From the NCBI RefSeq assembly GCF_001011115.1, contig NZ_CP008874.1, forward strand, positions 868,001 through 932,000: a stretch of 64,000 bases of DNA, written 5' to 3'. This DNA is from Halanaeroarchaeum sulfurireducens (lineage in GTDB: Archaea; Halobacteriota; Halobacteria; Halobacteriales; Halobacteriaceae). Numbering within the stretch: the stretch's first letter is position 1; each line of letters begins with the position of its first letter. Both the position numbers and the translations under genes were made by a program. Shown piece after piece: positions 1-64,000 of this stretch. Below the pieces are notes generated by a model, which searched no databases, was not told the origin of the DNA, and saw only the letters and a list, made by a program, of their open reading frames with translations.

Positions 1-218
1 TTCGAGGAGATCCATTACCCGGGAAGCCGTTCGGGAGTTGCAAAATCGCTTCGGTGTCGAACCCGTCGAGTGGCGAGCGTGGAGGTGCCTCGACTGTAGT
101 AACTGTTTCATGGGATCGATCCCTGGCAGCAGCCTCTCCGCTTGCCGGCACTGGCCGGGAAAATCCACCTCGTTTAAGGGACGCTGTCACCATGTCTTTC
201 CATAGCTGAGGGACATCA
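1..218. other. Left edge, no supported gene
   Basis: I see no convincing complete gene. One forward frame stays open from base 2 to about 200 and includes a Cys pair (CLDCSNCF), so it could be the tail of a gene cut by the window, but codon use alone does not settle this. A weak TATA-like stretch (cgtttaag) lies about 45 bases before the AglB start. Confidence 0.3.
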
Positions 219-2531
219 GTGAGCGAGATGACAGACGAATTGGAGGAGCTGCTGGCGGACAAGCCGGACCTCGAGGAGGCCTTCGAAACGCTGCTCGACA
301 TCGACGCGGCGGGTCCCTGGGAGTTCGACGATGTCCCGATGGATTCGGGTACGTTCGGCGAGGTCGTCTCTCGCGACATCGTCGAGAAGGTCGATGGCGA
401 GTATCGGTTGGCCGATCCGGATGGTGTTCGGGCCGTCCTCGAGGGCGAGCCGTCGACAGCGACACCAACCGACCATTCCGGGAGTCCCACTCTCCGTTCT
501 GTCCCGTTCGACGCCGACTGGCAGGCACTCCGCCCGCTGGCAGTCGGGCTGGTGGTGGTCTTTCTCGCGCGTGTCTACATGTATCCGCAGGTGTTTCGTC
601 CGGAGGCGATCACCCTCCTGGGGAACGACCCCTACATGTATCGGTATCTCCTCTTGGAGCTAGCACGAGATAATGCGGGATTGTTTGCCGTGCCGGGGGG
701 AATCAAGGTCGGTGAACCGCTCCTCGTCTCGACGCTCTGGACGATCACCGCGATACTCGGTGGGGCAAAAGAGACGGGGTTCGCCGTTCTGGCCTGGTAT
801 CCGGTCGGTGCCGCGTTGATCAGTGCCGCGCTGGTGTACGCACTCTCCATGACGCTCACCCGTGATCGGCGCGTGGGGTTTGCCACTCTCGTTCTCATTG
901 CAGTCATGCCCGTTCTCGGGTACCGGACCGCGCTCGGATTCGGCGATCACCACGCGTTCGACCTCGTGTGGCTCGCGTTGACGATGACTGCGATCACCTG
1001 GCTGGCGATGCGTCCGGACCGGGCGGCGTGGAAAACGGGGCTGGCTATCGCTGGGGTGGCCATCGGCGTGAGCGGGCAGGTGCTCGCGTGGAATGCAGGC
1101 GGGCTCTTGCTCGTGCCGATAGCCTTCTATGGCGTCGCCCACGCTGCAGTGGCGGTTCGTGACGACCAGTCGGTGGTTCGGGCGCTGGGTCCCGTGACGC
1201 TCGGGGTGGCGATCGGCGCGCTACTGAGTTGGGTGGTGCATCTGCAGGCGGGCTGGCAGTCCCAGTACATGGTGTTGACACCGACGCTTCTCGCGGGCGG
1301 GTTACTCGGTGTGCTCGCGGTCGCAGAAGTCGGACGACGACTGGAGGTTTCGGCACCGGTCGTCGGAGCGGGGCTTTTGGGTGTGGGGATCGTCTCGATC
1401 GTGGTGACGAGCGTGGTCTTTCCGGATTTCACTGCCGAGGCGGTCACCGAACTGACGCAGCTCGTGGCGAAATCAGGTCAGGAGGAGATCGCCGAGGTGA
1501 AGTCCATCTTCAGTACCGATTACGGTTTCATCGCGGGCCCTTTCTTTTTCTTCGGGGTGAGTCTGTTTTTCGCCCTGCCCTACCTGTTCTGGGGGTTCTG
1601 GCACGGCGTGAAGCGGTCTCGGCCGGCCTGGGTGGCCGCAGGGACCTATGGACTCGTCTTTTTCCTTCTGGGCGTGATCCGCGTCCGGTTCGCGAGCCAG
1701 CTCGCATTGATCGCGGCGGTATTCAGTGGGCTCGCGTTCGTCCACATCTACGCCGTCGTGACCGAGGGTGACCGCCCCGACATTCTCGCAGGCTCGCGAC
1801 CGCAATCGATAGTTCCGGTCACCTGGAACAGACCGGAGCGGTCGACCGTCTTCGCGCTGGTGGGTGTGTTCTTGCTCGTCGGCGGCCTGGGGGCGATGAT
1901 GACGCCGCTGCGAGTCAACCTCCTCACGTATGATCAATCCCAGTACGATGCCGCGATGTACATGGACCGACACGCGGACGAGCAGGACCTGGAGTATCCC
2001 GGGTCGTACGTGTTCAGCGAGTGGGGCGAGAACCGGATGTACAACGCGCTCGTGAGTGGTGAATCACGGTCCTATGGCTACGCGCGGGCGAATTACCAGG
2101 ACTTCATCACCTCGCCGAACGGTTCACAGTGGTACGATCGACTAAAGGATCGCGGCTATATCGTGACGACGGATATCGACCGGGGGGACGTTCCCTCGCA
2201 GGCCCTGCAGACGCAGTTACACCGGTACGACGGTCGGGAAACGAGCCATTACCGCTTGCTGTACGCCAGTGAGGACGAATCGGTGAAGGTCTTCTCGCCG
2301 GTGGCGGGAGCAACCATCACGGGGACGGCGGAGGAAAATCGAACGGTTTCGATTTCCGGCGAGATGGACGCCGCACCCGTCGCGATACCGGCAGAGTGGA
2401 GCGTCAGGACCGATGCTGGCGGGCAATATACGGTCGATATCCCAACCCCGGGGAGGTATCGTATTGGCGAGCACCGCGTGACGGTAAACGAGAGTGCGGT
2501 GCGCTCGGGGCAGGAAATCAGCCTCTCCTGA
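219..2531 (+). CDS. aglB: AglB/STT3-type oligosaccharyltransferase, non-canonical active-site motif
   Basis: Predicted membrane enzyme that moves a lipid-linked oligosaccharide onto Asn of secreted proteins. The 770-residue protein has a soluble N-terminus of about 100 residues that looks winged-helix-like, then many hydrophobic segments (about 105-560) and a soluble C-terminal domain. The first acidic catalytic motif is GNDPYMY (Asp about 137) and GFGDHH lies at about 241-245, as expected for STT3. The usual WWDYG motif is not visible; the equivalent place reads SEWGENRMYN (about 599-608). The start is a GTG at 219; an ATG at 228 is an alternative. It sits just before a lipid-carrier sugar transferase. 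Being STT3 family is well supported; full catalytic activity is inferred. Confidence 0.88.
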   Translation: MSEMTDELEELLADKPDLEEAFETLLDIDAAGPWEFDDVPMDSGTFGEVVSRDIVEKVDGEYRLADPDGVRAVLEGEPSTATPTDHSGSPTLRSVPFDADWQALRPLAVGLVVVFLARVYMYPQVFRPEAITLLGNDPYMYRYLLLELARDNAGLFAVPGGIKVGEPLLVSTLWTITAILGGAKETGFAVLAWYPVGAALISAALVYALSMTLTRDRRVGFATLVLIAVMPVLGYRTALGFGDHHAFDLVWLALTMTAITWLAMRPDRAAWKTGLAIAGVAIGVSGQVLAWNAGGLLLVPIAFYGVAHAAVAVRDDQSVVRALGPVTLGVAIGALLSWVVHLQAGWQSQYMVLTPTLLAGGLLGVLAVAEVGRRLEVSAPVVGAGLLGVGIVSIVVTSVVFPDFTAEAVTELTQLVAKSGQEEIAEVKSIFSTDYGFIAGPFFFFGVSLFFALPYLFWGFWHGVKRSRPAWVAAGTYGLVFFLLGVIRVRFASQLALIAAVFSGLAFVHIYAVVTEGDRPDILAGSRPQSIVPVTWNRPERSTVFALVGVFLLVGGLGAMMTPLRVNLLTYDQSQYDAAMYMDRHADEQDLEYPGSYVFSEWGENRMYNALVSGESRSYGYARANYQDFITSPNGSQWYDRLKDRGYIVTTDIDRGDVPSQALQTQLHRYDGRETSHYRLLYASEDESVKVFSPVAGATITGTAEENRTVSISGEMDAAPVAIPAEWSVRTDAGGQYTVDIPTPGRYRIGEHRVTVNESAVRSGQEISLS

Positions 2532-2606
2532 GGACATTCTCGTCGACAGCTGGCCGGGCAGGTATCGGTCCCTGTCAAACAGTATGTTTTTACTTGCAAC
2601 CAACAC

Positions 2607-4058
2607 ATGGCTTACGTGATGGCCTCCGGGTGGCGATATCGAAGTGTGAGTGCACTCGGGACACTGTTGATTACAGCGATCGCACTCACGCTGGCGAACC
2701 TTCCGGCCGTCCAGGGTGTGGTCACCACTCGGTTGCCCGTGATCGCGAAGCTCTCGGCAGCGACGCTCTCGAACGGTCAGTTGGTTCTCGTGTATCTGAC
2801 GAGTGTACTCGTGTTGCTCGGGGCGATGGCGCCGCTGTTCAAACCACGGCCGCGCCGGATCCTCGATACGGTGCTGGCCGTCCAGAAACGCGTGTTGATC
2901 GGATTGCTAGCGCTGGCGGCGATCGGGTATTTCGATTACTCCTATCGGTTACCACGGTCGACGCTCATCATTATGGGCGCGGTGGTCCTCGTGGCGCTCC
3001 CGGCCTTTTTCGTCGCGATTCGGCTCAATCCCGAGGAGAACGGCCCGACGATCATCGTCGGGGACGACCCCGCTGCGATGGCGAATTTGCACGCCGAGAT
3101 GGACGAAAAACCGATCGGATACGTCTCGCCACCCCTAGAAAACGGTCTCGCGAAGACGGATGGGAGCGGAATGGCCGTTTCGAAACCAACCCAAACACCG
3201 CAAATTTCGAAGGAATTACCTCGACTGGGTGGGTTGACGAAACTCGACGACGTCCTGGTCGAGTACGACGTGGACACGGCTCTGCTGGGATTTTCGACGT
3301 CGGACCGGGCGGATTTCTTCGGCGCTCTCGACGAGTGCTACGAACATGGCGTCGCAGCGAAAGTACATCGGGATCACGTCGATAATGTCCTGGCGGACAG
3401 TGACGCCAGTGGACCGATCGTCGACGTCGAACTGGAACCACTCGATGCCCAGGATTACCTTCTCAAACGCACGTTTGACCTGGCATTCTCATTATTCGGA
3501 CTCCTCATGCTCGCGCCCGTCTCCCTGGCGATACTGATCGCAATCAAGCTGGATGACGGTGGCCCGATTTTCTACGAGCAGGAGCGTACTGCGGAGTTCG
3601 GACAGAGTTTCACTATCTATAAGTTTCGGACGATGACCCCCGAGGGTGAATCTCCGGTACCAACGAGCGACGATTCGAACGATCGGATCACGCGCGTCGG
3701 ACGGATTCTACGGTCGACGCACTTCGACGAGATCCCCCAACTCGTCTCGATACTCACGGGAACGATGAGCGTCGTCGGACCACGCGCGGTCTGGCGCGAA
3801 GAAGAGACCATCCTGCAGGACGAAACCGATCAGTGGCGCCGGCGGTGGTTCGTGAAACCGGGACTGACCGGCCTGGCCCAGATCGAATCGGTCACGAGCG
3901 AGGATCCGGCGGAGAAACTGCGCCTGGATCTGGCGTACATCCGCCAGCAGTCCTTCTGGTTCGACGTGAAGATCGTTATCCGGCAGCTCTGGATGGTCGT
4001 CGGGGACGTCGTCGGAACGATCGTCGCACCCGAGAGCGAACCGAGCGACGACGAGTGA
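2607..4058 (+). CDS. Polyprenyl-phosphate glycosylphosphotransferase (bacterial sugar transferase family)
   Basis: Likely starts glycan assembly by joining a sugar-1-phosphate to dolichyl or polyprenyl phosphate at the membrane. The 483-residue protein has several N-terminal membrane segments (about 12-135), a Rossmann-like middle region (TIIVGDDP, about 149-156) and a C-terminal catalytic domain. That domain starts KRTFDLAFSLFG (about 286), followed by a membrane helix, KFRTM (about 338), FDEIPQL (about 373), VGPRA (about 390) and KPGLTG (about 417), the hallmarks of the WcaJ/Bac_transf family. The start ATG is at 2607; an ATG at 2619 is possible. It lies 75 bases after aglB in the same direction. 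The sugar substrate cannot be read from the sequence. Confidence 0.9.
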   Translation: MAYVMASGWRYRSVSALGTLLITAIALTLANLPAVQGVVTTRLPVIAKLSAATLSNGQLVLVYLTSVLVLLGAMAPLFKPRPRRILDTVLAVQKRVLIGLLALAAIGYFDYSYRLPRSTLIIMGAVVLVALPAFFVAIRLNPEENGPTIIVGDDPAAMANLHAEMDEKPIGYVSPPLENGLAKTDGSGMAVSKPTQTPQISKELPRLGGLTKLDDVLVEYDVDTALLGFSTSDRADFFGALDECYEHGVAAKVHRDHVDNVLADSDASGPIVDVELEPLDAQDYLLKRTFDLAFSLFGLLMLAPVSLAILIAIKLDDGGPIFYEQERTAEFGQSFTIYKFRTMTPEGESPVPTSDDSNDRITRVGRILRSTHFDEIPQLVSILTGTMSVVGPRAVWREEETILQDETDQWRRRWFVKPGLTGLAQIESVTSEDPAEKLRLDLAYIRQQSFWFDVKIVIRQLWMVVGDVVGTIVAPESEPSDDE

Positions 4059-4139
4059 GTGCGATTCACCCGATGGCTCGCAAAGCCGACGCGGCCAGTA
4101 CTGGAGTGGTGGTCGGCGCTTTTCGGTGTCCCCGTTGGA

Positions 4140-4586
4140 TCAGACTTGAGAGAATTTTTCCAGGACCTCGTCGGGAACTGGATTCGTGTACTCGAACGGC
4201 TCGTTCCGACAGAGTTCCGCGAAATCACGATCAGTGGTAACCACCTGGTCGGCGTTCGCCTTTCGGGCGATGGCGAGATAGAAGCTATCGTAGACGTCGT
4301 GATTCTTCTTTGCGCTTATCTCGTAGGCCAGCTGGACTGTCTCCGTATCGACGGGGACCGGTTCCATTGGATACTGTAGCAGCGAGTTCACCGCGTTTCG
4401 TGCCTCGACCGTTGAAATACCGAGGTCCTCCAGCACCCACTGCACCCGGAGTGGAAGATATCCGAACACGAGTAGCGTGTCCTCTCCCCGCAACGCGGGA
4501 ACGAGCTGATCCGTCACGTACTGATGACCGGGATGATCCGCGACCAACTGGATCGCCAGTGCGTTGACATCCGGCAGAAGACGCAT
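4140..4586 (-). CDS. vapC: PIN-domain toxin (VapC-like ribonuclease)
   Basis: A 148-residue PIN-fold protein, predicted metal-dependent RNase. Acidic residues typical of PIN sites are visible: Asp in LLPDVNAL (about 6), Asp in HDVYDSFYLAIA (near 97-100) and TTDRDF near the C-terminus (about 117-121). The gene begins with the base following the stop codon of the AbrB-type gene on the same strand, so the two form an antitoxin-first operon. Target RNA is unknown. It ends about 80 bases from the convergent sugar transferase gene. Confidence 0.85.
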   Translation of the reverse strand: MRLLPDVNALAIQLVADHPGHQYVTDQLVPALRGEDTLLVFGYLPLRVQWVLEDLGISTVEARNAVNSLLQYPMEPVPVDTETVQLAYEISAKKNHDVYDSFYLAIARKANADQVVTTDRDFAELCRNEPFEYTNPVPDEVLEKFSQV

Positions 4587-4850
4587 CTACTGGCCCCCGA
4601 ATGTCGCCTCACCGGCATCCCGAAACGCTTCGTTGGCCCATTCCTCCTCCGATTTGTCTGTCGTGAGTGTCTGTAACTCGGGGAGCTGTCGGATGAGTCG
4701 GATCTCTCCCCCGTCCCGGACGAGTGTGAACTCCGTCCCGCCTTCGATCTGAAGTTTCTCGCGCAACTCCTTTGGAATCGTCAACCGACCGCGGTCGTTG
4801 ATCTCGACCGGGCCGTACTCCTCTGTCGTCGCCTCGTCAGTGCCACTCAT
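4587..4850 (-). CDS. vapB: AbrB/MazE-fold antitoxin
   Basis: An 87-residue protein with a SpoVT/AbrB swapped-hairpin DNA-binding domain (VEINDRGRLTIPKELREKL, about 15-34) and an acidic C-terminal tail that would wrap the toxin. It immediately precedes the PIN gene with no gap. Two copies of a CACC-N9-GGTG inverted repeat lie just upstream of its start, a probable autorepression site. Antitoxin role follows from domain and pairing. Confidence 0.87.
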   Translation of the reverse strand: MSGTDEATTEEYGPVEINDRGRLTIPKELREKLQIEGGTEFTLVRDGGEIRLIRQLPELQTLTTDKSEEEWANEAFRDAGEATFGGQ

Positions 4851-4854
4851 CGCA

Positions 4855-4900
4855 TCACCTTAGTATATGGTGAGTGGGTCGGACACCTTAAATCATGGTG
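4855..4900 (-). promoter_or_regulatory. Tandem inverted-repeat operator of the AbrB/PIN pair
   Basis: Two repeats of the form (T/A)CACC-9 bases-GGTGA lie at 4855-4873 and 4883-4901, starting 5 bases before the antitoxin ATG. They are about 28 bases apart centre to centre. The AT-rich spacers could also supply the TATA box. Binding by the AbrB-like antitoxin is inferred. Confidence 0.55.
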
Positions 4901-5112
4901 AGGGTGTATCTCCGATAGGAGGAAGTCGTCGGACTCTCGCACCGGATACCTCGATCAAAGCGCACGCCATCGTCGACTGCGGTGGCCACGCATTTCGCGC
5001 GGGGGACGTGCTGTCTCGCGATTTGACTTTCGGCGTGTGCTTTGCGGTGTCCCAATTGAGGTGGCCGAGGCACTCGGCTTGTTCTGCCGTTAGACGATCG
5101 CACACAGCACAA

Positions 5113-5129
5113 TTCATATATTGTATGAA
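5113..5129 (+). promoter_or_regulatory. Inverted repeat upstream of UPF0175 antitoxin
   Basis: TTCATA-TATTG-TATGAA is a perfect inverted repeat about 20 bases before the ATG at 5150. It overlaps an AT-rich stretch that could be the TATA element, so a bound antitoxin would block transcription. The preceding stretch 4902-5112 holds a short reverse ORF with a CxxC start (4893-5117) that I could not identify and do not call as a gene. Confidence 0.5.
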
Positions 5130-5149
5130 AACGTAGGTCGAGCGTAGGC

Positions 5150-5476
5150 ATGTCCCGAACCACCGCCACCATCCCGGATGACCTCACAGATCTCATGGAG
5201 GGGGCCATCAGTGCGGGGATTTTCGAGAACAAGAGCGACGCCATCCGTCACGTCCTCCGCGAGTACTTCGAGGAGAACCAGAACGACCGGATCGCAGCTG
5301 CGGTGTCTTTGTACGAGGACGGTCAGATCACTCTCGGTACGGCCGCCCGGCTCGCAGGCGTCACTCGATTCGAGATGCGTGATATACTTCGGGAAGAAGG
5401 CGTTGAACTGCGATTCGGCCCGGAAAACATGGCCGCAGCCAGAGACGAGATCGAGACCGCTCGAAACCTCGAATGA
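5150..5476 (+). CDS. RHH/UPF0175-type antitoxin
   Basis: A 108-residue protein with an N-terminal ribbon-helix-helix (TATIPDDLTDLMEGAISAG, then SDAIRHVLREYF) and a C-terminal segment (AARLAGVTRFEMRDILREEGV) typical of UPF0175 proteins, which pair with PIN (DUF3368) toxins. Its stop overlaps the ATG of the following PIN gene (ATGA at 5473-5476). That toxin gene is now split by an insertion sequence, so this antitoxin may act alone or with an N-truncated toxin. Confidence 0.82.
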   Translation: MSRTTATIPDDLTDLMEGAISAGIFENKSDAIRHVLREYFEENQNDRIAAAVSLYEDGQITLGTAARLAGVTRFEMRDILREEGVELRFGPENMAAARDEIETARNLE

Positions 5477-5510
5477 CCGATCCACCGACGGATGCGACGG
5501 TTGTCAACTA

Positions 5511-5549
5511 CCCCACCCTAAGCGCCTTCGGCGCTTTGAGGGTGGGGCT
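5511..5549 (-). ncRNA. Right-end hairpin, candidate omega-RNA scaffold
   Basis: CCCCACCCT pairs with AGGGTGGGG around AAGCGCC-TTC-GGCGCTT, a perfect 7-bp stem with a 3-base loop (5520-5536). TnpB guide (omega) RNAs are known to come from the right end overlapping the 3' end of tnpB, and here the tnpB stop codon (5518-5520) lies inside this structure. The guide would read into the flanking toxin gene sequence. RNA production is inferred. Confidence 0.45.
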
Positions 5550-6771
5550 TGTCCGTGAACTCGGCCTCGAACCCATCAGGGTAGGCGGTAAATCCGCGCT
5601 TCGGCTTCACCGTTCCAGACTTTAGGGCGAGCTGACTGTCGCCCGTCCGCCGAGACGACTGTCGGCCTCGACGGACGTACCGCATACCGATGTTCTTCGC
5701 CGCGTTATAGTCGGCGTTCGCTTCCGATCCGCATTTCACGCATCGAAAGTCGTTGCGCGACGGGCGATTCTCGTCTGCCGTGAATCCACACTCAGAACAC
5801 CGCTTCGACGTGTACGCCGACCCGACTTGCTTCACCGAGATCCCGACCGATTCGGCTTTGTACCCAACGTATTCGTAGAGCGTTCGGAACGCCCACTTGT
5901 GACCCCACGACGCGCCGGTACGGTCGCGGATATGAGTCAGGTTCTCGAACGCAATAATATCGCAATCGTAACGGAGTGCTTCGTCTATCAGCGCGTTCGA
6001 CGCCCGGTGAAGCACGTCACGAACGTAGCGTAGTTCTCGGCCACTCGCCTGTTCGAGTGTCCGGTGGGCGCTTCGCGTGCCAGTCTGTTGGAGTTCGGCG
6101 CGTACCTTCTCGAACTCACGGAGGTTATGCGTCAACTCCCGCCCGCTGAAGAAGTAGGCGGTGCTGGTGACGGCGAGGTTTTCGATACCGAGGTCAACCC
6201 CGAGAACCGTTCCGTCCTCGGCGGTGTTCCGTTCGGTTTCGTTCTTGTATCGGCGGAAGCCGATATGCAAGAAGAACTCGCCGTTTCGGGCGGTGAGCGT
6301 GCTTTCCGTAACACTCCATTCCTCCGAGTCGAGGTACTGTCGCTGATAGCCATCATCGGCGTCGGGAAGGTCGAGCGGACACCGAACCCGACTCTCTGTT
6401 GTAGAGAGAGATACGGTGTCATCATCGAACACCGTCATCGTCCGCGTATCGTACTTCACGGTCGGCGCGGTGAACGTCGGCTTGCTGACCTTCTTGCCTT
6501 TGGACCGGCGTTCGATACAGCCGGTGATGGCTTGCGCGGCTTGGTGGGTGGCGAGAATCGCGTGCTGACTGCCGAGGTCGGTGTCTTCGCGTACAGAATC
6601 GTAGGCGAGGGGTTGCACATCGCTCTTGGTGTTACACCGTCCCCACGCAAGATCTGTAGCGATTTGGCATCCCCGTTTCCACTCGGTGATGGTGTCTTCG
6701 AGCAGATCGCGTTGCTCGCCATCTACCGAGAGGTGGGTGATTGCCGTCCGACGCACGTAGTCGTCTGCCAC
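5518..6771 (-). CDS. tnpB: TnpB RNA-guided endonuclease (IS1341 type)
   Basis: About 417 residues from a GTG at 6771; the open frame extends further upstream, but the conserved N-terminus (ADDYVRRTAI) begins there. RuvC motifs are visible: GVDLGIENLA with the first Asp, AFENL with the Glu, and ADYNAAKNI with the last Asp. The zinc ribbon is CSECG and CVKCG. All canonical catalytic positions are present. TnpB proteins cut DNA guided by a right-end RNA and promote retention of the transposon. The C-terminal residues are encoded through the right-end hairpin. Confidence 0.88.
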   Translation of the reverse strand: MADDYVRRTAITHLSVDGEQRDLLEDTITEWKRGCQIATDLAWGRCNTKSDVQPLAYDSVREDTDLGSQHAILATHQAAQAITGCIERRSKGKKVSKPTFTAPTVKYDTRTMTVFDDDTVSLSTTESRVRCPLDLPDADDGYQRQYLDSEEWSVTESTLTARNGEFFLHIGFRRYKNETERNTAEDGTVLGVDLGIENLAVTSTAYFFSGRELTHNLREFEKVRAELQQTGTRSAHRTLEQASGRELRYVRDVLHRASNALIDEALRYDCDIIAFENLTHIRDRTGASWGHKWAFRTLYEYVGYKAESVGISVKQVGSAYTSKRCSECGFTADENRPSRNDFRCVKCGSEANADYNAAKNIGMRYVRRGRQSSRRTGDSQLALKSGTVKPKRGFTAYPDGFEAEFTDKPHPQSAEGA

Positions 6772-7460
6772 ATATTCAATGTAGCTTAGCGGGTACTTAT
6801 AGGATAGTGGTTGCGCCCTGCTTCGCAACGCGCTCCTCCCCTCCCTACTCGCTCACTTCGCTCGCTCCTTGAGGAAGGGGACTCCGCGCTACCGTTTAGT
6901 TGAACACCACCGTTCTATCGAACTTTTCGCAGGTCGACCACGTCGAGTTGCTGCTGGATCTGCCCCGGCTGGTGACCGTGGATGCCGTTCGAGAGGAGCT
7001 CGAAGCAGGTGTCGAAACCCATCCGTATGTCGAACGTGCAGTGGCCGTCCTTGGAGACGGAATTCCCGTCGTCATCCCATCTGATTCGACGAAGAACTTA
7101 GAAGAGCAACTCCTGGAATCGCTGGACCCCGGCGAGGCGCAAGCGCTGGCAGTCGCGGCGGTCGCAGATGGGACGGTCATCACCGATGACGGTGATGCAC
7201 GCACAACAGCAACGCAACGCGGTGTGGACCTGACCGGGTCCATCGGTCTTCTGGTGCGGTTCGTCGAGGACGGTCATATCTCGGCAGCGACGGCCGACGA
7301 GTATCTCAAACGCTGGATCGACGAGGCCGGATTTCGATCACCCGCCTACGAGTTCGACGTGTTCCTCGAGGAGTGAGTTGCCGCAGTTGAAATTTCGCGG
7401 CTTAGATGCTCGAGTGTGCGTCTGCTTCCGTGCGTCAGATCCTGCCACTGGCTGGCGCGG

Positions 7461-7475
7461 CCGTATAAAAAGGCA
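7461..7475 (+). promoter_or_regulatory. Probable archaeal promoter of the pyrophosphorylase operon
   Basis: The sequence ccgtataaaaagg forms a good archaeal TATA box about 42 bases before the ATG at 7508. It would drive the 7508-9994 gene set. No BRE was scored. Confidence 0.55.
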
Positions 7476-7507
7476 TAACCGGTGGTCGCGTGATAGTTCG
7501 CATAGTC

Positions 7508-8230
7508 ATGAAAGCCGTCGTGCTGGCCGCCGGGGAGGGGACGCGTCTCCGGCCGCTGACCGAAGACAAACCCAAGGGTATGGTCGAGGTCGATGGAAAG
7601 CCGATTCTCACCCACGCCTTCGAGCAGCTGGCCGAGTTGGGCGCCGACGAACTCGTCGTCGTGGTCGGCTACCTCAAGGAGCGCATCATCGAGTACTACG
7701 GTGACGAGTTCGCGGACATCCCGATCACCTACGCCCACCAGCGCGAGCAGAAGGGGCTGGCCCACGCCCTGCTCACCGTCGAAGAGCACATCGACGACGA
7801 CTTCATGCTCATGCTCGGGGACAACATCTTCCAGGCGAATCTGGAAGACGTGGTGCGTCGCCAGCGCGAGGAGCGGGCCGATGCGGCCTTCCTCGTCGAG
7901 GAGGTCGACTGGGACGAAGCCAGCCGGTACGGGGTCTGTGACACGAACAAGTACGGCGAGGTGACAGACGTGGTGGAGAAACCCGAGGACCCGCCCTCGA
8001 ATCTCGTGATGACCGGCTTCTACACGTTCTCGCCGGCGATCTTCCACGCGGCACACCTCGTCCAGCCGTCGAACCGCGGCGAGTACGAGATCAGCGAGGC
8101 GATCGACCTGCTGATCCAGAGTGGGCGGACCATCGACGCGATCGGGATCGACGGCTGGCGGATTGACGTGGGCTATCCCGAGGATCGCGAGCGGGCCGAA
8201 GAGCGGTTACAGGGAATAGCGGTGGAGTGA
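7508..8230 (+). CDS. Nucleotide-sugar pyrophosphorylase (sugar-1-phosphate nucleotidyltransferase, AglF-like)
   Basis: About 240 residues. Predicted to make NDP-sugar from a sugar-1-phosphate and NTP. The N-terminus has the nucleotide-binding signature LAAGEGTRLRPLT (about 6-18), a Lys in DKPKGMV, and LGDN (about 98-101) for metal binding; VEKPEDPPS lies at about 160-168. The ATG at 7508 fits the family start; the GTG at 7490 only adds a poor prefix. A close paralogue lies at 9281-9994, with an epimerase between them. Glucose-1-phosphate/UTP is the family norm in haloarchaeal N-glycosylation, but substrate is inferred. Confidence 0.87.
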   Translation: MKAVVLAAGEGTRLRPLTEDKPKGMVEVDGKPILTHAFEQLAELGADELVVVVGYLKERIIEYYGDEFADIPITYAHQREQKGLAHALLTVEEHIDDDFMLMLGDNIFQANLEDVVRRQREERADAAFLVEEVDWDEASRYGVCDTNKYGEVTDVVEKPEDPPSNLVMTGFYTFSPAIFHAAHLVQPSNRGEYEISEAIDLLIQSGRTIDAIGIDGWRIDVGYPEDRERAEERLQGIAVE

Positions 8231-8297
8231 GCCGGCATTCGCCACTCCGCTCTGCACATCGAAGCCTTTTCAATCGTATCGGAGAAGAAATGAAACG

Positions 8298-9284
8298 ATG
8301 CAGATACTCGTGACGGGCGGTGCGGGATTCATCGGCGGCCATCTGGCCGAGCGATTCGTGCGCGACGGCCACGACGTCACGGTCCTCGACAACTTCGATC
8401 CGTTCTACGACACCCAGATCAAAGAGCACAACGTCCGGGTCGCCAGAGCGGCGGCCGACGAGAGCGACGGGGCCTATCGGCTCGTCCGCGACGACGTCCG
8501 GGACGAATCGGTCGTCGACGACCTGGTTCACGAGGCCGACGTCGTCTACCACCAGGGCGGCGTCGCGGGTGTACGGCGCAGCGTCGATCACCCACGGGAG
8601 TACAACGACGTGAACGTCGAGGGGACGCTGAACGTCCTCGAGGCGGCCCGCGAGACGGACATCGAGCGCATCGTCTTCGCGTCGTCCTCGTCCGTGTACG
8701 GCAAGCCAATCGAGTTGCCCTACACGGAGACCCACCAGACCAAACCCGTGAGTCCCTACGGCGTCTCGAAGCTCGCGGCCGAGCGGTACGTCGAAGCGTA
8801 TCACGACGTCTACGGACTGCCGACCGTCTCGCTCCGCTACTTCACCGTGTACGGGCCGCGGATGCGGCCGAACATGGCCATCTCGAATTTCGTCTCGCGG
8901 ACGATGAACGGCGAACCGCCCGTCGTCTACGGCGACGGCACGCAGACGCGGGATTTCACGTTCGTGGAGGACGTGGTCGACGCGAACGCCGCGCTGCTCG
9001 GGACGTCACGGGCCGACGGCACGGTGTTGAACATCGGGAGTACGGGCAACATCCAGATCATCGAACTGGCGAAACACGTGCGGGACGCCGTCGACGAGGA
9101 GCTGGGGATCGAATTCGGTGAGCGCAACGACGCCGACGCGGAGCACACCCACGCCGACGTCTCGAAGGCCCGCGAGTCGATCGGCTACGAGCCGTCGACG
9201 TCGATTCGGGCGGGCGTCGAGGCGTTCATCGCGTGGTATCGCGAGAATCGTGACTGGTACGAACCGCTGGTTCGGTCGTCGTGA
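8298..9284 (+). CDS. NAD-dependent SDR epimerase (UDP-glucuronate/UDP-glucose epimerase-like)
   Basis: A 328-residue extended SDR. It has the NAD-binding GGAGFIGG motif (about 7-14), ASSSSVYG, and the catalytic YGVSK (YxxxK, about 154-158). The segment DNFDPFYDTQIKEHN after the second strand resembles UDP-glucuronate 4-epimerases more than plain GalE. It overlaps the next pyrophosphorylase gene by 4 bases if that uses GTG, so the genes are translationally coupled. Fold and reaction class are secure; the exact sugar is inferred. Confidence 0.85.
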   Translation: MQILVTGGAGFIGGHLAERFVRDGHDVTVLDNFDPFYDTQIKEHNVRVARAAADESDGAYRLVRDDVRDESVVDDLVHEADVVYHQGGVAGVRRSVDHPREYNDVNVEGTLNVLEAARETDIERIVFASSSSVYGKPIELPYTETHQTKPVSPYGVSKLAAERYVEAYHDVYGLPTVSLRYFTVYGPRMRPNMAISNFVSRTMNGEPPVVYGDGTQTRDFTFVEDVVDANAALLGTSRADGTVLNIGSTGNIQIIELAKHVRDAVDEELGIEFGERNDADAEHTHADVSKARESIGYEPSTSIRAGVEAFIAWYRENRDWYEPLVRSS

Positions 9285-9994
9285 CGATGCAAGCCGTCAT
9301 CCCCGCGGCCGGCGAGGGGACGCGACTTCGCCCGCTCACCGACGATCGACCGAAGCCAATGGTCGAGATCGCGGGCGAGCCGCTTCTCACACACGTCTTC
9401 CGCACGCTTCTGGACGAGGTCGAGGAGTTCGTCGTGGTCGTGGGCTACGAACTCGACGCGATCGTCTCGCACTTCGGCGAGGCGTTTCGTGGCGTCCCGA
9501 TCACGTACGTTCATCAGCGAGAGCAACGCGGACTTGCCCACGCAGTGTCGAAAGCGTCGTCGCACGTCGACGGACAGTTCGTCGTCCTGAACGGGGACAA
9601 CGTCTTCGGTGGCGGCGTCGGGGAGATCGTCGAACGCGCTCGTGAGACCGACAGTGACGCCGTCCTCGCGGTGGAGTCCGTCTCCCGCGAGACGGCCCGA
9701 CAGACCGGTGTCGTCGAGACGTCGGCGAGACGGGTCACCGGCCTCGTCGAGAAACCCAAAGACCCGCCGTCGCGGCTGGTCACGACCGGGCTGTACGTCC
9801 TCCCCGAGGAGGTCTTCAGCGCGTGTCAGTTGCTTCGTCCCTCCGATCGTGGTGAATACGAGCTGACCGGTGCGGTGGACGTCCTCGTTCGGGCCGGGGC
9901 GACGGTGGAGCCGGTGCGCCTCGACGGGGAGCGGGTGAACGTGAACGCGCCGGCGGATATCGAGCGGGCTGCGGAGCTTCTCGACGGCGAGTGA
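9281..9994 (+). CDS. Nucleotide-sugar pyrophosphorylase, second paralogue
   Basis: 237 residues (235 if the ATG at 9287 is used instead of the overlapping GTG at 9281). It has IPAAGEGTRLRPLTDD, the Lys in RPKPMVE, LNGDN and VEKPKDPPS as in the 7508-8230 protein, and many identical residues along the length. Two close pyrophosphorylases around one epimerase suggest that each serves a different sugar-1-phosphate, or that the pair arose by duplication. The gene ends the operon. Confidence 0.86.
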   Translation: MTMQAVIPAAGEGTRLRPLTDDRPKPMVEIAGEPLLTHVFRTLLDEVEEFVVVVGYELDAIVSHFGEAFRGVPITYVHQREQRGLAHAVSKASSHVDGQFVVLNGDNVFGGGVGEIVERARETDSDAVLAVESVSRETARQTGVVETSARRVTGLVEKPKDPPSRLVTTGLYVLPEEVFSACQLLRPSDRGEYELTGAVDVLVRAGATVEPVRLDGERVNVNAPADIERAAELLDGE

Positions 9995-10275
9995 CTGACA
10001 TCGTCCGATCGAACAATCGGGACCAATTCGTTCCCGCTGGACAATGGCAACGGACCGTGGCCGGCGACTTCGCGCCGTGGTCCAGCAACTCGCCGTCGAA
10101 TGAGACGAATCCCCTCGGGGGCCTCCGCAGCGGCGAGAACGAGAGCGTCCATCGGATAGATTAGAGTGTCAGACTGGAGCTGTTCGCCGCCAATGCCATG
10201 CGATACGTGGACTGCCACAACGGCCGAAAATATTGTCTTGAACGACCCCTCCCCTGGCAATCCTGACGACTCAGG
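9995..10275. other. Intergenic, possible decayed PIN fragment
   Basis: No intact gene. A reverse frame holds YPMDALVLAAAEAPEGI at about 10100-10160, reminiscent of the C-terminal PIN motif (D-A-x-x-x-A). It has no start or complete domain and runs into the shadow of the upstream gene, so it is at most a toxin remnant. Confidence 0.25.
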
Positions 10276-10713
10276 TCACCACAGTGTCTCGAGCCGATGT
10301 TCGAGCGTCTCGAACACCGTCGAATAGACGTCGAGGGGATGGAGAGACGGCAATTCGAGGTCGGATATCTCTTCACCCGTTGGCGGTTCGTGAAAGTGCA
10401 ATCGGGAATTGTGGGTATTCGGGTGTCGATCCCACCGACACTCCCACTGGCTGTCTTCCCGTGATTCACGATAGTGTAGTGAGAAGTCATCCGTCGTGAA
10501 CCACCGTATATCGATTCTGGCTGCAGTCACTGATCTGGGGTATCGTCGAATGTCGAGCGATGCCCGAACCAGATGTGGTTCGTACGGATCAGGATCGTAC
10601 TCGGTTTCGGCAACCAGGCCATCCGATGCGAGCTGTCGTTCGAGAAGCTGCAGTATCTGTCGATCGGGTGGGCCAGTCGAACCAGGCACCGACCCCGCTG
10701 AGGAAGGATCCAT
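10276..10713 (-). CDS. Partner protein of HTH module 1 (DUF6516/TumE-like, putative toxin)
   Basis: 145 residues. The core is a series of predicted strands leading to WECRWDRHPNTHNSRLHFHEPP, followed by a C-terminal helix (LHPLDVYSTVFETLEHRLETLW). This W/H/D-rich core recurs in the 11868-12299 protein almost residue for residue, and more loosely at 51216, 54978 and 15190. The start codon is 2 bases after the stop of the HTH gene on the same strand. The 15190 relative is a DUF6516 (TumE-type toxin) match by its HHKH core, so a toxin role is inferred from homology and pairing. Confidence 0.75.
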   Translation of the reverse strand: MDPSSAGSVPGSTGPPDRQILQLLERQLASDGLVAETEYDPDPYEPHLVRASLDIRRYPRSVTAARIDIRWFTTDDFSLHYRESREDSQWECRWDRHPNTHNSRLHFHEPPTGEEISDLELPSLHPLDVYSTVFETLEHRLETLW

Positions 10714-10715
10714 TC

Positions 10716-11243
10716 TCAGGCAGGGATCAGGTGGCCATCGTTTTCTGAAAGCTGACGGGCGAGTTCGTACAGCCGGATATCACGGATGACGCCTTTCCAC
10801 TCGTTCACCGCCTCCATCCGATCGTGGATCGTCTCGTGATCGCCGGCCTCGTACACGGCGACGGTATCCGGATCGGCGGTGTCGAACTCCTTTTCGTATT
10901 CGGAGCGGCGCTCTTCGAGGGTTGCGACGCGGTCGATGATCGCTTCGACGGAGAGCTCGGACGCGATGTGACTCGCGTCCTGCCATTCGAGATAGCCGTC
11001 ATTTCGCTCGTACGTCACCGGGCGACTCTCTCGATTCGTGCGAGCGATGCCCATCGCTGTCAACCGATCGAGATGCTTTTTCGCTGCGTTCGGTGAGCAG
11101 TCTGCGAGTGCCGCGATGTCCGTGTACGCCGTCGGCGAGGTGAGTCCGAGAACGACGTCGTAGATGCGGCCAAACGTGTCCGTCCCCTCTTGCCACCGAG
11201 ACCGTTCGCTCGAGGATTCCGGAACCGGATCGAATTCGCTCAT
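10716..11243 (-). CDS. HTH regulator/antitoxin of module 1 (DUF7342-like)
   Basis: About 175 residues from the ATG at 11243; the longer open frame upstream is not credible coding. A winged helix-turn-helix (SPTAYTDIAALADCSPNAAKKHLDRLTAMGIARTN region, about 30-65) is followed by RPVTYERNDGYLEW and a long charged helical region. An ATATATCT/AGATATAT inverted repeat lies just upstream. It is paired with the putative toxin 10276-10713. Paralogous modules at 11868-12814, 50688-51668 and 54415-55484 keep the same gene order. Confidence 0.78.
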   Translation of the reverse strand: MSEFDPVPESSSERSRWQEGTDTFGRIYDVVLGLTSPTAYTDIAALADCSPNAAKKHLDRLTAMGIARTNRESRPVTYERNDGYLEWQDASHIASELSVEAIIDRVATLEERRSEYEKEFDTADPDTVAVYEAGDHETIHDRMEAVNEWKGVIRDIRLYELARQLSENDGHLIPA

Positions 11244-11268
11244 ACCGGTAAAAACGCACTGCCCATCA

Positions 11269-11295
11269 ATATATCTTTGTATCTCACAGATATAT
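11269..11295 (-). promoter_or_regulatory. Inverted repeat/promoter of HTH module 1
   Basis: ATATATCT at 11269-11276 and AGATATAT at 11288-11295 form a perfect 8-bp inverted repeat with an 11-base spacer, 26 bases before the HTH start. The arms also look like TATA elements, so the site could combine promoter and operator. Confidence 0.5.
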
Positions 11296-11456
11296 GAGTC
11301 GAGTTGCCGGCGGTGGGTTCGAGTGGTGCGGGGACGTTTGGCCTGCTGGGTGTGGAGGATCCTCGCACCGACCATTGCGTCCTCCACGCGTTTTCCGTCG
11401 TTACGTTGACAATTTCGTGGAAACTGTTTTGAGCCGTCCTCTCGTGGAACAGATTC

Positions 11457-11720
11457 GTGAGCAGAATCGCTGAGGCCGACGATCGTGGCCGAATCGTCGT
11501 CCCACCCGACATCCGTGAGCGGCACGGGGAAAGATATCGCATCGTCGAACTCGATGACAGCGTCGAGTTGATCCCCCTTCGGGAGGACTCGATCGAGGGG
11601 CTTCGTGCTGCGGTCGGCGATGCCCTCGACGAGAAATCGATCGCTGAGATCAGGCGGGAGGCACGCGACGCGGCTCGAGAAGATGCCATCGGGGTGGTCG
11701 CCGCGACGGAGCGGCGATAA
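11457..11720 (+). CDS. AbrB-type antitoxin, orphan
   Basis: 87 residues from a GTG at 11457. The N-terminus is an AbrB-like hairpin (IAEADDRGRIVVPPDIRERHG) and the C-terminus is a charged helix rich in Arg and Glu. Unlike the other AbrB genes in this window, no PIN gene follows; the next 150 bases hold only a short remnant and then the end of an opposite-strand gene. Either the toxin was lost or the antitoxin works in trans. Confidence 0.75.
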   Translation: MSRIAEADDRGRIVVPPDIRERHGERYRIVELDDSVELIPLREDSIEGLRAAVGDALDEKSIAEIRREARDAAREDAIGVVAATERR

Positions 11721-11801
11721 ACCACTGCGGGCGAGACGGAATGCCTACCTTCACCGGTGAACACCCCACACTCGCTCCCGGCGTCGTTTCCCGAACGTGT
11801 T

Positions 11802-11841
11802 GGACCGCCTCGCCGGAATCGACCTCGACGGCCAGGTTCTC
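11802..11841 (-). pseudogene. Antitoxin-like remnant A (LAVEVDSGEAV)
   Basis: The minus strand reads ENLAVEVDSGEAVQHVRE, matching the sequences near 13991, 18421 and 22136 (EKLAVHVEVDSGEAVREIRE). Only about 40 bases are clearly shared and no start or stop fits, so this is a fragment of a gene family that recurs beside TA genes. Confidence 0.45.
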
Positions 11842-11867
11842 GTATCACGACCGATCTCCTCCTACGA

Positions 11868-12299
11868 CTATTCCCACAGCGTTTCGATACGGTCCTCGAG
11901 GAAATCGAATACGAGCTGGCAGACGTCCCGATGGTCGTCCGGCCACTGGGCGTCCTGCGCCTCCGTGCGGTGTGCCGAGGGCGGTGGGTGGAAGTGATCG
12001 CTCGAATTGTGGATGTTTGGATGTCGGTCCCACCGACACTCCCACGCCCCGTCTTCTCTTTTCTCGCGGTAGTGGATCGTGAAATCGTCGTTGCGGTACC
12101 AGCGTATCTCCAGGCGGGCCGAGATCGCATGGGGGTAGTACGCCCCGGCGAGTTCGACACGGAGGTATGGCTTCCCGCCCGCTTCGATCTCGGCGGCTGC
12201 AACCGGTCGAATCCCGAGGAGCCGGGATCGCAGCCGCTCCAACACCGCTCGGTCCATCGGCGCTGCGCTCGCGCCGTCGTCCACCGGCACCATTCTCAA
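11868..12299 (-). CDS. Partner protein of HTH module 2 (DUF6516/TumE-like, putative toxin)
   Basis: 143 residues. Its core DDFTIHYREKREDGAWECRW and the following DRHPNIHNSSDHFHPPP are nearly identical to the module 1 partner, and it likewise ends in a helix with RIETLWE. It overlaps the end of the upstream HTH gene by 4 bases, showing translational coupling. The strict conservation of Trp, His and Asp suggests an active site or a metal/nucleic-acid site. Toxin role is inferred from the TumE-like relative at 15190. Confidence 0.75.
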   Translation of the reverse strand: MRMVPVDDGASAAPMDRAVLERLRSRLLGIRPVAAAEIEAGGKPYLRVELAGAYYPHAISARLEIRWYRNDDFTIHYREKREDGAWECRWDRHPNIHNSSDHFHPPPSAHRTEAQDAQWPDDHRDVCQLVFDFLEDRIETLWE

Positions 12300-12814
12300 C
12301 CGTGCGACCGTGCCGTCGACCCGGTGGCCTTCTGTCGGGCGCGCTCGTGCAGGCGTCGCTGCTCGAGTGCAGTGGCCCAGTCACCCAGTTCCACGTACAC
12401 GTCGTCTATCCGCTCCGCGTCGTACGCCAGGACGTCGACATCGGCGGGCGAGTCGGCGCCGTACTCGTCGCGGTACGCCTCGATCCGGTCGGTCAGCTCC
12501 GAGACGCGAGCCCGCAACTCGTCGATTGTGTGTTCTCTGGCGAGTTCGTTCACCCGTCGCCACTCGAAGTAGTCGTCGTTGCGCTCGTACCTGACCGGTC
12601 GCCCCTCATGCAGGATGACGATGCCGAGGTCGGCATAAAAGGAGAGGTGTGCGCGCGCGGACTCCGCCGAGCAGTCGGCCCGCTCGGCGATCCCGGCGGC
12701 CGTCGTCGGCTCTCTCGCGTGCAACACCGCACCGTACACCCGCTGTTTCGTGTCTTCGTCCTCGAAGGGCCGCTCAAACTGGGGCGGACCGTCGCGACGA
12801 GAGTCGGCTGGCAT
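12296..12814 (-). CDS. HTH regulator/antitoxin of module 2 (DUF7342-like)
   Basis: 172 residues from the ATG at 12814. The winged HTH (VYGAVLHAREPTTAAGIAER, then SAESARAHLSFYADLGIV) is followed by RPVRYERNDDYFEW, nearly the same as in the module 1 HTH, and a long helical region. An inverted repeat GTTGGC-N19-GCCAAC lies 16 bases upstream. It is the first gene of the two-gene module on the minus strand. Confidence 0.78.
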   Translation of the reverse strand: MPADSRRDGPPQFERPFEDEDTKQRVYGAVLHAREPTTAAGIAERADCSAESARAHLSFYADLGIVILHEGRPVRYERNDDYFEWRRVNELAREHTIDELRARVSELTDRIEAYRDEYGADSPADVDVLAYDAERIDDVYVELGDWATALEQRRLHERARQKATGSTARSHG

Positions 12815-12829
12815 ATCGCAACAAAGAAC

Positions 12830-12860
12830 GTTGGCACACATATGTCTTTCTCTGGCCAAC
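12830..12860 (-). promoter_or_regulatory. Inverted repeat upstream of HTH module 2
   Basis: GTTGGC (12830-12835) and GCCAAC (12855-12860) are perfect inverted arms. A TATA-like acatatat follows directly on the distal side, correctly placed for a promoter with the operator between it and the start. Confidence 0.5.
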
Positions 12861-12970
12861 ATATATCGTTTCTGCGTGCGCGCCACGACGGAGTAACGAA
12901 GCGGTGTGGTGGACACCGAGGTGTGTTCGTGACTGGGATCGTAACTGGATCTCGATTTTGGATATCGGAT

Positions 12971-13089
12971 CGAGACGTTCGTGTGTCGCACACCTCACTC
13001 CGAATGCGCATCCTCCGGGTCGCACAGCACCTGTCCCCTCTCACGACGGATGGCGGGCAGTACCACGTGCACGCGATGAGTCGGGACCG
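12971..13089 (+). repeat. GT4 5'-end fragment, copy 1 of 4
   Basis: This is the promoter-proximal and coding start of a GT4 glycosyltransferase (MRILRVAQHL..., starting about 13003). It continues to HAMSRD and then stops abruptly at about 13089, where the leader of a TA pair begins. Copies lie at 15604, 20984 and 22337. Here the fourth line of the protein is altered (SPLTTDGGQYHVH), so it is the most diverged coding copy. Confidence 0.75.
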
Positions 13090-13108
13090 GGGGAGAAATT
13101 TATGGGTG

Positions 13109-13118
13109 TGTACGTACA
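13109..13118 (+). promoter_or_regulatory. Palindrome upstream of RHH/PIN pair
   Basis: TGTACGTACA is a perfect 10-bp palindrome 22 bases before the ATG at 13140, with a related gtgtatac next to it. An AT-rich aaatttat at about 13097 could be the TATA box. It is a likely operator for the RHH antitoxin. Confidence 0.45.
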
Positions 13119-13139
13119 TCGTGTATACGCAGGTCCGAG

Positions 13140-13445
13140 ATGGGCACCTCCAAAGTCAACTTCCGCATTCCAGAGGAACTGATCGAGAAAGCCGACGTCG
13201 CAGCGAAGATCACGCACAAAAATCGGACCGAAATCGTCGTCGAAGCACTCCGGGAGTATCTCGAGGAGATCGAGGACGAGGAGGCGTTCAAAGAAAATAT
13301 CGTCGAACTCTACCTCGACGAGCAGATCGGTTTCGAGACGCTTCGGGAGTTCATCGGCCGGCAAGACGCCGAATCGGTTCGCGCATCGAAAGTACTGCTC
13401 GACCAGGGCGACGAGCTGGCCGACAGTTTGGCCGAACTGCCCTGA
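13140..13445 (+). CDS. Ribbon-helix-helix antitoxin
   Basis: 101 residues. The N-terminus is a CopG-type RHH (KVNFRIPEELIEKADVAAK, then RTEIVVEALREYLEE), followed by an acidic toxin-binding region with VELYLDEQIGFETLREFIG. The last segment resembles the DNA-binding tail of UPF0175 proteins. The PIN gene starts 4 bases after its stop. Its promoter abuts GT4 fragment copy 1. Confidence 0.82.
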   Translation: MGTSKVNFRIPEELIEKADVAAKITHKNRTEIVVEALREYLEEIEDEEAFKENIVELYLDEQIGFETLREFIGRQDAESVRASKVLLDQGDELADSLAELP

Positions 13446-13449
13446 CGCG

Positions 13450-13938
13450 ATGATCGTCGTCGATACAAGCGCTTTCGTTTCCCTCGCAGTGGGGGACGTT
13501 CTCGACATCGTTCTCGAGGAGTATTCCGTCCACACCACCCAGCACGTCCACGACGAATTGGCCGAGACTGCGACCTCTGACGACGGCCATGGTGATGCGG
13601 CCGACGCGGTCCTCGACTCGGTGGCGGCGATAACGGTTCACGAGAGTCCGGATCCATCGATCGAAACGTCCCGAATCGATGCCGGCGAAGCGAGCTGTAT
13701 CGAGCTGGCCAACAATGAGGAGGCGTCGTTTCTCATCACCGATGATCTGCGGGCGCTTCCCGAACTCCAAGCATTGACCGACGCGCAGGTCGCGATCTCA
13801 CCAATCGTCCTTCGGGCGTTGGTGACTCGGGATGTACTGTCGGCCGCAGTCGCACGAGACCGGCTCGACCAGATTGCCCAGTCACGTGATTGGCTCGGTG
13901 CGCCAATCTATCGTCGTGCGCAGGAACTCTTCGAGTGA
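13450..13938 (+). CDS. vapC: PIN-domain toxin
   Basis: 162 residues. PIN signature residues are MIVVDTSAFVSL (Asp 5), DAGEASCIELAN (Glu near 79-81) and FLITDDLRAL (Asp near 97-98), giving a full acidic site. It follows the RHH antitoxin in one operon. Substrate RNA is unknown. It is of the DUF3368-like PIN group that pairs with UPF0175/RHH antitoxins, like the pairs at 5150 and 52639. Confidence 0.85.
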   Translation: MIVVDTSAFVSLAVGDVLDIVLEEYSVHTTQHVHDELAETATSDDGHGDAADAVLDSVAAITVHESPDPSIETSRIDAGEASCIELANNEEASFLITDDLRALPELQALTDAQVAISPIVLRALVTRDVLSAAVARDRLDQIAQSRDWLGAPIYRRAQELFE

Positions 13939-13969
13939 ATCGTCTCGGGGCCTCGAGTGGCTCGAGAGA

Positions 13970-14062
13970 AACGCTCTCTCGCCGTCGCGAGACGGAATCG
14001 ACCTCGACGGCCAGCTCCTCGAGTGCATCACGGGCGGATTCGGGTTCGTCTTTCTCGCATCT
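13970..14062 (-). pseudogene. Antitoxin-like remnant B (DALEELAVEVD)
   Basis: The minus strand reads CEKDEPESARDALEELAVEVDS, related to the remnants at 11802, 18421 and 22136. The match ends after about 50 bases and no full gene remains. It lies between two forward TA pairs. Confidence 0.4.
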
Positions 14063-14140
14063 CACCCATCCCGGATGGTGATTCGAGTATCGAGGGTCGA
14101 CCGACAGAGTGGGCACCAATACACTTATGCGCTCTCTCCG

Positions 14141-14158
14141 TGTATACAGTTGTATACA
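14141..14158 (+). promoter_or_regulatory. Double TGTATACA operator at a VapBC start
   Basis: Two perfect 8-bp palindromes TGTATACA lie at 14141-14148 and 14151-14158, exactly 10 bases apart, and the ATG of the antitoxin follows at 14160. The one-turn spacing puts both sites on one DNA face. A TATA-like acacttat lies about 14121-14128, so the operator would cover the transcription start of a nearly leaderless mRNA. Confidence 0.65.
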
Positions 14159-14159
14159 A

Positions 14160-14393
14160 ATGGCGGCGACGTACAAGAGCGTCCGACTCACCGAGGAGGC
14201 CTACGAGAAGCTCGCCCGGAGAAAACGAAAGGACGAAACGTTCTCGGAGGTCGTCTCCCGGCTTGCCGCAGAACGACCGATCAGTGACCTCGCTGGCGTT
14301 TTCTCCGACGAGGACGTCGAACGTATTCGATCGCGCCGTCGAGCGAGCTACTCAGGATACGCGACGGAGCGAGCGGAGCAGCGGCGAGAATGA
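14160..14393 (+). CDS. vapB: VapB antitoxin (DUF217 family)
   Basis: 77 residues from the ATG at 14160, which follows directly on the operator; the longer open frame from 14109 would run through the operator and is rejected. The sequence KSVRLTEEAYEKLARRKRKDETFSEVVSRL in overlapping short blocks is the DUF217 antitoxin pattern, known as partner of PIN toxins. The stop overlaps the toxin ATG (ATGA at 14390-14393). Confidence 0.87.
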   Translation: MAATYKSVRLTEEAYEKLARRKRKDETFSEVVSRLAAERPISDLAGVFSDEDVERIRSRRRASYSGYATERAEQRRE

Positions 14394-14785
14394 TTCTCGA
14401 CACGTCGTTCGTGGAAGACGTCTCCCGCGAGGACCCCGCGGCACTCGAAAGAGCCTCCGCGCTCCGGGAGGAGGGCATCCCCGAGCGACTCTCCGTCACG
14501 ACACTGTACGAACTGTACTGGGGTGTTGGATACGTACAGAAACCCCAGGCAGAAATCGATCGTCTCGATGCCGTCCTCGGAACGAAAGAAATCTACGAGA
14601 TCACGCCGCCAATCGCCCGGAAAGCCGGACGGATCGCGGGCACCCTCACCGGCGACGGTGCGGCGTTGAACGATCCGGGGGACGAACTCATCGGCGCGAC
14701 AGGTGTCGTCCACGACGAACCCGTTCTCACCGCGAATGTCGACCATTTCGAACGGATTCCCGACGTCACAGTCGAGACCTACTAG
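14390..14785 (+). CDS. vapC: VapC PIN-domain toxin
   Basis: 131 residues. It begins MILDTSFVEDV (first PIN Asp at residue 4), has TTLYELYWGV with the conserved Glu (about 40) and DPGDELIGATGVVHDEPVLTANVDHF with late acidic residues. This is the classical VapC type that pairs with DUF217 VapB. It is translationally coupled to vapB. A predicted RNase; the target is unknown. It ends 1 base from the convergent TumA-like gene. Confidence 0.88.
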   Translation: MILDTSFVEDVSREDPAALERASALREEGIPERLSVTTLYELYWGVGYVQKPQAEIDRLDAVLGTKEIYEITPPIARKAGRIAGTLTGDGAALNDPGDELIGATGVVHDEPVLTANVDHFERIPDVTVETY

Positions 14786-14786
14786 A

Positions 14787-15206
14787 TTACGCGTTCGCTT
14801 CGTCTCGGGTGGTCTCGGGGGCGGTCAAAGAGAGATCGACTTCGATCGAATCGTACCAGACAGTCGGGCGCTTTTGCCGGCCCTCTTCTTCGAACTCCAG
14901 AAGATGGAGTTCCTCGAGTTCCGCGAGGTTGTCGTGCACCTGCCGAACGTCACGCTCGACGAGGCGGGCCGTCTCGCGGATGCTCTCGGGTTCTCGTTGA
15001 GCGATCGTTCGCAGCAGTTCGAGGTTCCGTGGCCTGGTGACGCGGTGGACATCGGCGGGATCCTCGAAGACCACCTCGAAATGGGATTCGGGCGTCTCGC
15101 CTCGATCGAGGGCGCGAAACGTGTCTCGAAGGCCGTCCTCGTCGCCATGTCGGAAGCGGACGTACAGCGTTCGTCCGCCGTCCGGTGAATTACCAGTTTT
15201 CGCCAT
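14787..15206 (-). CDS. HTH antitoxin (TumA-like)
   Basis: 139 residues from the ATG at 15206. The N-terminal part is a charged strand region (RTLYVRFRHGDEDGL). A winged HTH then follows (NLELLRTIAQREPESIRETARLVERDVRQVHDNLAELEELHLL, split in short helices). The gene overlaps the 3' end of the upstream DUF6516 toxin gene by 17 bases, so here the toxin is first. The pair belongs to the toxin DUF6516 / HTH antitoxin type. Confidence 0.8.
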   Translation of the reverse strand: MAKTGNSPDGGRTLYVRFRHGDEDGLRDTFRALDRGETPESHFEVVFEDPADVHRVTRPRNLELLRTIAQREPESIRETARLVERDVRQVHDNLAELEELHLLEFEEEGRQKRPTVWYDSIEVDLSLTAPETTRDEANA

Positions 15207-15504
15207 GATTGTGCACTTCCGCTTTGAATCGTTCGAACAGCGTTTCGAGATCCGTGAACGGAACGTCTTCGACCTCTCCGCTCGGGAGGTGTTTGTGATG
15301 GCGGGCCGCCCCCGGATGATCTGGAAAGTTGTCGTAGCGGACGATGGTTTTTCCGTCGGTCGTCCCGTATTGCATCGCATATTTCACCCCGTTTGGGTAG
15401 CGATCGGACGATGGGACCGCCCAGGCACGGATCTCGGCGTACGTTTCGCCGAAATCCCTGGTCACGTCGATGATTCGTTTTGCACCGTCATCGTCGCTTC
15501 CCAT
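15190..15504 (-). CDS. DUF6516 (TumE-type) toxin
   Basis: 104 residues from the ATG at 15504. The core has KYAMQYG, TIVRYDNFPDHPGAARHHKHLPSG and an FERFKAEV helix, which fits the DUF6516 family. It is the most typical member in the window and anchors the interpretation of the W/H-rich partners at 10276, 11868, 51216 and 54978. It is placed before its HTH antitoxin, with an inverted repeat upstream. Its molecular target is not evident from sequence. Confidence 0.8.
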   Translation of the reverse strand: MGSDDDGAKRIIDVTRDFGETYAEIRAWAVPSSDRYPNGVKYAMQYGTTDGKTIVRYDNFPDHPGAARHHKHLPSGEVEDVPFTDLETLFERFKAEVHNHGENW

Positions 15505-15535
15505 CACCGCTTTTTTGGTGAGTGGGAGTATTGAA

Positions 15536-15555
15536 TGTTGTGGTAAATAACAACA
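15536..15555 (-). promoter_or_regulatory. Inverted repeat upstream of DUF6516 toxin
   Basis: TGTTGT (15536-15541) and ACAACA (15550-15555) flank ggtaaata, which reads as a TATA-like box on the minus strand. The site is 32 bases before the toxin start and would allow HTH autorepression. Confidence 0.5.
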
Positions 15556-15603
15556 AACCTCGGGAGGTATCCGGATCCGATCTCGACTTCGAAACCACCG
15601 AAT

Positions 15604-16398
15604 CGACACGTTCGTGTATCGGGCTCTGTAACCCGCATTCGAATGCGCATTCTCCGGGTCGCACAGCACCTCTATCCCGACACGACGGGTGGCGGGCAGT
15701 ACCACGTGCACGCGATGAGTCGGGATCAGGCGGCCATGGGCCACGACGTGACGGTGCTGACCACGCGGGTCGAGGAGTCACTGCCGCGGGTCGAGCACAC
15801 CCACGGGTACCGGGTCGTGCGGGTGTCGCCCGAAGTGACCATCGCCGGGAACGACGTCTCGCCGGCGGTGGGTGGGTACCTGTGGGACCACGCCGACGAG
15901 TACGACGTGGTCCACGCGCACTCACATCTGTACTTCGCGACGAACCTGGCGGCGTAAAAGGAGGCTCGGGGACGTTCCGCTCGCGATCACGAACCACGGG
16001 CTCTACAGCCAGTCGGCCCCGGAGTGGGTGTTCCGGTGGTACCTGCGGACGTTGGGCCGGTGGACGTTCGAGCAGGCCGACGTGGTCTTCTGTTTCACCG
16101 AGACGGACGAGGCCCGAGTGCGGGACCTGGGCGTGACGAGTCGGCCGAGGGGGTGCCGCGGACGGTGCTGGAGGCGATGGCGTCGGGAGTGGGAGTGGTG
16201 GTGAGCGATCTGGAGCAGGTCGCACCCATCGTCGGCGACGGGGGTGTGACCGTGCCCGTTGGCGACACCGCGGGGTTCGTGAAGGGGCTCGAAACGGTGC
16301 TCGACGGACGGATGGGGGACCCGCGGGCGCAGATCGCGGGGCAGTTCGACTGGGCTGAGACCGTCGAGGGGACGACTCGGGTGCTCGAAGCGTTGTAG
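15604..16398 (+). pseudogene. GT4 glycosyltransferase pseudogene (contains 5' fragment copy 2)
   Basis: The gene starts at the ATG at 15643 and reads well to FATNLAA, then hits TAA at 15955. The frame shifts by one and continues as LGDVPLAITNHGLYSQ and WTFEQADVVFCFTETDEARVRDLGV to about 16140. It then jumps directly to SAEGVPRTVLEAMASGV and runs to LEAL at 16398. Compared with the 30453-31196 copy, about 130 residues of the nucleotide-binding domain are missing at the junction near 16140. One frameshift plus one deletion make it non-functional. Its first 120 bases, with leader from 15604, match the other three fragments. Confidence 0.88.
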
Positions 16399-16557
16399 GT
16401 TGTGGGTGTCGTCGCACCGATGGGGCATCGTTGGGCTAGTGTGTCGTTCGTGGTGGTGATCGTCGCTGCTGTGACGACAGCAGAAAGAAATCGCGATTTC
16501 TGAAATCGTCATTTCCAAAATCGGCAGTTCTATTTGATCGGATCGATTGCTAGCGGT

Positions 16558-17934
16558 ATGGCGCACTTCGTCGATCGAGACGCCGAACTCGATCACCTCA
16601 CGGACTGCTACGATTCCGAACGGGCCGAGTTCGTCGTCATATACGGCCGTCGTCGTCTCGGCAAAAGCGAACTCGTCCGTCGGTCCATTGCCGATCGGGA
16701 CGACGCGGTCTACTACCAGGCGGTCGAATCAACGGCACAGAACCAGCTCGAGCAGTTCGTCGACACCGCCGCCACACAGTTTCCCGCGCTACAGAACGTC
16801 CGCCGCGACTGGGAAGCGCTGCTCGAGGCGCTCGGCGAGCGGGACGCGATCGTCGTCATCGACGAGTTCCCGTTCCTCATCCAGGACGACGACTCCCTTC
16901 CGTCTCGCCTACAGCGTGTCTGGGACCTGACGTTACAGGAGACGGCAATGACGCTCGTGCTCGTCGGTTCGTCGATCAGCGTCATGGAAGAGAAGGTCCT
17001 GTCCGGCAACGCTCCGCTGTACGGTCGACGGACGGCAACGATCGACCTCAAACCGCTCTCAGTCTCGGATGCGCGCCAGTTCTTCCCGGGGTACGATCCC
17101 GAGACGTCGATCACGGCGTGGTCGATCTACGGCGGGACTCCGTATTATCTGCAGACGATCGATCCGGACGAGCCGCTGGGTGCGAACGTCCAGGCAGCGA
17201 TACTTTCGGAACGCGGGCTCCTGTATTCCGAGCCCGAATTCCTGCTGCGGACCGAACTCCGACAGCCGAACACGTATTTCAGTATTCTTCGCGCGCTCGC
17301 CCGCGGCCGTCGCACCCCGAACGAGATCGCGGGCATGGCCGGCGTCGAGTCGGGATCGCTCAGTACGTACCTCCAGAAGCTTCGTCGCCTCCGCCTCGTC
17401 GAGCGTCACATCCCCGTCACGGAATCGTCGACGACCTCGAAACGGGGGCGATATCGGATCGCGGCACCGCTGGTCCGGTTCTGGTTCCGGTTCGTCTACG
17501 GGAATCAGGACCAGCTTCGGCTGCTCGGTGACGACGCGTACGACGAACTCGTCGCACCGGAGCTGGCGGATTACGTGAGCCCGCTGTTCGAACGGCTCTG
17601 CCAGCGCGCGCTCCCCGATCTCGTCGACCGGCAGTTCCGCGACGTCGGACAGTGGTGGTTCCGGGAACACGAACTCGACGTCCTCGGGCTCGCGGACGAG
17701 GGGCTCGTCGCTGGCGAGTGCAAGTTCACGTCTCAGCCGGTCAGTGAGGGCGTCCTCGCGGATCTCGAACGAACCGCGTCCGAAGTCCGGTGGTCCGCCG
17801 AGCCGGCGGACGGGGACACGCTGTACGTGCTGTTCAGCCGCTCGGGCTACACGGACGACCTCGAACGCGCTGGCGAGGCGCGCGACGACGTTCAGCTGTT
17901 CGACCTGGCCGATCTGTTCGAGACCGGTTTCTAG
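16558..17934 (+). CDS. Archaeal ATPase with C-terminal DUF234 nuclease-like domain
   Basis: 458 residues from the ATG at 16558. The N-terminal AAA-type ATPase has Walker A GRRRLGKSEL (about 29-38), Walker B IVVIDEFPFL (about 97-106) and LVGSSISVM. A winged-helix segment follows (RTPNEIAGMAGVESGSLSTYLQKL). The C-terminus has HELDVLGLADEGLVAGECKF, a PD-(D/E)xK arrangement as in DUF234. Such proteins are widespread in archaea and often linked with mobile DNA; function is unsettled. It stands alone between pseudogenes. A TTG at 16534 would add 8 residues and is less likely. Confidence 0.88.
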   Translation: MAHFVDRDAELDHLTDCYDSERAEFVVIYGRRRLGKSELVRRSIADRDDAVYYQAVESTAQNQLEQFVDTAATQFPALQNVRRDWEALLEALGERDAIVVIDEFPFLIQDDDSLPSRLQRVWDLTLQETAMTLVLVGSSISVMEEKVLSGNAPLYGRRTATIDLKPLSVSDARQFFPGYDPETSITAWSIYGGTPYYLQTIDPDEPLGANVQAAILSERGLLYSEPEFLLRTELRQPNTYFSILRALARGRRTPNEIAGMAGVESGSLSTYLQKLRRLRLVERHIPVTESSTTSKRGRYRIAAPLVRFWFRFVYGNQDQLRLLGDDAYDELVAPELADYVSPLFERLCQRALPDLVDRQFRDVGQWWFREHELDVLGLADEGLVAGECKFTSQPVSEGVLADLERTASEVRWSAEPADGDTLYVLFSRSGYTDDLERAGEARDDVQLFDLADLFETGF

Positions 17935-18015
17935 CGGTCACGAGCGCGGTACCTGGTGCTGTGCAGTCTGGAACGACAGACAGCTCACACCGTCGCCCAG
18001 TCGATCACCGACACG

Positions 18016-18342
18016 TCACTCGCCATCGGTCTCGGTCAGAAAGGTCGACGTATCCCGCTCCATGGCCGACTCGAAGGCCCCTCTCTCGGCAGTCATGTGG
18101 TCGATCTTCTCGCCGAGAAGCACTCGAGCGACGTCCTCGTCGATGTCGCCACGACTGTATCGTTCGTAGACCCATATCTCGTCCTGTTCGTCCAATGCTC
18201 GCCTGAGCATCTCGACCAACCCGGTCCGGGCGAGTTCGCTCACGTTAACCCCGCCGATATGAATCTGATCGAGGAGTTCTGCAGCCTCCTTCTCGGCCCC
18301 GGCGCGAAACTGAATCGTTTCATCGTATTTCGATCCGCTCAT
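18016..18342 (-). CDS. Orphan RHH-like antitoxin, duplicate of 21731-22057
   Basis: 108 residues starting MSGSKYDETIQF from 18342. The protein is mostly helical and acidic in its C-terminal part (VYERYSRGDIDEDVARVLLGEKIDHM), and carries a short N-terminal strand plus helix that fits a ribbon-helix-helix. It is identical, except for one or two residues near the end, to 21731-22057. That twin overlaps a PIN toxin; here no toxin follows and the downstream bases lead only to the DUF234 ATPase gene. It is therefore an orphan copy that may still neutralise the other toxin. Confidence 0.75.
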   Translation of the reverse strand: MSGSKYDETIQFRAGAEKEAAELLDQIHIGGVNVSELARTGLVEMLRRALDEQDEIWVYERYSRGDIDEDVARVLLGEKIDHMTAERGAFESAMERDTSTFLTETDGE

Positions 18343-18473
18343 ACGGTATCGTTTGGCTCGCGCGGAGTTATATGTTATGACGTGTAATGAATTGTTCGTA
18401 CACGCTCGCGGATCTCTCGGACCGCCTCGCCGGAATCGACTTCGACGTGGACGGCCAGCTTCTCGAGTGCATC
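18016..18473. repeat. 458-bp direct duplication (copy I; copy II at 21731-22188)
   Basis: The segment matches 21731-22188 at a constant offset of 3715 bases, with no insertions or deletions and only a few substitutions. It includes the RHH-like gene and remnant C. The right part (18415-18473) is more diverged. The duplication breaks exactly at the 3' end of the antitoxin gene, where the toxin starts in copy II. Confidence 0.85.
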
Positions 18474-18487
18474 CCCGGGGGGGGGGG
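18375..18487 (-). pseudogene. Antitoxin-like remnant C with G11 tract
   Basis: The minus strand reads DALEKLAVHVEVDSGEAVREIRERVRTIHYTS then TAA (18375-18377). Upstream the frame is lost in a run of eleven G at 18477-18487. It is the same family as remnants A, B and D and lies upstream of the RHH-like gene. Confidence 0.5.
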
Positions 18488-18569
18488 ACGGTTTCCTCGT
18501 CATTCTCACGCTCTGGTGCCCGGCACTCGACAAGACTTATTGCGTTTTGCGTGCAACTCGCTACTACGG

Positions 18570-19085
18570 ATGGCAACAAGAGAGCGAAACGGGGATACTC
18601 CGCTCGACACTGGCGGCGAGGCGTTCGAGCTTTTAGAGAACGCTCGCAAGGCGTGGATCTATACCTATCTCCGGCATCATCCGGGGGCAACAGTGCAGGA
18701 CATCGTCGAGACGCTCGATCTCCCGCAGCGGACCGTCTACGATTACGTGGACGAACTCGACTCGGCGGGCTTTATTGAGCAGTCCAACGACGGACGCCCG
18801 GCGGAGTACACGGCTCGCGAGGTCGATCTTTACCTGATATCGGGCGATACCGAACGACGAATCACGCCGGCATTGGTCGAAGCGATTGCTCGGCGAACGC
18901 GGAACGAGGACATCGATACGTACATCGATCGGCACGGACTCGACGGGCTCGCCATCGCTCTCGAATATACCCGCGAATTCGTCGATGGGTCGGTCACTCA
19001 TCACATCATGGCACGCGAACAGGAGATATCGCCCCTGGAAGCGGGAGTGATCCTGGATGCACTCCGACCAGTCGTCGAGGACTGA
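18570..19085 (+). CDS. Winged-HTH antitoxin/regulator of a truncated PIN pair
   Basis: 171 residues from the ATG at 18570; the open frame upstream passes through remnant C and is not used. A winged HTH is clear: AWIYTYLRHHPGATVQDIVETL, then RTVYDYVDELDSAGFI, a basic turn and EYTAREVDLYLISGD. The C-terminal half is helical and probably binds the toxin. The PIN gene starts 5 bases after its stop but is truncated by a TnpB element, leaving the antitoxin intact. Confidence 0.78.
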   Translation: MATRERNGDTPLDTGGEAFELLENARKAWIYTYLRHHPGATVQDIVETLDLPQRTVYDYVDELDSAGFIEQSNDGRPAEYTAREVDLYLISGDTERRITPALVEAIARRTRNEDIDTYIDRHGLDGLAIALEYTREFVDGSVTHHIMAREQEISPLEAGVILDALRPVVED

Positions 19086-19090
19086 CCGGC

Positions 19091-19393
19091 ATGACACACG
19101 AGCGAACCGTCGTCTTCCTCGATTCGTCGATCCTCATCAGTTGCGGGAAATATGATAGCACGCGATTTCAGGCACTCGCCCGTGAAGCCCGTCAGCGTGA
19201 TGGCCCCTTTCGAATTTCTCCACAGGTGTATGCTGAAATGACTACCGACCGAACGCTCGAGGAGTACACGACCAGTGAATCTGCCGTCGACAAAGCACTC
19301 CAGGACGGGTGGTTGGCGGTCACCGAAAGCCCGTCCTATTCGAATTCGGACGTCTCAAACGTGATGGATCAGGCTCGGGGATTTATGGGATGA
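19091..19393 (+). pseudogene. PIN toxin truncated by TnpB element
   Basis: The gene begins MTHERTVVFLDSSILISCGKY, with the first PIN Asp in FLDSS, and has VYAEMTTDRTLEEY. The frame reads into the left end of the next element and stops at 19391-19393 after about 100 residues. The late acidic motif is absent. No continuation is visible after the right end of the element at about 20965, where a glycosyltransferase fragment begins instead, so the 3' part is lost. Confidence 0.8.
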
Positions 19394-19596
19394 ACAGGCG
19401 CAAAACCTCGCCGTTTACGGCGTTGACGAGACGCAAAGCGTCTCGTTCGCACACCAGAACGCGAAGCGTTCTGGGGACGGGGATACGCGCCGTCACAGGA
19501 TGACACCTTCCACCGAATACTGCACGGCTGGATATTCCACGTCCAATCAATATCTTTAATGCTAAATACTCCATAAGCACTTATGGATACAGTCAG

Positions 19597-20865
19597 ATGC
19601 TGGAGACAACTCGCACCTATCGAGCAAAAATCGTCAACCACCCCCAAGTGAGTGACGACCTCGATGAGTGCGGACACTCAGCATCGAAACTGTGGAACGT
19701 CGCCCGCTACCACTCCGAGCAAGAATGGGACGAAACTGGAGAGATTCCGTCGGAAGCCGACCTCAAGCGTGAATTAAAAGACCACGAACGCTACAGTGAC
19801 CTCCATTCTCAGTCAAGTCAGCGCGTTCTCGAAGAACTCGCTGAGGCGTTCAACGGATGGTTCAAAAAGCGCAAGAACGGTGACAGAGACGCGAATCCAC
19901 CCGGCTACCGCAAACGAGGCGACAACCACCCACGCTCCACCGTGACGTGGAAGCAGAACGGCATCAAGCACGATTCCAAACACAACCAACTCCGGCTGAG
20001 CAAGGGCTTCAACCTCAAACAGCACCGCTCGGACTTCATTCTCGCGGAATACGAGACGCGACCAGACGTGACCGTGGAGGACATCCAACAAGTTCGGGCC
20101 GTGTGGAACGGCGACCGTTGGGAACTCCACCTCGTCTGCAAGGTCGAAATTCCCGTTGAGGACGCACCCGGCGACAACACGGCGGGTATCGACCTCGGAA
20201 TCAAAAACTACCTCGCCATCGCCTACGAGGACGGTGACGCTGAGTTGTATCCGGGGAACGTGCTGAAACAGGACAAGCACTACTTCACGCGCGACGAGTA
20301 CGACACTGAAGGCAAGAACGGCCCGTCACGGCGTGCACTCCGCACTCGGCAGAAACTCGCGCGTCGGAAAAACCACTTCCTGCACACCCTCGCTAAGCAC
20401 ATCGTCGAGGGGTGTATCGATCACGAGGTTGGCCGCATCGCTATTGGCGACTTGAGCAAGATTCGTGAGGACGAGAACGGTGACTCTCGAAACTGGGGTA
20501 AACGTGGGAACAAGAAACTCCACGGCTGGGAGTTCGACCGCTTCACCACGTTGCTCGAATACAAGGCCGAAGAACACGGTATCCTCGTAGACCGAACGAG
20601 TGAGCGAGACACGAGCAAGACATGTTCGTGCTGTGGGCGAAAGCTCGATGCGAATCGTGTGGAGCGTGGCCTGTACGTCTGTGAATCGTGCGGAGCGACG
20701 ATGAACGCAGACGTGAATGGTGCGGTGAACATTCGGAGAAAGATAACTCAGAATCCTCCTACGGGGGATATGAGTAACGGTCGTTTGGCACGGCCAGCAG
20801 TCCACCTGTTCAATCAAACCTCGGGGCGTTTCGCACCGAGCGAACAGGTTGGTTGCAAACCGTAA
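19597..20865 (+). CDS. tnpB: TnpB RNA-guided endonuclease, GDL variant
   Basis: 422 residues. It has AGIDLGIKNYLA with the first RuvC Asp (about 195), the zinc ribbon CSCCG and CESCG, and TMNADVNGAVNI with the final Asp. The second RuvC motif, normally (V/I)xxEDL, reads AIGDLSKIRED, so the usual Glu position is Gly. Nearby Glu residues (RED, ENGD, WEFDRF) might substitute. The closest relative in the window is at 60775-62049 (same variant). Activity is uncertain. Confidence 0.87.
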   Translation: MLETTRTYRAKIVNHPQVSDDLDECGHSASKLWNVARYHSEQEWDETGEIPSEADLKRELKDHERYSDLHSQSSQRVLEELAEAFNGWFKKRKNGDRDANPPGYRKRGDNHPRSTVTWKQNGIKHDSKHNQLRLSKGFNLKQHRSDFILAEYETRPDVTVEDIQQVRAVWNGDRWELHLVCKVEIPVEDAPGDNTAGIDLGIKNYLAIAYEDGDAELYPGNVLKQDKHYFTRDEYDTEGKNGPSRRALRTRQKLARRKNHFLHTLAKHIVEGCIDHEVGRIAIGDLSKIREDENGDSRNWGKRGNKKLHGWEFDRFTTLLEYKAEEHGILVDRTSERDTSKTCSCCGRKLDANRVERGLYVCESCGATMNADVNGAVNIRRKITQNPPTGDMSNGRLARPAVHLFNQTSGRFAPSEQVGCKP

Positions 20866-20933
20866 TATCCCAACGCTGAGCGAACCAGAGGTTCGCGACG
20901 TACGCGAATCTTTGATTCGCTTGACTCGGGAAT

Positions 20934-20956
20934 CCTCGCCCTTTAGGGCGGGGAGG
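20934..20956 (+). ncRNA. Right-end hairpin of element A, candidate omega-RNA
   Basis: CCTCGCCC-TTTA-GGGCGGGGAGG forms a strong stem at the element end. In TnpB systems the guide RNA scaffold lies here, with the guide taken from the flanking DNA. Two more perfect hairpins precede it (20881-20895, 20904-20920). RNA production is inferred. Confidence 0.4.
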
Positions 20957-20983
20957 ATGTCAACGCGAGTGCCAGTGATCGAA

Positions 20984-21108
20984 CCGGCACGCTTGTGTAT
21001 CGGGCTCTGTACCCCGCATTCGAATGCGCATCCTCCGGGTCGCACAGCACCTCTATCCCGACACGACGGGTGGCGGGCAAGTACCAGTGTAGGCGATAAG
21101 GCGGGATC
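20984..21108 (+). repeat. GT4 5'-end fragment, copy 3 of 4
   Basis: The leader and start codon region match copies 2 and 4. The coding part is frame-broken after GGGCA (GTACCAGTGTAGGCGATAAG) and ends around 21108, 31 bases from the stop of the PIN gene on the other strand. It is the most damaged copy. Confidence 0.75.
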
Positions 21109-21138
21109 GGGGCCAATCTCGCGGCGCAGTTCCGAACG

Positions 21139-21741
21139 TCAGGGTGGGAGTACGGTGTCGTCGAGAAACTCGGAGCAATCAACGGGGATGCTCGTCCACG
21201 CGTTCTTGACGACCTCGTATCCCGTCCATCCCTCGATCCGGATCATCTCGCCCGTCGCCTCGCAAAATTCGGCCGACGAAATGAACCCGTTGTCGAGGAG
21301 AACGAAGAGTAGATATGGCGGTCCCACGACGTCGACGTCGTATTCGTGCTCTTCGACCAGTCGCCGAATCGACCGGCGGGCAGCCGTATCGAGAAGCGAG
21401 ACCACCCGATACGATTCTGCGTTTTCGGAGAGTTCCTGTCGCAGTGACTTCTCACCTGCATCCGGCCCGTGCGGGCGAGGAACGACTGTCACCCATGTCC
21501 ACGACGACGCATCGTCTTTCAGGTGCTCGAGCACGCGTTGGCTTCCCCGTTTGAGATAGCGTTCGCGGCTTCCGTCTGGAGGGTGCGTGTTCGCACTGGC
21601 GTGCGTCTGTAGTTCGTGTTTGCAGACGTTCGTCGTGGTGAGACTGATCGTGTCCGCCAATAGTTCCCACTGGTCGGTGTTTGCGACGGCGATCAGGGAA
21701 CTCGTATCAGCCAGGAGCGGATGGCGGGAGTCACTCGCCAT
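21139..21741 (-). CDS. PIN-like toxin paired with RHH antitoxin
   Basis: 200 residues. The N-terminus HPLLADTSSLIAVANTDQW has the first PIN Asp, and the Thr-rich TTTNVCKHELQTHA includes the conserved Glu. The C-terminal half (DTAARRSIRRLVEEHEYDVDVVGPPYLLFVLLDNGFIS) is longer than a classical VapC and looks like the haloarchaeal PIN variety. The start overlaps the end of the RHH gene by 11 bases. It is the only copy of this toxin; the second antitoxin copy at 18016 lacks one. Confidence 0.75.
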   Translation of the reverse strand: MASDSRHPLLADTSSLIAVANTDQWELLADTISLTTTNVCKHELQTHASANTHPPDGSRERYLKRGSQRVLEHLKDDASSWTWVTVVPRPHGPDAGEKSLRQELSENAESYRVVSLLDTAARRSIRRLVEEHEYDVDVVGPPYLLFVLLDNGFISSAEFCEATGEMIRIEGWTGYEVVKNAWTSIPVDCSEFLDDTVLPP

Positions 21742-22057
21742 CGGTCTCGGTCAGAAAGGTCGACGTATCCCGCTCCATGGCCGACTCGAAGGCCGTTCTC
21801 TCGGCAGTCATGTGGTCGATCTTCTCGCCGAGAAGCACTCGAGCGACGTCCTCGTCGATGTCGCCACGACTGTATCGTTCGTAGACCCATATCTCGTCCT
21901 GTTCGTCCAATGCTCGCCTGAGCATCTCGACCAACCCGGTCCGGGCGAGTTCGCTCACGTTAACCCCGCCGATATGAATCTGATCGAGGAGTTCTGCAGC
22001 CTCCTTCTCGGCCCCGGCGCGAAACTGAATCGTTTCATCGTATTTCGATCCGCTCAT
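21731..22057 (-). CDS. RHH-like antitoxin paired with PIN toxin
   Basis: 108 residues, near-identical to 18016-18342, starting MSGSKYDETIQF. It precedes and overlaps the PIN gene. The middle contains NVSELARTGLVEMLRRAL, an RHH-type helix, followed by an acidic C-terminus (FESAMERDTSTFL). The pair with the PIN gene defines its likely job; the family name is not certain. Confidence 0.78.
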   Translation of the reverse strand: MSGSKYDETIQFRAGAEKEAAELLDQIHIGGVNVSELARTGLVEMLRRALDEQDEIWVYERYSRGDIDEDVARVLLGEKIDHMTAERTAFESAMERDTSTFLTETDGE

Positions 22058-22089
22058 ACGGTATCGTTTGGCTCGCGCGGAGTTATATG

Positions 22090-22245
22090 TTATGACGTGT
22101 AATGAATTGTTCGTACACGCTCGCGGATATCCCGGACAGCCTCGCCGAAATCGACTTCGACGTGGACGGCCAGCGCCTCGAGTGCATCACCGAGGGACAC
22201 GGAATCGTCATCGAGAGCCGAATCCAGGAACGCTTCGACGTCGTC
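22090..22245 (-). pseudogene. Antitoxin-like remnant D
   Basis: A minus-strand frame opens after a TGA near 22245 and reads TDDVEAFLDSALDDDSVSLG and then DALEALAVHVEVDFGEAVRDIRERV to TAA at 22090-22092. There is no ATG; a GTG at 22200 would give only 36 residues. It is the longest version of the recurring remnant and may be the C-terminal part of a lost antitoxin. Confidence 0.5.
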
Positions 22246-22336
22246 CGTGGAGACTCATCCGCGCCAGTTTCGCTGGGACGCACACGTCTGGTGGTGAGAT
22301 GACTTCTCGTTCGTGGACTCACTCTTTTTGCTATCG

Positions 22337-22693
22337 AATCGGCACGCTTGTGTGTCGGGCTCTGTAACCCGCATTCGAATGCGCATCCTCCGGGTTGCAC
22401 AGCACCTGTACCCCGACACGAAGGGTGGCGGGCAGTACCACGTGCACGCGATGAGTCGGGATCAGGCGGCCATGGGCCACGACGTGACGGTACTGACCAC
22501 GCGGGTCGAGGAGTCACTGCCGCGGGTCGAGCACACCCACGGCTACCGGGTCGTGCGGGTGTCGCCCGGGGTGACCATCGTCGGGAACGACGTCTCGCCG
22601 GCGGTGGGTGGGTACCTGTGGGACCACGCCGCCGAGTACGACGTGGTCCACGCGCACTCGCATCTGTACTTCGCGACGAATCTGGCGGCTTGA
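22337..22693 (+). pseudogene. GT4 glycosyltransferase N-terminal half (5' fragment copy 4)
   Basis: The ATG is at 22380. The frame reads MRILRVAQHLYPDTKGGGQY, VTVLTTRVEESLPRV and FATNLAA, then stops at 22691-22693. It is about 95% identical to the 15643-15957 copy. This is the acceptor-binding N-terminal domain only. The matching C-terminal half without a start lies at 30453-31196 in the same direction, suggesting that the gene was split by the material in between. Confidence 0.82.
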
Positions 22694-22846
22694 AAAGGAG
22701 ACTCCTCCACCACGTAAACGTAGAAAGCCCTCGGCGTTCTCGACTCCCGCGCCTTGCTGCGCGCTTCACTCACTTCGTTCGTTCCAGTGCTTGCGTCGGC
22801 GGGGTTCGTCGAGACCGCCTCGCCCTTTCAATCCACCAGGATATCG
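22694..22846. other. Remnant sequence before IS481-like element
   Basis: No gene. The stretch gcgcttcactcacttcgttcgttcc resembles the terminal sequence of the IS200/IS605 elements at 6840-6870, so a decayed element end may lie here. Confidence 0.3.
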
Positions 22847-22861
22847 GTTGTTCAGTTTTAT

Positions 22862-23881
22862 TGTTCTATATGGTAAAGATTTCGTCGGTCACTCATCGGT
22901 ACTCACCTCGGTTGCGAAGAGGTCAGGAATCTCCGCCTCAGGATGTGGACGCAATCTGTCAAAAGCCTCGTACGGAGTCTCCAACTCGTCCCATTTGAGA
23001 CTCATGTGCGGTCGTTCCTTGTTGTAGAAATCGAGGAATGCTGGAAGCGACTCGAACCGCCAGCGTTGCTTCTCGTAAGTCTGGAAGAACCGCTCGATCT
23101 TTCCGTTGGATTGTGGCCGCCCGACCGAACACAACGAGTGTCTGATGTCATGTTCATGGAGATAGCTCTCGAACGCATGGTCCAGGTCGGGGCGGTCGTC
23201 CTGGTGGGGGTTAACGAACTCGGAGCCGTGGTCAGTGATGACTTCTAAGATTGGCACGTTCGTCTCGAACCCCTCACGAACGGTGTCGAGGAGTTCGACA
23301 CTTTTGCTGGCAGAGCTTGCATCCGTCTCGATCATGTCGAAGACGAACCGAGAGGCGTCGTCTTCGACGCCGAGCACGTGATCACCGCGGTCGTTCTGAT
23401 ACCAATCCATATGGACGGTGACACCGGCGTAATCTCGCTCGAATCGAACCCAGGGCCGTTGACGGCCCTGTTTCTTGGGATTCTCAGTCACGTGTTCGTA
23501 CTCCTCCAGGATGGTATGGACACGGTTCGTGTCGATAGAGATGCCGTCTCGCACCCGTAGAACGTGCGAGACGGCCTCCGCACCGAGATCAAGGGATTGG
23601 TAGAGTTCGAGAATCCGGTCTTCGAGATCGGCTGGATACTCGGCGTAGGGCTTCCGTCCTGGAGTATCGAGGGTTGGAATCTCGTCGGATTCTCTGTATT
23701 CCTTCGCCAGCTGTTGGACGCGTCGTCGACTGACCTCGAATTGATCCGCGACGAATTGGGTGTCCAGGTCATGATCAACAACTCGCTTACATATCCGGGC
23801 AACATCATCCTGCTCCAGCTTCATTTCCCCCGGTCGGTTACCCGGGAGATAATACCGACGAAATCTTTGGCATATACTACA
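22862..23881 (-). mobile_element. IS481-like insertion sequence
   Basis: The element is 1020 bp. The ends read TGTTCTATATGGTAAAGATT on the left and the reverse complement of TGTAGTATATGCCAAAGATT on the right. Over the first 28 bases 24 match inverted, including the shared inner block AAAGATTTCGTCGGT. Direct repeats GTTGTTCAGTTTTAT (22847-22861 and 23882-23896) flank it, a 15-bp target duplication. It sits directly after the stop of the epimerase gene. Confidence 0.88.
22889..23824 (-). CDS. DDE (rve) transposase, IS481/IS3-like
   Basis: 311 residues. The N-terminal HTH is FVADQFEVSRRRVQQLAKEY. The integrase core has Asp in VHMDWYQND (about 139), Asp in VITDHGSEF (about 199) and Glu in NGKIERFFQTYE (about 246), so the catalytic triad is complete. 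No second frame or frameshift signal is present, which favours IS481 over IS3. The element has intact ends and a target duplication, so it may still be active. Confidence 0.9.
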   Translation of the reverse strand: MKLEQDDVARICKRVVDHDLDTQFVADQFEVSRRRVQQLAKEYRESDEIPTLDTPGRKPYAEYPADLEDRILELYQSLDLGAEAVSHVLRVRDGISIDTNRVHTILEEYEHVTENPKKQGRQRPWVRFERDYAGVTVHMDWYQNDRGDHVLGVEDDASRFVFDMIETDASSASKSVELLDTVREGFETNVPILEVITDHGSEFVNPHQDDRPDLDHAFESYLHEHDIRHSLCSVGRPQSNGKIERFFQTYEKQRWRFESLPAFLDFYNKERPHMSLKWDELETPYEAFDRLRPHPEAEIPDLFATEVSTDE

Positions 23882-23898
23882 GTTGTTCAGTTTTATAG

Positions 23899-24828
23899 TT
23901 AGTTGTAGTACTTGACGGTCCGTTTGAGCCCTTCTTTGAAGTCGACTTCCGGATCATACCCCAGTAACTCTTCGGCCTTCGAGATGTCTGCGTGGGAGTG
24001 GCGAACGTCTCCAGGACGAGGGGGATCGTACTTCGGTTCGAGTTCAGTACCGAGTAGATCATTCAACATTTCGACGAGTTCGTTCACCGTCACCCGGTCA
24101 CCACAGGCAACGTTGCACACCTCACCAGTCACGTCGCCTTCTGCAGCGAGAATGTTCGCCTCCACTGCGTTGTCGATATAGGTGAAGTCGCGGGACTGCT
24201 CTCCATCACCGTAAATGACCGGCCGCTCGCCCTCGAGCATCAGATTGATGAATTTCGGGATGACGGCTGCGTACTCCCCGTTCGGATCCTGGCGGGGGCC
24301 GAAGATATTGAAGTAGCGAAGTGCGACCGTGTCGATATCGTAGAGATCGCTGAACTGGACCGCAAGTTTCTCCGTGTAATACTTCGAGAGAGCATAGGGA
24401 GATTCCGGATTCGTCGGCATCGTCTCCACTTTTGGCAACGTTTCGCTGGACCCGTAGACCGACGACGACGAGGCGACGACGGCCGTGTCGACGTCGGCAT
24501 TTCGAGCAGCGTTCAGGACGGTTGCTGTCCCCGTGCAGTTGGCGTCCGTCGAAGTTACGGGATCGTCGACGCTTCGGGGGACCGACGGGACGGCGGCCTG
24601 ATGGAAGAGATAGTCCACTCCGTCGACGAGTTCGGCCATCATCTCGGCGTTACGGACGTCCCCCTCGTAGAAGGAGAATTCGTCGTCGCTGTGGAGTGCC
24701 TCGAGATTGCTCTTTCGCCCGGTTTCGAAGTTGTCGACGCCGCGAACGGAGTACCCTCGGTCGAGAAGCTCGGTTGCGAGGTTCGAACCGATGAACCCTG
24801 CGACACCGGTGACGAGTGCAGTCGGCAT
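23899..24828 (-). CDS. UDP-N-acetylglucosamine/UDP-glucose 4-epimerase-like SDR
   Basis: 309 residues. NAD-binding motif GVAGFIGSN (about 8-16), ASSSSVYG, YALSKYYTE with the catalytic YxxxK, and NIFGPRQDPNGEYAAVIP, which is typical for WbpP/VipB-type UDP-HexNAc 4-epimerases. It shares a transcription direction and 47-base spacing with the NDP-sugar dehydrogenase upstream, a pairing known from GalNAcA synthesis (WbpP/WbpO type). The IS481-like element inserted 3 bases beyond its stop, so the protein is intact. Confidence 0.86.
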   Translation of the reverse strand: MPTALVTGVAGFIGSNLATELLDRGYSVRGVDNFETGRKSNLEALHSDDEFSFYEGDVRNAEMMAELVDGVDYLFHQAAVPSVPRSVDDPVTSTDANCTGTATVLNAARNADVDTAVVASSSSVYGSSETLPKVETMPTNPESPYALSKYYTEKLAVQFSDLYDIDTVALRYFNIFGPRQDPNGEYAAVIPKFINLMLEGERPVIYGDGEQSRDFTYIDNAVEANILAAEGDVTGEVCNVACGDRVTVNELVEMLNDLLGTELEPKYDPPRPGDVRHSHADISKAEELLGYDPEVDFKEGLKRTVKYYN

Positions 24829-24875
24829 ATCTCTGCGTTTCCTCCGAATGGTGTTAGTCTGTCGACTTTGGCCGG

Positions 24876-26162
24876 TTAGAGGCGGACGACGTGCTCGTCG
24901 TCGCGGTGGCTGGTGGCGTTCCGTGTGTCGAAGACGAGCGATGCCTCCTCGACGATGCGGTCGAAATCGAGTGGCGAGTGGTCGGTGACGATAACGACAC
25001 AGTCGGCGGAACGGAGGCGGTCGTCGGTGAGGGGAACCGACTCGTAGGTTGTTTCGCCGATATCGAGTGCTGGAACGTAGGGGTCGTGGTAGTCGACGGT
25101 CGCGTCCCAGCCAGTAAGTCCTTCGACGATGTCGATAGCCGGGGATTCGCGGGTGTCGGAGACATCAGGTTTGTACGCGGCGCCGATGATAAGGACATCG
25201 GCGGTTGAAACCGCGGTTCCGTGGTCGTTAAGCTGGCTGACGATGCGTTGAACGACGTGTTGAGGCATCTCGCGGTTGACGGTGTCAGCGAGATCGATGA
25301 ACCGCGTGTCGACGCCGTGCTCGTTGGCCTTCCAGGAAAGGTAGAACGGGTCGATAGGGATGCAGTGGCCGCCGAGGCCTGGTCCGGGGTAGAACGGCAT
25401 GAACCCGAACGGCTTGGTTTCGGCGGCGTCGATGGCGTCCCAGATGTCGACATCGAGTTCGTGGGCGATTTGCGCGAGTTCGTTGATGAGGCCGATGTTG
25501 ACCGCGCGGAACGTGTTTTCGAGGAGTTTGACGAGTTCGGCCTCGGTGGCGGAATCGACGCGCACGACCTCGTCGAAGACGGGTTCATACAGGGCTTGCG
25601 CGCGGTCACCGCACTCCTCAGTGACGCCGCCGAGGACTTTCGGAATGTCCGTCGGGCCGTACTCCTCGTTACCGGGGTCGATGCGCTCCGGGGAGAACGC
25701 GAGGTACAGATCCTCGCCGATAGTGGCGCCGTTCTCCGCGAGTACGTCCGCGAGGGCGCCTTCGGTGGCGCCCGGGTAGACGGTGCTTTCGAGGACGACG
25801 GTGCAGTCCTCTGGAACGACGGTCGCGAGGCGTTCTGCGGCGTCGAGAACGAAAGAGAGGTCGGGTGTGTCTGTCTTCCGAAGCGGTGTCGGGACGGCAA
25901 TGGATACACCGTCGGCGTCACTAAGAAGGCTGTAGTCGGTAGTGAACGTGAGCCCATTGCGTGTCGCCGTCCAGACTTCCTCGTCGGTGACATCGTTGAC
26001 CGGCGACTCGCCGGCGCGGAGGCCTTCGACCTTGTCGGCGTCGATATCGACACCGACGACATCGTAGCCAGCGTCGTGCATCGCCAAGGCCAGCGGCAGA
26101 CCGACGTACCCCAGTCCGACGACGCCAACACGCGTCTGCTCGTCTTCCATTTGCGCTGTCAA
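24876..26162 (-). CDS. Nucleotide sugar 6-dehydrogenase (UDP-HexNAc dehydrogenase type)
   Basis: 428 residues. It has the N-terminal NAD fold GVVGLGYVGLPLA (about 13-25), VPTPL, ESTVYPGATE, FSPERIDPG, and the catalytic Cys in GPGLGGHCIPIDP (about 262). The family oxidises C6 of a UDP-sugar to the uronic acid with two NAD. GGHCIPIDP and the epimerase next door favour UDP-GlcNAc/GalNAc over UDP-glucose. The start may be 26162 or the internal ATG at 26150. A 106-base gap to the divergent GT4 gene must hold both promoters. Confidence 0.9.
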   Translation of the reverse strand: MTAQMEDEQTRVGVVGLGYVGLPLALAMHDAGYDVVGVDIDADKVEGLRAGESPVNDVTDEEVWTATRNGLTFTTDYSLLSDADGVSIAVPTPLRKTDTPDLSFVLDAAERLATVVPEDCTVVLESTVYPGATEGALADVLAENGATIGEDLYLAFSPERIDPGNEEYGPTDIPKVLGGVTEECGDRAQALYEPVFDEVVRVDSATEAELVKLLENTFRAVNIGLINELAQIAHELDVDIWDAIDAAETKPFGFMPFYPGPGLGGHCIPIDPFYLSWKANEHGVDTRFIDLADTVNREMPQHVVQRIVSQLNDHGTAVSTADVLIIGAAYKPDVSDTRESPAIDIVEGLTGWDATVDYHDPYVPALDIGETTYESVPLTDDRLRSADCVVIVTDHSPLDFDRIVEEASLVFDTRNATSHRDDEHVVRL

Positions 26163-26268
26163 ATACGTTACAGCGGTTTTAGAGTGTCGTTACCCGAACA
26201 GCCTGTCTCGTGCGAACGGAAAACGGAGCTTAAGTCCCCGTGGAATGTTGTCTGGAGTGTGACTGTCG

Positions 26269-27429
26269 ATGACCGGTAGCGAGGAACCGCGCGTGTTCCA
26301 CCTAATCACGCGCCTATTGAAGGGCGGCGCGGAAGCGAAGACGATCGCGACCGTCCGTGGTCTCGACGATTACGCGTTCACCGTCGGGTACGGCGCCGAG
26401 TACGACCCCGGTCAGGTCGAGCTATTGGAGCGCGAGGGGGTCTCGACCAAGCGCTTCTCGTTGATCCGACACTACAATCCCGTGACGGCGGTACCGGCGG
26501 TGCTGTCGCTAGCGCGATACCTCCGCCGCAAGGAGTTCGACATCGTGCACACTCATAGCACGGAAGCCGGCATCATCGGACGGTTTGCTGCAGCGCTCGC
26601 GGGCGTGCCGAACATCGTGCACACGGTGCACGGCGTGCCGTTCGCCGACGATCGGAGTGACGCGTTGAACCGGTTCGTGCTCGCCAGTGAGCGTCAGGCC
26701 GCAAAATACACTGACCGCATCGTTACGAACGCGGACGTCATTGCCGACGAATACTTGGAGCGCGGGATTGGGACGCCCGACCAGTACACGACCGTCTACA
26801 GCGGCGTGGACCTGGACGCGTTTGCGGATGCCGATCCTGTTGAGGATCTACCCGGAGAACGCCCACGCGTCGTCATGGTCGGCCGGCTCGCCGACGGTAA
26901 GGGTCATGGCGTGTTGCTGGATGCCGTTGAGTCGCTGAAGGACTTCGAGGGGTCAGTGTGCGTGGTCGGCGACGGCCCGCTGTACGAATCGCTCGTCGAG
27001 GATGTCGAGGACCGTGGGCTGTCCGACCAGGTGTTCCTCACCGGCTTCCGTGACGACGTCCCGCGAGTGCTCGCAACGAGTGACGTGCTCGTGTTGCCGT
27101 CGTTCCGGGAAGGCACGCCCAGAGTGATCACGGAAGCGATGGCCAGCGGATTGCCGGTGGTGGCTACCGACATTGCGGGGATTCCCGAGCAAGTAGAGGA
27201 TGGGGAGAATGGGTACCTTATTCCGACTGGAGATTCCGAGGCGCTGGCCGACCGGCTTGAGCGTTTAGTGGCTGACAAGGAGCTACGCGAACGTATGGGT
27301 GCGCGTGGACTGAAGGGTGCCGAACGGTTTTCCGTGGGGACGATGGTCGACGAGCTGGACGGGCTGTATAAGGAGTTGCTGGCAGAATATCGGACTCGAA
27401 AGCCGTCGAGAGGAGAGGACGACGGTTAG
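26269..27429 (+). CDS. GT4 glycosyltransferase
   Basis: 386 residues, GT-B fold. The N-terminal LLKGGAEAKTIATV and HTHSTEAGIIGR bind the acceptor. The C-terminal VVMVGRLADGKGHGVLLDAV, VLPSFREGTPRVITEAMASGLPVVATD carry the donor-site Glu pair (EGTPRVITE). It leads a forward run with the phosphatase-fold and deacetylase genes. The sugar is unknown. G+C content is a little lower than in the 0-22 kb region. Confidence 0.9.
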   Translation: MTGSEEPRVFHLITRLLKGGAEAKTIATVRGLDDYAFTVGYGAEYDPGQVELLEREGVSTKRFSLIRHYNPVTAVPAVLSLARYLRRKEFDIVHTHSTEAGIIGRFAAALAGVPNIVHTVHGVPFADDRSDALNRFVLASERQAAKYTDRIVTNADVIADEYLERGIGTPDQYTTVYSGVDLDAFADADPVEDLPGERPRVVMVGRLADGKGHGVLLDAVESLKDFEGSVCVVGDGPLYESLVEDVEDRGLSDQVFLTGFRDDVPRVLATSDVLVLPSFREGTPRVITEAMASGLPVVATDIAGIPEQVEDGENGYLIPTGDSEALADRLERLVADKELRERMGARGLKGAERFSVGTMVDELDGLYKELLAEYRTRKPSRGEDDG

Positions 27430-27481
27430 GCAGCAAAGGAGAACGCAGATGGTTTAGTCGTCGGATGTTGAGTATGAGGAA

Positions 27482-29032
27482 ATGACGACGGTCGTACTCG
27501 GGCTGGACGGGGGCTGTTTCGAGTTGATCCAGCCGTGGATCGACGAAGGAATGCTCCCCACGTTTTCGAGACTGACAGAGGAGGGGGCGGCAGCGGACAT
27601 GCAGAGCTGTCTGCCGCCGGTGACGTGTCCGAACTGGCAGTGCTACGCGACCGGAACGAACCCCGGGAAGCTCGGCGTGTTCTGGTGGGAAGCCGTCGAC
27701 GAGGCCGAGCGGAAAATCGAGAACCGGAGCGCGGCCGGCGATTTCGATGGCACGCACTACTGGCGTTTTTTCGACGGCGACACCGCGGTTGTAAACCTCC
27801 CGACTTCGTACCCACCTTCGGAAATCGACGGAATCCACATCGCGGGTGGCCCTGGCGCCGAACAGACCGGCTACACGTATCCTGAATCGCTGGAACAGGA
27901 ACTGGAAGAGAAGTACGACTACGCCGTTCACCCGGAGAAGATGTCCCTGCTGTCCGGCGACGACCCGGACAACAAGTGCGTTCCGGAAATCTACGATCTG
28001 ATCGACTCCCGGTTCGACGTCCTGGAAGACGAACTTGAGCGTGGCGAGTACGGACTCATCCACGTAACCGTCTTCTATCTGAACGTTCTCCAGCACTTCT
28101 ACTGGGACATGGATGTCGTGAAGCAGGCGTGGGAGCGAATCGACGAGCGCGTCAGTCGGGTACTGGAGATGGACGAGCTCGAGCACTTTTTCGTGATGTC
28201 CGACCACGGTTCCAACGAGATCGAAACGACGTTCCGGATCAACACGTGGCTAGAACAGCACGGCTACCTGCAGACCGAGCCGAGTGTCAGCGACTACCTC
28301 CACAAAGCGGGGATTACACAGGAGCGCGTCAGGCCGGTGCTCGCGAAGCTGGGCGTGGAGTGGTGGGCGCGGCGACTGCTCCCGGATCGCGTACAGATGT
28401 TGCTTCCCGATGATGAAGGATCGGTCGACAAAAGCGCGAAAGGCGACGTCATCGACTGGGACCGCTCACAAGCGGTCGCGAGCGGGCAGGGGCCCGTATA
28501 CGTGCTCGCCGACGATTCTGCGGAGCGCGAGCGCATCGTCGACGAGCTGATTGCTGATTTGGAGGGGGTCACTGACGAGAACAGAACTCCGGTTTTCGAC
28601 CAAGTGTTACGCGGCGAGGACGTGTATAGCGGCCCGCACGTGGACCGCGGACCGGATGTGGTTCTGAACCAGGCTGCCGGCGTTCACATCGAGGGGAAGA
28701 TCGGGAACGACGAAGTGTTCGGCGAACCGAACAAGTGGAACGGCGAGAACAAAGACACGGGTATGTTCATTGGGTACGGGCCAGCCATCGACAAGACGGC
28801 CACGCTACCGGACATGCACATTCTCGACATCGCGCCGACCCTGCTCCACTTACACGGCGAGGATGTCCCTGAGCGAATGGATGGCGAAGTTCACAAGGAC
28901 ATCTTTGATGCGGAGTCGGAACCGGCGAACCGCGACATCTCGCGCGTCGACGTGGAGGTGGACATTGCGGATTCGCAAACGGTTAAGCGCGACGTAACCG
29001 ACCGACTGGAGGACCTCGGTTACATGGAGTAG
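27482..29032 (+). CDS. Alkaline phosphatase-superfamily phosphodiesterase/nucleotide pyrophosphatase
   Basis: 516 residues. It starts VVLGLDGGCFELI (metal Asp, about 8), has PPVTCPNWQCYATG with the nucleophile Thr (about 45), VMSDHG (metal Asp-His, about 241) and a late GPHVDRGPDVVL region. This fits type I phosphodiesterase/NPP. There is no signal peptide, so it would act in the cytoplasm on a nucleotide sugar or a lipid-linked intermediate. It ends RLEDLGYME, a tail shared with three related genes here. The deacetylase starts 1 base after its stop. Confidence 0.87.
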   Translation: MTTVVLGLDGGCFELIQPWIDEGMLPTFSRLTEEGAAADMQSCLPPVTCPNWQCYATGTNPGKLGVFWWEAVDEAERKIENRSAAGDFDGTHYWRFFDGDTAVVNLPTSYPPSEIDGIHIAGGPGAEQTGYTYPESLEQELEEKYDYAVHPEKMSLLSGDDPDNKCVPEIYDLIDSRFDVLEDELERGEYGLIHVTVFYLNVLQHFYWDMDVVKQAWERIDERVSRVLEMDELEHFFVMSDHGSNEIETTFRINTWLEQHGYLQTEPSVSDYLHKAGITQERVRPVLAKLGVEWWARRLLPDRVQMLLPDDEGSVDKSAKGDVIDWDRSQAVASGQGPVYVLADDSAERERIVDELIADLEGVTDENRTPVFDQVLRGEDVYSGPHVDRGPDVVLNQAAGVHIEGKIGNDEVFGEPNKWNGENKDTGMFIGYGPAIDKTATLPDMHILDIAPTLLHLHGEDVPERMDGEVHKDIFDAESEPANRDISRVDVEVDIADSQTVKRDVTDRLEDLGYME

Positions 29033-29033
29033 T

Positions 29034-29984
29034 ATGAGTGACGAGAAGGGCGTGTTCACGATCTCGCTGGACACCGAGCTTGCGTGGGGGACGTTCGACA
29101 AGGGAAACGTTGAGCGGTACGAGGAAGCCTACCGGAACACGCCGGCAGTCATTGATCAGTTATGCGATATCTTCGATGAGTATGAGATTCCAGCTACGTG
29201 GGCGATCGTTTCCCACCTGTTGGAGGACTGTGACGGAGACCATTCCGATCGGACGTCCCCGGACTTGGAATGGGTCGACGATTGGTTCGGCGAGCTGCCG
29301 TGCGCGAGTGGAATGGACAAGGACCTGTGGTACGCGCCGTGGTTAATGGACCGATTACAGGATTGTGAGACGGAGCAGGAGATCGGGCTACACGGCTCAA
29401 CGCACATGCAGCTGGGAGCCGACGGTTGTTCGCGAAAACAAGCCGAGGAGGAGATTAAGGCTGCCGTCGAGACGTTGCAGGCGCACGGTGTAGAGCCGAA
29501 GAGTTTCGTATTCCCGCGCAACGACGTTGGGCACGTTGACGTGCTCCAGGAGCATGGAATTAAAGCCTATCGCGGCGTGGATGATCGATGGTACGAGCGC
29601 GGGTCTATTCCTAATGGCGTGAAACCGCTGCTACGGTTCTTTTACGAAGCAATTCGGGGAACACCACCCGTGGTTGAGCCAGTGGACCGTGATGGTGTGG
29701 TTGAGATTCCTGGGTCGCAAGTGTTCCGTCCCTCTTATGACGGCTGGCAGTACACACCTGGGGAGAGTAGTGTTGCGCGAGCGAAGAAGGGGCTGCAGCG
29801 TGCGGTGGAGACTGGCCGTGTGTTCCACTTATGGTTCCACCCGTTCAATTTGGGACACGATATTGAACAGGATCTGGAGCGAGTGGAGCAAATACTGGAA
29901 TCCGCTGCCAATCTGTGTGATGATGAAAAGCTCGCGTGTCTGCCGATGCGGAAGGTGGTATCGCGAAAGAAGTACCGTCTGTAG
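29034..29984 (+). CDS. Polysaccharide deacetylase (NodB-like)
   Basis: 316 residues. The first metal-binding motif TISLDTELAWG (Asp at about 13) and HGSTHMQLG (His pair about 121-125) are in place, with FVFPRNDVGHVDVL and WFHPFNLG later. These are the NodB deacetylase motifs, which remove N- or O-acetyl groups from sugars. No signal peptide is seen. It is coupled to the phosphodiesterase gene, so both probably act on the same glycan intermediate. Confidence 0.87.
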   Translation: MSDEKGVFTISLDTELAWGTFDKGNVERYEEAYRNTPAVIDQLCDIFDEYEIPATWAIVSHLLEDCDGDHSDRTSPDLEWVDDWFGELPCASGMDKDLWYAPWLMDRLQDCETEQEIGLHGSTHMQLGADGCSRKQAEEEIKAAVETLQAHGVEPKSFVFPRNDVGHVDVLQEHGIKAYRGVDDRWYERGSIPNGVKPLLRFFYEAIRGTPPVVEPVDRDGVVEIPGSQVFRPSYDGWQYTPGESSVARAKKGLQRAVETGRVFHLWFHPFNLGHDIEQDLERVEQILESAANLCDDEKLACLPMRKVVSRKKYRL

Positions 29985-30452
29985 TGACTGGTCACTTAGA
30001 TCCGAGAACCGAAGTCGTTTTACAAGAGCTTCGTTGTCAATATTGGGGAGTCTGGGCCTTCAGACATCTCTTCGATTCTGTTGAATGGGTTGTCCACTCG
30101 TTCCTGAGATCATTCGGCTGTATCCGGATTCTGAATACTGACGTCGTTCATCTCATCGGAGTCGTTAGTGAGATCGTAGTGGTACTAGTAGTCGGTTTTG
30201 GCCTCGTTGAGGGACTTTCTGTAATCTGTGAGGAAGTCGAGTCGCGTTAGTCGGCTCCGTGGATTTTCCTCCCGGAGATAACGATCTTCTTAACACCTAC
30301 ATTCGCTTTTATGTTGATCAGCCATTCTGGTCAAGTATTCGGCGTCGACGAGGTCGAGGTGTGTCGAAGGATGACATTGGCTAGAGCCATTGTGTCGACT
30401 GTCGTCGGCTGGTCTTTTTCTAGTAACAGTGGACACCGTAACAGGATAACCG
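29985..30452. other. Gap with no intact gene
   Basis: 468 bases without a credible gene. Short open frames have no family signature. The base composition is lower in G+C than its neighbours. The sequence joins directly onto a glycosyltransferase fragment at about 30453, so a recombination junction probably lies here. Confidence 0.5.
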
Positions 30453-31196
30453 CGGGCTCTACAGCCAGTCGGCCCCGGAGTGGGTGTTCCGGTGGTGCAT
30501 ACGGAGCCTGGGCCGGTGGACGTTCGATCAGGCCGACGTGGTGTTCTGTTACACGGAGACGGACAAGAACCTGGTGCGGGACCTGGGCGTGCACAGTCGG
30601 ATCGAGGTCGTGCCGAACGGGATCGACACCGAGCGGTTCACCCCGGAGGGTCCGGGGAGCGATCTGGTCAAGAGTGACGGTCCGGTGGTGCTGTTCGTCG
30701 GGCGGCTGGTCGAGGGGAAGCGCCCAGGGATCGCCATCGAGGCTTCTCGGCCGTCCTGAAGGCGTCCCCCGAGGCGGAGCTGTACCTGTATGGAGACGGG
30801 CCTCTACGGGAGGAACTCGAGGTGCAGGTTCGGGAGCTGGGGATCGACGCGTCGGTGACGTTCCAGGGCCACGTTCCCTACGACGAGATGTCGGCGGTGT
30901 ATCGGAGCGGGGACGTGCTGGTGTTGCCGAGCCGGGCCGAGGGAGTGCCGCGGACGGTACTGGAGGCGATAGCGAGTGGGGCCCGGCCTGTAACGAGCGA
31001 CTTCCCGCAAATCCGGTCGATCGTGGCATCGAACGGGCACCTGGTGGATGCAGATTCGTTGGAGGGTATGTTCGATGCGATTTCTTCGGCACTGGGGGAT
31101 GTGGAGAAGGGGGAAGCGTGGCAATCGGTCGACGAAATGGAGTGGGAACGGACGGTCGATCGAACGACCGGATCTCTCGAATCGATCGTTCACTGA
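30453..31196 (+). pseudogene. GT4 glycosyltransferase C-terminal half
   Basis: It begins inside the gene at GLYSQSAPEWVFRW, continues with CYTETDKNLVRDLGVHSRIEV and VVLFVGRLVEGKRPGIAIEA, then shifts frame by one base near 30742. It resumes as AELYLYGDGPLREELEV, and VLVLPSRAEGVPRTVLEAIASG has the donor-site motif. It runs to ESIVH at 31196. It has no start codon and one frameshift. It complements the N-terminal fragment at 22380-22693, lacking only a few residues between the two. Confidence 0.85.
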
Positions 31197-32637
31197 AGGT
31201 AGCCGAGATCCTCGAGTCGGTCTTTCGTTTCTTCTCTCATAACCACGTACCCCGTTTGGTCGGCGCACTCGAAAGAAGTGAGCCAGTCGTCGAGTTTCGT
31301 TCCGAGTTCCTGGCGTATGTCCTCTCTTTCCTCCGAGAGGTCAGTGGTCTCACCGGGATCGTTCTCGGTGTCATAGAGTTCGATCGAGCCGTCGGATCCT
31401 CGGATGAGTTTCCAGCGATCGGTGCGGATGGCTCGAGGTGAACGGTCGTCTTCGTACACTGATTCCGGAAAATCGCCAACGCGCTTCTCCAGGGCCTCCA
31501 TCGAGGGCTGCGGTGCCATGTATTCGGCGATGGCATCGTCGCGTGTTTCGTTGGCGACGGGATGGAACGCGATTCCCTGGAACTGCTCTCGTGCCTCCGG
31601 GGCGTCGCTGTCGAGCACGTCGAGAATCGTCGCCGGAAAGTCGACGAGCTGGACGAGGTCGTCGATTTGATCGTCCTCGAAGGGGCCGCCGTGGACGAAC
31701 AGCGGGATGTGAAGGAGGGTGTCGTAGAGCGGATACTGATGGTCCATCAGACCGTGGTCACCGATGTTCTCTCCGTGGTCACTCCTGACGATGAACAGGG
31801 TATCTTCCCACTCTCCTCTGGCCTTGAGAAGATCGACAATTTCCTCGATCCTCTCTTCGAGGTAGGCTATCTCGGCACGATAGAGGGAACGGAGGATTTC
31901 TAATTCTCCGTCGGTCAGTTCGTCTTTGTTGGCGATGTATCCCCAGGCGTCCTGTGGGACCTCCATCCCTCTTCGTAGGTGACGCCATCAGGGAGGTGCT
32001 CTTCGGCGTGTGCCTTTGGTGGTCGATATTCGAGATGGGGTTCGGAATAGTTTACGAACATGAAAACGAGCGCGAGTTGTTTCTGGTGGTTAGCCAGTCT
32101 TCGATCCACTCGTTGGTCCGGGCGGTGCCGTCGTCTTCGGTCTTCCTGAAGAACTGGCCGTAGATTGCGTTCGTGAGATACGTTACGAGATTGTCATTAA
32201 ATAGTGCCTTCCGGGCCTCGGTAATTTTAGCAATGCCTTCCTCTTGCCGGGCGATACATCCGAGATCAGTGTCGCTCTGGACGTATTACCAGGTCTTGTA
32301 GAAGGTTTCGAAGCCCCGGTCGAAACCGAACTTCTCGCTTACCAAGGTGTTGTTCGAGACGGCGACGGTTTCGTAGTCGTGATTTTGGAGGAGTTCGGGA
32401 AGTGTGGTGAGCGTATCGTTAAGGTGTTTGTGGTCCCGCGTGTGCACCGAGTTTTGCCGATGGTGTTCCAGTGAAGAGTGGACTGTGGGAGGGGAGGGTC
32501 CAAGGGGCGGAAAAGAACGTCCTTCTGAACTCCGCAAACGAGTCGGGGGTCCCAGAGTGTAGTTCTGGACTGCTGGAGGATGATTGGAAGCAACTCGCTC
32601 GAATCGTATTTATTACGATGACTAAGTTTTGGGTCAT
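31190..32637 (-). pseudogene. Sulfatase-like gene, decayed
   Basis: The minus-strand start near 32637 reads MTQNLVIVINTIRAS, and then FFSAPWTLPSHSPLFTGT, the N-terminal active-site block of sulfatase-type enzymes. Fragments in other frames follow: LPELLQNHDYETVAVSNNTL and FGFDRGFETFYKTW around 32290-32420, and FVNYSEPHLEYRPPKAH near 32010-32060. A long clean frame from 31966 to 31190 has VRSDHGENIGDHG and DRWKLIRG, and ends RLEDLGYLQ. At least three frame breaks make it a pseudogene, though a 258-residue C-terminal piece is open. Confidence 0.82.
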
Positions 32638-33791
32638 ATATCTCGCTCAGGGAGTCGGATACGAATGTGTTCTGCAAGCCCGATTCCGCCGAGCACGAAG
32701 ATGGCCCAGAGGATCATTTGGCGATGTCTGACGGCCGTTCCCACGTTGACGGTTCCGAGACCGTACAATACCGAACCAACGACAACGCCTACGACCAATG
32801 CTATCGTTCCCGGGAACGTTTTACGTGCCAATACTTGAGCACCGGAGACCACTCCGAGCGCATAAACGAGGTTTGTAAGGCCTTCGAACATGACAACGAA
32901 GTCCATCACGTGTGAAACCATCCAAGGAAACGGCGTGAACAGGAAATACATCGCGCCGATCCAGCTAAACGCGAACGCCTGTGGAATCGTGTCTGGCAGT
33001 ACCGAGCCGAGGTATTCAGTTCGACCACGTGCGCGTACCCGTCGCAAATAGACGAGACGATCAAGCACATCATTACCGTAGTCGACGACGATAGCAGGGG
33101 CCACAACGATACTTATCCCCGCGGCACTCTTTGTGAGATATTCGTGTCGACGCCACGGTTCCAATTTGAGGAATACGGCGACTGCAAGAACCAATACATA
33201 GACGGGTAGATTATCTTCGCGCAGTATTGTTGCGATACCGAGGAACATTGTTGCGAGCCCGACCTGTTGCCCCGTCGTAAGCCTGGGTCCAGGAACGAGC
33301 AACAATCTCGCTGCACTCGTCAGTCCGAACAATATCATCGCTTCTCGAAGAACTGCCGCATGGAGGAAGAGGGTGCTCGGATAGAAGAGCATCGGGAGGA
33401 CCGCGATTGCACCGGCATATCTGGAGTGATGGTAGCGAACGATCACGTAGACGTTGTAGACGGCAACTGCACCCAGGAGCGCCATGCCGAGCCGGGCGTA
33501 GATTCGACTAGGGCCCGGAAGAAGCCAGAATGGAGAGAGCATTGCACCCCAGACGTCATATATATCATTGAAATTTAGGACGGGAAATGAGCCGCTGAGA
33601 ATCGTGTTCGCTATACGATTTGCGTGTTGTGCGAATCCGTTTGCGTCCGCCTGTGAGTAGGTATTCAGGGATGTTAGGGTCGTAACAGCTACAGACACGA
33701 TGCGAAGAAGCAGCGCTATCAAGAAGACAGTAAGTGCGTCACGACTCGTCCAGCGCATACCCATCGTTGTCAGGTCGGGATTGTAACTCAT
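32634..33791 (-). CDS. Polytopic membrane protein, possible GT-C or polymerase-like protein
   Basis: About 385 residues from the ATG at 33791 (an ATG at 33761 is possible). At least nine hydrophobic segments are visible. A short acidic loop after the first one (TYSQADANGFAQHANRI) is reminiscent of GT-C membrane glycosyltransferases, and VLREAMILFG follows a segment of LFYPSTLFLHA. No family was recognised firmly. Position among glycan genes suggests glycan transfer, polymerisation or export. The first bases downstream touch the sulfatase pseudogene. Confidence 0.7.
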   Translation of the reverse strand: MSYNPDLTTMGMRWTSRDALTVFLIALLLRIVSVAVTTLTSLNTYSQADANGFAQHANRIANTILSGSFPVLNFNDIYDVWGAMLSPFWLLPGPSRIYARLGMALLGAVAVYNVYVIVRYHHSRYAGAIAVLPMLFYPSTLFLHAAVLREAMILFGLTSAARLLLVPGPRLTTGQQVGLATMFLGIATILREDNLPVYVLVLAVAVFLKLEPWRRHEYLTKSAAGISIVVAPAIVVDYGNDVLDRLVYLRRVRARGRTEYLGSVLPDTIPQAFAFSWIGAMYFLFTPFPWMVSHVMDFVVMFEGLTNLVYALGVVSGAQVLARKTFPGTIALVVGVVVGSVLYGLGTVNVGTAVRHRQMILWAIFVLGGIGLAEHIRIRLPERDI

Positions 33792-33870
33792 GGGGTTTGT
33801 ATTTTTTAGTTGTATTTGTGTTATCGAACCCATTCCGACCAAAGGAGTATCCATTCGGGTCAAGCCATTG

Positions 33871-33886
33871 AACCAGATATATATAT
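33871..33886 (+). promoter_or_regulatory. TATA box for a leaderless GT4 mRNA
   Basis: The AT repeat agatatatatatg is centred about 27 bases before the ATG at 33908. That is the spacing expected if transcription starts at or next to the start codon. Confidence 0.55.
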
Positions 33887-33907
33887 GCCTCGGTACAGAG
33901 AATTCCG

Positions 33908-34999
33908 ATGGGTATGGATATCTGTTATCTAATAAATCAACTCGCGCCGGGTGGTGCTCCTACATTGTTACTTGATATTGTTCGACAGATTGATCGGGAA
34001 GATATATCGTTTACAGTCGCATTTATTGAAGGAGATGATACATTAGTGTCTGACTTCGAAGATGCCGGTGCAGAAGTCGTATCCTTCGATGCTGATTTCA
34101 AGTTTGATCCGCGTGCGCTGTGGCGTCTCTTTCGATTTTTCCGGCAGCGATCGTTTGATATTGTTCATACGCACCTTCCTTACGCCCAAACGTTAGGCCG
34201 ACTCGGATCTCTCATCGGAGAACATGGTGCAGTAGTGAGTACACAGCATAATTTTCAGAAGCATTACCACCCAATCACTCGGAACTTAGAGAAGGCAACT
34301 CAGCCGATTGACGACACAACCGTCGGTGTCTCGAAAGCAGTCGTTGAGGACTTCGGTGGTTCCACACACAGTACTGATTGGCGCGTCATCTATAATGGCG
34401 CGGATATCGAATCCATAAGACGAAAAATTAAAGATTCAGAAACAGACAATTTATACGAGACTGAGGGACTATCACCTGATGATCATATCATCCTTAGTGT
34501 TGGTCGATATGTCGAACAAAAACGTCAAAAAGATATAATTCGTGCTATCGAGAGACGAGACATGTCCTCTCAATTAATTCTCGTAGGCTGGGGCCCAAAA
34601 GAGAGTTTATTAAAAGAGACCGCAAAAGAATATGAAATCGCTGATCGCGTCACGGTCACTGGAAGAGTATCCGAGGTCTGGCCGTATTACGCTGTGGCAG
34701 ATACCTTTGTCTCAGCATCAAAATTAGAGAGTTTTGGAATCGTTTTTCTTGAAGCAATGGCAGCCGATTTACCGATTATTGCCACAGAGGTCCCTGGGGC
34801 GAAGGAAGTACTTGAACAAGCAGAGAGTGGTGTTCAATCTGTTCCTCCCGGCGATATTCTTGCTCTTGCTGAGGTACTTGAGCAGTCTCTAAACGAGCCA
34901 CCTACCGTCGATTATACTGAGGCAATGGAAAAGTTTGACATACGTAAAATAGCTTCAGAGCATATTGAACTGTACGAAGAACTGCAACGTGAGATATGA
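33908..34999 (+). CDS. GT4 glycosyltransferase
   Basis: 363 residues. It begins MDICYLINQLAPGGAPTLLLDIV, and has HTHLPYAQTLGRL, ILSVGRYVEQKRQKDIIRAIE and SKLESFGIVFLEAMAADLPIIAT, with the donor-site Glu residues in ESFGIVFLE. It is clearly more AT-rich than the left half of the window, indicating separate origin. It is divergent from the membrane protein gene and convergent with the phosphatase-fold gene at 35032. Confidence 0.9.
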   Translation: MGMDICYLINQLAPGGAPTLLLDIVRQIDREDISFTVAFIEGDDTLVSDFEDAGAEVVSFDADFKFDPRALWRLFRFFRQRSFDIVHTHLPYAQTLGRLGSLIGEHGAVVSTQHNFQKHYHPITRNLEKATQPIDDTTVGVSKAVVEDFGGSTHSTDWRVIYNGADIESIRRKIKDSETDNLYETEGLSPDDHIILSVGRYVEQKRQKDIIRAIERRDMSSQLILVGWGPKESLLKETAKEYEIADRVTVTGRVSEVWPYYAVADTFVSASKLESFGIVFLEAMAADLPIIATEVPGAKEVLEQAESGVQSVPPGDILALAEVLEQSLNEPPTVDYTEAMEKFDIRKIASEHIELYEELQREI

Positions 35000-35031
35000 A
35001 AATATGAAGAAACACCAATTTAATAACTGGG

Positions 35032-35973
35032 CTACGAACGATATCCGAGATCCCGAAGACGTTCCGCGACTACATCTTTTTGCACATCTCGGGTCGTATC
35101 ATCAGCTGAAGACCCAACAACTAGATGTCTGTCCCCTGTTTCAGATACCAGCCACGGAACACGGACGACCGGATCGTCGTACAGCCCACGCGGATGCCCC
35201 CACTCCCGAATCGGAATCGGCGACGCCCGTTCGCCGACGTAGTTCCCGTGATCCGCAGTGACGACGGTTCTCCCAGAGACATCAGCCAGCAACTCCTCGA
35301 CGTGTTCGAGTACGTATTCGAGATTCGCCGTGTACACCTCCCAGAGTTTCTCCCGCGAAACGTCGAGCGTCCCGTTGAATTTCTGATTCCAGACGTTCTC
35401 TTCCGATGGCCCGCCACCCTCGCCGTCGATCTGCTGGAGATGCTCCTTGTCGAAGTCCGTCTCAGCGGGAACGAACGGGTAATGCGGTTGCATGTAATGG
35501 ACGACGAGGCGCTTGTGTGGGAACCGTTCGGCGGCCTCCAGTGCGGCCTCGGTCATCGTTTCGGCACGGACGGTGCCCGTCTCGTCGTCCCAGCCCTCGT
35601 CGAGCCAGACGTTGATCGTCTCGTGGAGCTGGATGTCCCATCGATCGCGGTTTTCCTCGAGTTGAGGATTGGCCGTTACGTAGACCGTATCGCGGAGATC
35701 GCGTTTGTCGAAGTTGGCCTGGAGCCACTCTGTCGTCGCTGATCCTTTTGAAATGCGGGATGAGAGCTCGCCATCAAGTTGGCTGGTCGATTCAAACATG
35801 TCGTACCGGCAGGCGTCGAGAACGACGAGCGTGTCCCAGTCCTCGTTGACAACGTCGGTTCCGGCTTTGTTTTCCAAGCGGAGGCCAGCGCGGCGATGGT
35901 ATGCTCGATTGGCCCCCCGGAAAAAAAGGCGCGGATTTTGGAGAGCCCGAGACAAACGGTCTATGAAGCTCAT
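35032..35973 (-). CDS. Alkaline phosphatase/sulfatase-superfamily protein, paralogue 1
   Basis: 313 residues. The N-terminal WDTLVVLDACRYDMF supplies the metal Asp residues, with VHYMQPHYPF and VVTADHGNYVGE (metal Asp-His) later. No clear nucleophile Cys or Ser in the usual sulfatase motif; the SGSATTEWLQ region holds Ser and Thr residues that could serve. It ends RLRDLGYRS. It is homologous along its length to 42204-43124. Location suggests trimming or transfer of phosphate or sulfate groups on glycan intermediates. Confidence 0.82.
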   Translation of the reverse strand: MSFIDRLSRALQNPRLFFRGANRAYHRRAGLRLENKAGTDVVNEDWDTLVVLDACRYDMFESTSQLDGELSSRISKGSATTEWLQANFDKRDLRDTVYVTANPQLEENRDRWDIQLHETINVWLDEGWDDETGTVRAETMTEAALEAAERFPHKRLVVHYMQPHYPFVPAETDFDKEHLQQIDGEGGGPSEENVWNQKFNGTLDVSREKLWEVYTANLEYVLEHVEELLADVSGRTVVTADHGNYVGERASPIPIREWGHPRGLYDDPVVRVPWLVSETGDRHLVVGSSADDTTRDVQKDVVAERLRDLGYRS

Positions 35974-36068
35974 TGAGTGCGAACATGAGGGTTGTTCAGA
36001 TATACCTTAATATTCGCCGTGCGCGGAGGGCAAGACTCAAGATGCTAATCTATTTAGATGAGACATCG

Positions 36069-36266
36069 ATGCACATCGGTTTCATACATCCGTCGTATCC
36101 CTCAGCGGAGGGGACGGGTGCGACACATTCCGCTACGCAGATCGTATACGGTCTTGCCGAAGCAGGTCACAATATCGATGTATATTGTCCAGATCCGCTC
36201 TATATATTCGAACATCAATTGAGCACTTTCTCAGGACATACATATTCCTCTAAATTTAGTGTGTAG
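36069..36266 (+). pseudogene. Glycosyltransferase N-terminal fragment
   Basis: From the ATG at 36069 the frame reads MHIGFIHPSYPSAEGTGATH and IVYGLAEAGHNIDVYCPD, a typical GT4 start, and stops at 36264-36266 after about 65 residues. The rest of the domain is missing, and the next gene is of a different glycosyltransferase type. It marks another recombination edge. Confidence 0.7.
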
Positions 36267-36397
36267 GATGTGAAAAACTTGTACCCAGTAGTCTCGGTAA
36301 CGACAAATTCAAAATTCGTCGCAACTACGTTAAGTTGTTGCCACCACTGGCTAGAACTAAGAGCAAAATATACGATAATGAGGAAGAAGATGAACTC

Positions 36398-37450
36398 ATG
36401 ACTGAGAGAAGGTTAGAAGAATCTGCCGGCAATACCGTAATTTTGGGTTCTCAAAGGTGGCGGACAGGCCCTAATGGTCGATATCTCATCCACTTTGAGA
36501 AAGCTTTCAAAGAAAATGACCAGGTAGATTTAATCCCCTTGTCGAAAAGTGCTTACAAGTTGACTCGGTTCTTTGATATTCTCCGGGGTTCACAGAATGC
36601 CACGTCATTACCTGAGAATTATCAGAAGAAAATAAACAATTTCGGACGCCTTATTGGTCTTTCAGATAAGCCTTATCAATTGCCTTCAATAATACGACAC
36701 AAAGCACGAAATATTGAAAGTATTACACTCTTCGCAGGGCAAATTTATGAAATACGTTTACTTGACCTTATAAATTGGAGAGATAAAACTATCATTTTGT
36801 ACATTGCTGACGCCTGGGAACCCAAATTTAAACGACTGAATACCCTCATAGAACAGTATGATATTGACCATATATTCGCTTCTTATGAGAAAGCTACCAA
36901 ATACTTAAAGGGCCGTGGCCATAAGGCCTATTGGTTGCCTCAAGCAATAAACCCGGAAATATGGCGCGATTATAAATTAAGTAAAAAATATGGACTAATT
37001 CAATTTGGTAGAAAAAATCCAACTTTACATAAATTTGGGAAGGAACATTTTGATAATGAGGATTACATTCATGAATTCATTCACGGGGATATTAATTTGG
37101 CAAAACACATAAATGAGAGTGAATTCACACTATTGGCTCCTCGGAAATTGCAGTCACCAGAGCAGACTGGTGACATTAGTCCAGTAACATTACGCTATTA
37201 TCAAGCTATGGCGTGTAAGTCAATGCCTGCTGGGTTCAAACCCAGGGAGTTTGACAAGGTATTTTCTGATGATATATTCTTCTTGGAGTATGAAAATGAT
37301 GAACAATTCCGAAGTGACATAGAATATTTCAAGCAGCACAAAGAGGAGTATTGGAATCGGATAAATCGGAACTACGAATTAATGATGTCAAACCACACAT
37401 GGCAAAAGAGGGTAAATACTATGTCCAATATCGTCAATAACGAGATTTGA
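36398..37450 (+). CDS. Glycosyltransferase (CgeB/GT1-like)
   Basis: About 350 residues from the ATG at 36398; a TTG at 36335 would extend it, and the frame is open without ATG back to about 36260. It has a GT-B-like middle (IILYIADAWEPKFKRL, HIFASYEKATKYLKGRGHKAYWLPQAINPEIW) and a C-terminal TLRYYQAMACKSMPAGFKP with FLEYENDEQFRSDI, as in CgeB-like transferases. It is strongly AT-rich with many Asn, Lys and Ile residues, so it was probably imported from outside the usual haloarchaeal pool. Confidence 0.78.
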   Translation: MTERRLEESAGNTVILGSQRWRTGPNGRYLIHFEKAFKENDQVDLIPLSKSAYKLTRFFDILRGSQNATSLPENYQKKINNFGRLIGLSDKPYQLPSIIRHKARNIESITLFAGQIYEIRLLDLINWRDKTIILYIADAWEPKFKRLNTLIEQYDIDHIFASYEKATKYLKGRGHKAYWLPQAINPEIWRDYKLSKKYGLIQFGRKNPTLHKFGKEHFDNEDYIHEFIHGDINLAKHINESEFTLLAPRKLQSPEQTGDISPVTLRYYQAMACKSMPAGFKPREFDKVFSDDIFFLEYENDEQFRSDIEYFKQHKEEYWNRINRNYELMMSNHTWQKRVNTMSNIVNNEI

Positions 37451-37730
37451 AACATATTCTTCGACGAATGTATTAAACACACATATAATTTAATACATCG
37501 CTTCAATTAATATGTCTCATCGTTCTATCTTCGCAACTACTATGATTATTGGTTCGCAGGCACCCAATTCGTCTATAGTAAATGTATGCCGGTTCTTTGT
37601 TTCCTAAATTCAATAATATAAAATATCTTCTCAGCCAGCTCGTGAATCAAACCATCTGATTTTCGATAAATCAATGTAATTGCTTACATCAAATTCAATA
37701 GATTGTTATTATCAGGGCATACATCTATAA
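37451..37730. other. AT-rich intergenic region
   Basis: 280 bases with no gene seen. It is low in G+C and forms a sharp composition boundary with the GC-rich dehydratase gene downstream. A TATA-like element lies near its end (catctataag), close to the next start. Confidence 0.5.
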
Positions 37731-37733
37731 GTG

Positions 37734-38795
37734 ATGAATTTCGAAGCGCAACTCAAGGAACTACCAGTGTTCATCACTGGGGCTGATGGATTCGTGGGGT
37801 CTCATCTTGTGGATAGACTGGTAGAATTCGGTGCCAATGTCCATGTTTTCGTCCGCGCAACCTCCAGCGGCGAGCTAAACAACATCAGACACCAATCCGA
37901 AGAGGTAACGGTCCACCGAGGAGATCTCCGAGACAAGCACTCCGTCAGGAAAGCACTCGAGCCGTTCGAAGATCACAGCGACACTCTCATCTTCCATCTC
38001 GCCGCCCAGGCACACGTCGGCGAATCGTGGGAACGACCCTACGAAACCGTCGACACGAACGTCAATGGAACGCTCAACCTCCTCCAGTCGATCGTCGACC
38101 TCGATCTCGACATAGCCAAGTTCGACACGGCAGGCACGAGTGAAGAATACGGGAACGTAAAGGAGGAGATGCAGCACAACCACGAGTTCGACGAGGATGG
38201 CCGCGTACTCCTCAGCGAGCGCTCACCAGTCAACCCAACGAGCGTCTACGCGACCTCGAAACTCGCGGCCGACTTCCTCACGATGAACTACCACGACGCG
38301 TACGGGCTCCCAACTGTCACGACCCGCATGTTCAACAACTACGGGCCTCGGCAGAACCCCCGTTACATCACGGGGACGATCATCACGCAAGCCCTGGAGC
38401 GGGACATCGTCGAACTCGGCAACCTCACACCGAAACGCGACATGTGCTACGTCGCCGATGGCGTCAGAGGTCACTTACACGTCGCACTCGAAGGAACTCC
38501 TGGTGAACAGTACGTCTATGGCTACGGCGAGAACATCTCGATGCAAGAGTGGGCAGACACGATCCTCGAGGTCGGCTCGGAACAGGGTTACTGGGACGAC
38601 CCCGAGATCGTCCAGGACGAGGATCGCTTCCGGCCGGGTGATAGCGACGTCGAAGAACTGCTGGTCGGTTACGACAAACTCAACGAGGAGACTGGCTGGG
38701 AACCAGAAGTGTCCTGGCGTGAGGGGATCCGCCGGACGATCGACTGGTACGCGAACAATCCCGAGAGCTGGTACGGGCGGGTGGACTGGCGATGA
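37734..38795 (+). CDS. gmd: GDP-mannose 4,6-dehydratase-like SDR
   Basis: About 353 residues from the ATG at 37734 (a GTG at 37731 is adjacent). It has the NAD-binding [12 protein letters not shown] (about 14-25), [24 protein letters not shown] and [11 protein letters not shown] with the catalytic YxxxK, followed by [13 protein letters not shown]. These features resemble GDP-mannose 4,6-dehydratase. It overlaps the GDP-fucose synthase-like gene by 4 bases and a NUDIX GDP-mannose hydrolase-like gene follows, supporting GDP-mannose as substrate. A dTDP or UDP-sugar dehydratase is the alternative. Confidence 0.8.
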
Positions 38796-39751
38796 CTGAC
38801 CCGACCCACGATTTCTGGGACGGACGGACTGTGATGGTCACGGGCGGCTCCGGATTCCTCGGCAGTCATCTCATCGAGGACCTCGAAGACCGCTCCGACG
38901 ACGTGCAAATTTTCGTTCCGCGAAGCGACGACTACGACCTCCGGGAGAAGGCCGACATCGAACGGGCCTTCGAAGACTCCGGCGCGGACACGGTCATCCA
39001 CCTCGCGGCCACTGTCGGTGGGATCGGCGCGAACAAGGAGAATCCCGGGCGATACTTCTACGACAACGCGATCATGGGGATCGAACTCCTCGAGCAGGCC
39101 CGCCAGTTCGAGGTGGACAAATTCACGATCCTCGGGACGATCTGCTCGTATCCCAAACACACCGAGGTCCCGTTCAAGGAGGAGGATCTCTACGATGGGT
39201 ATCCCGAGGAGACGAACGCCCCCTATGGGATCGCGAAGAAGGCCTTGCTCACGCAGTCTCGGGCCTACCGCAAGCAGTACGATTTCGACAGCATCTATCT
39301 GATGCCGGTCAACCTCTATGGGCCGCGGGACGATTTCGATCTGGAGACCTCACACGTGATCCCGGCGATCATCCGGAAGAGTATCGAAGCCCGGGAGAAC
39401 GACGAGGACGCGATCACGGCCTGGGGGACGGGCGAGCCCACCCGGGAGTTCCTCTACGTCGAGGACGCCGCCGAGGGCATCCTCGATGCCACGGAGCGGT
39501 ACGACAGCAGCGATCCGGTGAATCTGGGGAGTGGCCACGAGATTAGTATCCGGGATCTCGTCGAGTTGATCGTCGAGCTGACCGATTTCGATGGCGATGT
39601 TGAATGGGACACCTCGAAGCCGGACGGGCAGCCCAGGCGGAAACTGGATACTTCACGTGCGCGGGAGCGGTTCGGCTGGGAGGCGTCGACGGATTTCGAG
39701 GAGGGCCTCGAGAAAACGATCGAGTGGTACGAAGCCAATCGGGGCCGATAG
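38792..39751 (+). CDS. fcl: GDP-L-fucose synthase-like SDR
   Basis: 319 residues. It has [35 protein letters not shown] (the GDP-fucose synthase VGGI motif), [20 protein letters not shown] (with the active-site Cys), YGIAKKAL (YxxxK) and [17 protein letters not shown]. This pattern is characteristic of Fcl/WcaG, which epimerises and reduces GDP-4-keto-6-deoxymannose to GDP-L-fucose. It is coupled to the dehydratase gene. Substrate in this archaeon is inferred from family. Confidence 0.88.
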
Positions 39752-39754
39752 ATC

Positions 39755-40243
39755 ATGGATAATCGCGATTTGGCCGATCGGTCCCATCTCGTAGAGCGTG
39801 AGGAGTACATCGACGAGGAGACGTGGGAAACGATCGTGCAGTCCATGCCGATCCCATCGGTTGATCTCGTCGTGAAGTGTCCAGAGGGGATTCTCCTTGG
39901 AAAACGGGCGAACGAGCCGGCCAAAGGGGAGTGGTTCATTCCGGGAGGGCGTATCCAGAAGGGAGAGCCGCTTCGGGAGGCGGTTCATCGGATCGCTGAG
40001 GAAGAGCTGGGGATCGAGGTGACGATTGAACGGTCATTGGGAGCGTACGATCATTTCTACGATGCCTCCGATGTCCCGGAGAGTGGTGGGAAACACTACA
40101 TTGCGCATGCGTACGTCGTTTCTGCGACGGAGTGTGATGTGATTGGCGACGATCAGCACAGTGAACTTCGTGTGTTTGAAACAATTCCCAGCGGATTGCA
40201 CTCACACGTTAAAATATATTTCAGTGAAGCTAATGTCATATGA
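39755..40243 (+). CDS. NUDIX hydrolase, GDP-mannose mannosyl hydrolase-like
   Basis: 162 residues. The NUDIX box is in place around IPGGRIQKGEPLREAVHRIA and the following EEELGI (about 67-92). The preceding DLVVKCPEGILLGKRANEPAKGEWF fits Gmm/WcaH-type enzymes, which hydrolyse GDP-mannose or related sugars. It begins 3 bases after the fcl-like stop. The order dehydratase, synthase, Gmm is the same as in bacterial colanic-acid-type clusters, suggesting a shared transferred block. Confidence 0.83.
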   Translation: MDNRDLADRSHLVEREEYIDEETWETIVQSMPIPSVDLVVKCPEGILLGKRANEPAKGEWFIPGGRIQKGEPLREAVHRIAEEELGIEVTIERSLGAYDHFYDASDVPESGGKHYIAHAYVVSATECDVIGDDQHSELRVFETIPSGLHSHVKIYFSEANVI

Positions 40244-40372
40244 GTGGGTGGTAATATCGCCTATTATTAGCGCTACCATTCACTTCTATGGAAAATAAGA
40301 TCATCTCTCACCTGTCAACGATCGATTATCCTATTCAGAAGCTTTAATTTTACCCCGTGTCGTTTCACCCGC

Positions 40373-41254
40373 ATGGAAGTAACAAAAGCTGTAATTCCGG
40401 CAGCCGGATTTGGAACTCGGTTTCTCCCGGTCACGAAAGCTCAACCAAAGGAGATGATGCCTGTACTTGATAAGCCAACGATCCAATATGTCGTCGAAGA
40501 AGCCGTTTCAGCAGGAATCGATGATATTCTCATAATCACGGGACGGGGCAAGCAAGCGATAGAACGTCATTTCGACAAATCCTATGAGCTTGAACACGAA
40601 TTACGACGATCGGGGAAGGATGAGCGGCTCAATCGTGTCCAGCATATATCGGAGATAGCAGATATTCATTATATTCGCCAAAAGGACCGAAACGGTCTGG
40701 GAGACGCCGTCCTTTACGCCCAGGATCATATTGGGGATAATCCCTTCGCGCTGCTATTGGGTGACACCATCATCCGAAGTGAAGTTCCGTGCACGGAGCG
40801 TCTCATCCGTTATGCTGAGGAATATAAGGCCCCGACTATTTCACTTGAGCGTGTTCCTCAACAAAACGTGTCTTCTTACGGCATCGCCGATGTAAATGCG
40901 GCACAAGCTACGACTAGTGAACAAGATTCGTTCCAGGTTTCTAATTTTGTAGAGAAACCTTCGCAGGATGCTGCACCATCAAACCTCGCGATCACGGGCC
41001 GATATATTCTTCCGTCTGAAATCTTCGATCACCTTGAAACGATAGAGCCTGGTGTGGGAGATGAAATACAACTCACTGATGCCATTCGAAAATTAGATAC
41101 CATGCGTGGTGTTGAACTACAGGGGGACAGATTCGATATTGGAACGATTATTGACTGGCTCCAGGCAAATGTCGAAATGGCGTTAGAATACGATGATGGG
41201 AAAATGAACGATGCTGTCAAACAGCTCCTTCAGGAGCAATTGAACGATGGCTAG
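40373..41254 (+). CDS. galU: UTP-glucose-1-phosphate uridylyltransferase (GalU)
   Basis: 293 residues. The signature AAGFGTRFLPVTKAQPKEMMPV (in parts, about 10-31), VVEEAVSAGIDDILIITGRGK, LLLGDTI, FVEKP and GDRFDIGT are the GalU set. It makes UDP-glucose. It overlaps the decarboxylase-like SDR gene by 8 bases, so UDP-glucose is probably directed to a UDP-uronic acid/pentose route. It is of intermediate to low G+C, unlike the AglF-type paralogues at 7.5-10 kb, which are a different family branch. Confidence 0.9.
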   Translation: MEVTKAVIPAAGFGTRFLPVTKAQPKEMMPVLDKPTIQYVVEEAVSAGIDDILIITGRGKQAIERHFDKSYELEHELRRSGKDERLNRVQHISEIADIHYIRQKDRNGLGDAVLYAQDHIGDNPFALLLGDTIIRSEVPCTERLIRYAEEYKAPTISLERVPQQNVSSYGIADVNAAQATTSEQDSFQVSNFVEKPSQDAAPSNLAITGRYILPSEIFDHLETIEPGVGDEIQLTDAIRKLDTMRGVELQGDRFDIGTIIDWLQANVEMALEYDDGKMNDAVKQLLQEQLNDG

Positions 41255-42179
41255 GATACTCGTCACCGGTGCTGCCGGATTTCTTGGCTCGCATCTCTGT
41301 GAATCGCTGATTAATGATGGCCACGAAGTGATCGGAATGGATAATCTCGTGAGTGGACGTACAGAGAACCTGGAACCGATATTTCATCATGATCGGTTTT
41401 CATTCTTCGAACACGATGTAACAGAATTCATTCATGTTTCGGGTGACCTTGATTGGGTCTTGCATCTGGCCAGCTTGGCCTCCCCTGTATTCTATCAAAA
41501 CAACCCGATCAAAACGCTGAAAGTCGGAGCGCTTGGTACGCACAAGACACTTGGATTAGCCAAAGCAAAAGACGCGTCCTATTTATTCACCTCGACTAGC
41601 GAAGTGTACGGTGATCCAGAGGTTCATCCCCAACCGGAAGATTATCGTGGAAATGTTGACCCTTTCGGCCCGAGGTCCTGTTACGATGAATCGAAACGAT
41701 ATGGGGAATCTCTGGTTCGGGCATATCGCGATAAGCATGACCTCGATGTACGTGTAGCCCGTATATTCAATACATATGGCCCTCGGATGCGCCTGGATGA
41801 CGGACGGGTTGTTCCGACGTTTGCGAAACAGGCTCTCAAGGAAGAGCCATTGACGATTCATGGTGATGGTCAGCAGACTCGTAGCTTCTGTTTCGTTAGT
41901 GACTTGATTGCCGGCCTTCGAGCATTGATGAACAGTTCTACACAATCGCCGGTTAATATCGGGAATCCAGATGAACGGACCATCCAGGAACTAGCTGAAA
42001 TAATCCTTGAGATAACAGATAGCAACAGCGAATTAGTGTACGAACAGCGACCAGATCAGGATCCCGATGTTCGGAAACCCGATCTTTCGAAAGCGCGTCA
42101 GGAAATAGATTGGAAACCATCCATCACGTTACGAGACGGACTAGAACAGACGATAGAATACTTTCATAGACGCATATAA
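41247..42179 (+). CDS. UDP-glucuronate decarboxylase-like SDR (UDP-xylose synthase type)
   Basis: 310 residues. NAD motif TGAAGFLGSHL (about 7-17), HLASLASPVFYQNNPIKTLKVG (in two short blocks), TSTSEVYGDPEVHPQ, GPRSCYDESKRYGE (YxxxK) and NTYGPRMRLDDGRVVP. These are close to the human and plant UXS pattern, so UDP-xylose from UDP-GlcA is the expected reaction. A UDP-glucose 6-dehydrogenase is not next to it; the dehydrogenase at 24876 looks like the HexNAc type. The two genes from galU form one operon. Confidence 0.87.
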   Translation: MARILVTGAAGFLGSHLCESLINDGHEVIGMDNLVSGRTENLEPIFHHDRFSFFEHDVTEFIHVSGDLDWVLHLASLASPVFYQNNPIKTLKVGALGTHKTLGLAKAKDASYLFTSTSEVYGDPEVHPQPEDYRGNVDPFGPRSCYDESKRYGESLVRAYRDKHDLDVRVARIFNTYGPRMRLDDGRVVPTFAKQALKEEPLTIHGDGQQTRSFCFVSDLIAGLRALMNSSTQSPVNIGNPDERTIQELAEIILEITDSNSELVYEQRPDQDPDVRKPDLSKARQEIDWKPSITLRDGLEQTIEYFHRRI

Positions 42180-42203
42180 TCCACTTTATTTAGTCTCAAG
42201 TAG

Positions 42204-43124
42204 TCAATCTTTGTAACCTAGATCCTTAAGCCGTTCACTAATTACCTCTTGCTCCTTTCCACTAATCTTACTGTTTCGTTCTGTTTGTCCTGCCGTGATT
42301 TTTCGTCTCTCTCCATTTGTATATTCAAGCCAAGGGACCGTTATTAGGTCATTGATATATAGGCCACGAGGGTGGCCATTAATCCTTTGCGGGATTGGGA
42401 ATGCCCAATCATGAAGCATTTCTCCGTGATCAGATGTTACTACTGTCTTCCCCCGGATTGTTTTAAGGATTTCTTCCACATAATCTAACACGATTTCAAG
42501 ATTCTCCTCATATGCCTTTTCAACTAGATGTGGTGAAACATCGTTAACGTTCGTTCCAACAGTATTCCAAAACGGTGTTCGACCCTCCATTTCAGGTTCC
42601 TCGTATCCCTCGTAATCGAATTCCTCTCGCCCAGTAGGCCCAATAAATGGATAATGTGGTTGAAGATAGTGAATAACAATTCTCTTGTTAGGAAATTCTG
42701 ATGCTACGTCTATTGCAGCTTGAGTTAGATCTTTTGGATGTACGGTTTTGATATCATTATCCCAGTGATCCCGCCACAGGTGTACTGTTGAGTGGAATTC
42801 GGCTGATCCTTTGTCGTTTTGTAGGGCTGGTGTAGCAGTGATATAAACAGTGTCTGGGAAATTACGGTCCTTTACGTTTCCGTCCATCCATTCATCGGTC
42901 GTAGATCCCCGAGATTCTCGCTTGGAGAGTGTTCCAGGAAGTGAATAAAGGTCAGCGAAGGTATCGTAACGGCATGCATCCAGAATAACGAGTGTGTCCC
43001 AGTCCTCGGAAAAGACATCAATACCCTTTGGATTGTATTCACGTGTGAATCCGTGTGTATGATAAGCTTTATTTAACCAGGTCGGTGACAATAACCGTCT
43101 AGCAACACTTCTAATTAGGGTCAT
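42204..43124 (-). CDS. Alkaline phosphatase/sulfatase-superfamily protein, paralogue 2
   Basis: 306 residues, homologous to 35032-35973: EDWDTLVILDACRYDTF near the N-terminus (about 40-56), VIHYLQPHYPF, VVTSDHGEMLHDWAFPIP, NGHPRGLY and the tail RLKDLGYKD. It keeps the metal-binding Asp and His residues. It is AT-rich, while paralogue 1 is GC-rich, so the two were gained separately rather than by a local duplication. Role on the glycan is inferred from position. Confidence 0.82.
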   Translation of the reverse strand: MTLIRSVARRLLSPTWLNKAYHTHGFTREYNPKGIDVFSEDWDTLVILDACRYDTFADLYSLPGTLSKRESRGSTTDEWMDGNVKDRNFPDTVYITATPALQNDKGSAEFHSTVHLWRDHWDNDIKTVHPKDLTQAAIDVASEFPNKRIVIHYLQPHYPFIGPTGREEFDYEGYEEPEMEGRTPFWNTVGTNVNDVSPHLVEKAYEENLEIVLDYVEEILKTIRGKTVVTSDHGEMLHDWAFPIPQRINGHPRGLYINDLITVPWLEYTNGERRKITAGQTERNSKISGKEQEVISERLKDLGYKD

Positions 43125-43383
43125 ATGATGGAATCTCGTCTAAAGTAATATTTAACTAGCGAATTGATTTAGAGTGTATTTTCTATTGACACATTGTATT
43201 TTCGGTACCCTCACCCGAGCAGCTAAGTTCTCTTATACCAGCTGAGTGCGTTTTATGCTCCCAGGCGAGAGTATTTCTGCCCCCGCCGCAAAATTCGCAG
43301 CCAATAGACCCCCCTACCCAATAGAGCTCCAAATCCAGACGCAAACTTACGACCGGCTAAATGAATTTGTATTACACAATTGG
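43125..43383. other. Intergenic region
   Basis: 259 bases without an identified gene. It has short GC-rich patches (ctcacccgagcag; cccccgccgc) within AT-rich DNA, possibly an old gene edge. Confidence 0.4.
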
Positions 43384-44496
43384 TCATAATAACTGCTGAT
43401 ATGCGTGAACATGTCTGTCTGAAATTTCTTCCAGATCAAACTTATTGACCCGATTCTCTGCTGCTTCTAGTATTTTTGTCCGAACTGTCTCATCTGTAAG
43501 AATTGTCTCGATAGCAGTGGCAACTTCTTGTGGGTCGTTTTCGTCGTCAACTAGGATGCCAGCGTTTCCGACTGCCTCTGGAACCCCTCCACGTTTTGAA
43601 CCAACAATAGGGGTGCGAGATGCCTGTGCTTCAATATAGACAATTCCGAATCCCTCAACGTCATATCCATCTCTTCTAGGAACCAAGACAAAACCACTTG
43701 CCTCAGATAATAGTTGTTGCTTTTGCTCTTCACTAATCCATCCTGTGAGATGAATTTCCGTTGAATTGCACACCCGCGATTCAATTTTCGATCTATTGGG
43801 CCCATCTCCAACGATTATTAGACTCCTGCCATTTTTGACAGACTGGTCAATAGTTTCCCAGGCTTCAATCACAGTTTCAATATTCTTCCGATCAACAAAT
43901 CGGGCCATGCTCACAACCGGTCCTGATTGACCACTAATTTCTTCACTTATTGGATTACTTTGGTATTTGTCCAAATCAATGGGTGGAGGGACAATATATG
44001 ATTCTGCATTAGGTTGGATGTCTTTGATTAGTACGGACGTGAACTCAGAGGGGGTGTGAATGAGATTTGCATCGCCAATAGCGGTTCGGGCCAAACTTTC
44101 ATTTTTCAATTCAAGGGCATGTGTTGAAAGAACAGTCGGAATATCTTGGTCAGCGGCAGCAATCATTGCTGACCAATTATTTATGTGCATGGCGTGAACT
44201 ACGTGAGGATTAAATTTTTCAATATATTCAACAGTTTTATTATACAATGAGTTCATATACACATAATCTCTTCGTGACAGACTCTTCACTCCATAGATTC
44301 GCTTCGGATGAGGAAATAGGTCACGAATTGATCGTTCGTTTGTTTCTCCGTCTAAGTAGAGAACAGTTGATTTATGACCTATTTTTTTCAAACCGGATTC
44401 CAGATTTTTTGTTACTGTTTGGATGCCGCCGGGTGGTGGGGGATAATCAATTGTGGCTATTAATACCCGAAGTGATTGACTCATAGACGAACTCAT
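43384..44496 (-). CDS. GT4 glycosyltransferase
   Basis: About 370 residues from the ATG at 44496 (44484 is equally plausible; the frame up to 44538 is less likely). It has IDYPPPPGGIQTVTKNLESGLKK, HAMHINNWSAMIAA, LSTHALELKNE, VVSMARFVDRKNIETVIEA and VPRRDGYDVEGFGIVYIEAQASRTPIVGS, with the donor Glu pair. It is AT-rich. It faces away from the FkbM methyltransferase, with about 90 bases between starts. Confidence 0.88.
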   Translation of the reverse strand: MSSSMSQSLRVLIATIDYPPPPGGIQTVTKNLESGLKKIGHKSTVLYLDGETNERSIRDLFPHPKRIYGVKSLSRRDYVYMNSLYNKTVEYIEKFNPHVVHAMHINNWSAMIAAADQDIPTVLSTHALELKNESLARTAIGDANLIHTPSEFTSVLIKDIQPNAESYIVPPPIDLDKYQSNPISEEISGQSGPVVSMARFVDRKNIETVIEAWETIDQSVKNGRSLIIVGDGPNRSKIESRVCNSTEIHLTGWISEEQKQQLLSEASGFVLVPRRDGYDVEGFGIVYIEAQASRTPIVGSKRGGVPEAVGNAGILVDDENDPQEVATAIETILTDETVRTKILEAAENRVNKFDLEEISDRHVHAYQQLL

Positions 44497-44588
44497 AACT
44501 GTGATGAGTAAGTAAATGTTTTCATCAAGATCTCGCATAGCGACAAACAGAAAATCAATTACGTTACTAAACCATTCTATTTGACCGT

Positions 44589-45338
44589 ATGATAAATCAA
44601 ATTAAGGGTGTGATTAGTGCTTCAAGATTCCAATCGGTATTTAAGCTCGGTAGTTCTGTCGTAGGAACTCTCTTTCACGCTATTCGTCCACACACACACA
44701 AAATAAAAAATACATATAATGACGTGACAATAGAAAGATATTATTTGATAGATAAACTACACCCGTACAAAGATCTTAGTGACAGGCCCCAATATGAAGG
44801 TACAATAGTTGAAGAAACTAAGCGATACGTTTCAACTGGTGATACTGTCGTCATCTTGGGTGGTGGCATTGGTGTGACGACTGTCCATGCAGCTAAAATG
44901 ACTGGAGTGAGGGGTGAAGTGTATGTTTATGAAGGGGCCGAGGAAATGGCTGAGCTACACTCTAGAACACTTGAATTGAACCCTGTTGAGGCAAATATAA
45001 AATTAACTCAAGCAATAGTCGGTAAAGCTGGCAAGTTGTGGGGAGATCCGGGGGAATACCAACAAATCAAACCCGATGAGTTACCTGAAGCAGATGTCTA
45101 TATTATTGATATAGAAGGAGCTGAGGCGGACGTAGTTCCATCATTAAATCATGATGGAATTATGATAATAGAAACACACGGCAAACTAGGTTCGCCAACT
45201 GAAGAGATGTGTGAGCGGTTGAATGATAAAGGATATTGCGCCGAGGTTGTAGGTGTAGCTGAACCAAGTATGCAGAAGGCGCATGAAGAAGGAGATGTTA
45301 AAGTAGTTGTGGCAGAGAGAAATCAGGAAGCTAAGTAA
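44589..45338 (+). CDS. FkbM-family methyltransferase-like protein
   Basis: 249 residues. It has the SAM-binding loop VVILGGGIGVTTVHAAKM (about 85-102), VYVYEGAEEMAELH (acidic residue after strand 2), and a later DVYIIDIEGAEADVVPSL, which matches the FkbM motif D-I-E-G-x-E. FkbM proteins O-methylate sugars or lipids. It probably methylates a glycan residue here. It is followed 17 bases later by a glycosyltransferase start. Confidence 0.83.
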   Translation: MINQIKGVISASRFQSVFKLGSSVVGTLFHAIRPHTHKIKNTYNDVTIERYYLIDKLHPYKDLSDRPQYEGTIVEETKRYVSTGDTVVILGGGIGVTTVHAAKMTGVRGEVYVYEGAEEMAELHSRTLELNPVEANIKLTQAIVGKAGKLWGDPGEYQQIKPDELPEADVYIIDIEGAEADVVPSLNHDGIMIIETHGKLGSPTEEMCERLNDKGYCAEVVGVAEPSMQKAHEEGDVKVVVAERNQEAK

Positions 45339-45354
45339 TATAATCTTTGTTAAA

Positions 45355-46272
45355 ATGTTCCAGAATATGACGACCAAAACTCCTGTAGCACTATTTATAT
45401 ATAAACGCCCAAAACATACCGAAAAGGTTCTAAAACAAATACGAAAAGCAAATCCTCAGTTATTGCTTGTTATTGCAGACGGTCCGAGGAACGAATCAGA
45501 ACATAGAAAGTGTAAAGAAACAAGAAGACTCGTTGAAGAGGTTGAATATGATTTTGAAGTAAGGACTAACTTTGCTTCGAAAAACCTTGGTCTTCGAAAA
45601 AGATTTGAAAGTGGGCTGGAGTGGATCTTTGAACAAACCGAAGAGGCAATCATTCTGGAAGATGACACCTTTCCACACCCATCCTTCTTTACATTTTGTG
45701 AAAATCTATTAGAATATTATAGAGATGATCGTCGTGTTTGGGACATATCAGGATCAAATCATTTAGGAAAATGGCAGCGTAATGGGTATGACTATCATTT
45801 TTCCCATTATGGGGGTATTTGGGGATGGGCCACATGGCGGGATTCATGGAAAGAATATAATTCTGAGATGGATCTTTGGAAATCAGATATTGTAAAAGAT
45901 CGCATCCGCGATGTGATTGCTAATGATAAACATTATCAATATACAAATCGGGTTTATGATGAGACAAGAGCTGGTGTGATTGAAACATGGGATTACCAGT
46001 GGGGGTTTTCTCGCCATCGGAACAATGGTCTTTCAGTTGTTCCATCAAAGAATCTCGTAAGGAATATTGGATTTGACGAAACAGCTACGCATACTACTGA
46101 TTCTACACCTGAGTTTGCAGAAGACGATATATTTGAATTATCGCTCCCGTTATCTCATCCCCCATTTGTTGCTCCAGATAGAGGATATGATCAGAGATTT
46201 CACAATCTCCGAAACACACGATCAGTACCGAGACGAATATTTGACGCTATTAACGATAAGATTAGCCGCTAA
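45355..46272 (+). CDS. GT2-like glycosyltransferase
   Basis: 305 residues from the ATG at 45355 (45367 is possible); the frame from 45307 overlaps the methyltransferase. Features are PVALFIYKRPKHTEKVLKQI, VIADGPRNESE, LEDDTFPHPSFF with the GT-A metal-binding Asp residues, and GIWGWATWRDSW. This is the pattern of a GT-A fold transferase that resembles polysaccharide-cluster glycosyltransferases of family 2. It is AT-rich. The sugar is unknown. Confidence 0.85.
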   Translation: MFQNMTTKTPVALFIYKRPKHTEKVLKQIRKANPQLLLVIADGPRNESEHRKCKETRRLVEEVEYDFEVRTNFASKNLGLRKRFESGLEWIFEQTEEAIILEDDTFPHPSFFTFCENLLEYYRDDRRVWDISGSNHLGKWQRNGYDYHFSHYGGIWGWATWRDSWKEYNSEMDLWKSDIVKDRIRDVIANDKHYQYTNRVYDETRAGVIETWDYQWGFSRHRNNGLSVVPSKNLVRNIGFDETATHTTDSTPEFAEDDIFELSLPLSHPPFVAPDRGYDQRFHNLRNTRSVPRRIFDAINDKISR

Positions 46273-46317
46273 ACTTTAAACCGGTTTACTTTTGTACCTC
46301 ATTTTTAGGTAATACGT

Positions 46318-47556
46318 ATGGATACTATTCGTCCCGTGCTTCTTACAGCGAGTGACACGGGTGGGGCAGGTACCGCCACTCGACGCATTCACAATGGACT
46401 TCGTGAGATTGATGTCGACTCCCGGATGCTTGTTCGGGATAAATCAGCGGACGACCCCTCCATCTACGGTCCTGATACCCGATTTTCGAAAGCAATTGCC
46501 AAGATCCGTCCACATCTTAATTCACTCCCACTCGCCTTCTACGACTCTTCTAACGCGTTTTCTATTAGCTGGCTTCCTGACCGTCTTCATAAGCAGGTTG
46601 AGAGCCTTAACCCGGATATCATTCATCTGAATTGGGTCGCCAACGGATATATGAGTCCAAAGTTGATTAGACGCCTTGATCAACCGATTGTCTGGCGATT
46701 ACCAGACATGTGGCCCCTCACTGGTGGGTGCCATTATGCGGATGGATGCACTCGCTATCGCTCCAAATGTGGCAACTGTCCACAGTTGGATAGTGACTTG
46801 TCGTGGGACCCATCTCGTATAACTCTAACCCGAAAGAAGCGCGCAGTTGAACAGTCAGATATGACTGTCGTTGCCACAACATCTTGGCTCGCCGAAAAAG
46901 CGTCGGAAAGTGCAGTCTTTGAAAATACCCCTATCAAAGTAATTCCGAATGGACTCAATACAAACACGTTCAAACCATTTGATCAAGAAATTGGTCGGGA
47001 TCTGTTTGACCTCCCGTCTGATGCACTATTGATCCTTTTTGGTGCAGTTAGTCCGTTTAGTAACCCACGAAAAGGCCACGATTTATTAATTGAAGCGCTT
47101 GCTCAGTTAGCACCAGACGCTGAGAAGGATGTTGAGCTTGTTTTCTTTGGTGCAAGTGAACCTATAGACCCGCCTGAACTTGAATTCCCAACACATTATA
47201 CAGGCTACCTCAATGATGAAGAGAGTCTAGCCCTATTATATTCTGCTGTAGATATTATGGTTGTTCCTTCGCGCTATGAGGGATTTGGACAAACAGTCAC
47301 CGAAGCTATGGCTAGTGGAACACCTGTCGTTGCTTTTAACACTACTGGTCCTGGTGAGATTATTGATCACAAAAAAACTGGATATCTCGCCTCCAAGTTT
47401 AATCCCTCTGAATTAGCTGATGGTATTGAGTTTCTTTTAACCAATCCAAATTACCGTGCGGAATTTGGTGACCGGGCACGCGCAGTCGCTGTTAACAAAT
47501 ACGATTACAAGCATATCGCCGAAAAATATCGCGGCCTATATGAATCACTAATTTAA
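46318..47556 (+). CDS. GT4 glycosyltransferase (WcaC-like)
   Basis: 412 residues. It starts ASDTGGAGTATRRIHNGLRE and has IIHLNWVANGYMSP, VWRLPDMWPLTGGCHYADGC with YRSKCGNCPQL, ILFGAVSPFSNPRKGHDLL, and VPSRYEGFGQTVTEAMASGTPVVAF (donor Glu pair). The W-P-L-T-G-G-C-H-Y block with two Cys pairs is known in the WcaC group. It ends the AT-rich segment; the next gene is GC-rich and on the other strand. Confidence 0.9.
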   Translation: MDTIRPVLLTASDTGGAGTATRRIHNGLREIDVDSRMLVRDKSADDPSIYGPDTRFSKAIAKIRPHLNSLPLAFYDSSNAFSISWLPDRLHKQVESLNPDIIHLNWVANGYMSPKLIRRLDQPIVWRLPDMWPLTGGCHYADGCTRYRSKCGNCPQLDSDLSWDPSRITLTRKKRAVEQSDMTVVATTSWLAEKASESAVFENTPIKVIPNGLNTNTFKPFDQEIGRDLFDLPSDALLILFGAVSPFSNPRKGHDLLIEALAQLAPDAEKDVELVFFGASEPIDPPELEFPTHYTGYLNDEESLALLYSAVDIMVVPSRYEGFGQTVTEAMASGTPVVAFNTTGPGEIIDHKKTGYLASKFNPSELADGIEFLLTNPNYRAEFGDRARAVAVNKYDYKHIAEKYRGLYESLI

Positions 47557-47727
47557 ATTTGAGGTTGCTTTGGCTTTTGGCCGAATTATGGACTTCAGTG
47601 AATGCTCAATCATGAATCTTTGAATTGGTGAAATCAATTCTATACGCATATCGTATCTGAATTTGCGAATTATGTCACCTACAATTGTAAAGTTTGCAGA
47701 TAGCACTCTTTTGTAGGCAAATCAGTT

Positions 47728-49530
47728 TCATCCACTTGCCTGAATCCCGTACAACTCGGCATACTTCCCATCCTTATCGACGAGTTCCCCATGCGCACCA
47801 GATTCCGTAATCTCTCCATCCTCCACCGTATAGATCCGATCCGCGTTCTTCACCGTCGACAGTCGATGCGCAATCGTGATAATCGCATAGTCCCGCTCCA
47901 TCTCTTCTATCGCCCGCTGCACCTGCTTCTCCAGATTCGAGTCCAGATCGCTGGTCGCCTCGTCCAGAATCAACAGATCGGCGTCCTCAATCAACGACCG
48001 CGCTAGAGCAACGCGCTGCTTCTGCCCCCCGGAGAGCCGAACCCCGTCGTCGCCGAGCAGCGTGTCGTAGCCCCGGGGAAGATCCTTCTCGAACTCGTCG
48101 ACCTTCGCGATCTCACATACGCGATCCAGTTCCGCCTCGCTCACGTCACGATTTCCGATCGTCAGATTATACCGTAGAGTATCGTTGAAGATGTACGGAT
48201 TCTGCCGGACGATCGACAGCCGATCTCGCCATTCACGAATGTCCATTTCGTCGATCGGCGAGCCATTCGCCCGGATTCCCCCTTCATCGACCTCGTACAT
48301 TCGCGCGAGCAAGGAAACGATGGTGGACTTTCCCGCTCCGGACTGCCCGACGAACCCGATGAACTCCCCCTTCTCGACCTCGAAGTCGATCCCCTGGAGG
48401 ACCCGTTCCTCGTCGGTGTACGAGAAGTGGACGTCGTCGAACTCGACGGTCTGCACCTCTTTGGGCACGGGCTCGGTGTCGGCCTCCGGTTCGGTGTTTC
48501 GCGCCAGTTCGTCGATGAACTCTTGAGCCCGAACCAGGTGCGGGAGGTTGTTCTCGACCCTGTAAAACTGCGAATTCAAACTGCTCGCCTTCGGCCCGAG
48601 TCGGAACATCGCGAACAGAAAAACCCCAAGCGCTCCGAGGGACATGTTCGCGAAAGAAATCGCCAGGAAGATCAATACGAACACGGAGACCGCGGTGAGG
48701 AGATTGTAGAAGTTCTTGATGGCCTGTTCGTTCCGCCTGAGTTTGATGCTCGATGAGGCGAACTGATTCACCGCATCGAGGAAGTCCCCGAACAGCTCCT
48801 CGCGCAGCCCGAACACCTTCGTGTCTCGGATTCCCTGGGTGCCGGCCTGCGCGGACTGTTGGACGCGTTCGTTCGCGTCGGCGACCTTGTCCCCGAGTTC
48901 GTACCCGGGCTCCACGACGTACCTGAATAGTACCGAGAACCCACCGAGGAGCGCGATCGCGAAGAGGGTGAGCATCGGCGCCAGGAACAGCGCGACCCCC
49001 AGATACATCAGCGCTAAGAGAAATTGCTCGACGAGGTTGACCACGTACTTGATCGTCCGTCCGGCGTACTCCGATTGCGTGACGATCGCGTTCAAAATAT
49101 CGTCCGACCCCTCCTGGTCGAAATACGAAATCTTCGCATCGAGGGCGTTGTCGAACGACCGCTTTTGAATCTCCCGAGTATAGTCCACCACCAGCGCCTC
49201 GCGCAGCCACCGAACCACGAACGTCGATGTCCACCGAACTGCGAGAACGACACTCACGCCCGCGATGACGTACCCGAGCGTGAACGGAATCCCGAGGGCC
49301 CGATAGGCGGTGACGAACGCCAGCATGACGCCGTCGGCGTTCGCGGCCGGATCCCCGGGGGCCTGTACGATCTCGATGATCGGCAGGATGAAACTCAGCC
49401 CGACGCCCTCGAGGGTGGCCGCGAAGACGCCACCCCCGATGATCGCGGCCGCGAACAGCGGCCGATACTTCACCACGCGCACGAGCGCCTCGAGTTGCGC
49501 CCGACGACCGATCTCCTCGCCCTCGCTCAT
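47728..49530 (-). CDS. ABC transporter, membrane plus ATPase (MsbA/PglK-like flippase)
   Basis: About 600 residues from the ATG at 49530. The six-segment membrane domain (about 25-330) is followed by the ATPase: Walker A GQSGAGKST (about 405), Q-loop IVRQNPYIF, signature LSGGQKQR (about 510), Walker B LLILDEATSDLD (about 533) and IAHRLS. Half-transporters of this type next to glycan genes include PglK, which flips lipid-linked oligosaccharide. It is the best candidate here for delivering glycan to the outer face for AglB. It is GC-rich, in contrast to the adjoining locus. Confidence 0.88.
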   Translation of the reverse strand: MSEGEEIGRRAQLEALVRVVKYRPLFAAAIIGGGVFAATLEGVGLSFILPIIEIVQAPGDPAANADGVMLAFVTAYRALGIPFTLGYVIAGVSVVLAVRWTSTFVVRWLREALVVDYTREIQKRSFDNALDAKISYFDQEGSDDILNAIVTQSEYAGRTIKYVVNLVEQFLLALMYLGVALFLAPMLTLFAIALLGGFSVLFRYVVEPGYELGDKVADANERVQQSAQAGTQGIRDTKVFGLREELFGDFLDAVNQFASSSIKLRRNEQAIKNFYNLLTAVSVFVLIFLAISFANMSLGALGVFLFAMFRLGPKASSLNSQFYRVENNLPHLVRAQEFIDELARNTEPEADTEPVPKEVQTVEFDDVHFSYTDEERVLQGIDFEVEKGEFIGFVGQSGAGKSTIVSLLARMYEVDEGGIRANGSPIDEMDIREWRDRLSIVRQNPYIFNDTLRYNLTIGNRDVSEAELDRVCEIAKVDEFEKDLPRGYDTLLGDDGVRLSGGQKQRVALARSLIEDADLLILDEATSDLDSNLEKQVQRAIEEMERDYAIITIAHRLSTVKNADRIYTVEDGEITESGAHGELVDKDGKYAELYGIQASG

Positions 49531-49552
49531 TGTGTGGGGATTGGGGTACCGC

Positions 49553-49563
49553 CCTTTATAGGC
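49553..49563 (-). promoter_or_regulatory. TATA box of the ABC transporter gene
   Basis: On the minus strand the sequence cctataaagggc lies about 26 bases upstream of the ATG at 49530, a fitting distance for a leaderless or very short leader mRNA. Confidence 0.5.
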
Positions 49564-49716
49564 GTTGAAACGCTGGCGGGGACCACGCAGCCGAACAGCA
49601 GGGACCCCAGATCGTCCGCTCGTCACTGGGTCGGGGTATGGCTGATTTCGCGCGGGCAGAGTGAAGTGGCCCGAGCCTCGTGGCGGTCGAAGAATCCCGT
49701 CTGACGGACCGGCAGA

Positions 49717-49854
49717 TCAATCGCCGCCGTCTGCAGCCGGGCGCGTTCGGTAGTCGTCGGGCTCGCCGCCAATGTCCTCGGCGAGTGCTTCGCGTAGCTC
49801 TTCGCCCTGTTCGTCCATCGCGTCCTGGAATTCCTCGAGTTCTTCGTCGGTCAT
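49717..49854 (-). CDS. Small acidic protein of 45 residues
   Basis: An ATG at 49854 overlaps the stop of the PemK-like remnant (ATGA), giving MTDEELEEFQDAMDEQGEEL, REALAEDIGGEPDDY and a stop at 49717-49719. The protein is very acidic and helical. It is not a shadow of any other gene. Overlap with the preceding frame suggests co-translation. I do not recognise a function; it could be an antitoxin-like peptide or a conserved haloarchaeal small protein. Confidence 0.55.
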   Translation of the reverse strand: MTDEELEEFQDAMDEQGEELREALAEDIGGEPDDYRTRPAADGGD

Positions 49855-50025
49855 TGGTTCCTCCGGATGTCGTGTCCATCCTCGAACCGCTTGCTGTACC
49901 GTTCGCCGTGCTGGTCATCACCGAATGGGTGCGTGTCGTTGTTGAGGATCAGCCATGGGCGCGGGTTCTCACTCGACTTAAACGGATCCGGACCCCAGAC
50001 GAGATCCCAGGCGCCGATAACTCAT
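49851..50025 (-). pseudogene. PemK/MazF-like toxin remnant
   Basis: An ATG at 50025 overlaps the HTH stop (MSYRR), but one extra C at about 50011 throws the frame. The other frame then reads WDLVWGPDPFKSSENPRPW and LILNNDTHPFG, the PemK-like core, and ends DIRRNQ at 49851. The part after THPFGDDQ does not match the relative at 53715-54047. It is therefore frameshifted and C-terminally altered. Confidence 0.7.
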
Positions 50026-50387
50026 TCAGTCACCTCGTCCTCGTCATCGACGGCGTGTTCCAACCACTCGTCCATGTTTTCCTCACCGAAGCGATCGTTG
50101 GCCGCTCGCGTACTCTGAACCATGCTGCCGTACGCGGCGATGTCATCGGCCTCACCGAGCGCCCAGTAGATACCCTTGTGACGGACGAGCCCTCGCTCTT
50201 CGAGTCGAGAGAGAACGACACTGATGCTCCCCGCGTTGATGTCAGTTGCATCGCGAATCTCGCTCTGCGTGAACGCCTGATCGGGATGCGCAGCGAGGAA
50301 CCGCATCACGCGGTCGGCGTTCGTCTCCCTAGAATGCTGGAGGCGGTTCTCAGTAGAGGATTCGAAGGTCTCGATGTCGATAGGCAT
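50022..50387 (-). CDS. MarR-like HTH antitoxin of a PemK-type pair
   Basis: 121 residues. A winged HTH is clear: ADRVMRFLAAHPDQAFTQSEI, NAGSISVVLSRLEERGLVRHK, IYWALGEADDIAAY. The C-terminus is an acidic tail (EWLEHAVDDEDEVTE). Such HTH proteins with acidic tails pair with PemK/MazF-like toxins in haloarchaea. Its stop overlaps the start of the PemK-like remnant, so the antitoxin outlived the toxin. Confidence 0.8.
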   Translation of the reverse strand: MPIDIETFESSTENRLQHSRETNADRVMRFLAAHPDQAFTQSEIRDATDINAGSISVVLSRLEERGLVRHKGIYWALGEADDIAAYGSMVQSTRAANDRFGEENMDEWLEHAVDDEDEVTE

Positions 50388-50631
50388 GTGTATCTTTTTG
50401 TCTGCAAATGTATTAGGTGTATCGACGTATTTCTAAATCACGCTGTGGAGGCGGACTGGGACGGGATTCAATCGGTTGCTCGCACGTGGCCTGTTCGGGC
50501 CTACTTCGGTGATATGCTTGGATTCGGGCGAATGGCACGTTAAATAGACGGTTGGGGCTAGTGAAGTGTGGCATTGACGCTTTCTTGACTTGTCTCCCTC
50601 TCGAAAACGGTCTTGCAGGATACACCACACT

Positions 50632-50643
50632 CCAATATATTGG
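50632..50643 (+). promoter_or_regulatory. Palindrome upstream of HTH module 3
   Basis: CCAATATATTGG is a perfect 12-bp palindrome with a TATA core, 45 bases before the HTH start at 50688. It could be both promoter and operator. The stretch 50388-50631 has no gene I can support. Confidence 0.5.
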
Positions 50644-50687
50644 GTATGGTCCCAGAGTATTTGGCACCTCGGCGCGTATCCACTGCC

Positions 50688-51209
50688 ATGGTCGAATCGT
50701 GGACCGAATCGATGACGGCTCGAGAGCGGGTCGAGACGATTGCGACGACGCTCTCTGAGCCACGGACCGCGAACTGGGTCGCCGAGCAGGCCGACGTCGA
50801 GTGGGACACGGCGAAAAAGCACCTCGACGATCTCGCCGAGTCGGGGGTCCTTCTCGTGACCGAGGACGAGACGTACGTGCCCGACCCGACCCGGGCGTAC
50901 TTCGATCACCTCCGGGAACTCATCTTGACGAACGACAGGGAGGAACTGCGGGCCGAACTCGAAGCCATCGCCGACCGCATCGAGGACTGGAAACTGCGTT
51001 ACGAGGTGTCCTCGCCGGAGGAGCTCGAAGCGACGCTGGCCGAGGATCTCCCACCGGACGAAATCCGAGACCGGCGACAGGCGCTCCGTCGCTGGGAGAA
51101 CAGCGCACGCTCGCGGGATTCCATCCAGACCGCACTCCAGCTCTACGACGACATTCAGTCACTCACTGACGACGTCCCTGCGACGATTCGCCTCGAGGGC
51201 GCGGGGTGA
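50688..51209 (+). CDS. HTH regulator/antitoxin of module 3 (DUF7342-like)
   Basis: 173 residues from the ATG at 50688 (MVESWTESMTARERVETIATTL), chosen because the module 5 relative begins at the equivalent place. The HTH is EPRTANWVAEQADVEWDTAKKHLDDLAESGVL; then DREELRAELEAIADRIEDWKLRYEV and a helical C-terminus with LQLYDDIQSL. It is 40-50% alike to 54415-54972 by eye. The partner gene starts 6 bases after its stop. Confidence 0.8.
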   Translation: MVESWTESMTARERVETIATTLSEPRTANWVAEQADVEWDTAKKHLDDLAESGVLLVTEDETYVPDPTRAYFDHLRELILTNDREELRAELEAIADRIEDWKLRYEVSSPEELEATLAEDLPPDEIRDRRQALRRWENSARSRDSIQTALQLYDDIQSLTDDVPATIRLEGAG

Positions 51210-51215
51210 CCCGGA

Positions 51216-51668
51216 GTGGTGCCCGTGTTCGGCGTGTGGCGACCTGTCCAGCCGAAGCTCCTTCGCCGCGTCCACGATCGCCTCTCTCGTACCGGCGGTT
51301 GTGAGGCGGTTCGGTACGAACCGTCCCGACGTGACGCCAACGAGGTCGTCGCAGAGATCGACCCCGTCGCGTTCCTCGAACGAGAGTACTCGGCGACGAA
51401 CGCTCGTCTCCGGGTCGAGTTCGATCTGAAGGGTGGGCGTCCACACTACTGGATTCAGTGGTGGGAACCCGATGTCGGCCGTGGATTCGGATGGCACGCT
51501 GACGAGACAGAGCCCGAATATGGCCCTGTTCATCTCCAGATCGAATATCCGGATGGAACGACCACCCGTCAATCAGCCGTCCACGTCGACGATGAACACC
51601 CGTATCGAACGTTCGAACGCCGCCTCACCAGCATTCCAGCGCAACTCGCAGAAGTACCATGGGAATAG
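51216..51668 (+). CDS. Partner protein of HTH module 3 (putative toxin)
   Basis: 150 residues from a GTG at 51216. The core is RLRVEFDLKGGRPHYWIQWW, then GRGFGWHADETEPEYGPVHLQIEY and, near the end, HPYRTFERRL. The W-H-x-D-E and H-x-Q-I pattern and terminal helix match the module 5 partner at 54978, and more loosely the modules at 10276 and 11868. A DUF6516/TumE-like fold is inferred. No catalytic mechanism can be claimed. Confidence 0.72.
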   Translation: MVPVFGVWRPVQPKLLRRVHDRLSRTGGCEAVRYEPSRRDANEVVAEIDPVAFLEREYSATNARLRVEFDLKGGRPHYWIQWWEPDVGRGFGWHADETEPEYGPVHLQIEYPDGTTTRQSAVHVDDEHPYRTFERRLTSIPAQLAEVPWE

Positions 51669-51680
51669 ATCGAGACCACG

Positions 51681-51903
51681 GTGGCAGCCGACGAAGACAC
51701 CAGCCAGTCCCTCGTCGAAATGGCAGGTGTTGGACCGCAGTATCCAATCCTCGTCGATACTGACGGTTCGATCACCGTCGCCAACAGTTCACTCTGGGAC
51801 ATCCTCACGGAGAATATCGGGCTTACCGAGCGCACGACCGCCCCTCGCTCGAATTCTCACATGTGGAGTAACATGTATGGTGCTGGAGAGGGTAGGCATT
51901 CTC
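51681..51903 (+). other. Unassigned short open frame
   Basis: A frame from a GTG at 51681 reads EMAGVGPQYPILVDTDGSITVANSSLWDILTE and continues into the following antitoxin region. The first 50 codons look protein-like, but no family was recognised and it has no good stop of its own. It may be a fragment of another TA gene. Confidence 0.3.
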
Positions 51904-52149
51904 ATGTCAACAAAATGGGGGTCCGAGGAAACCACGGTGAGTGACCGGGGGATGGTGACGATCCCGGCGGAGCTGCGCCGCCACCTCGACATCGAGCCGG
52001 GAGATAAACTCCGCTGGGCGACTGACGAGGATGGCGATCTTGTCGTCGAGGTCGTCCATCAACGAGAGGGCGTCTTCGACGACTTCGAGCCCGTCGATGC
52101 GGGTGAGACGAACGCAGTCCAGGCCGAGAGCAGGTTTGGAGCCGAGTGA
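51904..52149 (+). CDS. vapB: AbrB-type antitoxin
   Basis: 81 residues from the ATG at 51904. The AbrB-like domain is ETTVSDRGMVTIPAELRRHL, then IEPGDKLRWATDEDGDLVVEVV. The C-terminal part with FDDFEPVDAGETNAV is acidic. The stop overlaps the ATG of the PIN gene by one base. Repeats of acatgt lie upstream near 51860-51880. Confidence 0.85.
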   Translation: MSTKWGSEETTVSDRGMVTIPAELRRHLDIEPGDKLRWATDEDGDLVVEVVHQREGVFDDFEPVDAGETNAVQAESRFGAE

Positions 52150-52577
52150 TGGGAGTCGCCCTTCTCGATACCAATGTCGTGTTCGCCAGCGCCAGCGCAC
52201 GGGACGAGTACCACGACCCGGCGTCGGAGATCGTCCACGGCATCGATCACGGTGATCTCCCGGACGCAATCGTCACCGACTACGTGATCGCGGAAACTCT
52301 GAACCTCACCAGGGAACGGTTGAGTCCGCGTGCAGCGAATCAACTGCTCGACCGCCTGATCGAGGGAGCCCACTTCGAGATCGTTCACACGCCGAAAGCG
52401 GACTTCAACGCGGCCCAACCGATATTCCGCCAGCACCCCGCCCTTTCATTCGTCGATTCGACGATCGTGGCCTTCATGGGTCGAGAAGAGATCGTGTATC
52501 TGTACTCATTTGACGGGGATTTCGACGGCATCGAGACCCTCTCGCGTTTGGATTCGGCAGCCAATCCGTTCGATTGA
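52149..52577 (+). CDS. vapC: PIN-domain toxin
   Basis: 142 residues from the ATG at 52149. It has MGVALLDTNVVFAS with the first PIN Asp (7), VIAETLNLTRERL with the conserved Glu, LSFVDSTIVAFM with the third acidic residue, and FDGDFDGIETL near the end. A complete acidic site is present. It is coupled to the AbrB antitoxin, like the 4140-4850 pair but not close to it in sequence. Confidence 0.88.
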   Translation: MGVALLDTNVVFASASARDEYHDPASEIVHGIDHGDLPDAIVTDYVIAETLNLTRERLSPRAANQLLDRLIEGAHFEIVHTPKADFNAAQPIFRQHPALSFVDSTIVAFMGREEIVYLYSFDGDFDGIETLSRLDSAANPFD

Positions 52578-52638
52578 CCGTCGCTCTCTGCAACAGGTTT
52601 GAATTTGCAAATCGCCCCGGGAGCAAGCCCCGTAACAG

Positions 52639-53214
52639 CTACCGTGATTCGTCGAGACGTCGAAGCAATTGCATGACGGAGGGACTGTTCTCCCAGCTCC
52701 GATGTGAGCCGATCGTCGTGATAAGCGTTCGAGCCGCCTCGTGGCTCAGATACCCATTCCGAGCGTAGTCGACGATGAGCCGCGGCGTCGGGACGATCCG
52801 TGGGCCCTGCAGCACGGCGTGGATGAGTGGGAAATTCGTTCCGCCGAACTCGTCGGTGAGAATCCCGTCGACGCCACGCGCGTTCGCGAGGACGATGCCA
52901 TCAGTTTCGCCGTCATCGAGGCCGAACGTCGGTCTCGCGTCCGGGGTGTCGTCGCGTTTGTAGGGGTTCTCGACCGTGTAGTGGTCACGGGCCGCGAGGA
53001 CGTTGCTGGCAGCCGCGGCGTGGATGTCCTGATACTGCGTGATGTCGCGGAGTTCTGTGACTACTTCTGGAGGGACGACCACGTCACACGACGTAAGCAG
53101 ATACTGAAAGGGGTCGGGAACATCGGTACCGACGGCCGCATCCGCACGAGGCACTGCGATACTGACGAGTGCGCTGGTGTCGGCGACGACCGTTCGTAGT
53201 CGCCAGCCGCTCAT
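52639..53214 (-). CDS. PIN-domain toxin (DUF3368-like)
   Basis: 191 residues. It has VVADTSALVSIAV (first Asp about 12), PPEVVTELRDITQY with the conserved Glu, LDDGETDGIVLANA and GILTDEFGG with late acidic residues. It overlaps the RHH antitoxin by 4 bases. The arrangement is the same as at 13140-13938, on the opposite strand. The final 30 residues (SPSVMQLLRRLDESR) form a helix. RNase activity is inferred. Confidence 0.85.
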   Translation of the reverse strand: MSGWRLRTVVADTSALVSIAVPRADAAVGTDVPDPFQYLLTSCDVVVPPEVVTELRDITQYQDIHAAAASNVLAARDHYTVENPYKRDDTPDARPTFGLDDGETDGIVLANARGVDGILTDEFGGTNFPLIHAVLQGPRIVPTPRLIVDYARNGYLSHEAARTLITTIGSHRSWENSPSVMQLLRRLDESR

Positions 53215-53579
53215 CGCTCGTCGTCGGCTGCGGTCTCGACCGCGGTCGCGTCGCCATCGTAGACGTCGACGTCGTCGGGGGCAGCGAGATCGAGTGGCTC
53301 GTCCGCAAGATCCGCTTTGAGAAGACGGAGGCGCTGGGCGGTCTCGGCGCCCACCAGTTGCTTGACCGCCTCGAACTCGAGTTGGTCGTCGTAGTACTTC
53401 GTCGCAACCAATTCCTGGAACGTTTCGCTATCGGCAGTGTCTTCGATGTACTCCCGAATCGCCTCAACAAGCAGATCCGTCCGATCCGTATCGTAAAGCT
53501 CCGCGATTGCGTCCAGCCGGTCGACCAGATACTCCGGTGACTGAAAGTGGACCCGTCGCGGATCGTCGGTTGCGCTCAT
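53211..53579 (-). CDS. Ribbon-helix-helix antitoxin
   Basis: 122 residues from the ATG at 53579. The RHH is RVHFQSPEYLVDRLDAIAEL, DRTDLLVEAIREYIED, followed by FQELVATKYYDDQLEFEAVKQLVG and an acidic tail. The ATG is preceded directly by a perfect TATGTGCA/TGCACATA inverted repeat. The longer open frame from 53681 passes through that operator and is rejected. Confidence 0.85.
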   Translation of the reverse strand: MSATDDPRRVHFQSPEYLVDRLDAIAELYDTDRTDLLVEAIREYIEDTADSETFQELVATKYYDDQLEFEAVKQLVGAETAQRLRLLKADLADEPLDLAAPDDVDVYDGDATAVETAADDER

Positions 53580-53581
53580 AC

Positions 53582-53602
53582 TATGTGCAAGTTCTGCACA
53601 TA
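53582..53602 (-). promoter_or_regulatory. Perfect inverted-repeat operator of RHH/PIN pair
   Basis: TATGTGCA-AGTTC-TGCACATA has 8-bp perfect arms, 2 bases before the antitoxin start. Further half-sites TGCACA and TGCACAT occur at 53620-53642. The site is typical of a ribbon-helix-helix dimer pair. Confidence 0.65.
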
Positions 53603-53714
53603 GGTTGATAACGGTTTCGGTGCATGCACAGACCTTGCACATCAACGTCCATGAATGTGTCCTGGGTTGATATTCACTCACCCCTGAAGGGGTTGGGCTT
53701 CCGCTCGCTACGTG

Positions 53715-54047
53715 TCATTCCTCGGTCGGGGGTACGAGATACGTTCCAAGAGCGTCGACGACGGTCTGGACGAACGACTCCTCGAGGCGGCCCTGCCGTC
53801 GAACAATCGCGGCATGCTTCGGCGACGCGACTGCCCACGGCGAGGCGTAACTCCGGCGTGCCATTTCGTCCGCAACCCAGTCGGCGTCTTCGGGAATCCC
53901 CCATCGTGGGGTTGTCGCTAGTGTGACCGTCATGTACTCCTCACCACCGAATGGGTGCGTGTCGTTTTGAGGAGCAGCCATGGACGGGTTCTCACCCGAC
54001 TTGAACTGATCCGGTCCCCAGACGAGATCCCAGCGCCGATAGCTCAC
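53715..54047 (-). CDS. PemK/MazF-like toxin with a locally altered core
   Basis: 110 residues. It begins SYRRWDLVWGPDQFKSGENP and has NDTHPFGGEEYMTVTLATTP, the PemK-type beta-barrel pattern, and a C-terminal AIVRRQGRLEESFVQTVVDAL. Compared with the remnant at 49851, residues RPWLIL are replaced by SMAAP because of two compensating small deletions, which leave the frame open overall. A four-base gap separates it from the upstream gene. Activity is uncertain because the altered segment is in the strand that is normally conserved. Confidence 0.78.
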   Translation of the reverse strand: MSYRRWDLVWGPDQFKSGENPSMAAPQNDTHPFGGEEYMTVTLATTPRWGIPEDADWVADEMARRSYASPWAVASPKHAAIVRRQGRLEESFVQTVVDALGTYLVPPTEE

Positions 54048-54051
54048 TCAG

Positions 54052-54282
54052 TCACCGATCGTCGAGACGATCCCGAGCGGCCCCAAATCGGACGGGATCC
54101 GTCTCGCCAGCCCCTGCCATCTCGTTTGCCGATTGCAGCTGTGAATTGATGAGACGATTTTGCTGATGTGACCAGTCACTGTCGTCGTGCGTACGGACGT
54201 ACTCGGCCCACTGCTTGATCATGGCACGGCGTCGCTCCGTGTTCCGGCGTTGATCGTCCTCAAACTGTTTTGAGTTCAGCAT
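54052..54282 (-). CDS. Probable antitoxin of the PemK-like pair
   Basis: 76 residues, highly charged and helical: KQFEDDQRRNTERRRAMIKQ, WAEYVRTHDDSDWSHQQNRL and SQLQSANEMAGAGETDPVRF. It has no HTH. It precedes the PemK-like gene by four bases, which is the antitoxin position. I did not recognise a family. Confidence 0.68.
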   Translation of the reverse strand: MLNSKQFEDDQRRNTERRRAMIKQWAEYVRTHDDSDWSHQQNRLINSQLQSANEMAGAGETDPVRFGAARDRLDDR

Positions 54283-54414
54283 AGTAGTCCTCGACTCCGA
54301 GTTCCGTGACGTACGCTTCGAGGTGCACCGTGTTAAATCGGTTCTCGAACGTCACGTCTCGTATATCTGAGACCCACCCATAACTATAATAGGGTGAAGA
54401 GTCTACTATCGGAT
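54283..54414 (-). other. Possible gene remnant and promoter of module 5
   Basis: The minus strand reads VTFENRFNTVHLEAYVTELG and VEDYYAELKTV down to 54260, overlapping the antitoxin start. It looks coding but has no start of its own distinct from the divergent HTH gene. On the plus strand an AT-rich ctataatag lies about 25 bases before the HTH ATG at 54415. Confidence 0.35.
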
Positions 54415-54972
54415 ATGACAGACCAGGGTCTCGCATCGTGGACAACGGACTTGACGGCTCGCGAACGGATCAGAGAGATCGCAACGACACTCACCGAACC
54501 GCGATCCGTCGAGTGGGTGCGCGACCAGGCGCAGGTCTCCTCCTGGCAGACCGCCAAAGACGAGTTGGAGATGCTCGTCGACTTCGGGCAAGTCCACGCG
54601 ATCGAAGGTGACGACGGGAACACGAAGTACGCGCCAAACTACCAGCTGCGCTACTTCAACGAAGTGACCGAGTTGATCAACGATCACACGCGCGAGGAAC
54701 TGCGCGAAGAGATTGCCACGATTCAAGAGACGATCGACGAATGGAAGCGTGAATTCGATGTCGAATCCCGAGACGAACTCGAATCGACGCTGGCCGATGG
54801 CGATCTCACCAGTGAGGCTGTTCGGGACCGCAACAGCGTCCTCCGTCAGTGGGAACGTCACGAGGACAACAAACGGCTCCTCAAACACGCCCTCGAACTC
54901 TACGACGATGCTCGGTCGCTCTATCCGGGAGCAAACGGATCTTCGACTGCCTCGGTCTCACTCACACAGTAG
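54415..54972 (+). CDS. HTH regulator/antitoxin of module 5 (DUF7342-like)
   Basis: 185 residues from the ATG at 54415 (MTDQGLASWTTDLTARERI). The HTH is EPRSVEWVRDQAQVSSWQTAKDELEMLVDFG; next is TREELREEIATIQETIDEWKREFDVESRDELESTLA, closely parallel to the protein at 50688. The C-terminus has LELYDDARSLYP. The partner gene starts 5 bases downstream. Confidence 0.8.
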   Translation: MTDQGLASWTTDLTARERIREIATTLTEPRSVEWVRDQAQVSSWQTAKDELEMLVDFGQVHAIEGDDGNTKYAPNYQLRYFNEVTELINDHTREELREEIATIQETIDEWKREFDVESRDELESTLADGDLTSEAVRDRNSVLRQWERHEDNKRLLKHALELYDDARSLYPGANGSSTASVSLTQ

Positions 54973-54977
54973 CCCCG

Positions 54978-55484
54978 ATGATCTTCCTCGCCAATCGGGC
55001 GAATCTCGATACACGAACGCTCCTCACTCGACTCCACAACAAACTCCAGACCCTGGCCACTGACGAGACATCGCCGATCGAACAGGTCTGGTATCACACC
55101 TCAAAAGGGAACAAAATCGGCGTCCGGACGACGATGACCCCTGCCGTGTTCCTCGGGACGTCCTACCCTGTCGATGAAGCCGAGCTTCAGGTCTCCTTCG
55201 ATTTTCCCGCGGACGCCGCTTACGATCAGTATTCCCTTCAGTGGGTCGAGTCAGCGCGTGACCTCATGCTTGGCTGGCATCAGGACGAAACCCACATGGA
55301 TCTCGGAGAGTGTCATTTTCAAATCGATTACGACGGGGGGACAGTACAACGAGAGCGTGCGGAATTTCTCGACGTTCATCCGCTCAATGTCTTCGATCGA
55401 CGAATCGATGATCTCGTGGATATCCTCGATGTGCTCGAATGGGATGAGGACATCCCACGCGTCTCGAAGGAAGACGTTCGGTAA
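54978..55484 (+). CDS. Partner protein of HTH module 5 (putative toxin)
   Basis: 168 residues from the ATG at 54978. The core is AELQVSFDFPADAAYDQYSL, QWVESARDLMLGWHQDETHM and DLGECHFQIDYDGG, followed by HPLNVFDRRIDDLVDILD. It shares W-H-x-D-E-T and H-x-Q-I with the module 3 partner. Five such pairs in one window indicate a genuine family. The toxin role is an inference. Confidence 0.72.
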   Translation: MIFLANRANLDTRTLLTRLHNKLQTLATDETSPIEQVWYHTSKGNKIGVRTTMTPAVFLGTSYPVDEAELQVSFDFPADAAYDQYSLQWVESARDLMLGWHQDETHMDLGECHFQIDYDGGTVQRERAEFLDVHPLNVFDRRIDDLVDILDVLEWDEDIPRVSKEDVR

Positions 55485-55720
55485 TCCAAATCGATAAATC
55501 CCGCCCATTTTTGGAATTCTTGGCTTGACAACGATTAAGCGTATTTAGCTGAAAGTAGGCGCTAAGCTCCCTTCCTCAGCGAGCGCCGACCGAACGGGAG
55601 GGGCGAGCAGGGAGGGGATACAGCGCCGCACAGTTCTCATATACGATTCGGTGGCAATCCCACAGGCCCACGCAATCACAACGTTTTTGCAGTAGGGTAG
55701 CACAGTATTGGCTGAACCCA

Positions 55721-56125
55721 ATGGAGTACGACCTCGACTCGGGAGCGCACTCGACGTATTCCCTGCACTACCACCTGATACTCACCACCAAGTATCGGCG
55801 CGGAGTGCTAACCGAGGAGCGAACCCAATTCATTCACGAGGTCATCAGCGGGTTCACGGACAACTACGGTGTCGAACTGACGAACCTCGACGGCGAGGAC
55901 GACCACGTACACATCCTCTTTCGAACGAAACCAACCACAGACCTCGTGAAGTTCATCAACACGGCCAAGGGCGCGACCGCCCGCCGTATCCGCAACGAGT
56001 ACGCGGACGAACTCAAGACCGAACTGTGGGGCGACTCGTTCTGGAACGACTCGTACTGCCTTATCTCGACGGGGCAGGTGTCGCTGGATGTGCTGAAACA
56101 GTACGTAGAGGACCAACGCGAGTAG
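55721..56125 (+). CDS. tnpA: TnpA, Y1 HUH transposase (IS200/IS605)
   Basis: 134 residues, full length for the family. The HUH motif is DDHVHILF (about 60-67), and the catalytic Tyr lies in KQYVEDQ (YxxxQ, Tyr about 127). It cuts and joins single strands at the element ends by recognising hairpins. The tnpB start codon is 1 base after its stop. It could act in trans on the tnpB-only relative at 5509-6902, which has similar ends. Confidence 0.92.
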   Translation: MEYDLDSGAHSTYSLHYHLILTTKYRRGVLTEERTQFIHEVISGFTDNYGVELTNLDGEDDHVHILFRTKPTTDLVKFINTAKGATARRIRNEYADELKTELWGDSFWNDSYCLISTGQVSLDVLKQYVEDQRE

Positions 56126-56126
56126 A

Positions 56127-57368
56127 ATGTACTACGCCTACAAGTACCGTCTCAAGCCGTCCGACGCCCACCGTGAGGAGTTGGACCGCCACCGAGACAT
56201 TTGTAGGCAACTGTACAACCACACGCTCTACCGTCTCAACGAGTACCAAGACGAACACGGTGAACTGCCGTCCATGACCACTCTGCGGTCGGAACTCCCC
56301 GATCTCAAGAAGTGGTGGGACGGCCTCTCGGACGTGTACTCGAAGGTTCTCCAAACCGTCGTTGAACGGCTGTTCGACAACCTCAAAGGACTCTCCAAAC
56401 TCAAGGATAACGGCTACGGAGTCGGTCAACTCAAGTGGAAGCCGCCACGCGAGTACAGGAGTTTCACGTACAGTCAGTCTGGCTTCAAGCTCGACAAGAA
56501 GGGCGGTCAGACTGTACTGTCACTCTCGAAACTCGCGGACATACCGATTCGGCTCCACCGCGCCATCCCCGACGACGCGAAGCTCAAACAGGTCACGGTC
56601 AAGAAGGAACCGACGGGCGAGTGGTTCGCCACCTTCGGCGTCGAAATCGACCACGAACCGCCCGAACCGCCTGAGAATCCCAAGAAGTGCGTCGGCATCG
56701 ACGTGGGGATTCTCAAGTACGCCCACGATACGGACGGCACGGCGGTCGGGTCGCTCGACCTCTCAGACGAACGGGACCGACTGGAACGAGAGCAACGGAA
56801 GCTTTCGCGCAAGCAACACGGGTCGAACAACTACGAGAAGCAACAACAGCGCGTTGCGGAGTGTCACGCCGACCTCCGACGGAAACGCCGCGACTTTCTC
56901 CACAAGCTCTCGGCGTACTACGCTCAGGAGTACGACTTCGTGGCGGTCGAAGACCTGAACGTGAAGGGGATGATGGAATCGCCGTCGAACAGCCGCAACA
57001 CGGCGTCGGCGGCGTGGCGAACGTTCCTCTTGTTGCTCGAATACAAGTGCGACCGTGAAGGAACGCATTTCGTCGCGGTCAACCCGAGAGGGACGACGAA
57101 AGAGTGTGCGGCGTGCGGCGTCTCGACGGAGAAGCCGTTGTGGGTCCGTGAACATTCCTGTCCCGCCTGCGGGTTTGAGGCGGACAGGGACGCGAACGCG
57201 GCGTGGAACATCCTTTCTCGCGGTATCAACGATGTAGGAGTGGGACACTCCGAAGAAACGCCTGTGGAGACTGCGCTCCCTGTGGACACCTCCGTGTCTG
57301 CAAAGCGCGTCGTTGAATCAGGAAGCCCTACCCTCAAGGAGCGAACGGCGTCAGCCGTGAGCGAGTAG
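56127..57368 (+). CDS. tnpB: TnpB RNA-guided endonuclease (IS605 type)
   Basis: 413 residues. It has CVGIDVGILKYAHD (first Asp), FVAVEDLNVKGM with the canonical Glu, and EADRDANAAWNIL (final Asp); the zinc ribbon is CAACG and CPACG. The catalytic set is complete, in contrast to the proteins at 19597 and 60775. The C-terminal residues (SPTLKERTASAVSE) are encoded through the right end. It is accompanied by tnpA. Confidence 0.92.
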   Translation: MYYAYKYRLKPSDAHREELDRHRDICRQLYNHTLYRLNEYQDEHGELPSMTTLRSELPDLKKWWDGLSDVYSKVLQTVVERLFDNLKGLSKLKDNGYGVGQLKWKPPREYRSFTYSQSGFKLDKKGGQTVLSLSKLADIPIRLHRAIPDDAKLKQVTVKKEPTGEWFATFGVEIDHEPPEPPENPKKCVGIDVGILKYAHDTDGTAVGSLDLSDERDRLEREQRKLSRKQHGSNNYEKQQQRVAECHADLRRKRRDFLHKLSAYYAQEYDFVAVEDLNVKGMMESPSNSRNTASAAWRTFLLLLEYKCDREGTHFVAVNPRGTTKECAACGVSTEKPLWVREHSCPACGFEADRDANAAWNILSRGINDVGVGHSEETPVETALPVDTSVSAKRVVESGSPTLKERTASAVSE

Positions 57369-57401
57369 GGTAGGGTAGTTCACCTCGTACCGTGACACAC
57401 G

Positions 57402-57884
57402 ATGGCAACGGATCAAACGCGGACGGTCGACGATGCCCCGGACGATCCGGCAGATCTGCTGCCCGAGGAGAGCGTCCTCGATCTCGATGAGTACCTCGAT
57501 ATGCACGCCGCTGTGGGCCATCGCACCCGCTATGAAATTCTCTATCGACTCGTTCACCGGAATGAGATGAGTCCGAAGGAACTCGAGGACGCCCTCGAAA
57601 TTGACGATAGCACGCTCCACTACCACCTCAACAAACTCGTCGATGTCGGCCTCGTCGAAAAGCGCCAGCGCACGGAGCGCGGACAGGACGGGCTGTACAC
57701 GTACTATCGGGCGACCGTGTTCGGTGAGGTGACGCTCACCGACGGGGTCGACGAGCTAATCCGCGGTGAGCAGTCATTCGAAGCGATGTACAACAGTTCA
57801 AGCAAAAAACGGGAGATTCAGGCGTCTAACGCCCTCAATTCGACGAACTCATTCAAGCGCGTCTCGAAGCGAATCGGACAGTAA
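57402..57884 (+). CDS. ArsR-type winged HTH transcription regulator
   Basis: 160 residues. It has DLDEYLDMHAAVGHRTRYEI, LYRLVHRNEMSPKELEDAL and DSTLHYHLNKLVDVGLVEKR, a standard ArsR/HTH_20 fold, and a beta wing with GLYTYYRATVFGEV. The N-terminal 28 residues are acidic. It begins about 20 bases after the IS605 right end, so its native promoter may have been replaced. It overlaps the 3' end of the convergent gene by 36 bases. Confidence 0.85.
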   Translation: MATDQTRTVDDAPDDPADLLPEESVLDLDEYLDMHAAVGHRTRYEILYRLVHRNEMSPKELEDALEIDDSTLHYHLNKLVDVGLVEKRQRTERGQDGLYTYYRATVFGEVTLTDGVDELIRGEQSFEAMYNSSSKKREIQASNALNSTNSFKRVSKRIGQ

Positions 57885-58439
57885 CGATCCCGGCTTTTCC
57901 GCGTGGAAGACCACGGATTCGTAGGCCTCGTCGACGTGTTTCTGAACGGCCGGGTCGTCGATGGTCTCGGATACTCCCTCGACCTCGGACAGCAACGACT
58001 GCAGCTCGTCGTCCGCATCGAGGAGGTCTGCGGCCACCGCCAGCTCCTTGATCGCCTTCCCCGCCGCGCGTCGCACCCGTCCATCGTCGTCGACGAGCGC
58101 CTCGAGGTAGAAATCGCGGAGCAGCCGCCGGTGCCGGGCGGCGTCGTCGAGCGACCAGTCGCCCGGCAGCTTCGCGTCTGTAATCTCGTCACCGACGGCC
58201 CGATACCCGAGTCCGGGGTACAGCGCCGACAGAAAGCGGACGACCGACTGGCGCCGGTAGCCGTCGTCGGTCTCGAAGCAGTCGCGACACCGCTCGAAAC
58301 ACGGGTCGAACAGGGCCGCCCGGTCCTCGATGTCCATGTCCTCGACCGCGTTGATGGCGCGATTCACGCGCTCGGTCTCGCCCGAGGACAGCGCCGCGGC
58401 GAACGCGTCTGGAGTCCGGTCCATGGTTGGGCGTTCCAT
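57849..58439 (-). CDS. Conserved haloarchaeal helical (HEAT-like) protein
   Basis: 196 residues from the ATG at 58439 (58424 is possible). It is helical with regularly spaced Arg and Ala: RAINAVEDMDIEDRAALFDPCFERCRDCFE, RQSVVRFLSALYPGL, DGRVRRAAGKAIKELAVAA, which suggests HEAT-type repeats. I did not recognise a specific function. It is convergent with the HTH gene, overlapping at the 3' end. The ORF start at 58703 is rejected as it runs into the DUF4330 gene. Confidence 0.75.
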   Translation of the reverse strand: MERPTMDRTPDAFAAALSSGETERVNRAINAVEDMDIEDRAALFDPCFERCRDCFETDDGYRRQSVVRFLSALYPGLGYRAVGDEITDAKLPGDWSLDDAARHRRLLRDFYLEALVDDDGRVRRAAGKAIKELAVAADLLDADDELQSLLSEVEGVSETIDDPAVQKHVDEAYESVVFHAEKPGSLLSDSLRDALE

Positions 58440-58550
58440 GACGACACGGGTAACTTCTCGGACTACCCGCAGCGGAAGCCGCTTTGAGTGAATGAGCACT
58501 CCCAGAACCAAATCGTTATCACGACAGCATGAAACGTACCATGCAAACAG

Positions 58551-59948
58551 ATGGAGTTCATCGACGACAGCGGCCGAATTTTCGGCCTGATCAACGTCAT
58601 CGACGCCCTGGTCGTTTTGCTCGTCCTGGGGGTCGCCGTCGCCGGCATCGCCCTGGTGACCTCCCAGGAGCCCGCCCCCGAACCGGATATCGCGTCCACA
58701 CACGCCACCCTCGACCTCGGCAGCCAGCCCCAGTATATCGTCTCGGAGATCAACGAAGGCGACACCTACAGTCCCAGCGAGGACTCGAGGATAACGATCA
58801 CGGACGTCTACGTCACACCCGATGGCAACCAGGATCGCATTACGGCCCGCGTGAAACTAGCCGGGCCCGCGAAAGACAACGCGATCAAATACGACGGCGC
58901 CCCGCCACGCCTCGGTCGTACACTCGCCATCACCACGGATCTGTACGAAATTTCGGGTGACATCCGGGCGGTCGGGTCCGCGGACGCGCTCGACCGCGAG
59001 ACCGCCACCGTCCAGCTCGAAGACCGCGTCTCCCGGACGACCGCCGAATCCATCGCCCCCGGCGACGAGATCCGCGTCGCCGGACGCACGGTCGCCACAG
59101 TCGAGAACGTCCTCGCCTACCCGACAGACAATCCCACCAAAAACGACGTTCTCCTCAACGTCACAGTCCACGCCTTCGACCAGAACGGCGATCTCCACTT
59201 CGGAGACACGCCGCTCCGTGAAGGCCAACGGCTCACACTCCCCCTGAACAGCGCATCTTTCCATGGAGACATCCGTCGCGTGAACACCGACCTGCACACC
59301 CAATCGACCCAACTGCTCACGACCGCAACCCTCGATACCCAGACCGCCCAGGACGTCACCACTGGCGACCTCATTCGAATGGGTGATACCACCGTCGCAA
59401 CCGTCGAATCGGTCACGCGCTACGGCACGAACAATCCCGACCGCAAGCGCGTCCTCGTGGGCCTCACCACCCAGACTCACCAGTTCGGCGAGCAAACCTA
59501 CTTCGGGCAAACTCACGTCACCGACGGTGCCCACATCCCGATCCAGACCAGCCAGTACGACGTCACCGGGACCATCGACCGCGTCGGTGCAACCACACCA
59601 CCCGGCACACCGGCGACGAAAACCGTCACGCTCCGCAAGACGGACGTCTCCGAACCGATGGCGGACGCACTCACGACGGGCATGGTCGAGCGGTCGGGGA
59701 ACAAAACCATCGCCGAAGTGACCGACGTCGATGTCCAACCCTCCGTCGTCCTCATCCGCGGCGACGAAGGTGACCTGGGCGTCTATGACCACCTGATCGA
59801 CCGCGACGTCACCCTCACCACCGAGTTACGGGTCCGCGAAACGGTGTCCGGAACCCAGTTCAAGGGCGAAACCATCCAGCAAGGCTCGACCGTCACCCTC
59901 GATCTCGGCTCGATGACGGTGCGCGCAACGGTCGTCGATATCTCCTGA
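58551..59948 (+). CDS. DUF4330-family membrane-anchored protein
   Basis: 465 residues. A single N-terminal membrane segment (DALVVLLVLGVAVAGIALV, about 18-36) follows MEFIDDSGRIFGLINVID, the DUF4330 start. The rest is outside the membrane and contains three or four repeats with VGSADAL, TVATVENVLAYPTDNPTKNDVLL and TVATVESVTRYGTNNPDRKRVLV. It is rich in Thr and Asp. Function is unknown. The next gene starts 1 base after the stop. Confidence 0.8.
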   Translation: MEFIDDSGRIFGLINVIDALVVLLVLGVAVAGIALVTSQEPAPEPDIASTHATLDLGSQPQYIVSEINEGDTYSPSEDSRITITDVYVTPDGNQDRITARVKLAGPAKDNAIKYDGAPPRLGRTLAITTDLYEISGDIRAVGSADALDRETATVQLEDRVSRTTAESIAPGDEIRVAGRTVATVENVLAYPTDNPTKNDVLLNVTVHAFDQNGDLHFGDTPLREGQRLTLPLNSASFHGDIRRVNTDLHTQSTQLLTTATLDTQTAQDVTTGDLIRMGDTTVATVESVTRYGTNNPDRKRVLVGLTTQTHQFGEQTYFGQTHVTDGAHIPIQTSQYDVTGTIDRVGATTPPGTPATKTVTLRKTDVSEPMADALTTGMVERSGNKTIAEVTDVDVQPSVVLIRGDEGDLGVYDHLIDRDVTLTTELRVRETVSGTQFKGETIQQGSTVTLDLGSMTVRATVVDIS

Positions 59949-59949
59949 G

Positions 59950-60525
59950 ATGAGTACACTCACGGACGTCCTCGCAGTGCCAGCCTCCGTCGAGCAATCC
60001 CGCGTCTATCGATCCATCCAGTCGCTCTCCGACGCACTCCACCGCGCGGCAGAAACCACACGGCTCAAAACGATCGGTCGAAGCCTCAGTCACTACACCC
60101 AGGAGTCCTGGCTGTACCGCTGGCTCACCAAAGAGCCCGAACCCGACGTGATCGTCATCGATCTGCGGGACACCTGGACGGTCGCTCCGTTCATCGCGAT
60201 CCTCGACTGGCTGATCGAACTATTGGCCGTTGCCTACCAGGACTCACGTCTCGAACACGTCATTGCCGCCGTGCACCGGCGGCTGTACCGGTCGCCCGTC
60301 CGATTTCTCTCAGTCCTCCTGATGGCTGTTTTCCTTCCCATTTTGGTCTATAAAGCAGTCCAAACTGCTGTTTCGACCACGACAGTCGTCTTGCTCGTCG
60401 TGACCGTGGGATCCGGGGTCGGCACGCTCGTCGACCTCTCCTGGCCGGAACTCCGCGAGACCCGCCTAGTCCAGCTTGCTATCGCCGCGCTGGAACCGCC
60501 CGAGCCGCCGGAACGGGACGGCTGA
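59950..60525 (+). CDS. Haloarchaeal membrane protein, unknown
   Basis: 191 residues. A soluble N-terminal half (SVEQSRVYRSIQSLSDALHR) is followed by LTKEPEPDVIVIDLRDTWTV, then two membrane segments (RFLSVLLMAVFLPILVYKAV and TTTVVLLVVTVGSGVGTLV). It is coupled to the DUF4330 gene, so the two probably act together at the membrane. No family was recognised. Confidence 0.72.
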   Translation: MSTLTDVLAVPASVEQSRVYRSIQSLSDALHRAAETTRLKTIGRSLSHYTQESWLYRWLTKEPEPDVIVIDLRDTWTVAPFIAILDWLIELLAVAYQDSRLEHVIAAVHRRLYRSPVRFLSVLLMAVFLPILVYKAVQTAVSTTTVVLLVVTVGSGVGTLVDLSWPELRETRLVQLAIAALEPPEPPERDG

Positions 60526-60623
60526 AGCCTCTCTTTGCCACCGGAGGAGGTGAATCGAGGATCGGGGCAGCTGGATGGATGATGATCTGCATTGCTGGTC
60601 CATTACCCACTAATCGGGGTTAT
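60526..60623. other. Short gap before element B
   Basis: Only the gap and target site TTAT (60620-60623) are seen; no gene. Confidence 0.5.
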
Positions 60624-62101
60624 GGGATGAACAGGCGCAAAACCTCGCGCTTTAGCGCGGGGATACGCGCCGTCACTGAATGACGCAAACCACCGAAAGT
60701 AGCAATTCTGGATATTCCACGCCAACCGACACTATTAACAAAACAGCACGCATAACCTGTTATGGAGCTAGAAAATGGGTCGAACCATCCGAACCTTCGA
60801 GGCCACAATCACGAACCAACAACAGGTTCGTGACGACCTTGACCAACTCGGATGGGCCGCCTCAAAACTCTGGAACGTCGGTCGCTACTACGCACAAGAA
60901 CAGTGGGATGAAACGGGCGAAATTCCTGATGACGGGGAGCTCAAAGCCGAACTCAAAAGCCACGAACGCTACACGGACTTACATTCACAGTCCAGTCAGC
61001 GCGTTCTCGAAGAACTCGCTGAAGCGTTCAACGGCTGGTTCAAAAAGCGTCGGAACGGCGACGACCGTGCCCGACCGCCCGGCTACCGCAAACACGGAGA
61101 CTCCCATCCGCGTTCAACTGTGTCGTTCAAAGCGGCTGGCTTCAGGCACGACGCACAGTTCACCCGTGTCCGCCTCTCGAAAGGCCGTAACCTCAAAGAA
61201 AACCGTTCGGACTTCATCCTATGTGAGTATCAGACTCGCCCGGATGTTGACCTGACCGAGTGGGACATTCAACAGGTTCGCGCCATCTACAAACGCGACG
61301 AGTGGCGGCTTCAATTCGTCTGTCGCACCACCATCGACCCGGCACCGCCGGGCGAGGAAGTGGCCGGTGTTGACCTCGGGATATGCAACTTCGCCGCCGT
61401 CTCGTTTGGCGGTGAATCCGTGTTGTATCCCGGTGGCGCACTCAAAGAAGACGAATACTACTTCACGAAGCAGAAAGCCAAGTGCGACGATTCCTCATCC
61501 CGTGAAGCGACTCGTCTCGACCGCAAGCGGAGGGGTCGTCGGACGCACTTCTTGCACGCACTCTCGAAAGCCATTGTAGGAGAGTGTACCGAACGAGGTG
61601 TCGGAACGGTTGTCGTTGGCGACCTTGGCGGCATCCGCGAGGACGACGAGAACGGCGACCCTCGGAATTGGGGCGACCACGGCAATCTCGACTTGCACGG
61701 GTGGGCGTTTGACCGCTTCACGACGCTCCTCGACTACAAGGCGGAAGCCGAAGGTATTGATGTGGAGTTGGTGTCGGAACGCGATACGTCGAAGTCGTGT
61801 TCGGCATGCGGCCACATCGACGACAATCAGCGAGTTGAACGTGGACTGTACGTGTGTGAGAACTGCGGCACGGTTTCGAACGCGGACGTGAATGGTGCGG
61901 AGAATATTCGCCAAAAGGTACTCCCGAGTCTCGCCACGGATGGCGGTGATAGGGATAACGGCTGGTTGGCACAGCCAGCGGTTCACCTGTTCGACCGTAG
62001 TGAGGGTGTTTTTGCCCCACGAGAACAGGTCGAGAACCGCGAACCGTAATATCCCAACGCGGTCGGGAATCCTCGCGCTTCAGCGCGGGGAGGATGTCAA
62101 C
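60624..62101 (+). mobile_element. IS1341-type TnpB element B
   Basis: The left end GGGATGAACAGGCGCAAAACC follows TTAT at 60620-60623, and the right end finishes GGAGGATGTCAAC near 62101; both match element A at 19387. Both ends carry the same hairpin CTCGCGC-TTTA/TTCA-GCGCGGGG (60643-60663 and 62071-62094). It has only tnpB. It is inserted between the membrane protein gene and the transducer and does not break a gene. Confidence 0.83.
60775..62049 (+). CDS. tnpB: TnpB RNA-guided endonuclease, GDL variant
   Basis: 424 residues. It has VAGVDLGICNFAAV (first Asp), the zinc ribbon CSACG and CENCG, and VSNADVNGAENI (final Asp). The middle motif is VVVGDLGGIREDDENG, with Gly where Glu is expected, as in 19597-20865. 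The two proteins share most of their sequence, including LHSQSSQRVLEELAEAFNGW. Cleavage activity is therefore uncertain, or depends on another Glu nearby. Confidence 0.88.
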   Translation: MGRTIRTFEATITNQQQVRDDLDQLGWAASKLWNVGRYYAQEQWDETGEIPDDGELKAELKSHERYTDLHSQSSQRVLEELAEAFNGWFKKRRNGDDRARPPGYRKHGDSHPRSTVSFKAAGFRHDAQFTRVRLSKGRNLKENRSDFILCEYQTRPDVDLTEWDIQQVRAIYKRDEWRLQFVCRTTIDPAPPGEEVAGVDLGICNFAAVSFGGESVLYPGGALKEDEYYFTKQKAKCDDSSSREATRLDRKRRGRRTHFLHALSKAIVGECTERGVGTVVVGDLGGIREDDENGDPRNWGDHGNLDLHGWAFDRFTTLLDYKAEAEGIDVELVSERDTSKSCSACGHIDDNQRVERGLYVCENCGTVSNADVNGAENIRQKVLPSLATDGGDRDNGWLAQPAVHLFDRSEGVFAPREQVENREP

Positions 62102-62330
62102 GTTCAAAGAACAGAAACGTTCCCCTGAGACGGGGCCTGCGCGTAATCGATCCAGTAAGAACCTGTCTTGCCATCCCTGGAGTGGACCCACACCCAATCA
62201 CCTGTATTTAATTACCCCCGCCGGCTCTGGAGAAACAATGCATCCACGTACCCGACAACGAAAAACAAACCGCTGTCCTCCGGTGAGCGAACACTCACCG
62301 AACCGCCCGAACACCACGGGTGTGTGATAC
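62102..62330. other. Intergenic region before transducer gene
   Basis: 229 bases with no gene; a TATA-like ctgtatttaattacc lies at about 62199-62213, roughly 120 bases before the transducer start. Further downstream ctcaccgaaccgcc gives no clear operator. Confidence 0.4.
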
Positions 62331-64000
62331 ATGAAGGCTCGATTCTATCGCAAGACGTCCGTCCTTCTCATCGCTCTGGTTCTGGTCTGTAGTCTGCTCC
62401 CGCTTGGCGCCGTGACGTACGCATCGACGACGAACGCAGAAGCTGCGGTCGAACACGAAGTACAAAACCAACTCCGTGCAGAAGTCGAGGGAATTTCGGA
62501 ACGGACGGAAACAAACGCCGACGCCTCAGCCGAACAGGCCCGAATGTTGGCCTCCCAGAATAGCGTCCTCGAACTCACGGACCTCCGGCAAGAGTCCGGG
62601 GACGTCTCAGGCACGGCGGCATACGAACGCGCCTTCGAATACACGAAACTGATCTCCCAACAAGACTCCGTCGTGCGGTCGGTTATCTACTGGGAGGATG
62701 GCGATGCGCTCGTCGGTGCCCACGATGGCGATCCAGTCGACGACAATCGGGGGGAAATGCTGTGGTTCGAAAAAACGATGTCCCCGAACGCTGTCGAACA
62801 CGGCGACGTCCGGGCGTCGTATCTGAGTATGTCCCGAGCGGTGGGCGAACCAGTCATCCGGTATACGTCCCCCGTCGAGCGAGACGGTGAACGGGTCGGT
62901 GTCGCGCTCATCAGCTACAGAGCCGGCGAGATCGTCGAACCCATCAATCAACTCGAAGTGGGTGAGAACGGCTACGGTGCCATGATCGCCCCCGATTACA
63001 CGACGGCCGAGGGGACCGAGTTGGGGTCGCTGTTCGTCGCAAACGGTGCGTATCCGAACACGACGTTCGACGAAGAGCAAGCCGGCGAGCTATACATCCC
63101 GGACGAGCAACTCAGCGGGGATACCGGGTCTGTCACCTTTCGCAAAGATGGAAAAACGTGGCACGCCGAATATCAACGAACGCAAATCGGCGGGAAAGAA
63201 TACTATACACTCGCCACGATTCCCGAATCGGAGGTCCTCGCACCCGCGCTGGCCATCCGTAACCGGGGACTGCTTATCGGTGGTGTCGCAGGACTGCTGA
63301 TCGTCATCGTCTCGGTCGTTGCGACGCGGAGATTCACCGCCCCGATCAACCGACTGGCCGAAGACGCCCAGGCCGTAGCCGACGGTGACATGGACCGGGA
63401 GATCCGCCAGTCGACACTCACGACGGAGCTGAACCTGTTGACCGAGTCGACGCAGTCCATGAAAGAAAACGTCGTCGAGGCCCTCGATGACGCACAGGCA
63501 CAACGCGAGAAGGCCCAGGAGCAACAAGAAAAGGCCGAGACCGCAAAACGGGACGCCGATGCGGCACGACACGAAGCCGAACAACTGTCCGACCACCTCC
63601 AACAGAAAGCCCAGGCGTTCAGTCAGACGATGGACCGAGCTGCAGAGGGCGACCTGACCCAGCGGATGGATGCAGATGGTCAAAGCGAGGCGATGGCGGA
63701 TATCGCCAGGGCGTTCAACGGAATGATGAGCGACATCGAGGCCACGATGGAACGAATCCACTCGTTCGCCGATGATGTCGCGACGTCTGTCGAGGAGGTG
63801 ACCGCCAGCACCGAAGAGAGCGAAACCGCGAGCGAGCAAGTCAGCGAATCGGTCCAGGAGATTTCAGCAGATACCGAGGAGCAATCCACCAGTCTGCAAC
63901 AGGTCGCATCGGAAATGCAGAACCTATCGGGGTCGATCGAGGAGGTGGCAGCCTCGGCCGACGAGATCGCCACCCAGTCCGAACAGACCGCCGAGCTAGG
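62331..64000 (+). CDS. Methyl-accepting chemotaxis-type transducer, 3' end beyond window
   Basis: At least 556 residues, running off the window. It starts with a membrane segment (SVLLIALVLVCSLLPLGAV, about 10-28), then an extracellular Cache-like sensor (about 35-305, with IAPDYTTAEGTEL and GKEYYTLATIP), a second membrane segment (LLIGGVAGLLIVIVSVV, about 314-330) and a HAMP domain (FTAPINRLAEDAQAVADGDM). A coiled coil rich in Gln, Glu and Ala follows, with a second HAMP-like unit (AFSQTMDRAAEGDLTQRMD). The signalling domain begins at the edge (EEVTASTEESETASEQVSES). This order is the haloarchaeal Htr layout. Ligand is unknown. Confidence 0.9.
   Translation, partial: MKARFYRKTSVLLIALVLVCSLLPLGAVTYASTTNAEAAVEHEVQNQLRAEVEGISERTETNADASAEQARMLASQNSVLELTDLRQESGDVSGTAAYERAFEYTKLISQQDSVVRSVIYWEDGDALVGAHDGDPVDDNRGEMLWFEKTMSPNAVEHGDVRASYLSMSRAVGEPVIRYTSPVERDGERVGVALISYRAGEIVEPINQLEVGENGYGAMIAPDYTTAEGTELGSLFVANGAYPNTTFDEEQAGELYIPDEQLSGDTGSVTFRKDGKTWHAEYQRTQIGGKEYYTLATIPESEVLAPALAIRNRGLLIGGVAGLLIVIVSVVATRRFTAPINRLAEDAQAVADGDMDREIRQSTLTTELNLLTESTQSMKENVVEALDDAQAQREKAQEQQEKAETAKRDADAARHEAEQLSDHLQQKAQAFSQTMDRAAEGDLTQRMDADGQSEAMADIARAFNGMMSDIEATMERIHSFADDVATSVEEVTASTEESETASEQVSESVQEISADTEEQSTSLQQVASEMQNLSGSIEEVAASADEIATQSEQTAEL

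Follow-up and report, generated by a model that had tools for sequence, protein, structure and literature searches.

Deletion-coupled insertion, in which foreign DNA has entered a chromosome and resident DNA has been lost, was reported in 64 cases in Haloquadratum walsbyi, without a target sequence and by a mechanism given as unknown; deletions at short direct repeats were also reported (PMC3119063). In the cell-wall island of the same species, homologous recombination and mobile elements are described as sources of surface-gene diversity (PMC4535781), and in the N-glycosylation clusters of Haloferax, closely related organisms differ by the gain, loss and recombination of glycosylation genes (PMC5867893). 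For Halanaeroarchaeum sulfurireducens M27-SA2, a genomic island rich in glycosyltransferases has been reported (PMC4866403).

The locus described here lies in a window of 64,000 nucleotides (positions 868001-932000 of the H. sulfurireducens chromosome, the whole stretch that was analysed) and consists of two parts of a GT4 glycosyltransferase gene with a block of glycan genes between them. We consider it probable, and the most likely of the readings, that a single GT4 gene was truly split by a transferred glycan block. On that reading the locus resembles the deletion-coupled insertions of H. walsbyi in that foreign DNA would have entered the chromosome and resident DNA would have been lost without direct repeats or a target, with short-repeat deletions nearby and surface-layer gene islands as the regions hit (PMC3119063). 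Unlike those cases, which were inferred from two strains carrying different DNA at identical positions, the present one is read from a single genome with the help of a block copy found elsewhere, and the deletion is just 24 bp, with one gene cut. The Haloferax clusters and the H. walsbyi cell-wall island share with it the turnover of surface genes, whereas the excerpt on Haloferax describes no split glycosyltransferase genes or 5' stubs (PMC5867893), and the H. walsbyi island has other gene content, with no split GT4 gene mentioned in the excerpt on it (PMC4535781). The split gene is a clear but ordinary example of known surface-sugar gene reshuffling, not a new process.

Two parts of a GT4 gene

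The 5' half, N22 (22325-22704, plus strand), comprises a promoter region and the first ~108 codons of a GT4 gene. Its open frame runs from 22380 to a stop at 22693 and has FATNLAA at its end, as the sequence-only reading had it, and its DNA is 94.6% identical over 22335-22704 to P15 (15579-16398, plus strand), an uninterrupted but decayed paralog in which both GT4 parts are still joined. The 3' part, C30 (30448-31196, plus strand), extends from codon ~119 to the stop with one frameshift near 30740; it reads GLYSQSAPEW, where the sequence-only reading had placed its start (30453), and its homology to P15 starts at 30448 and continues to 31196. The two are complementary in Pfam, N22 covering positions 2-87 of Glyco_transf_4 and C30 covering positions 123-170 together with Glycos_transf_1, and when combined they hold both GT4 domains. 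Among solved structures, an intact ortholog finds matches in GT4-like enzymes, PimA among them (E 3.8e-20), and other families of the same order contain intact relatives of 354-396 codons. A search of the whole genome with the N and C parts returned four N and two C pieces of this subfamily, all in the window and all on the plus strand, and no further copy.

Trees of the N and C parts were built with 30 intact genes and a stub from Halobellus captivus. Both N22 (support 1.0) and C30 (support 0.84) are sister to P15, and the wider clade around each is largely the same in both trees. An origin of the halves from different glycosyltransferases, the outcome that the sequence-only reading had held to be incompatible with a split gene, did not emerge; judged by sequence comparison, N22 and C30 are members of one GT4 subfamily. 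That reading had also noted that the two break points lie close together in P15, which stands, although the distance is 43 bp (15955-15997) and not about 60 bases. By the ends of homology, 24 bp (15968-15991 of P15) are missing between N22 and C30, and the breaks do not overlap. With uniform breakpoints, two independent breaks would fall at most 24 bp apart with a chance of 4.3%, or 2.2% without overlap. The other stub breakpoints that we measured lie at codons 28-65 and ~150-160, none of them near codon 110-119.

These figures bear on an alternative that we consider unlikely, namely that two different broken copies stand here and the split is only apparent: N22 would be one of several 5' stubs and C30 a second copy, whose 5' half was lost in a deletion that also took the start of the neighbouring sulfatase gene. 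Fragments of the 5' end do multiply in this region (N12, N20 and P15 besides N22), and with four of them present, the one beside the block could be just another; moreover, in one haloarchaeal genome (G187) and in Halobellus captivus, a stub precedes a separate full copy that stands next to a sulfatase gene. The halves also differ in their divergence from P15 in the longer BLAST alignments (20/370 for N22 vs 23/168 for C30, p 0.002), and this would point to two distinct copies, barring an exchange of sequence between P15 and N22. However, two independent breaks 24 bp apart are improbable, as calculated above, and the gap fades once only cleanly aligned columns also present in the Halobellus outgroup are counted (23/320 vs 14/124, p 0.18); on these columns, changes on the halves' own branches likewise do not differ significantly (12/320 vs 7/124, p 0.43). 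Coding columns give 22/319 vs 19/153 (p 0.055), and the difference, whose significance varies with the alignment chosen, is not decisive. Cross-species recombination at the 5' end was considered as a cause of the strong N-terminal conservation and rejected, the third-codon-position identity of N22 to the 30 intact genes not being raised at the 5' end.

We retain the alternative of two broken copies because no uninterrupted GT4 gene was found at this locus in relatives. The congener (G001) has no GT4 match and hardly any of the flank, and it was set aside as a source of an empty site; of 24 other genomes of the same family, three gave weak GT4 matches only (best E 1.4e-6). A sulfatase C-terminal open reading frame (31190-31966, minus strand) converges on C30 and overlaps it by a few bases, and a convergent sulfatase gene also stands beside the GT4 gene in the relatives' stretches L015, L016, L070, L073 (GT4 frameshifted) and L091, so C30 is probably at its ancestral place. 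In eight further stretches (L017, L018, L019, L064, L065, L066, L071 and L093) the sulfatase gene lies farther away or is absent, and in that of Halobellus captivus (L088) another full GT4 gene adjoins it.

The sequence-only reading had offered, as its other option, that two copies recombined and lost the middle. This is not needed, P15 being simply an uninterrupted, decayed paralog with a frameshift, an internal deletion and a C-terminal stretch that belongs to a different type of allele: its last part is 73-75% identical to two relatives (L045 and L049), against 50% to C30. P15 can itself be seen as a chimeric pseudogene, in which N- and C-terminal parts of different allele types meet at a short repeat-like joint (16134-16182). 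Two shorter 5' fragments were absent from the earlier account, as was the sulfatase wreck at ~30000-30440. N12 (12948-13092, plus strand) carries the promoter and ~30 codons and lies before VapBC genes; N20 (20978-21112, plus strand) follows a TnpB element and has the same break codon. Beyond that break, at codon ~30, the sequence is unrelated in the two, N12 being followed by the VapBC genes and N20 by a PIN-like gene on the opposite strand, so named by its appearance and lacking a Pfam match.

Other features were observed in the window. A 467-bp duplication (18015-18481 and 21730-22196, 97.9% identical) includes a small antitoxin-like gene, and its second copy lies 130 bp before N22. Two TnpB elements of the IS605 OrfB type (19478-20965 and 60658-62102) are ~66% identical, each with a similar 40-nt right end. 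The part of the glycan island at 36001-48000 has a G+C content of ~40-48% in much of its length, against ~60% around it.

The glycan block and its relatives

All the genes that had been named between the halves are present: the IS481-like element, epimerase, dehydrogenase, GT4, phosphodiesterase and deacetylase. The block encodes an NAD-dependent epimerase/dehydratase (23899-24828, minus strand; 79.5-80% amino acid identity to G024/G023), a UDP-glucose/GDP-mannose dehydrogenase (24876-26162, minus; 84%), an intact GT4 glycosyltransferase of another subfamily (26269-27429, plus; 84-87%), PDE27, a member of the type I phosphodiesterase/nucleotide pyrophosphatase family (27482-29032, plus; 87-88%), and a polysaccharide deacetylase (29034-29984, plus; 80-81%). 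G023 and G024 are two genomes of genus g5 in the same family, Halobacteriaceae, and both are without the split GT4 gene. From epimerase to deacetylase the block is colinear with the corresponding stretches of G024 (L062) and G023 (L063), with 77-83% DNA identity.

A sulfatase gene follows the deacetylase gene in both genomes, and the homology of the block likewise goes on, through a degraded sulfatase gene (29990-30440, minus strand), to 30440. Three remnants, at 30060-30217, 30330-30414 and 30402-30440, correspond to L062 positions 12445-12602, 12742-12827 and 13472-13511, all in one open reading frame for a sulfatase of 441 aa. The last of them (33/40 matches) lies near the start of that frame and was matched in G024 only, no match to this right-edge segment being found in G023. 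Between 30414 and the last piece the remnant has an internal deletion at the short direct repeat TCGTCGGCTGG.

The identity of the five block proteins to G023/G024 (79.5-88%) is unusually high for this pair of lineages. In a baseline of 34 homologous gene pairs, taken from 18 stretches of the window genome (360 kb) and 20 of G023 (400 kb), median identity was 59%, with a single pair at 80% or above. This excess over sampled genes, together with the lack of a PDE27 match in the congener at E 1e-30, argues for transfer rather than descent; the source was probably a Halobacterium-like relative, if genus g5 may be taken as Halobacterium-like. The same observations weigh against a quite improbable alternative in which the block is native, once stood beside a DUF4330 gene and came to lie inside the GT4 gene through inversion or translocation. 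We keep relocation as a rival because the epimerase gene of G023 and G024 has a DUF4330 gene close by, and the relative of that gene in the window (58551-59948, in the region of ~58.6-60.2 kb) stands 28 kb rightward of the block. A native block is at odds with proteins far closer to G023/G024 than sampled genes are, with the missing phosphodiesterase match in the congener and with the repeat at the left end of the block, which is single here and common in g5.

The block was not found in the plasmid and phage collections, no record of which covers 80% of it. Plasmids carried only distant GT4 relatives (<60% identity), the phage collection gave no match to 22300-23000, and PADLOC matched only candidate or partial models, in flanking genes.

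Block ends and the IS481 element

N22 is followed by 16 nucleotides for which no homology was found (22705-22720) and then by a dispersed palindromic repeat element (22721-22846, inverted ends 22723-22744/22808-22829), which forms the left end of the block and begins ~17 bp after N22 (22721-22723). Genomes of genus g5 have up to ~20 matches each to this repeat of ~125 bp, the present genome one; the repeat was also observed on plasmids of several haloarchaea. At the right, the block ends at 30440, 8 bp before C30 starts at 30448. The breaks abut, the trees put both halves in one subfamily, and the block, a gene cluster known independently, adjoins N22 as well as C30; all three support the entry of a cassette into the gene, one of the two options that had been put forward from the sequence.

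The same reading had proposed to compare the two ends of the block for a repeat in common or a recombinase target. None was found when each edge region was searched separately; the sole target duplication is that of the IS481-type element and lies inside the block. This element (22862-23881, minus strand) has an open reading frame (22889-23824) with an rve integrase core, 28-nt terminal inverted repeats and exact 15-bp target duplications (22847-22861 and 23882-23896). Its position on the left of the block would fit a role for it in bringing in the block as a compound element or mediating its entry by recombination. We regard this as highly improbable, since its own inverted ends and the intact duplication indicate that it hopped in beside the epimerase gene later and on its own. 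In addition, this genome holds no second IS481 copy with which to flank a cargo as in a compound transposon, and a repeat search of the right edge region found nothing resembling the IS481 ends.

The split-gene reading, in turn, agrees with the hallmarks of deletion-coupled insertion: the DNA at the site appears foreign by its protein identity, 24 bp of resident DNA are missing relative to P15 if the halves come from one copy, and no end repeats or target other than the IS481 duplication were found. In a single event, ~6.7 kb of DNA, from the epimerase gene to part of the sulfatase gene, would have been acquired from the Halobacterium-like relative and joined into the GT4 gene at ~codon 110-119, with 24 bp lost, by repeat-free end-joining of the kind named deletion-coupled insertion in Haloquadratum. 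The IS481 hop, the loss of the internal sulfatase piece at its short direct repeat and frameshifts in both GT4 halves may have followed later.

5' stubs in haloarchaea and a proposed surface-glycan exchange

In a survey of 392 genomes, searched with the first 46 residues and with the 71 residues just after the break and paired by hand, 15 N hits had no later part to go with them among the matches listed. They represent 12 kinds, with genus g11 counted as two types: N12, N20, N22, g11 type A (G056, G045, G087), g11 type B (G292, G227), G305, G276, G059, G187, G242, G156 and G317. C30 was the one broken C piece without an N part. Among these listed matches, and with kinship ignored, 5' stubs outnumber 3' stubs by 12:1 (p 0.003), by 10:1 without the internal deletions in G059 and G317 (p 0.012), and by 9:0 outside the window. 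Later breaks occur in G386 and G270 (codon ~150-157) and in Halobellus captivus (~160), which is outside the 392-genome sample. In the latter (L088, 10001-12226), the GT4 stub has a nearly identical leader, and behind it lie genes for a formyltransferase, a deacetylase, a further full-length GT4 and a sulfatase.

In eight cases, six without transposases, the first downstream gene that could be recognised has the same direction as the stub: GT2 in g11 type A, GT4 in g11 type B and in G317, formyltransferase in Halobellus, an ABC transporter in G386, VapB after N12, and transposases in G276 and G242. It runs against the stub in six (G305, G156, G270, G059, N20 and N22), and no downstream gene was recognised in G187. 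Promoter capture as a general rule was accordingly rejected, the direction of the next gene being without bias. Stubs are present in several genera, with glycan or export genes following in the same direction in g11, Halobellus captivus and G386. It could be suggested that the GT4 5' end (core promoter and 30-170 codons) is a recurrent breakpoint for surface-glycan cassette exchange that leaves promoter-bearing stubs, a proposal that we find quite doubtful. Nothing on point about haloarchaeal glycosyltransferase pseudogenes or stubs was found in the literature listings searched. The recurrent 5' stubs, if they truly are independent events, would indicate a favoured break region.

For the organism, the locus gives a base-level picture of one archaeal surface-glycan exchange, with the piece gained, its landing site and its cost. 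Variation in glycan genes may influence virus sensitivity as well as mating among haloarchaea, according to the Haloferax study (PMC5867893). With the foreign surface-glycan genes still intact, the cell would probably have swapped one glycan step for another set.
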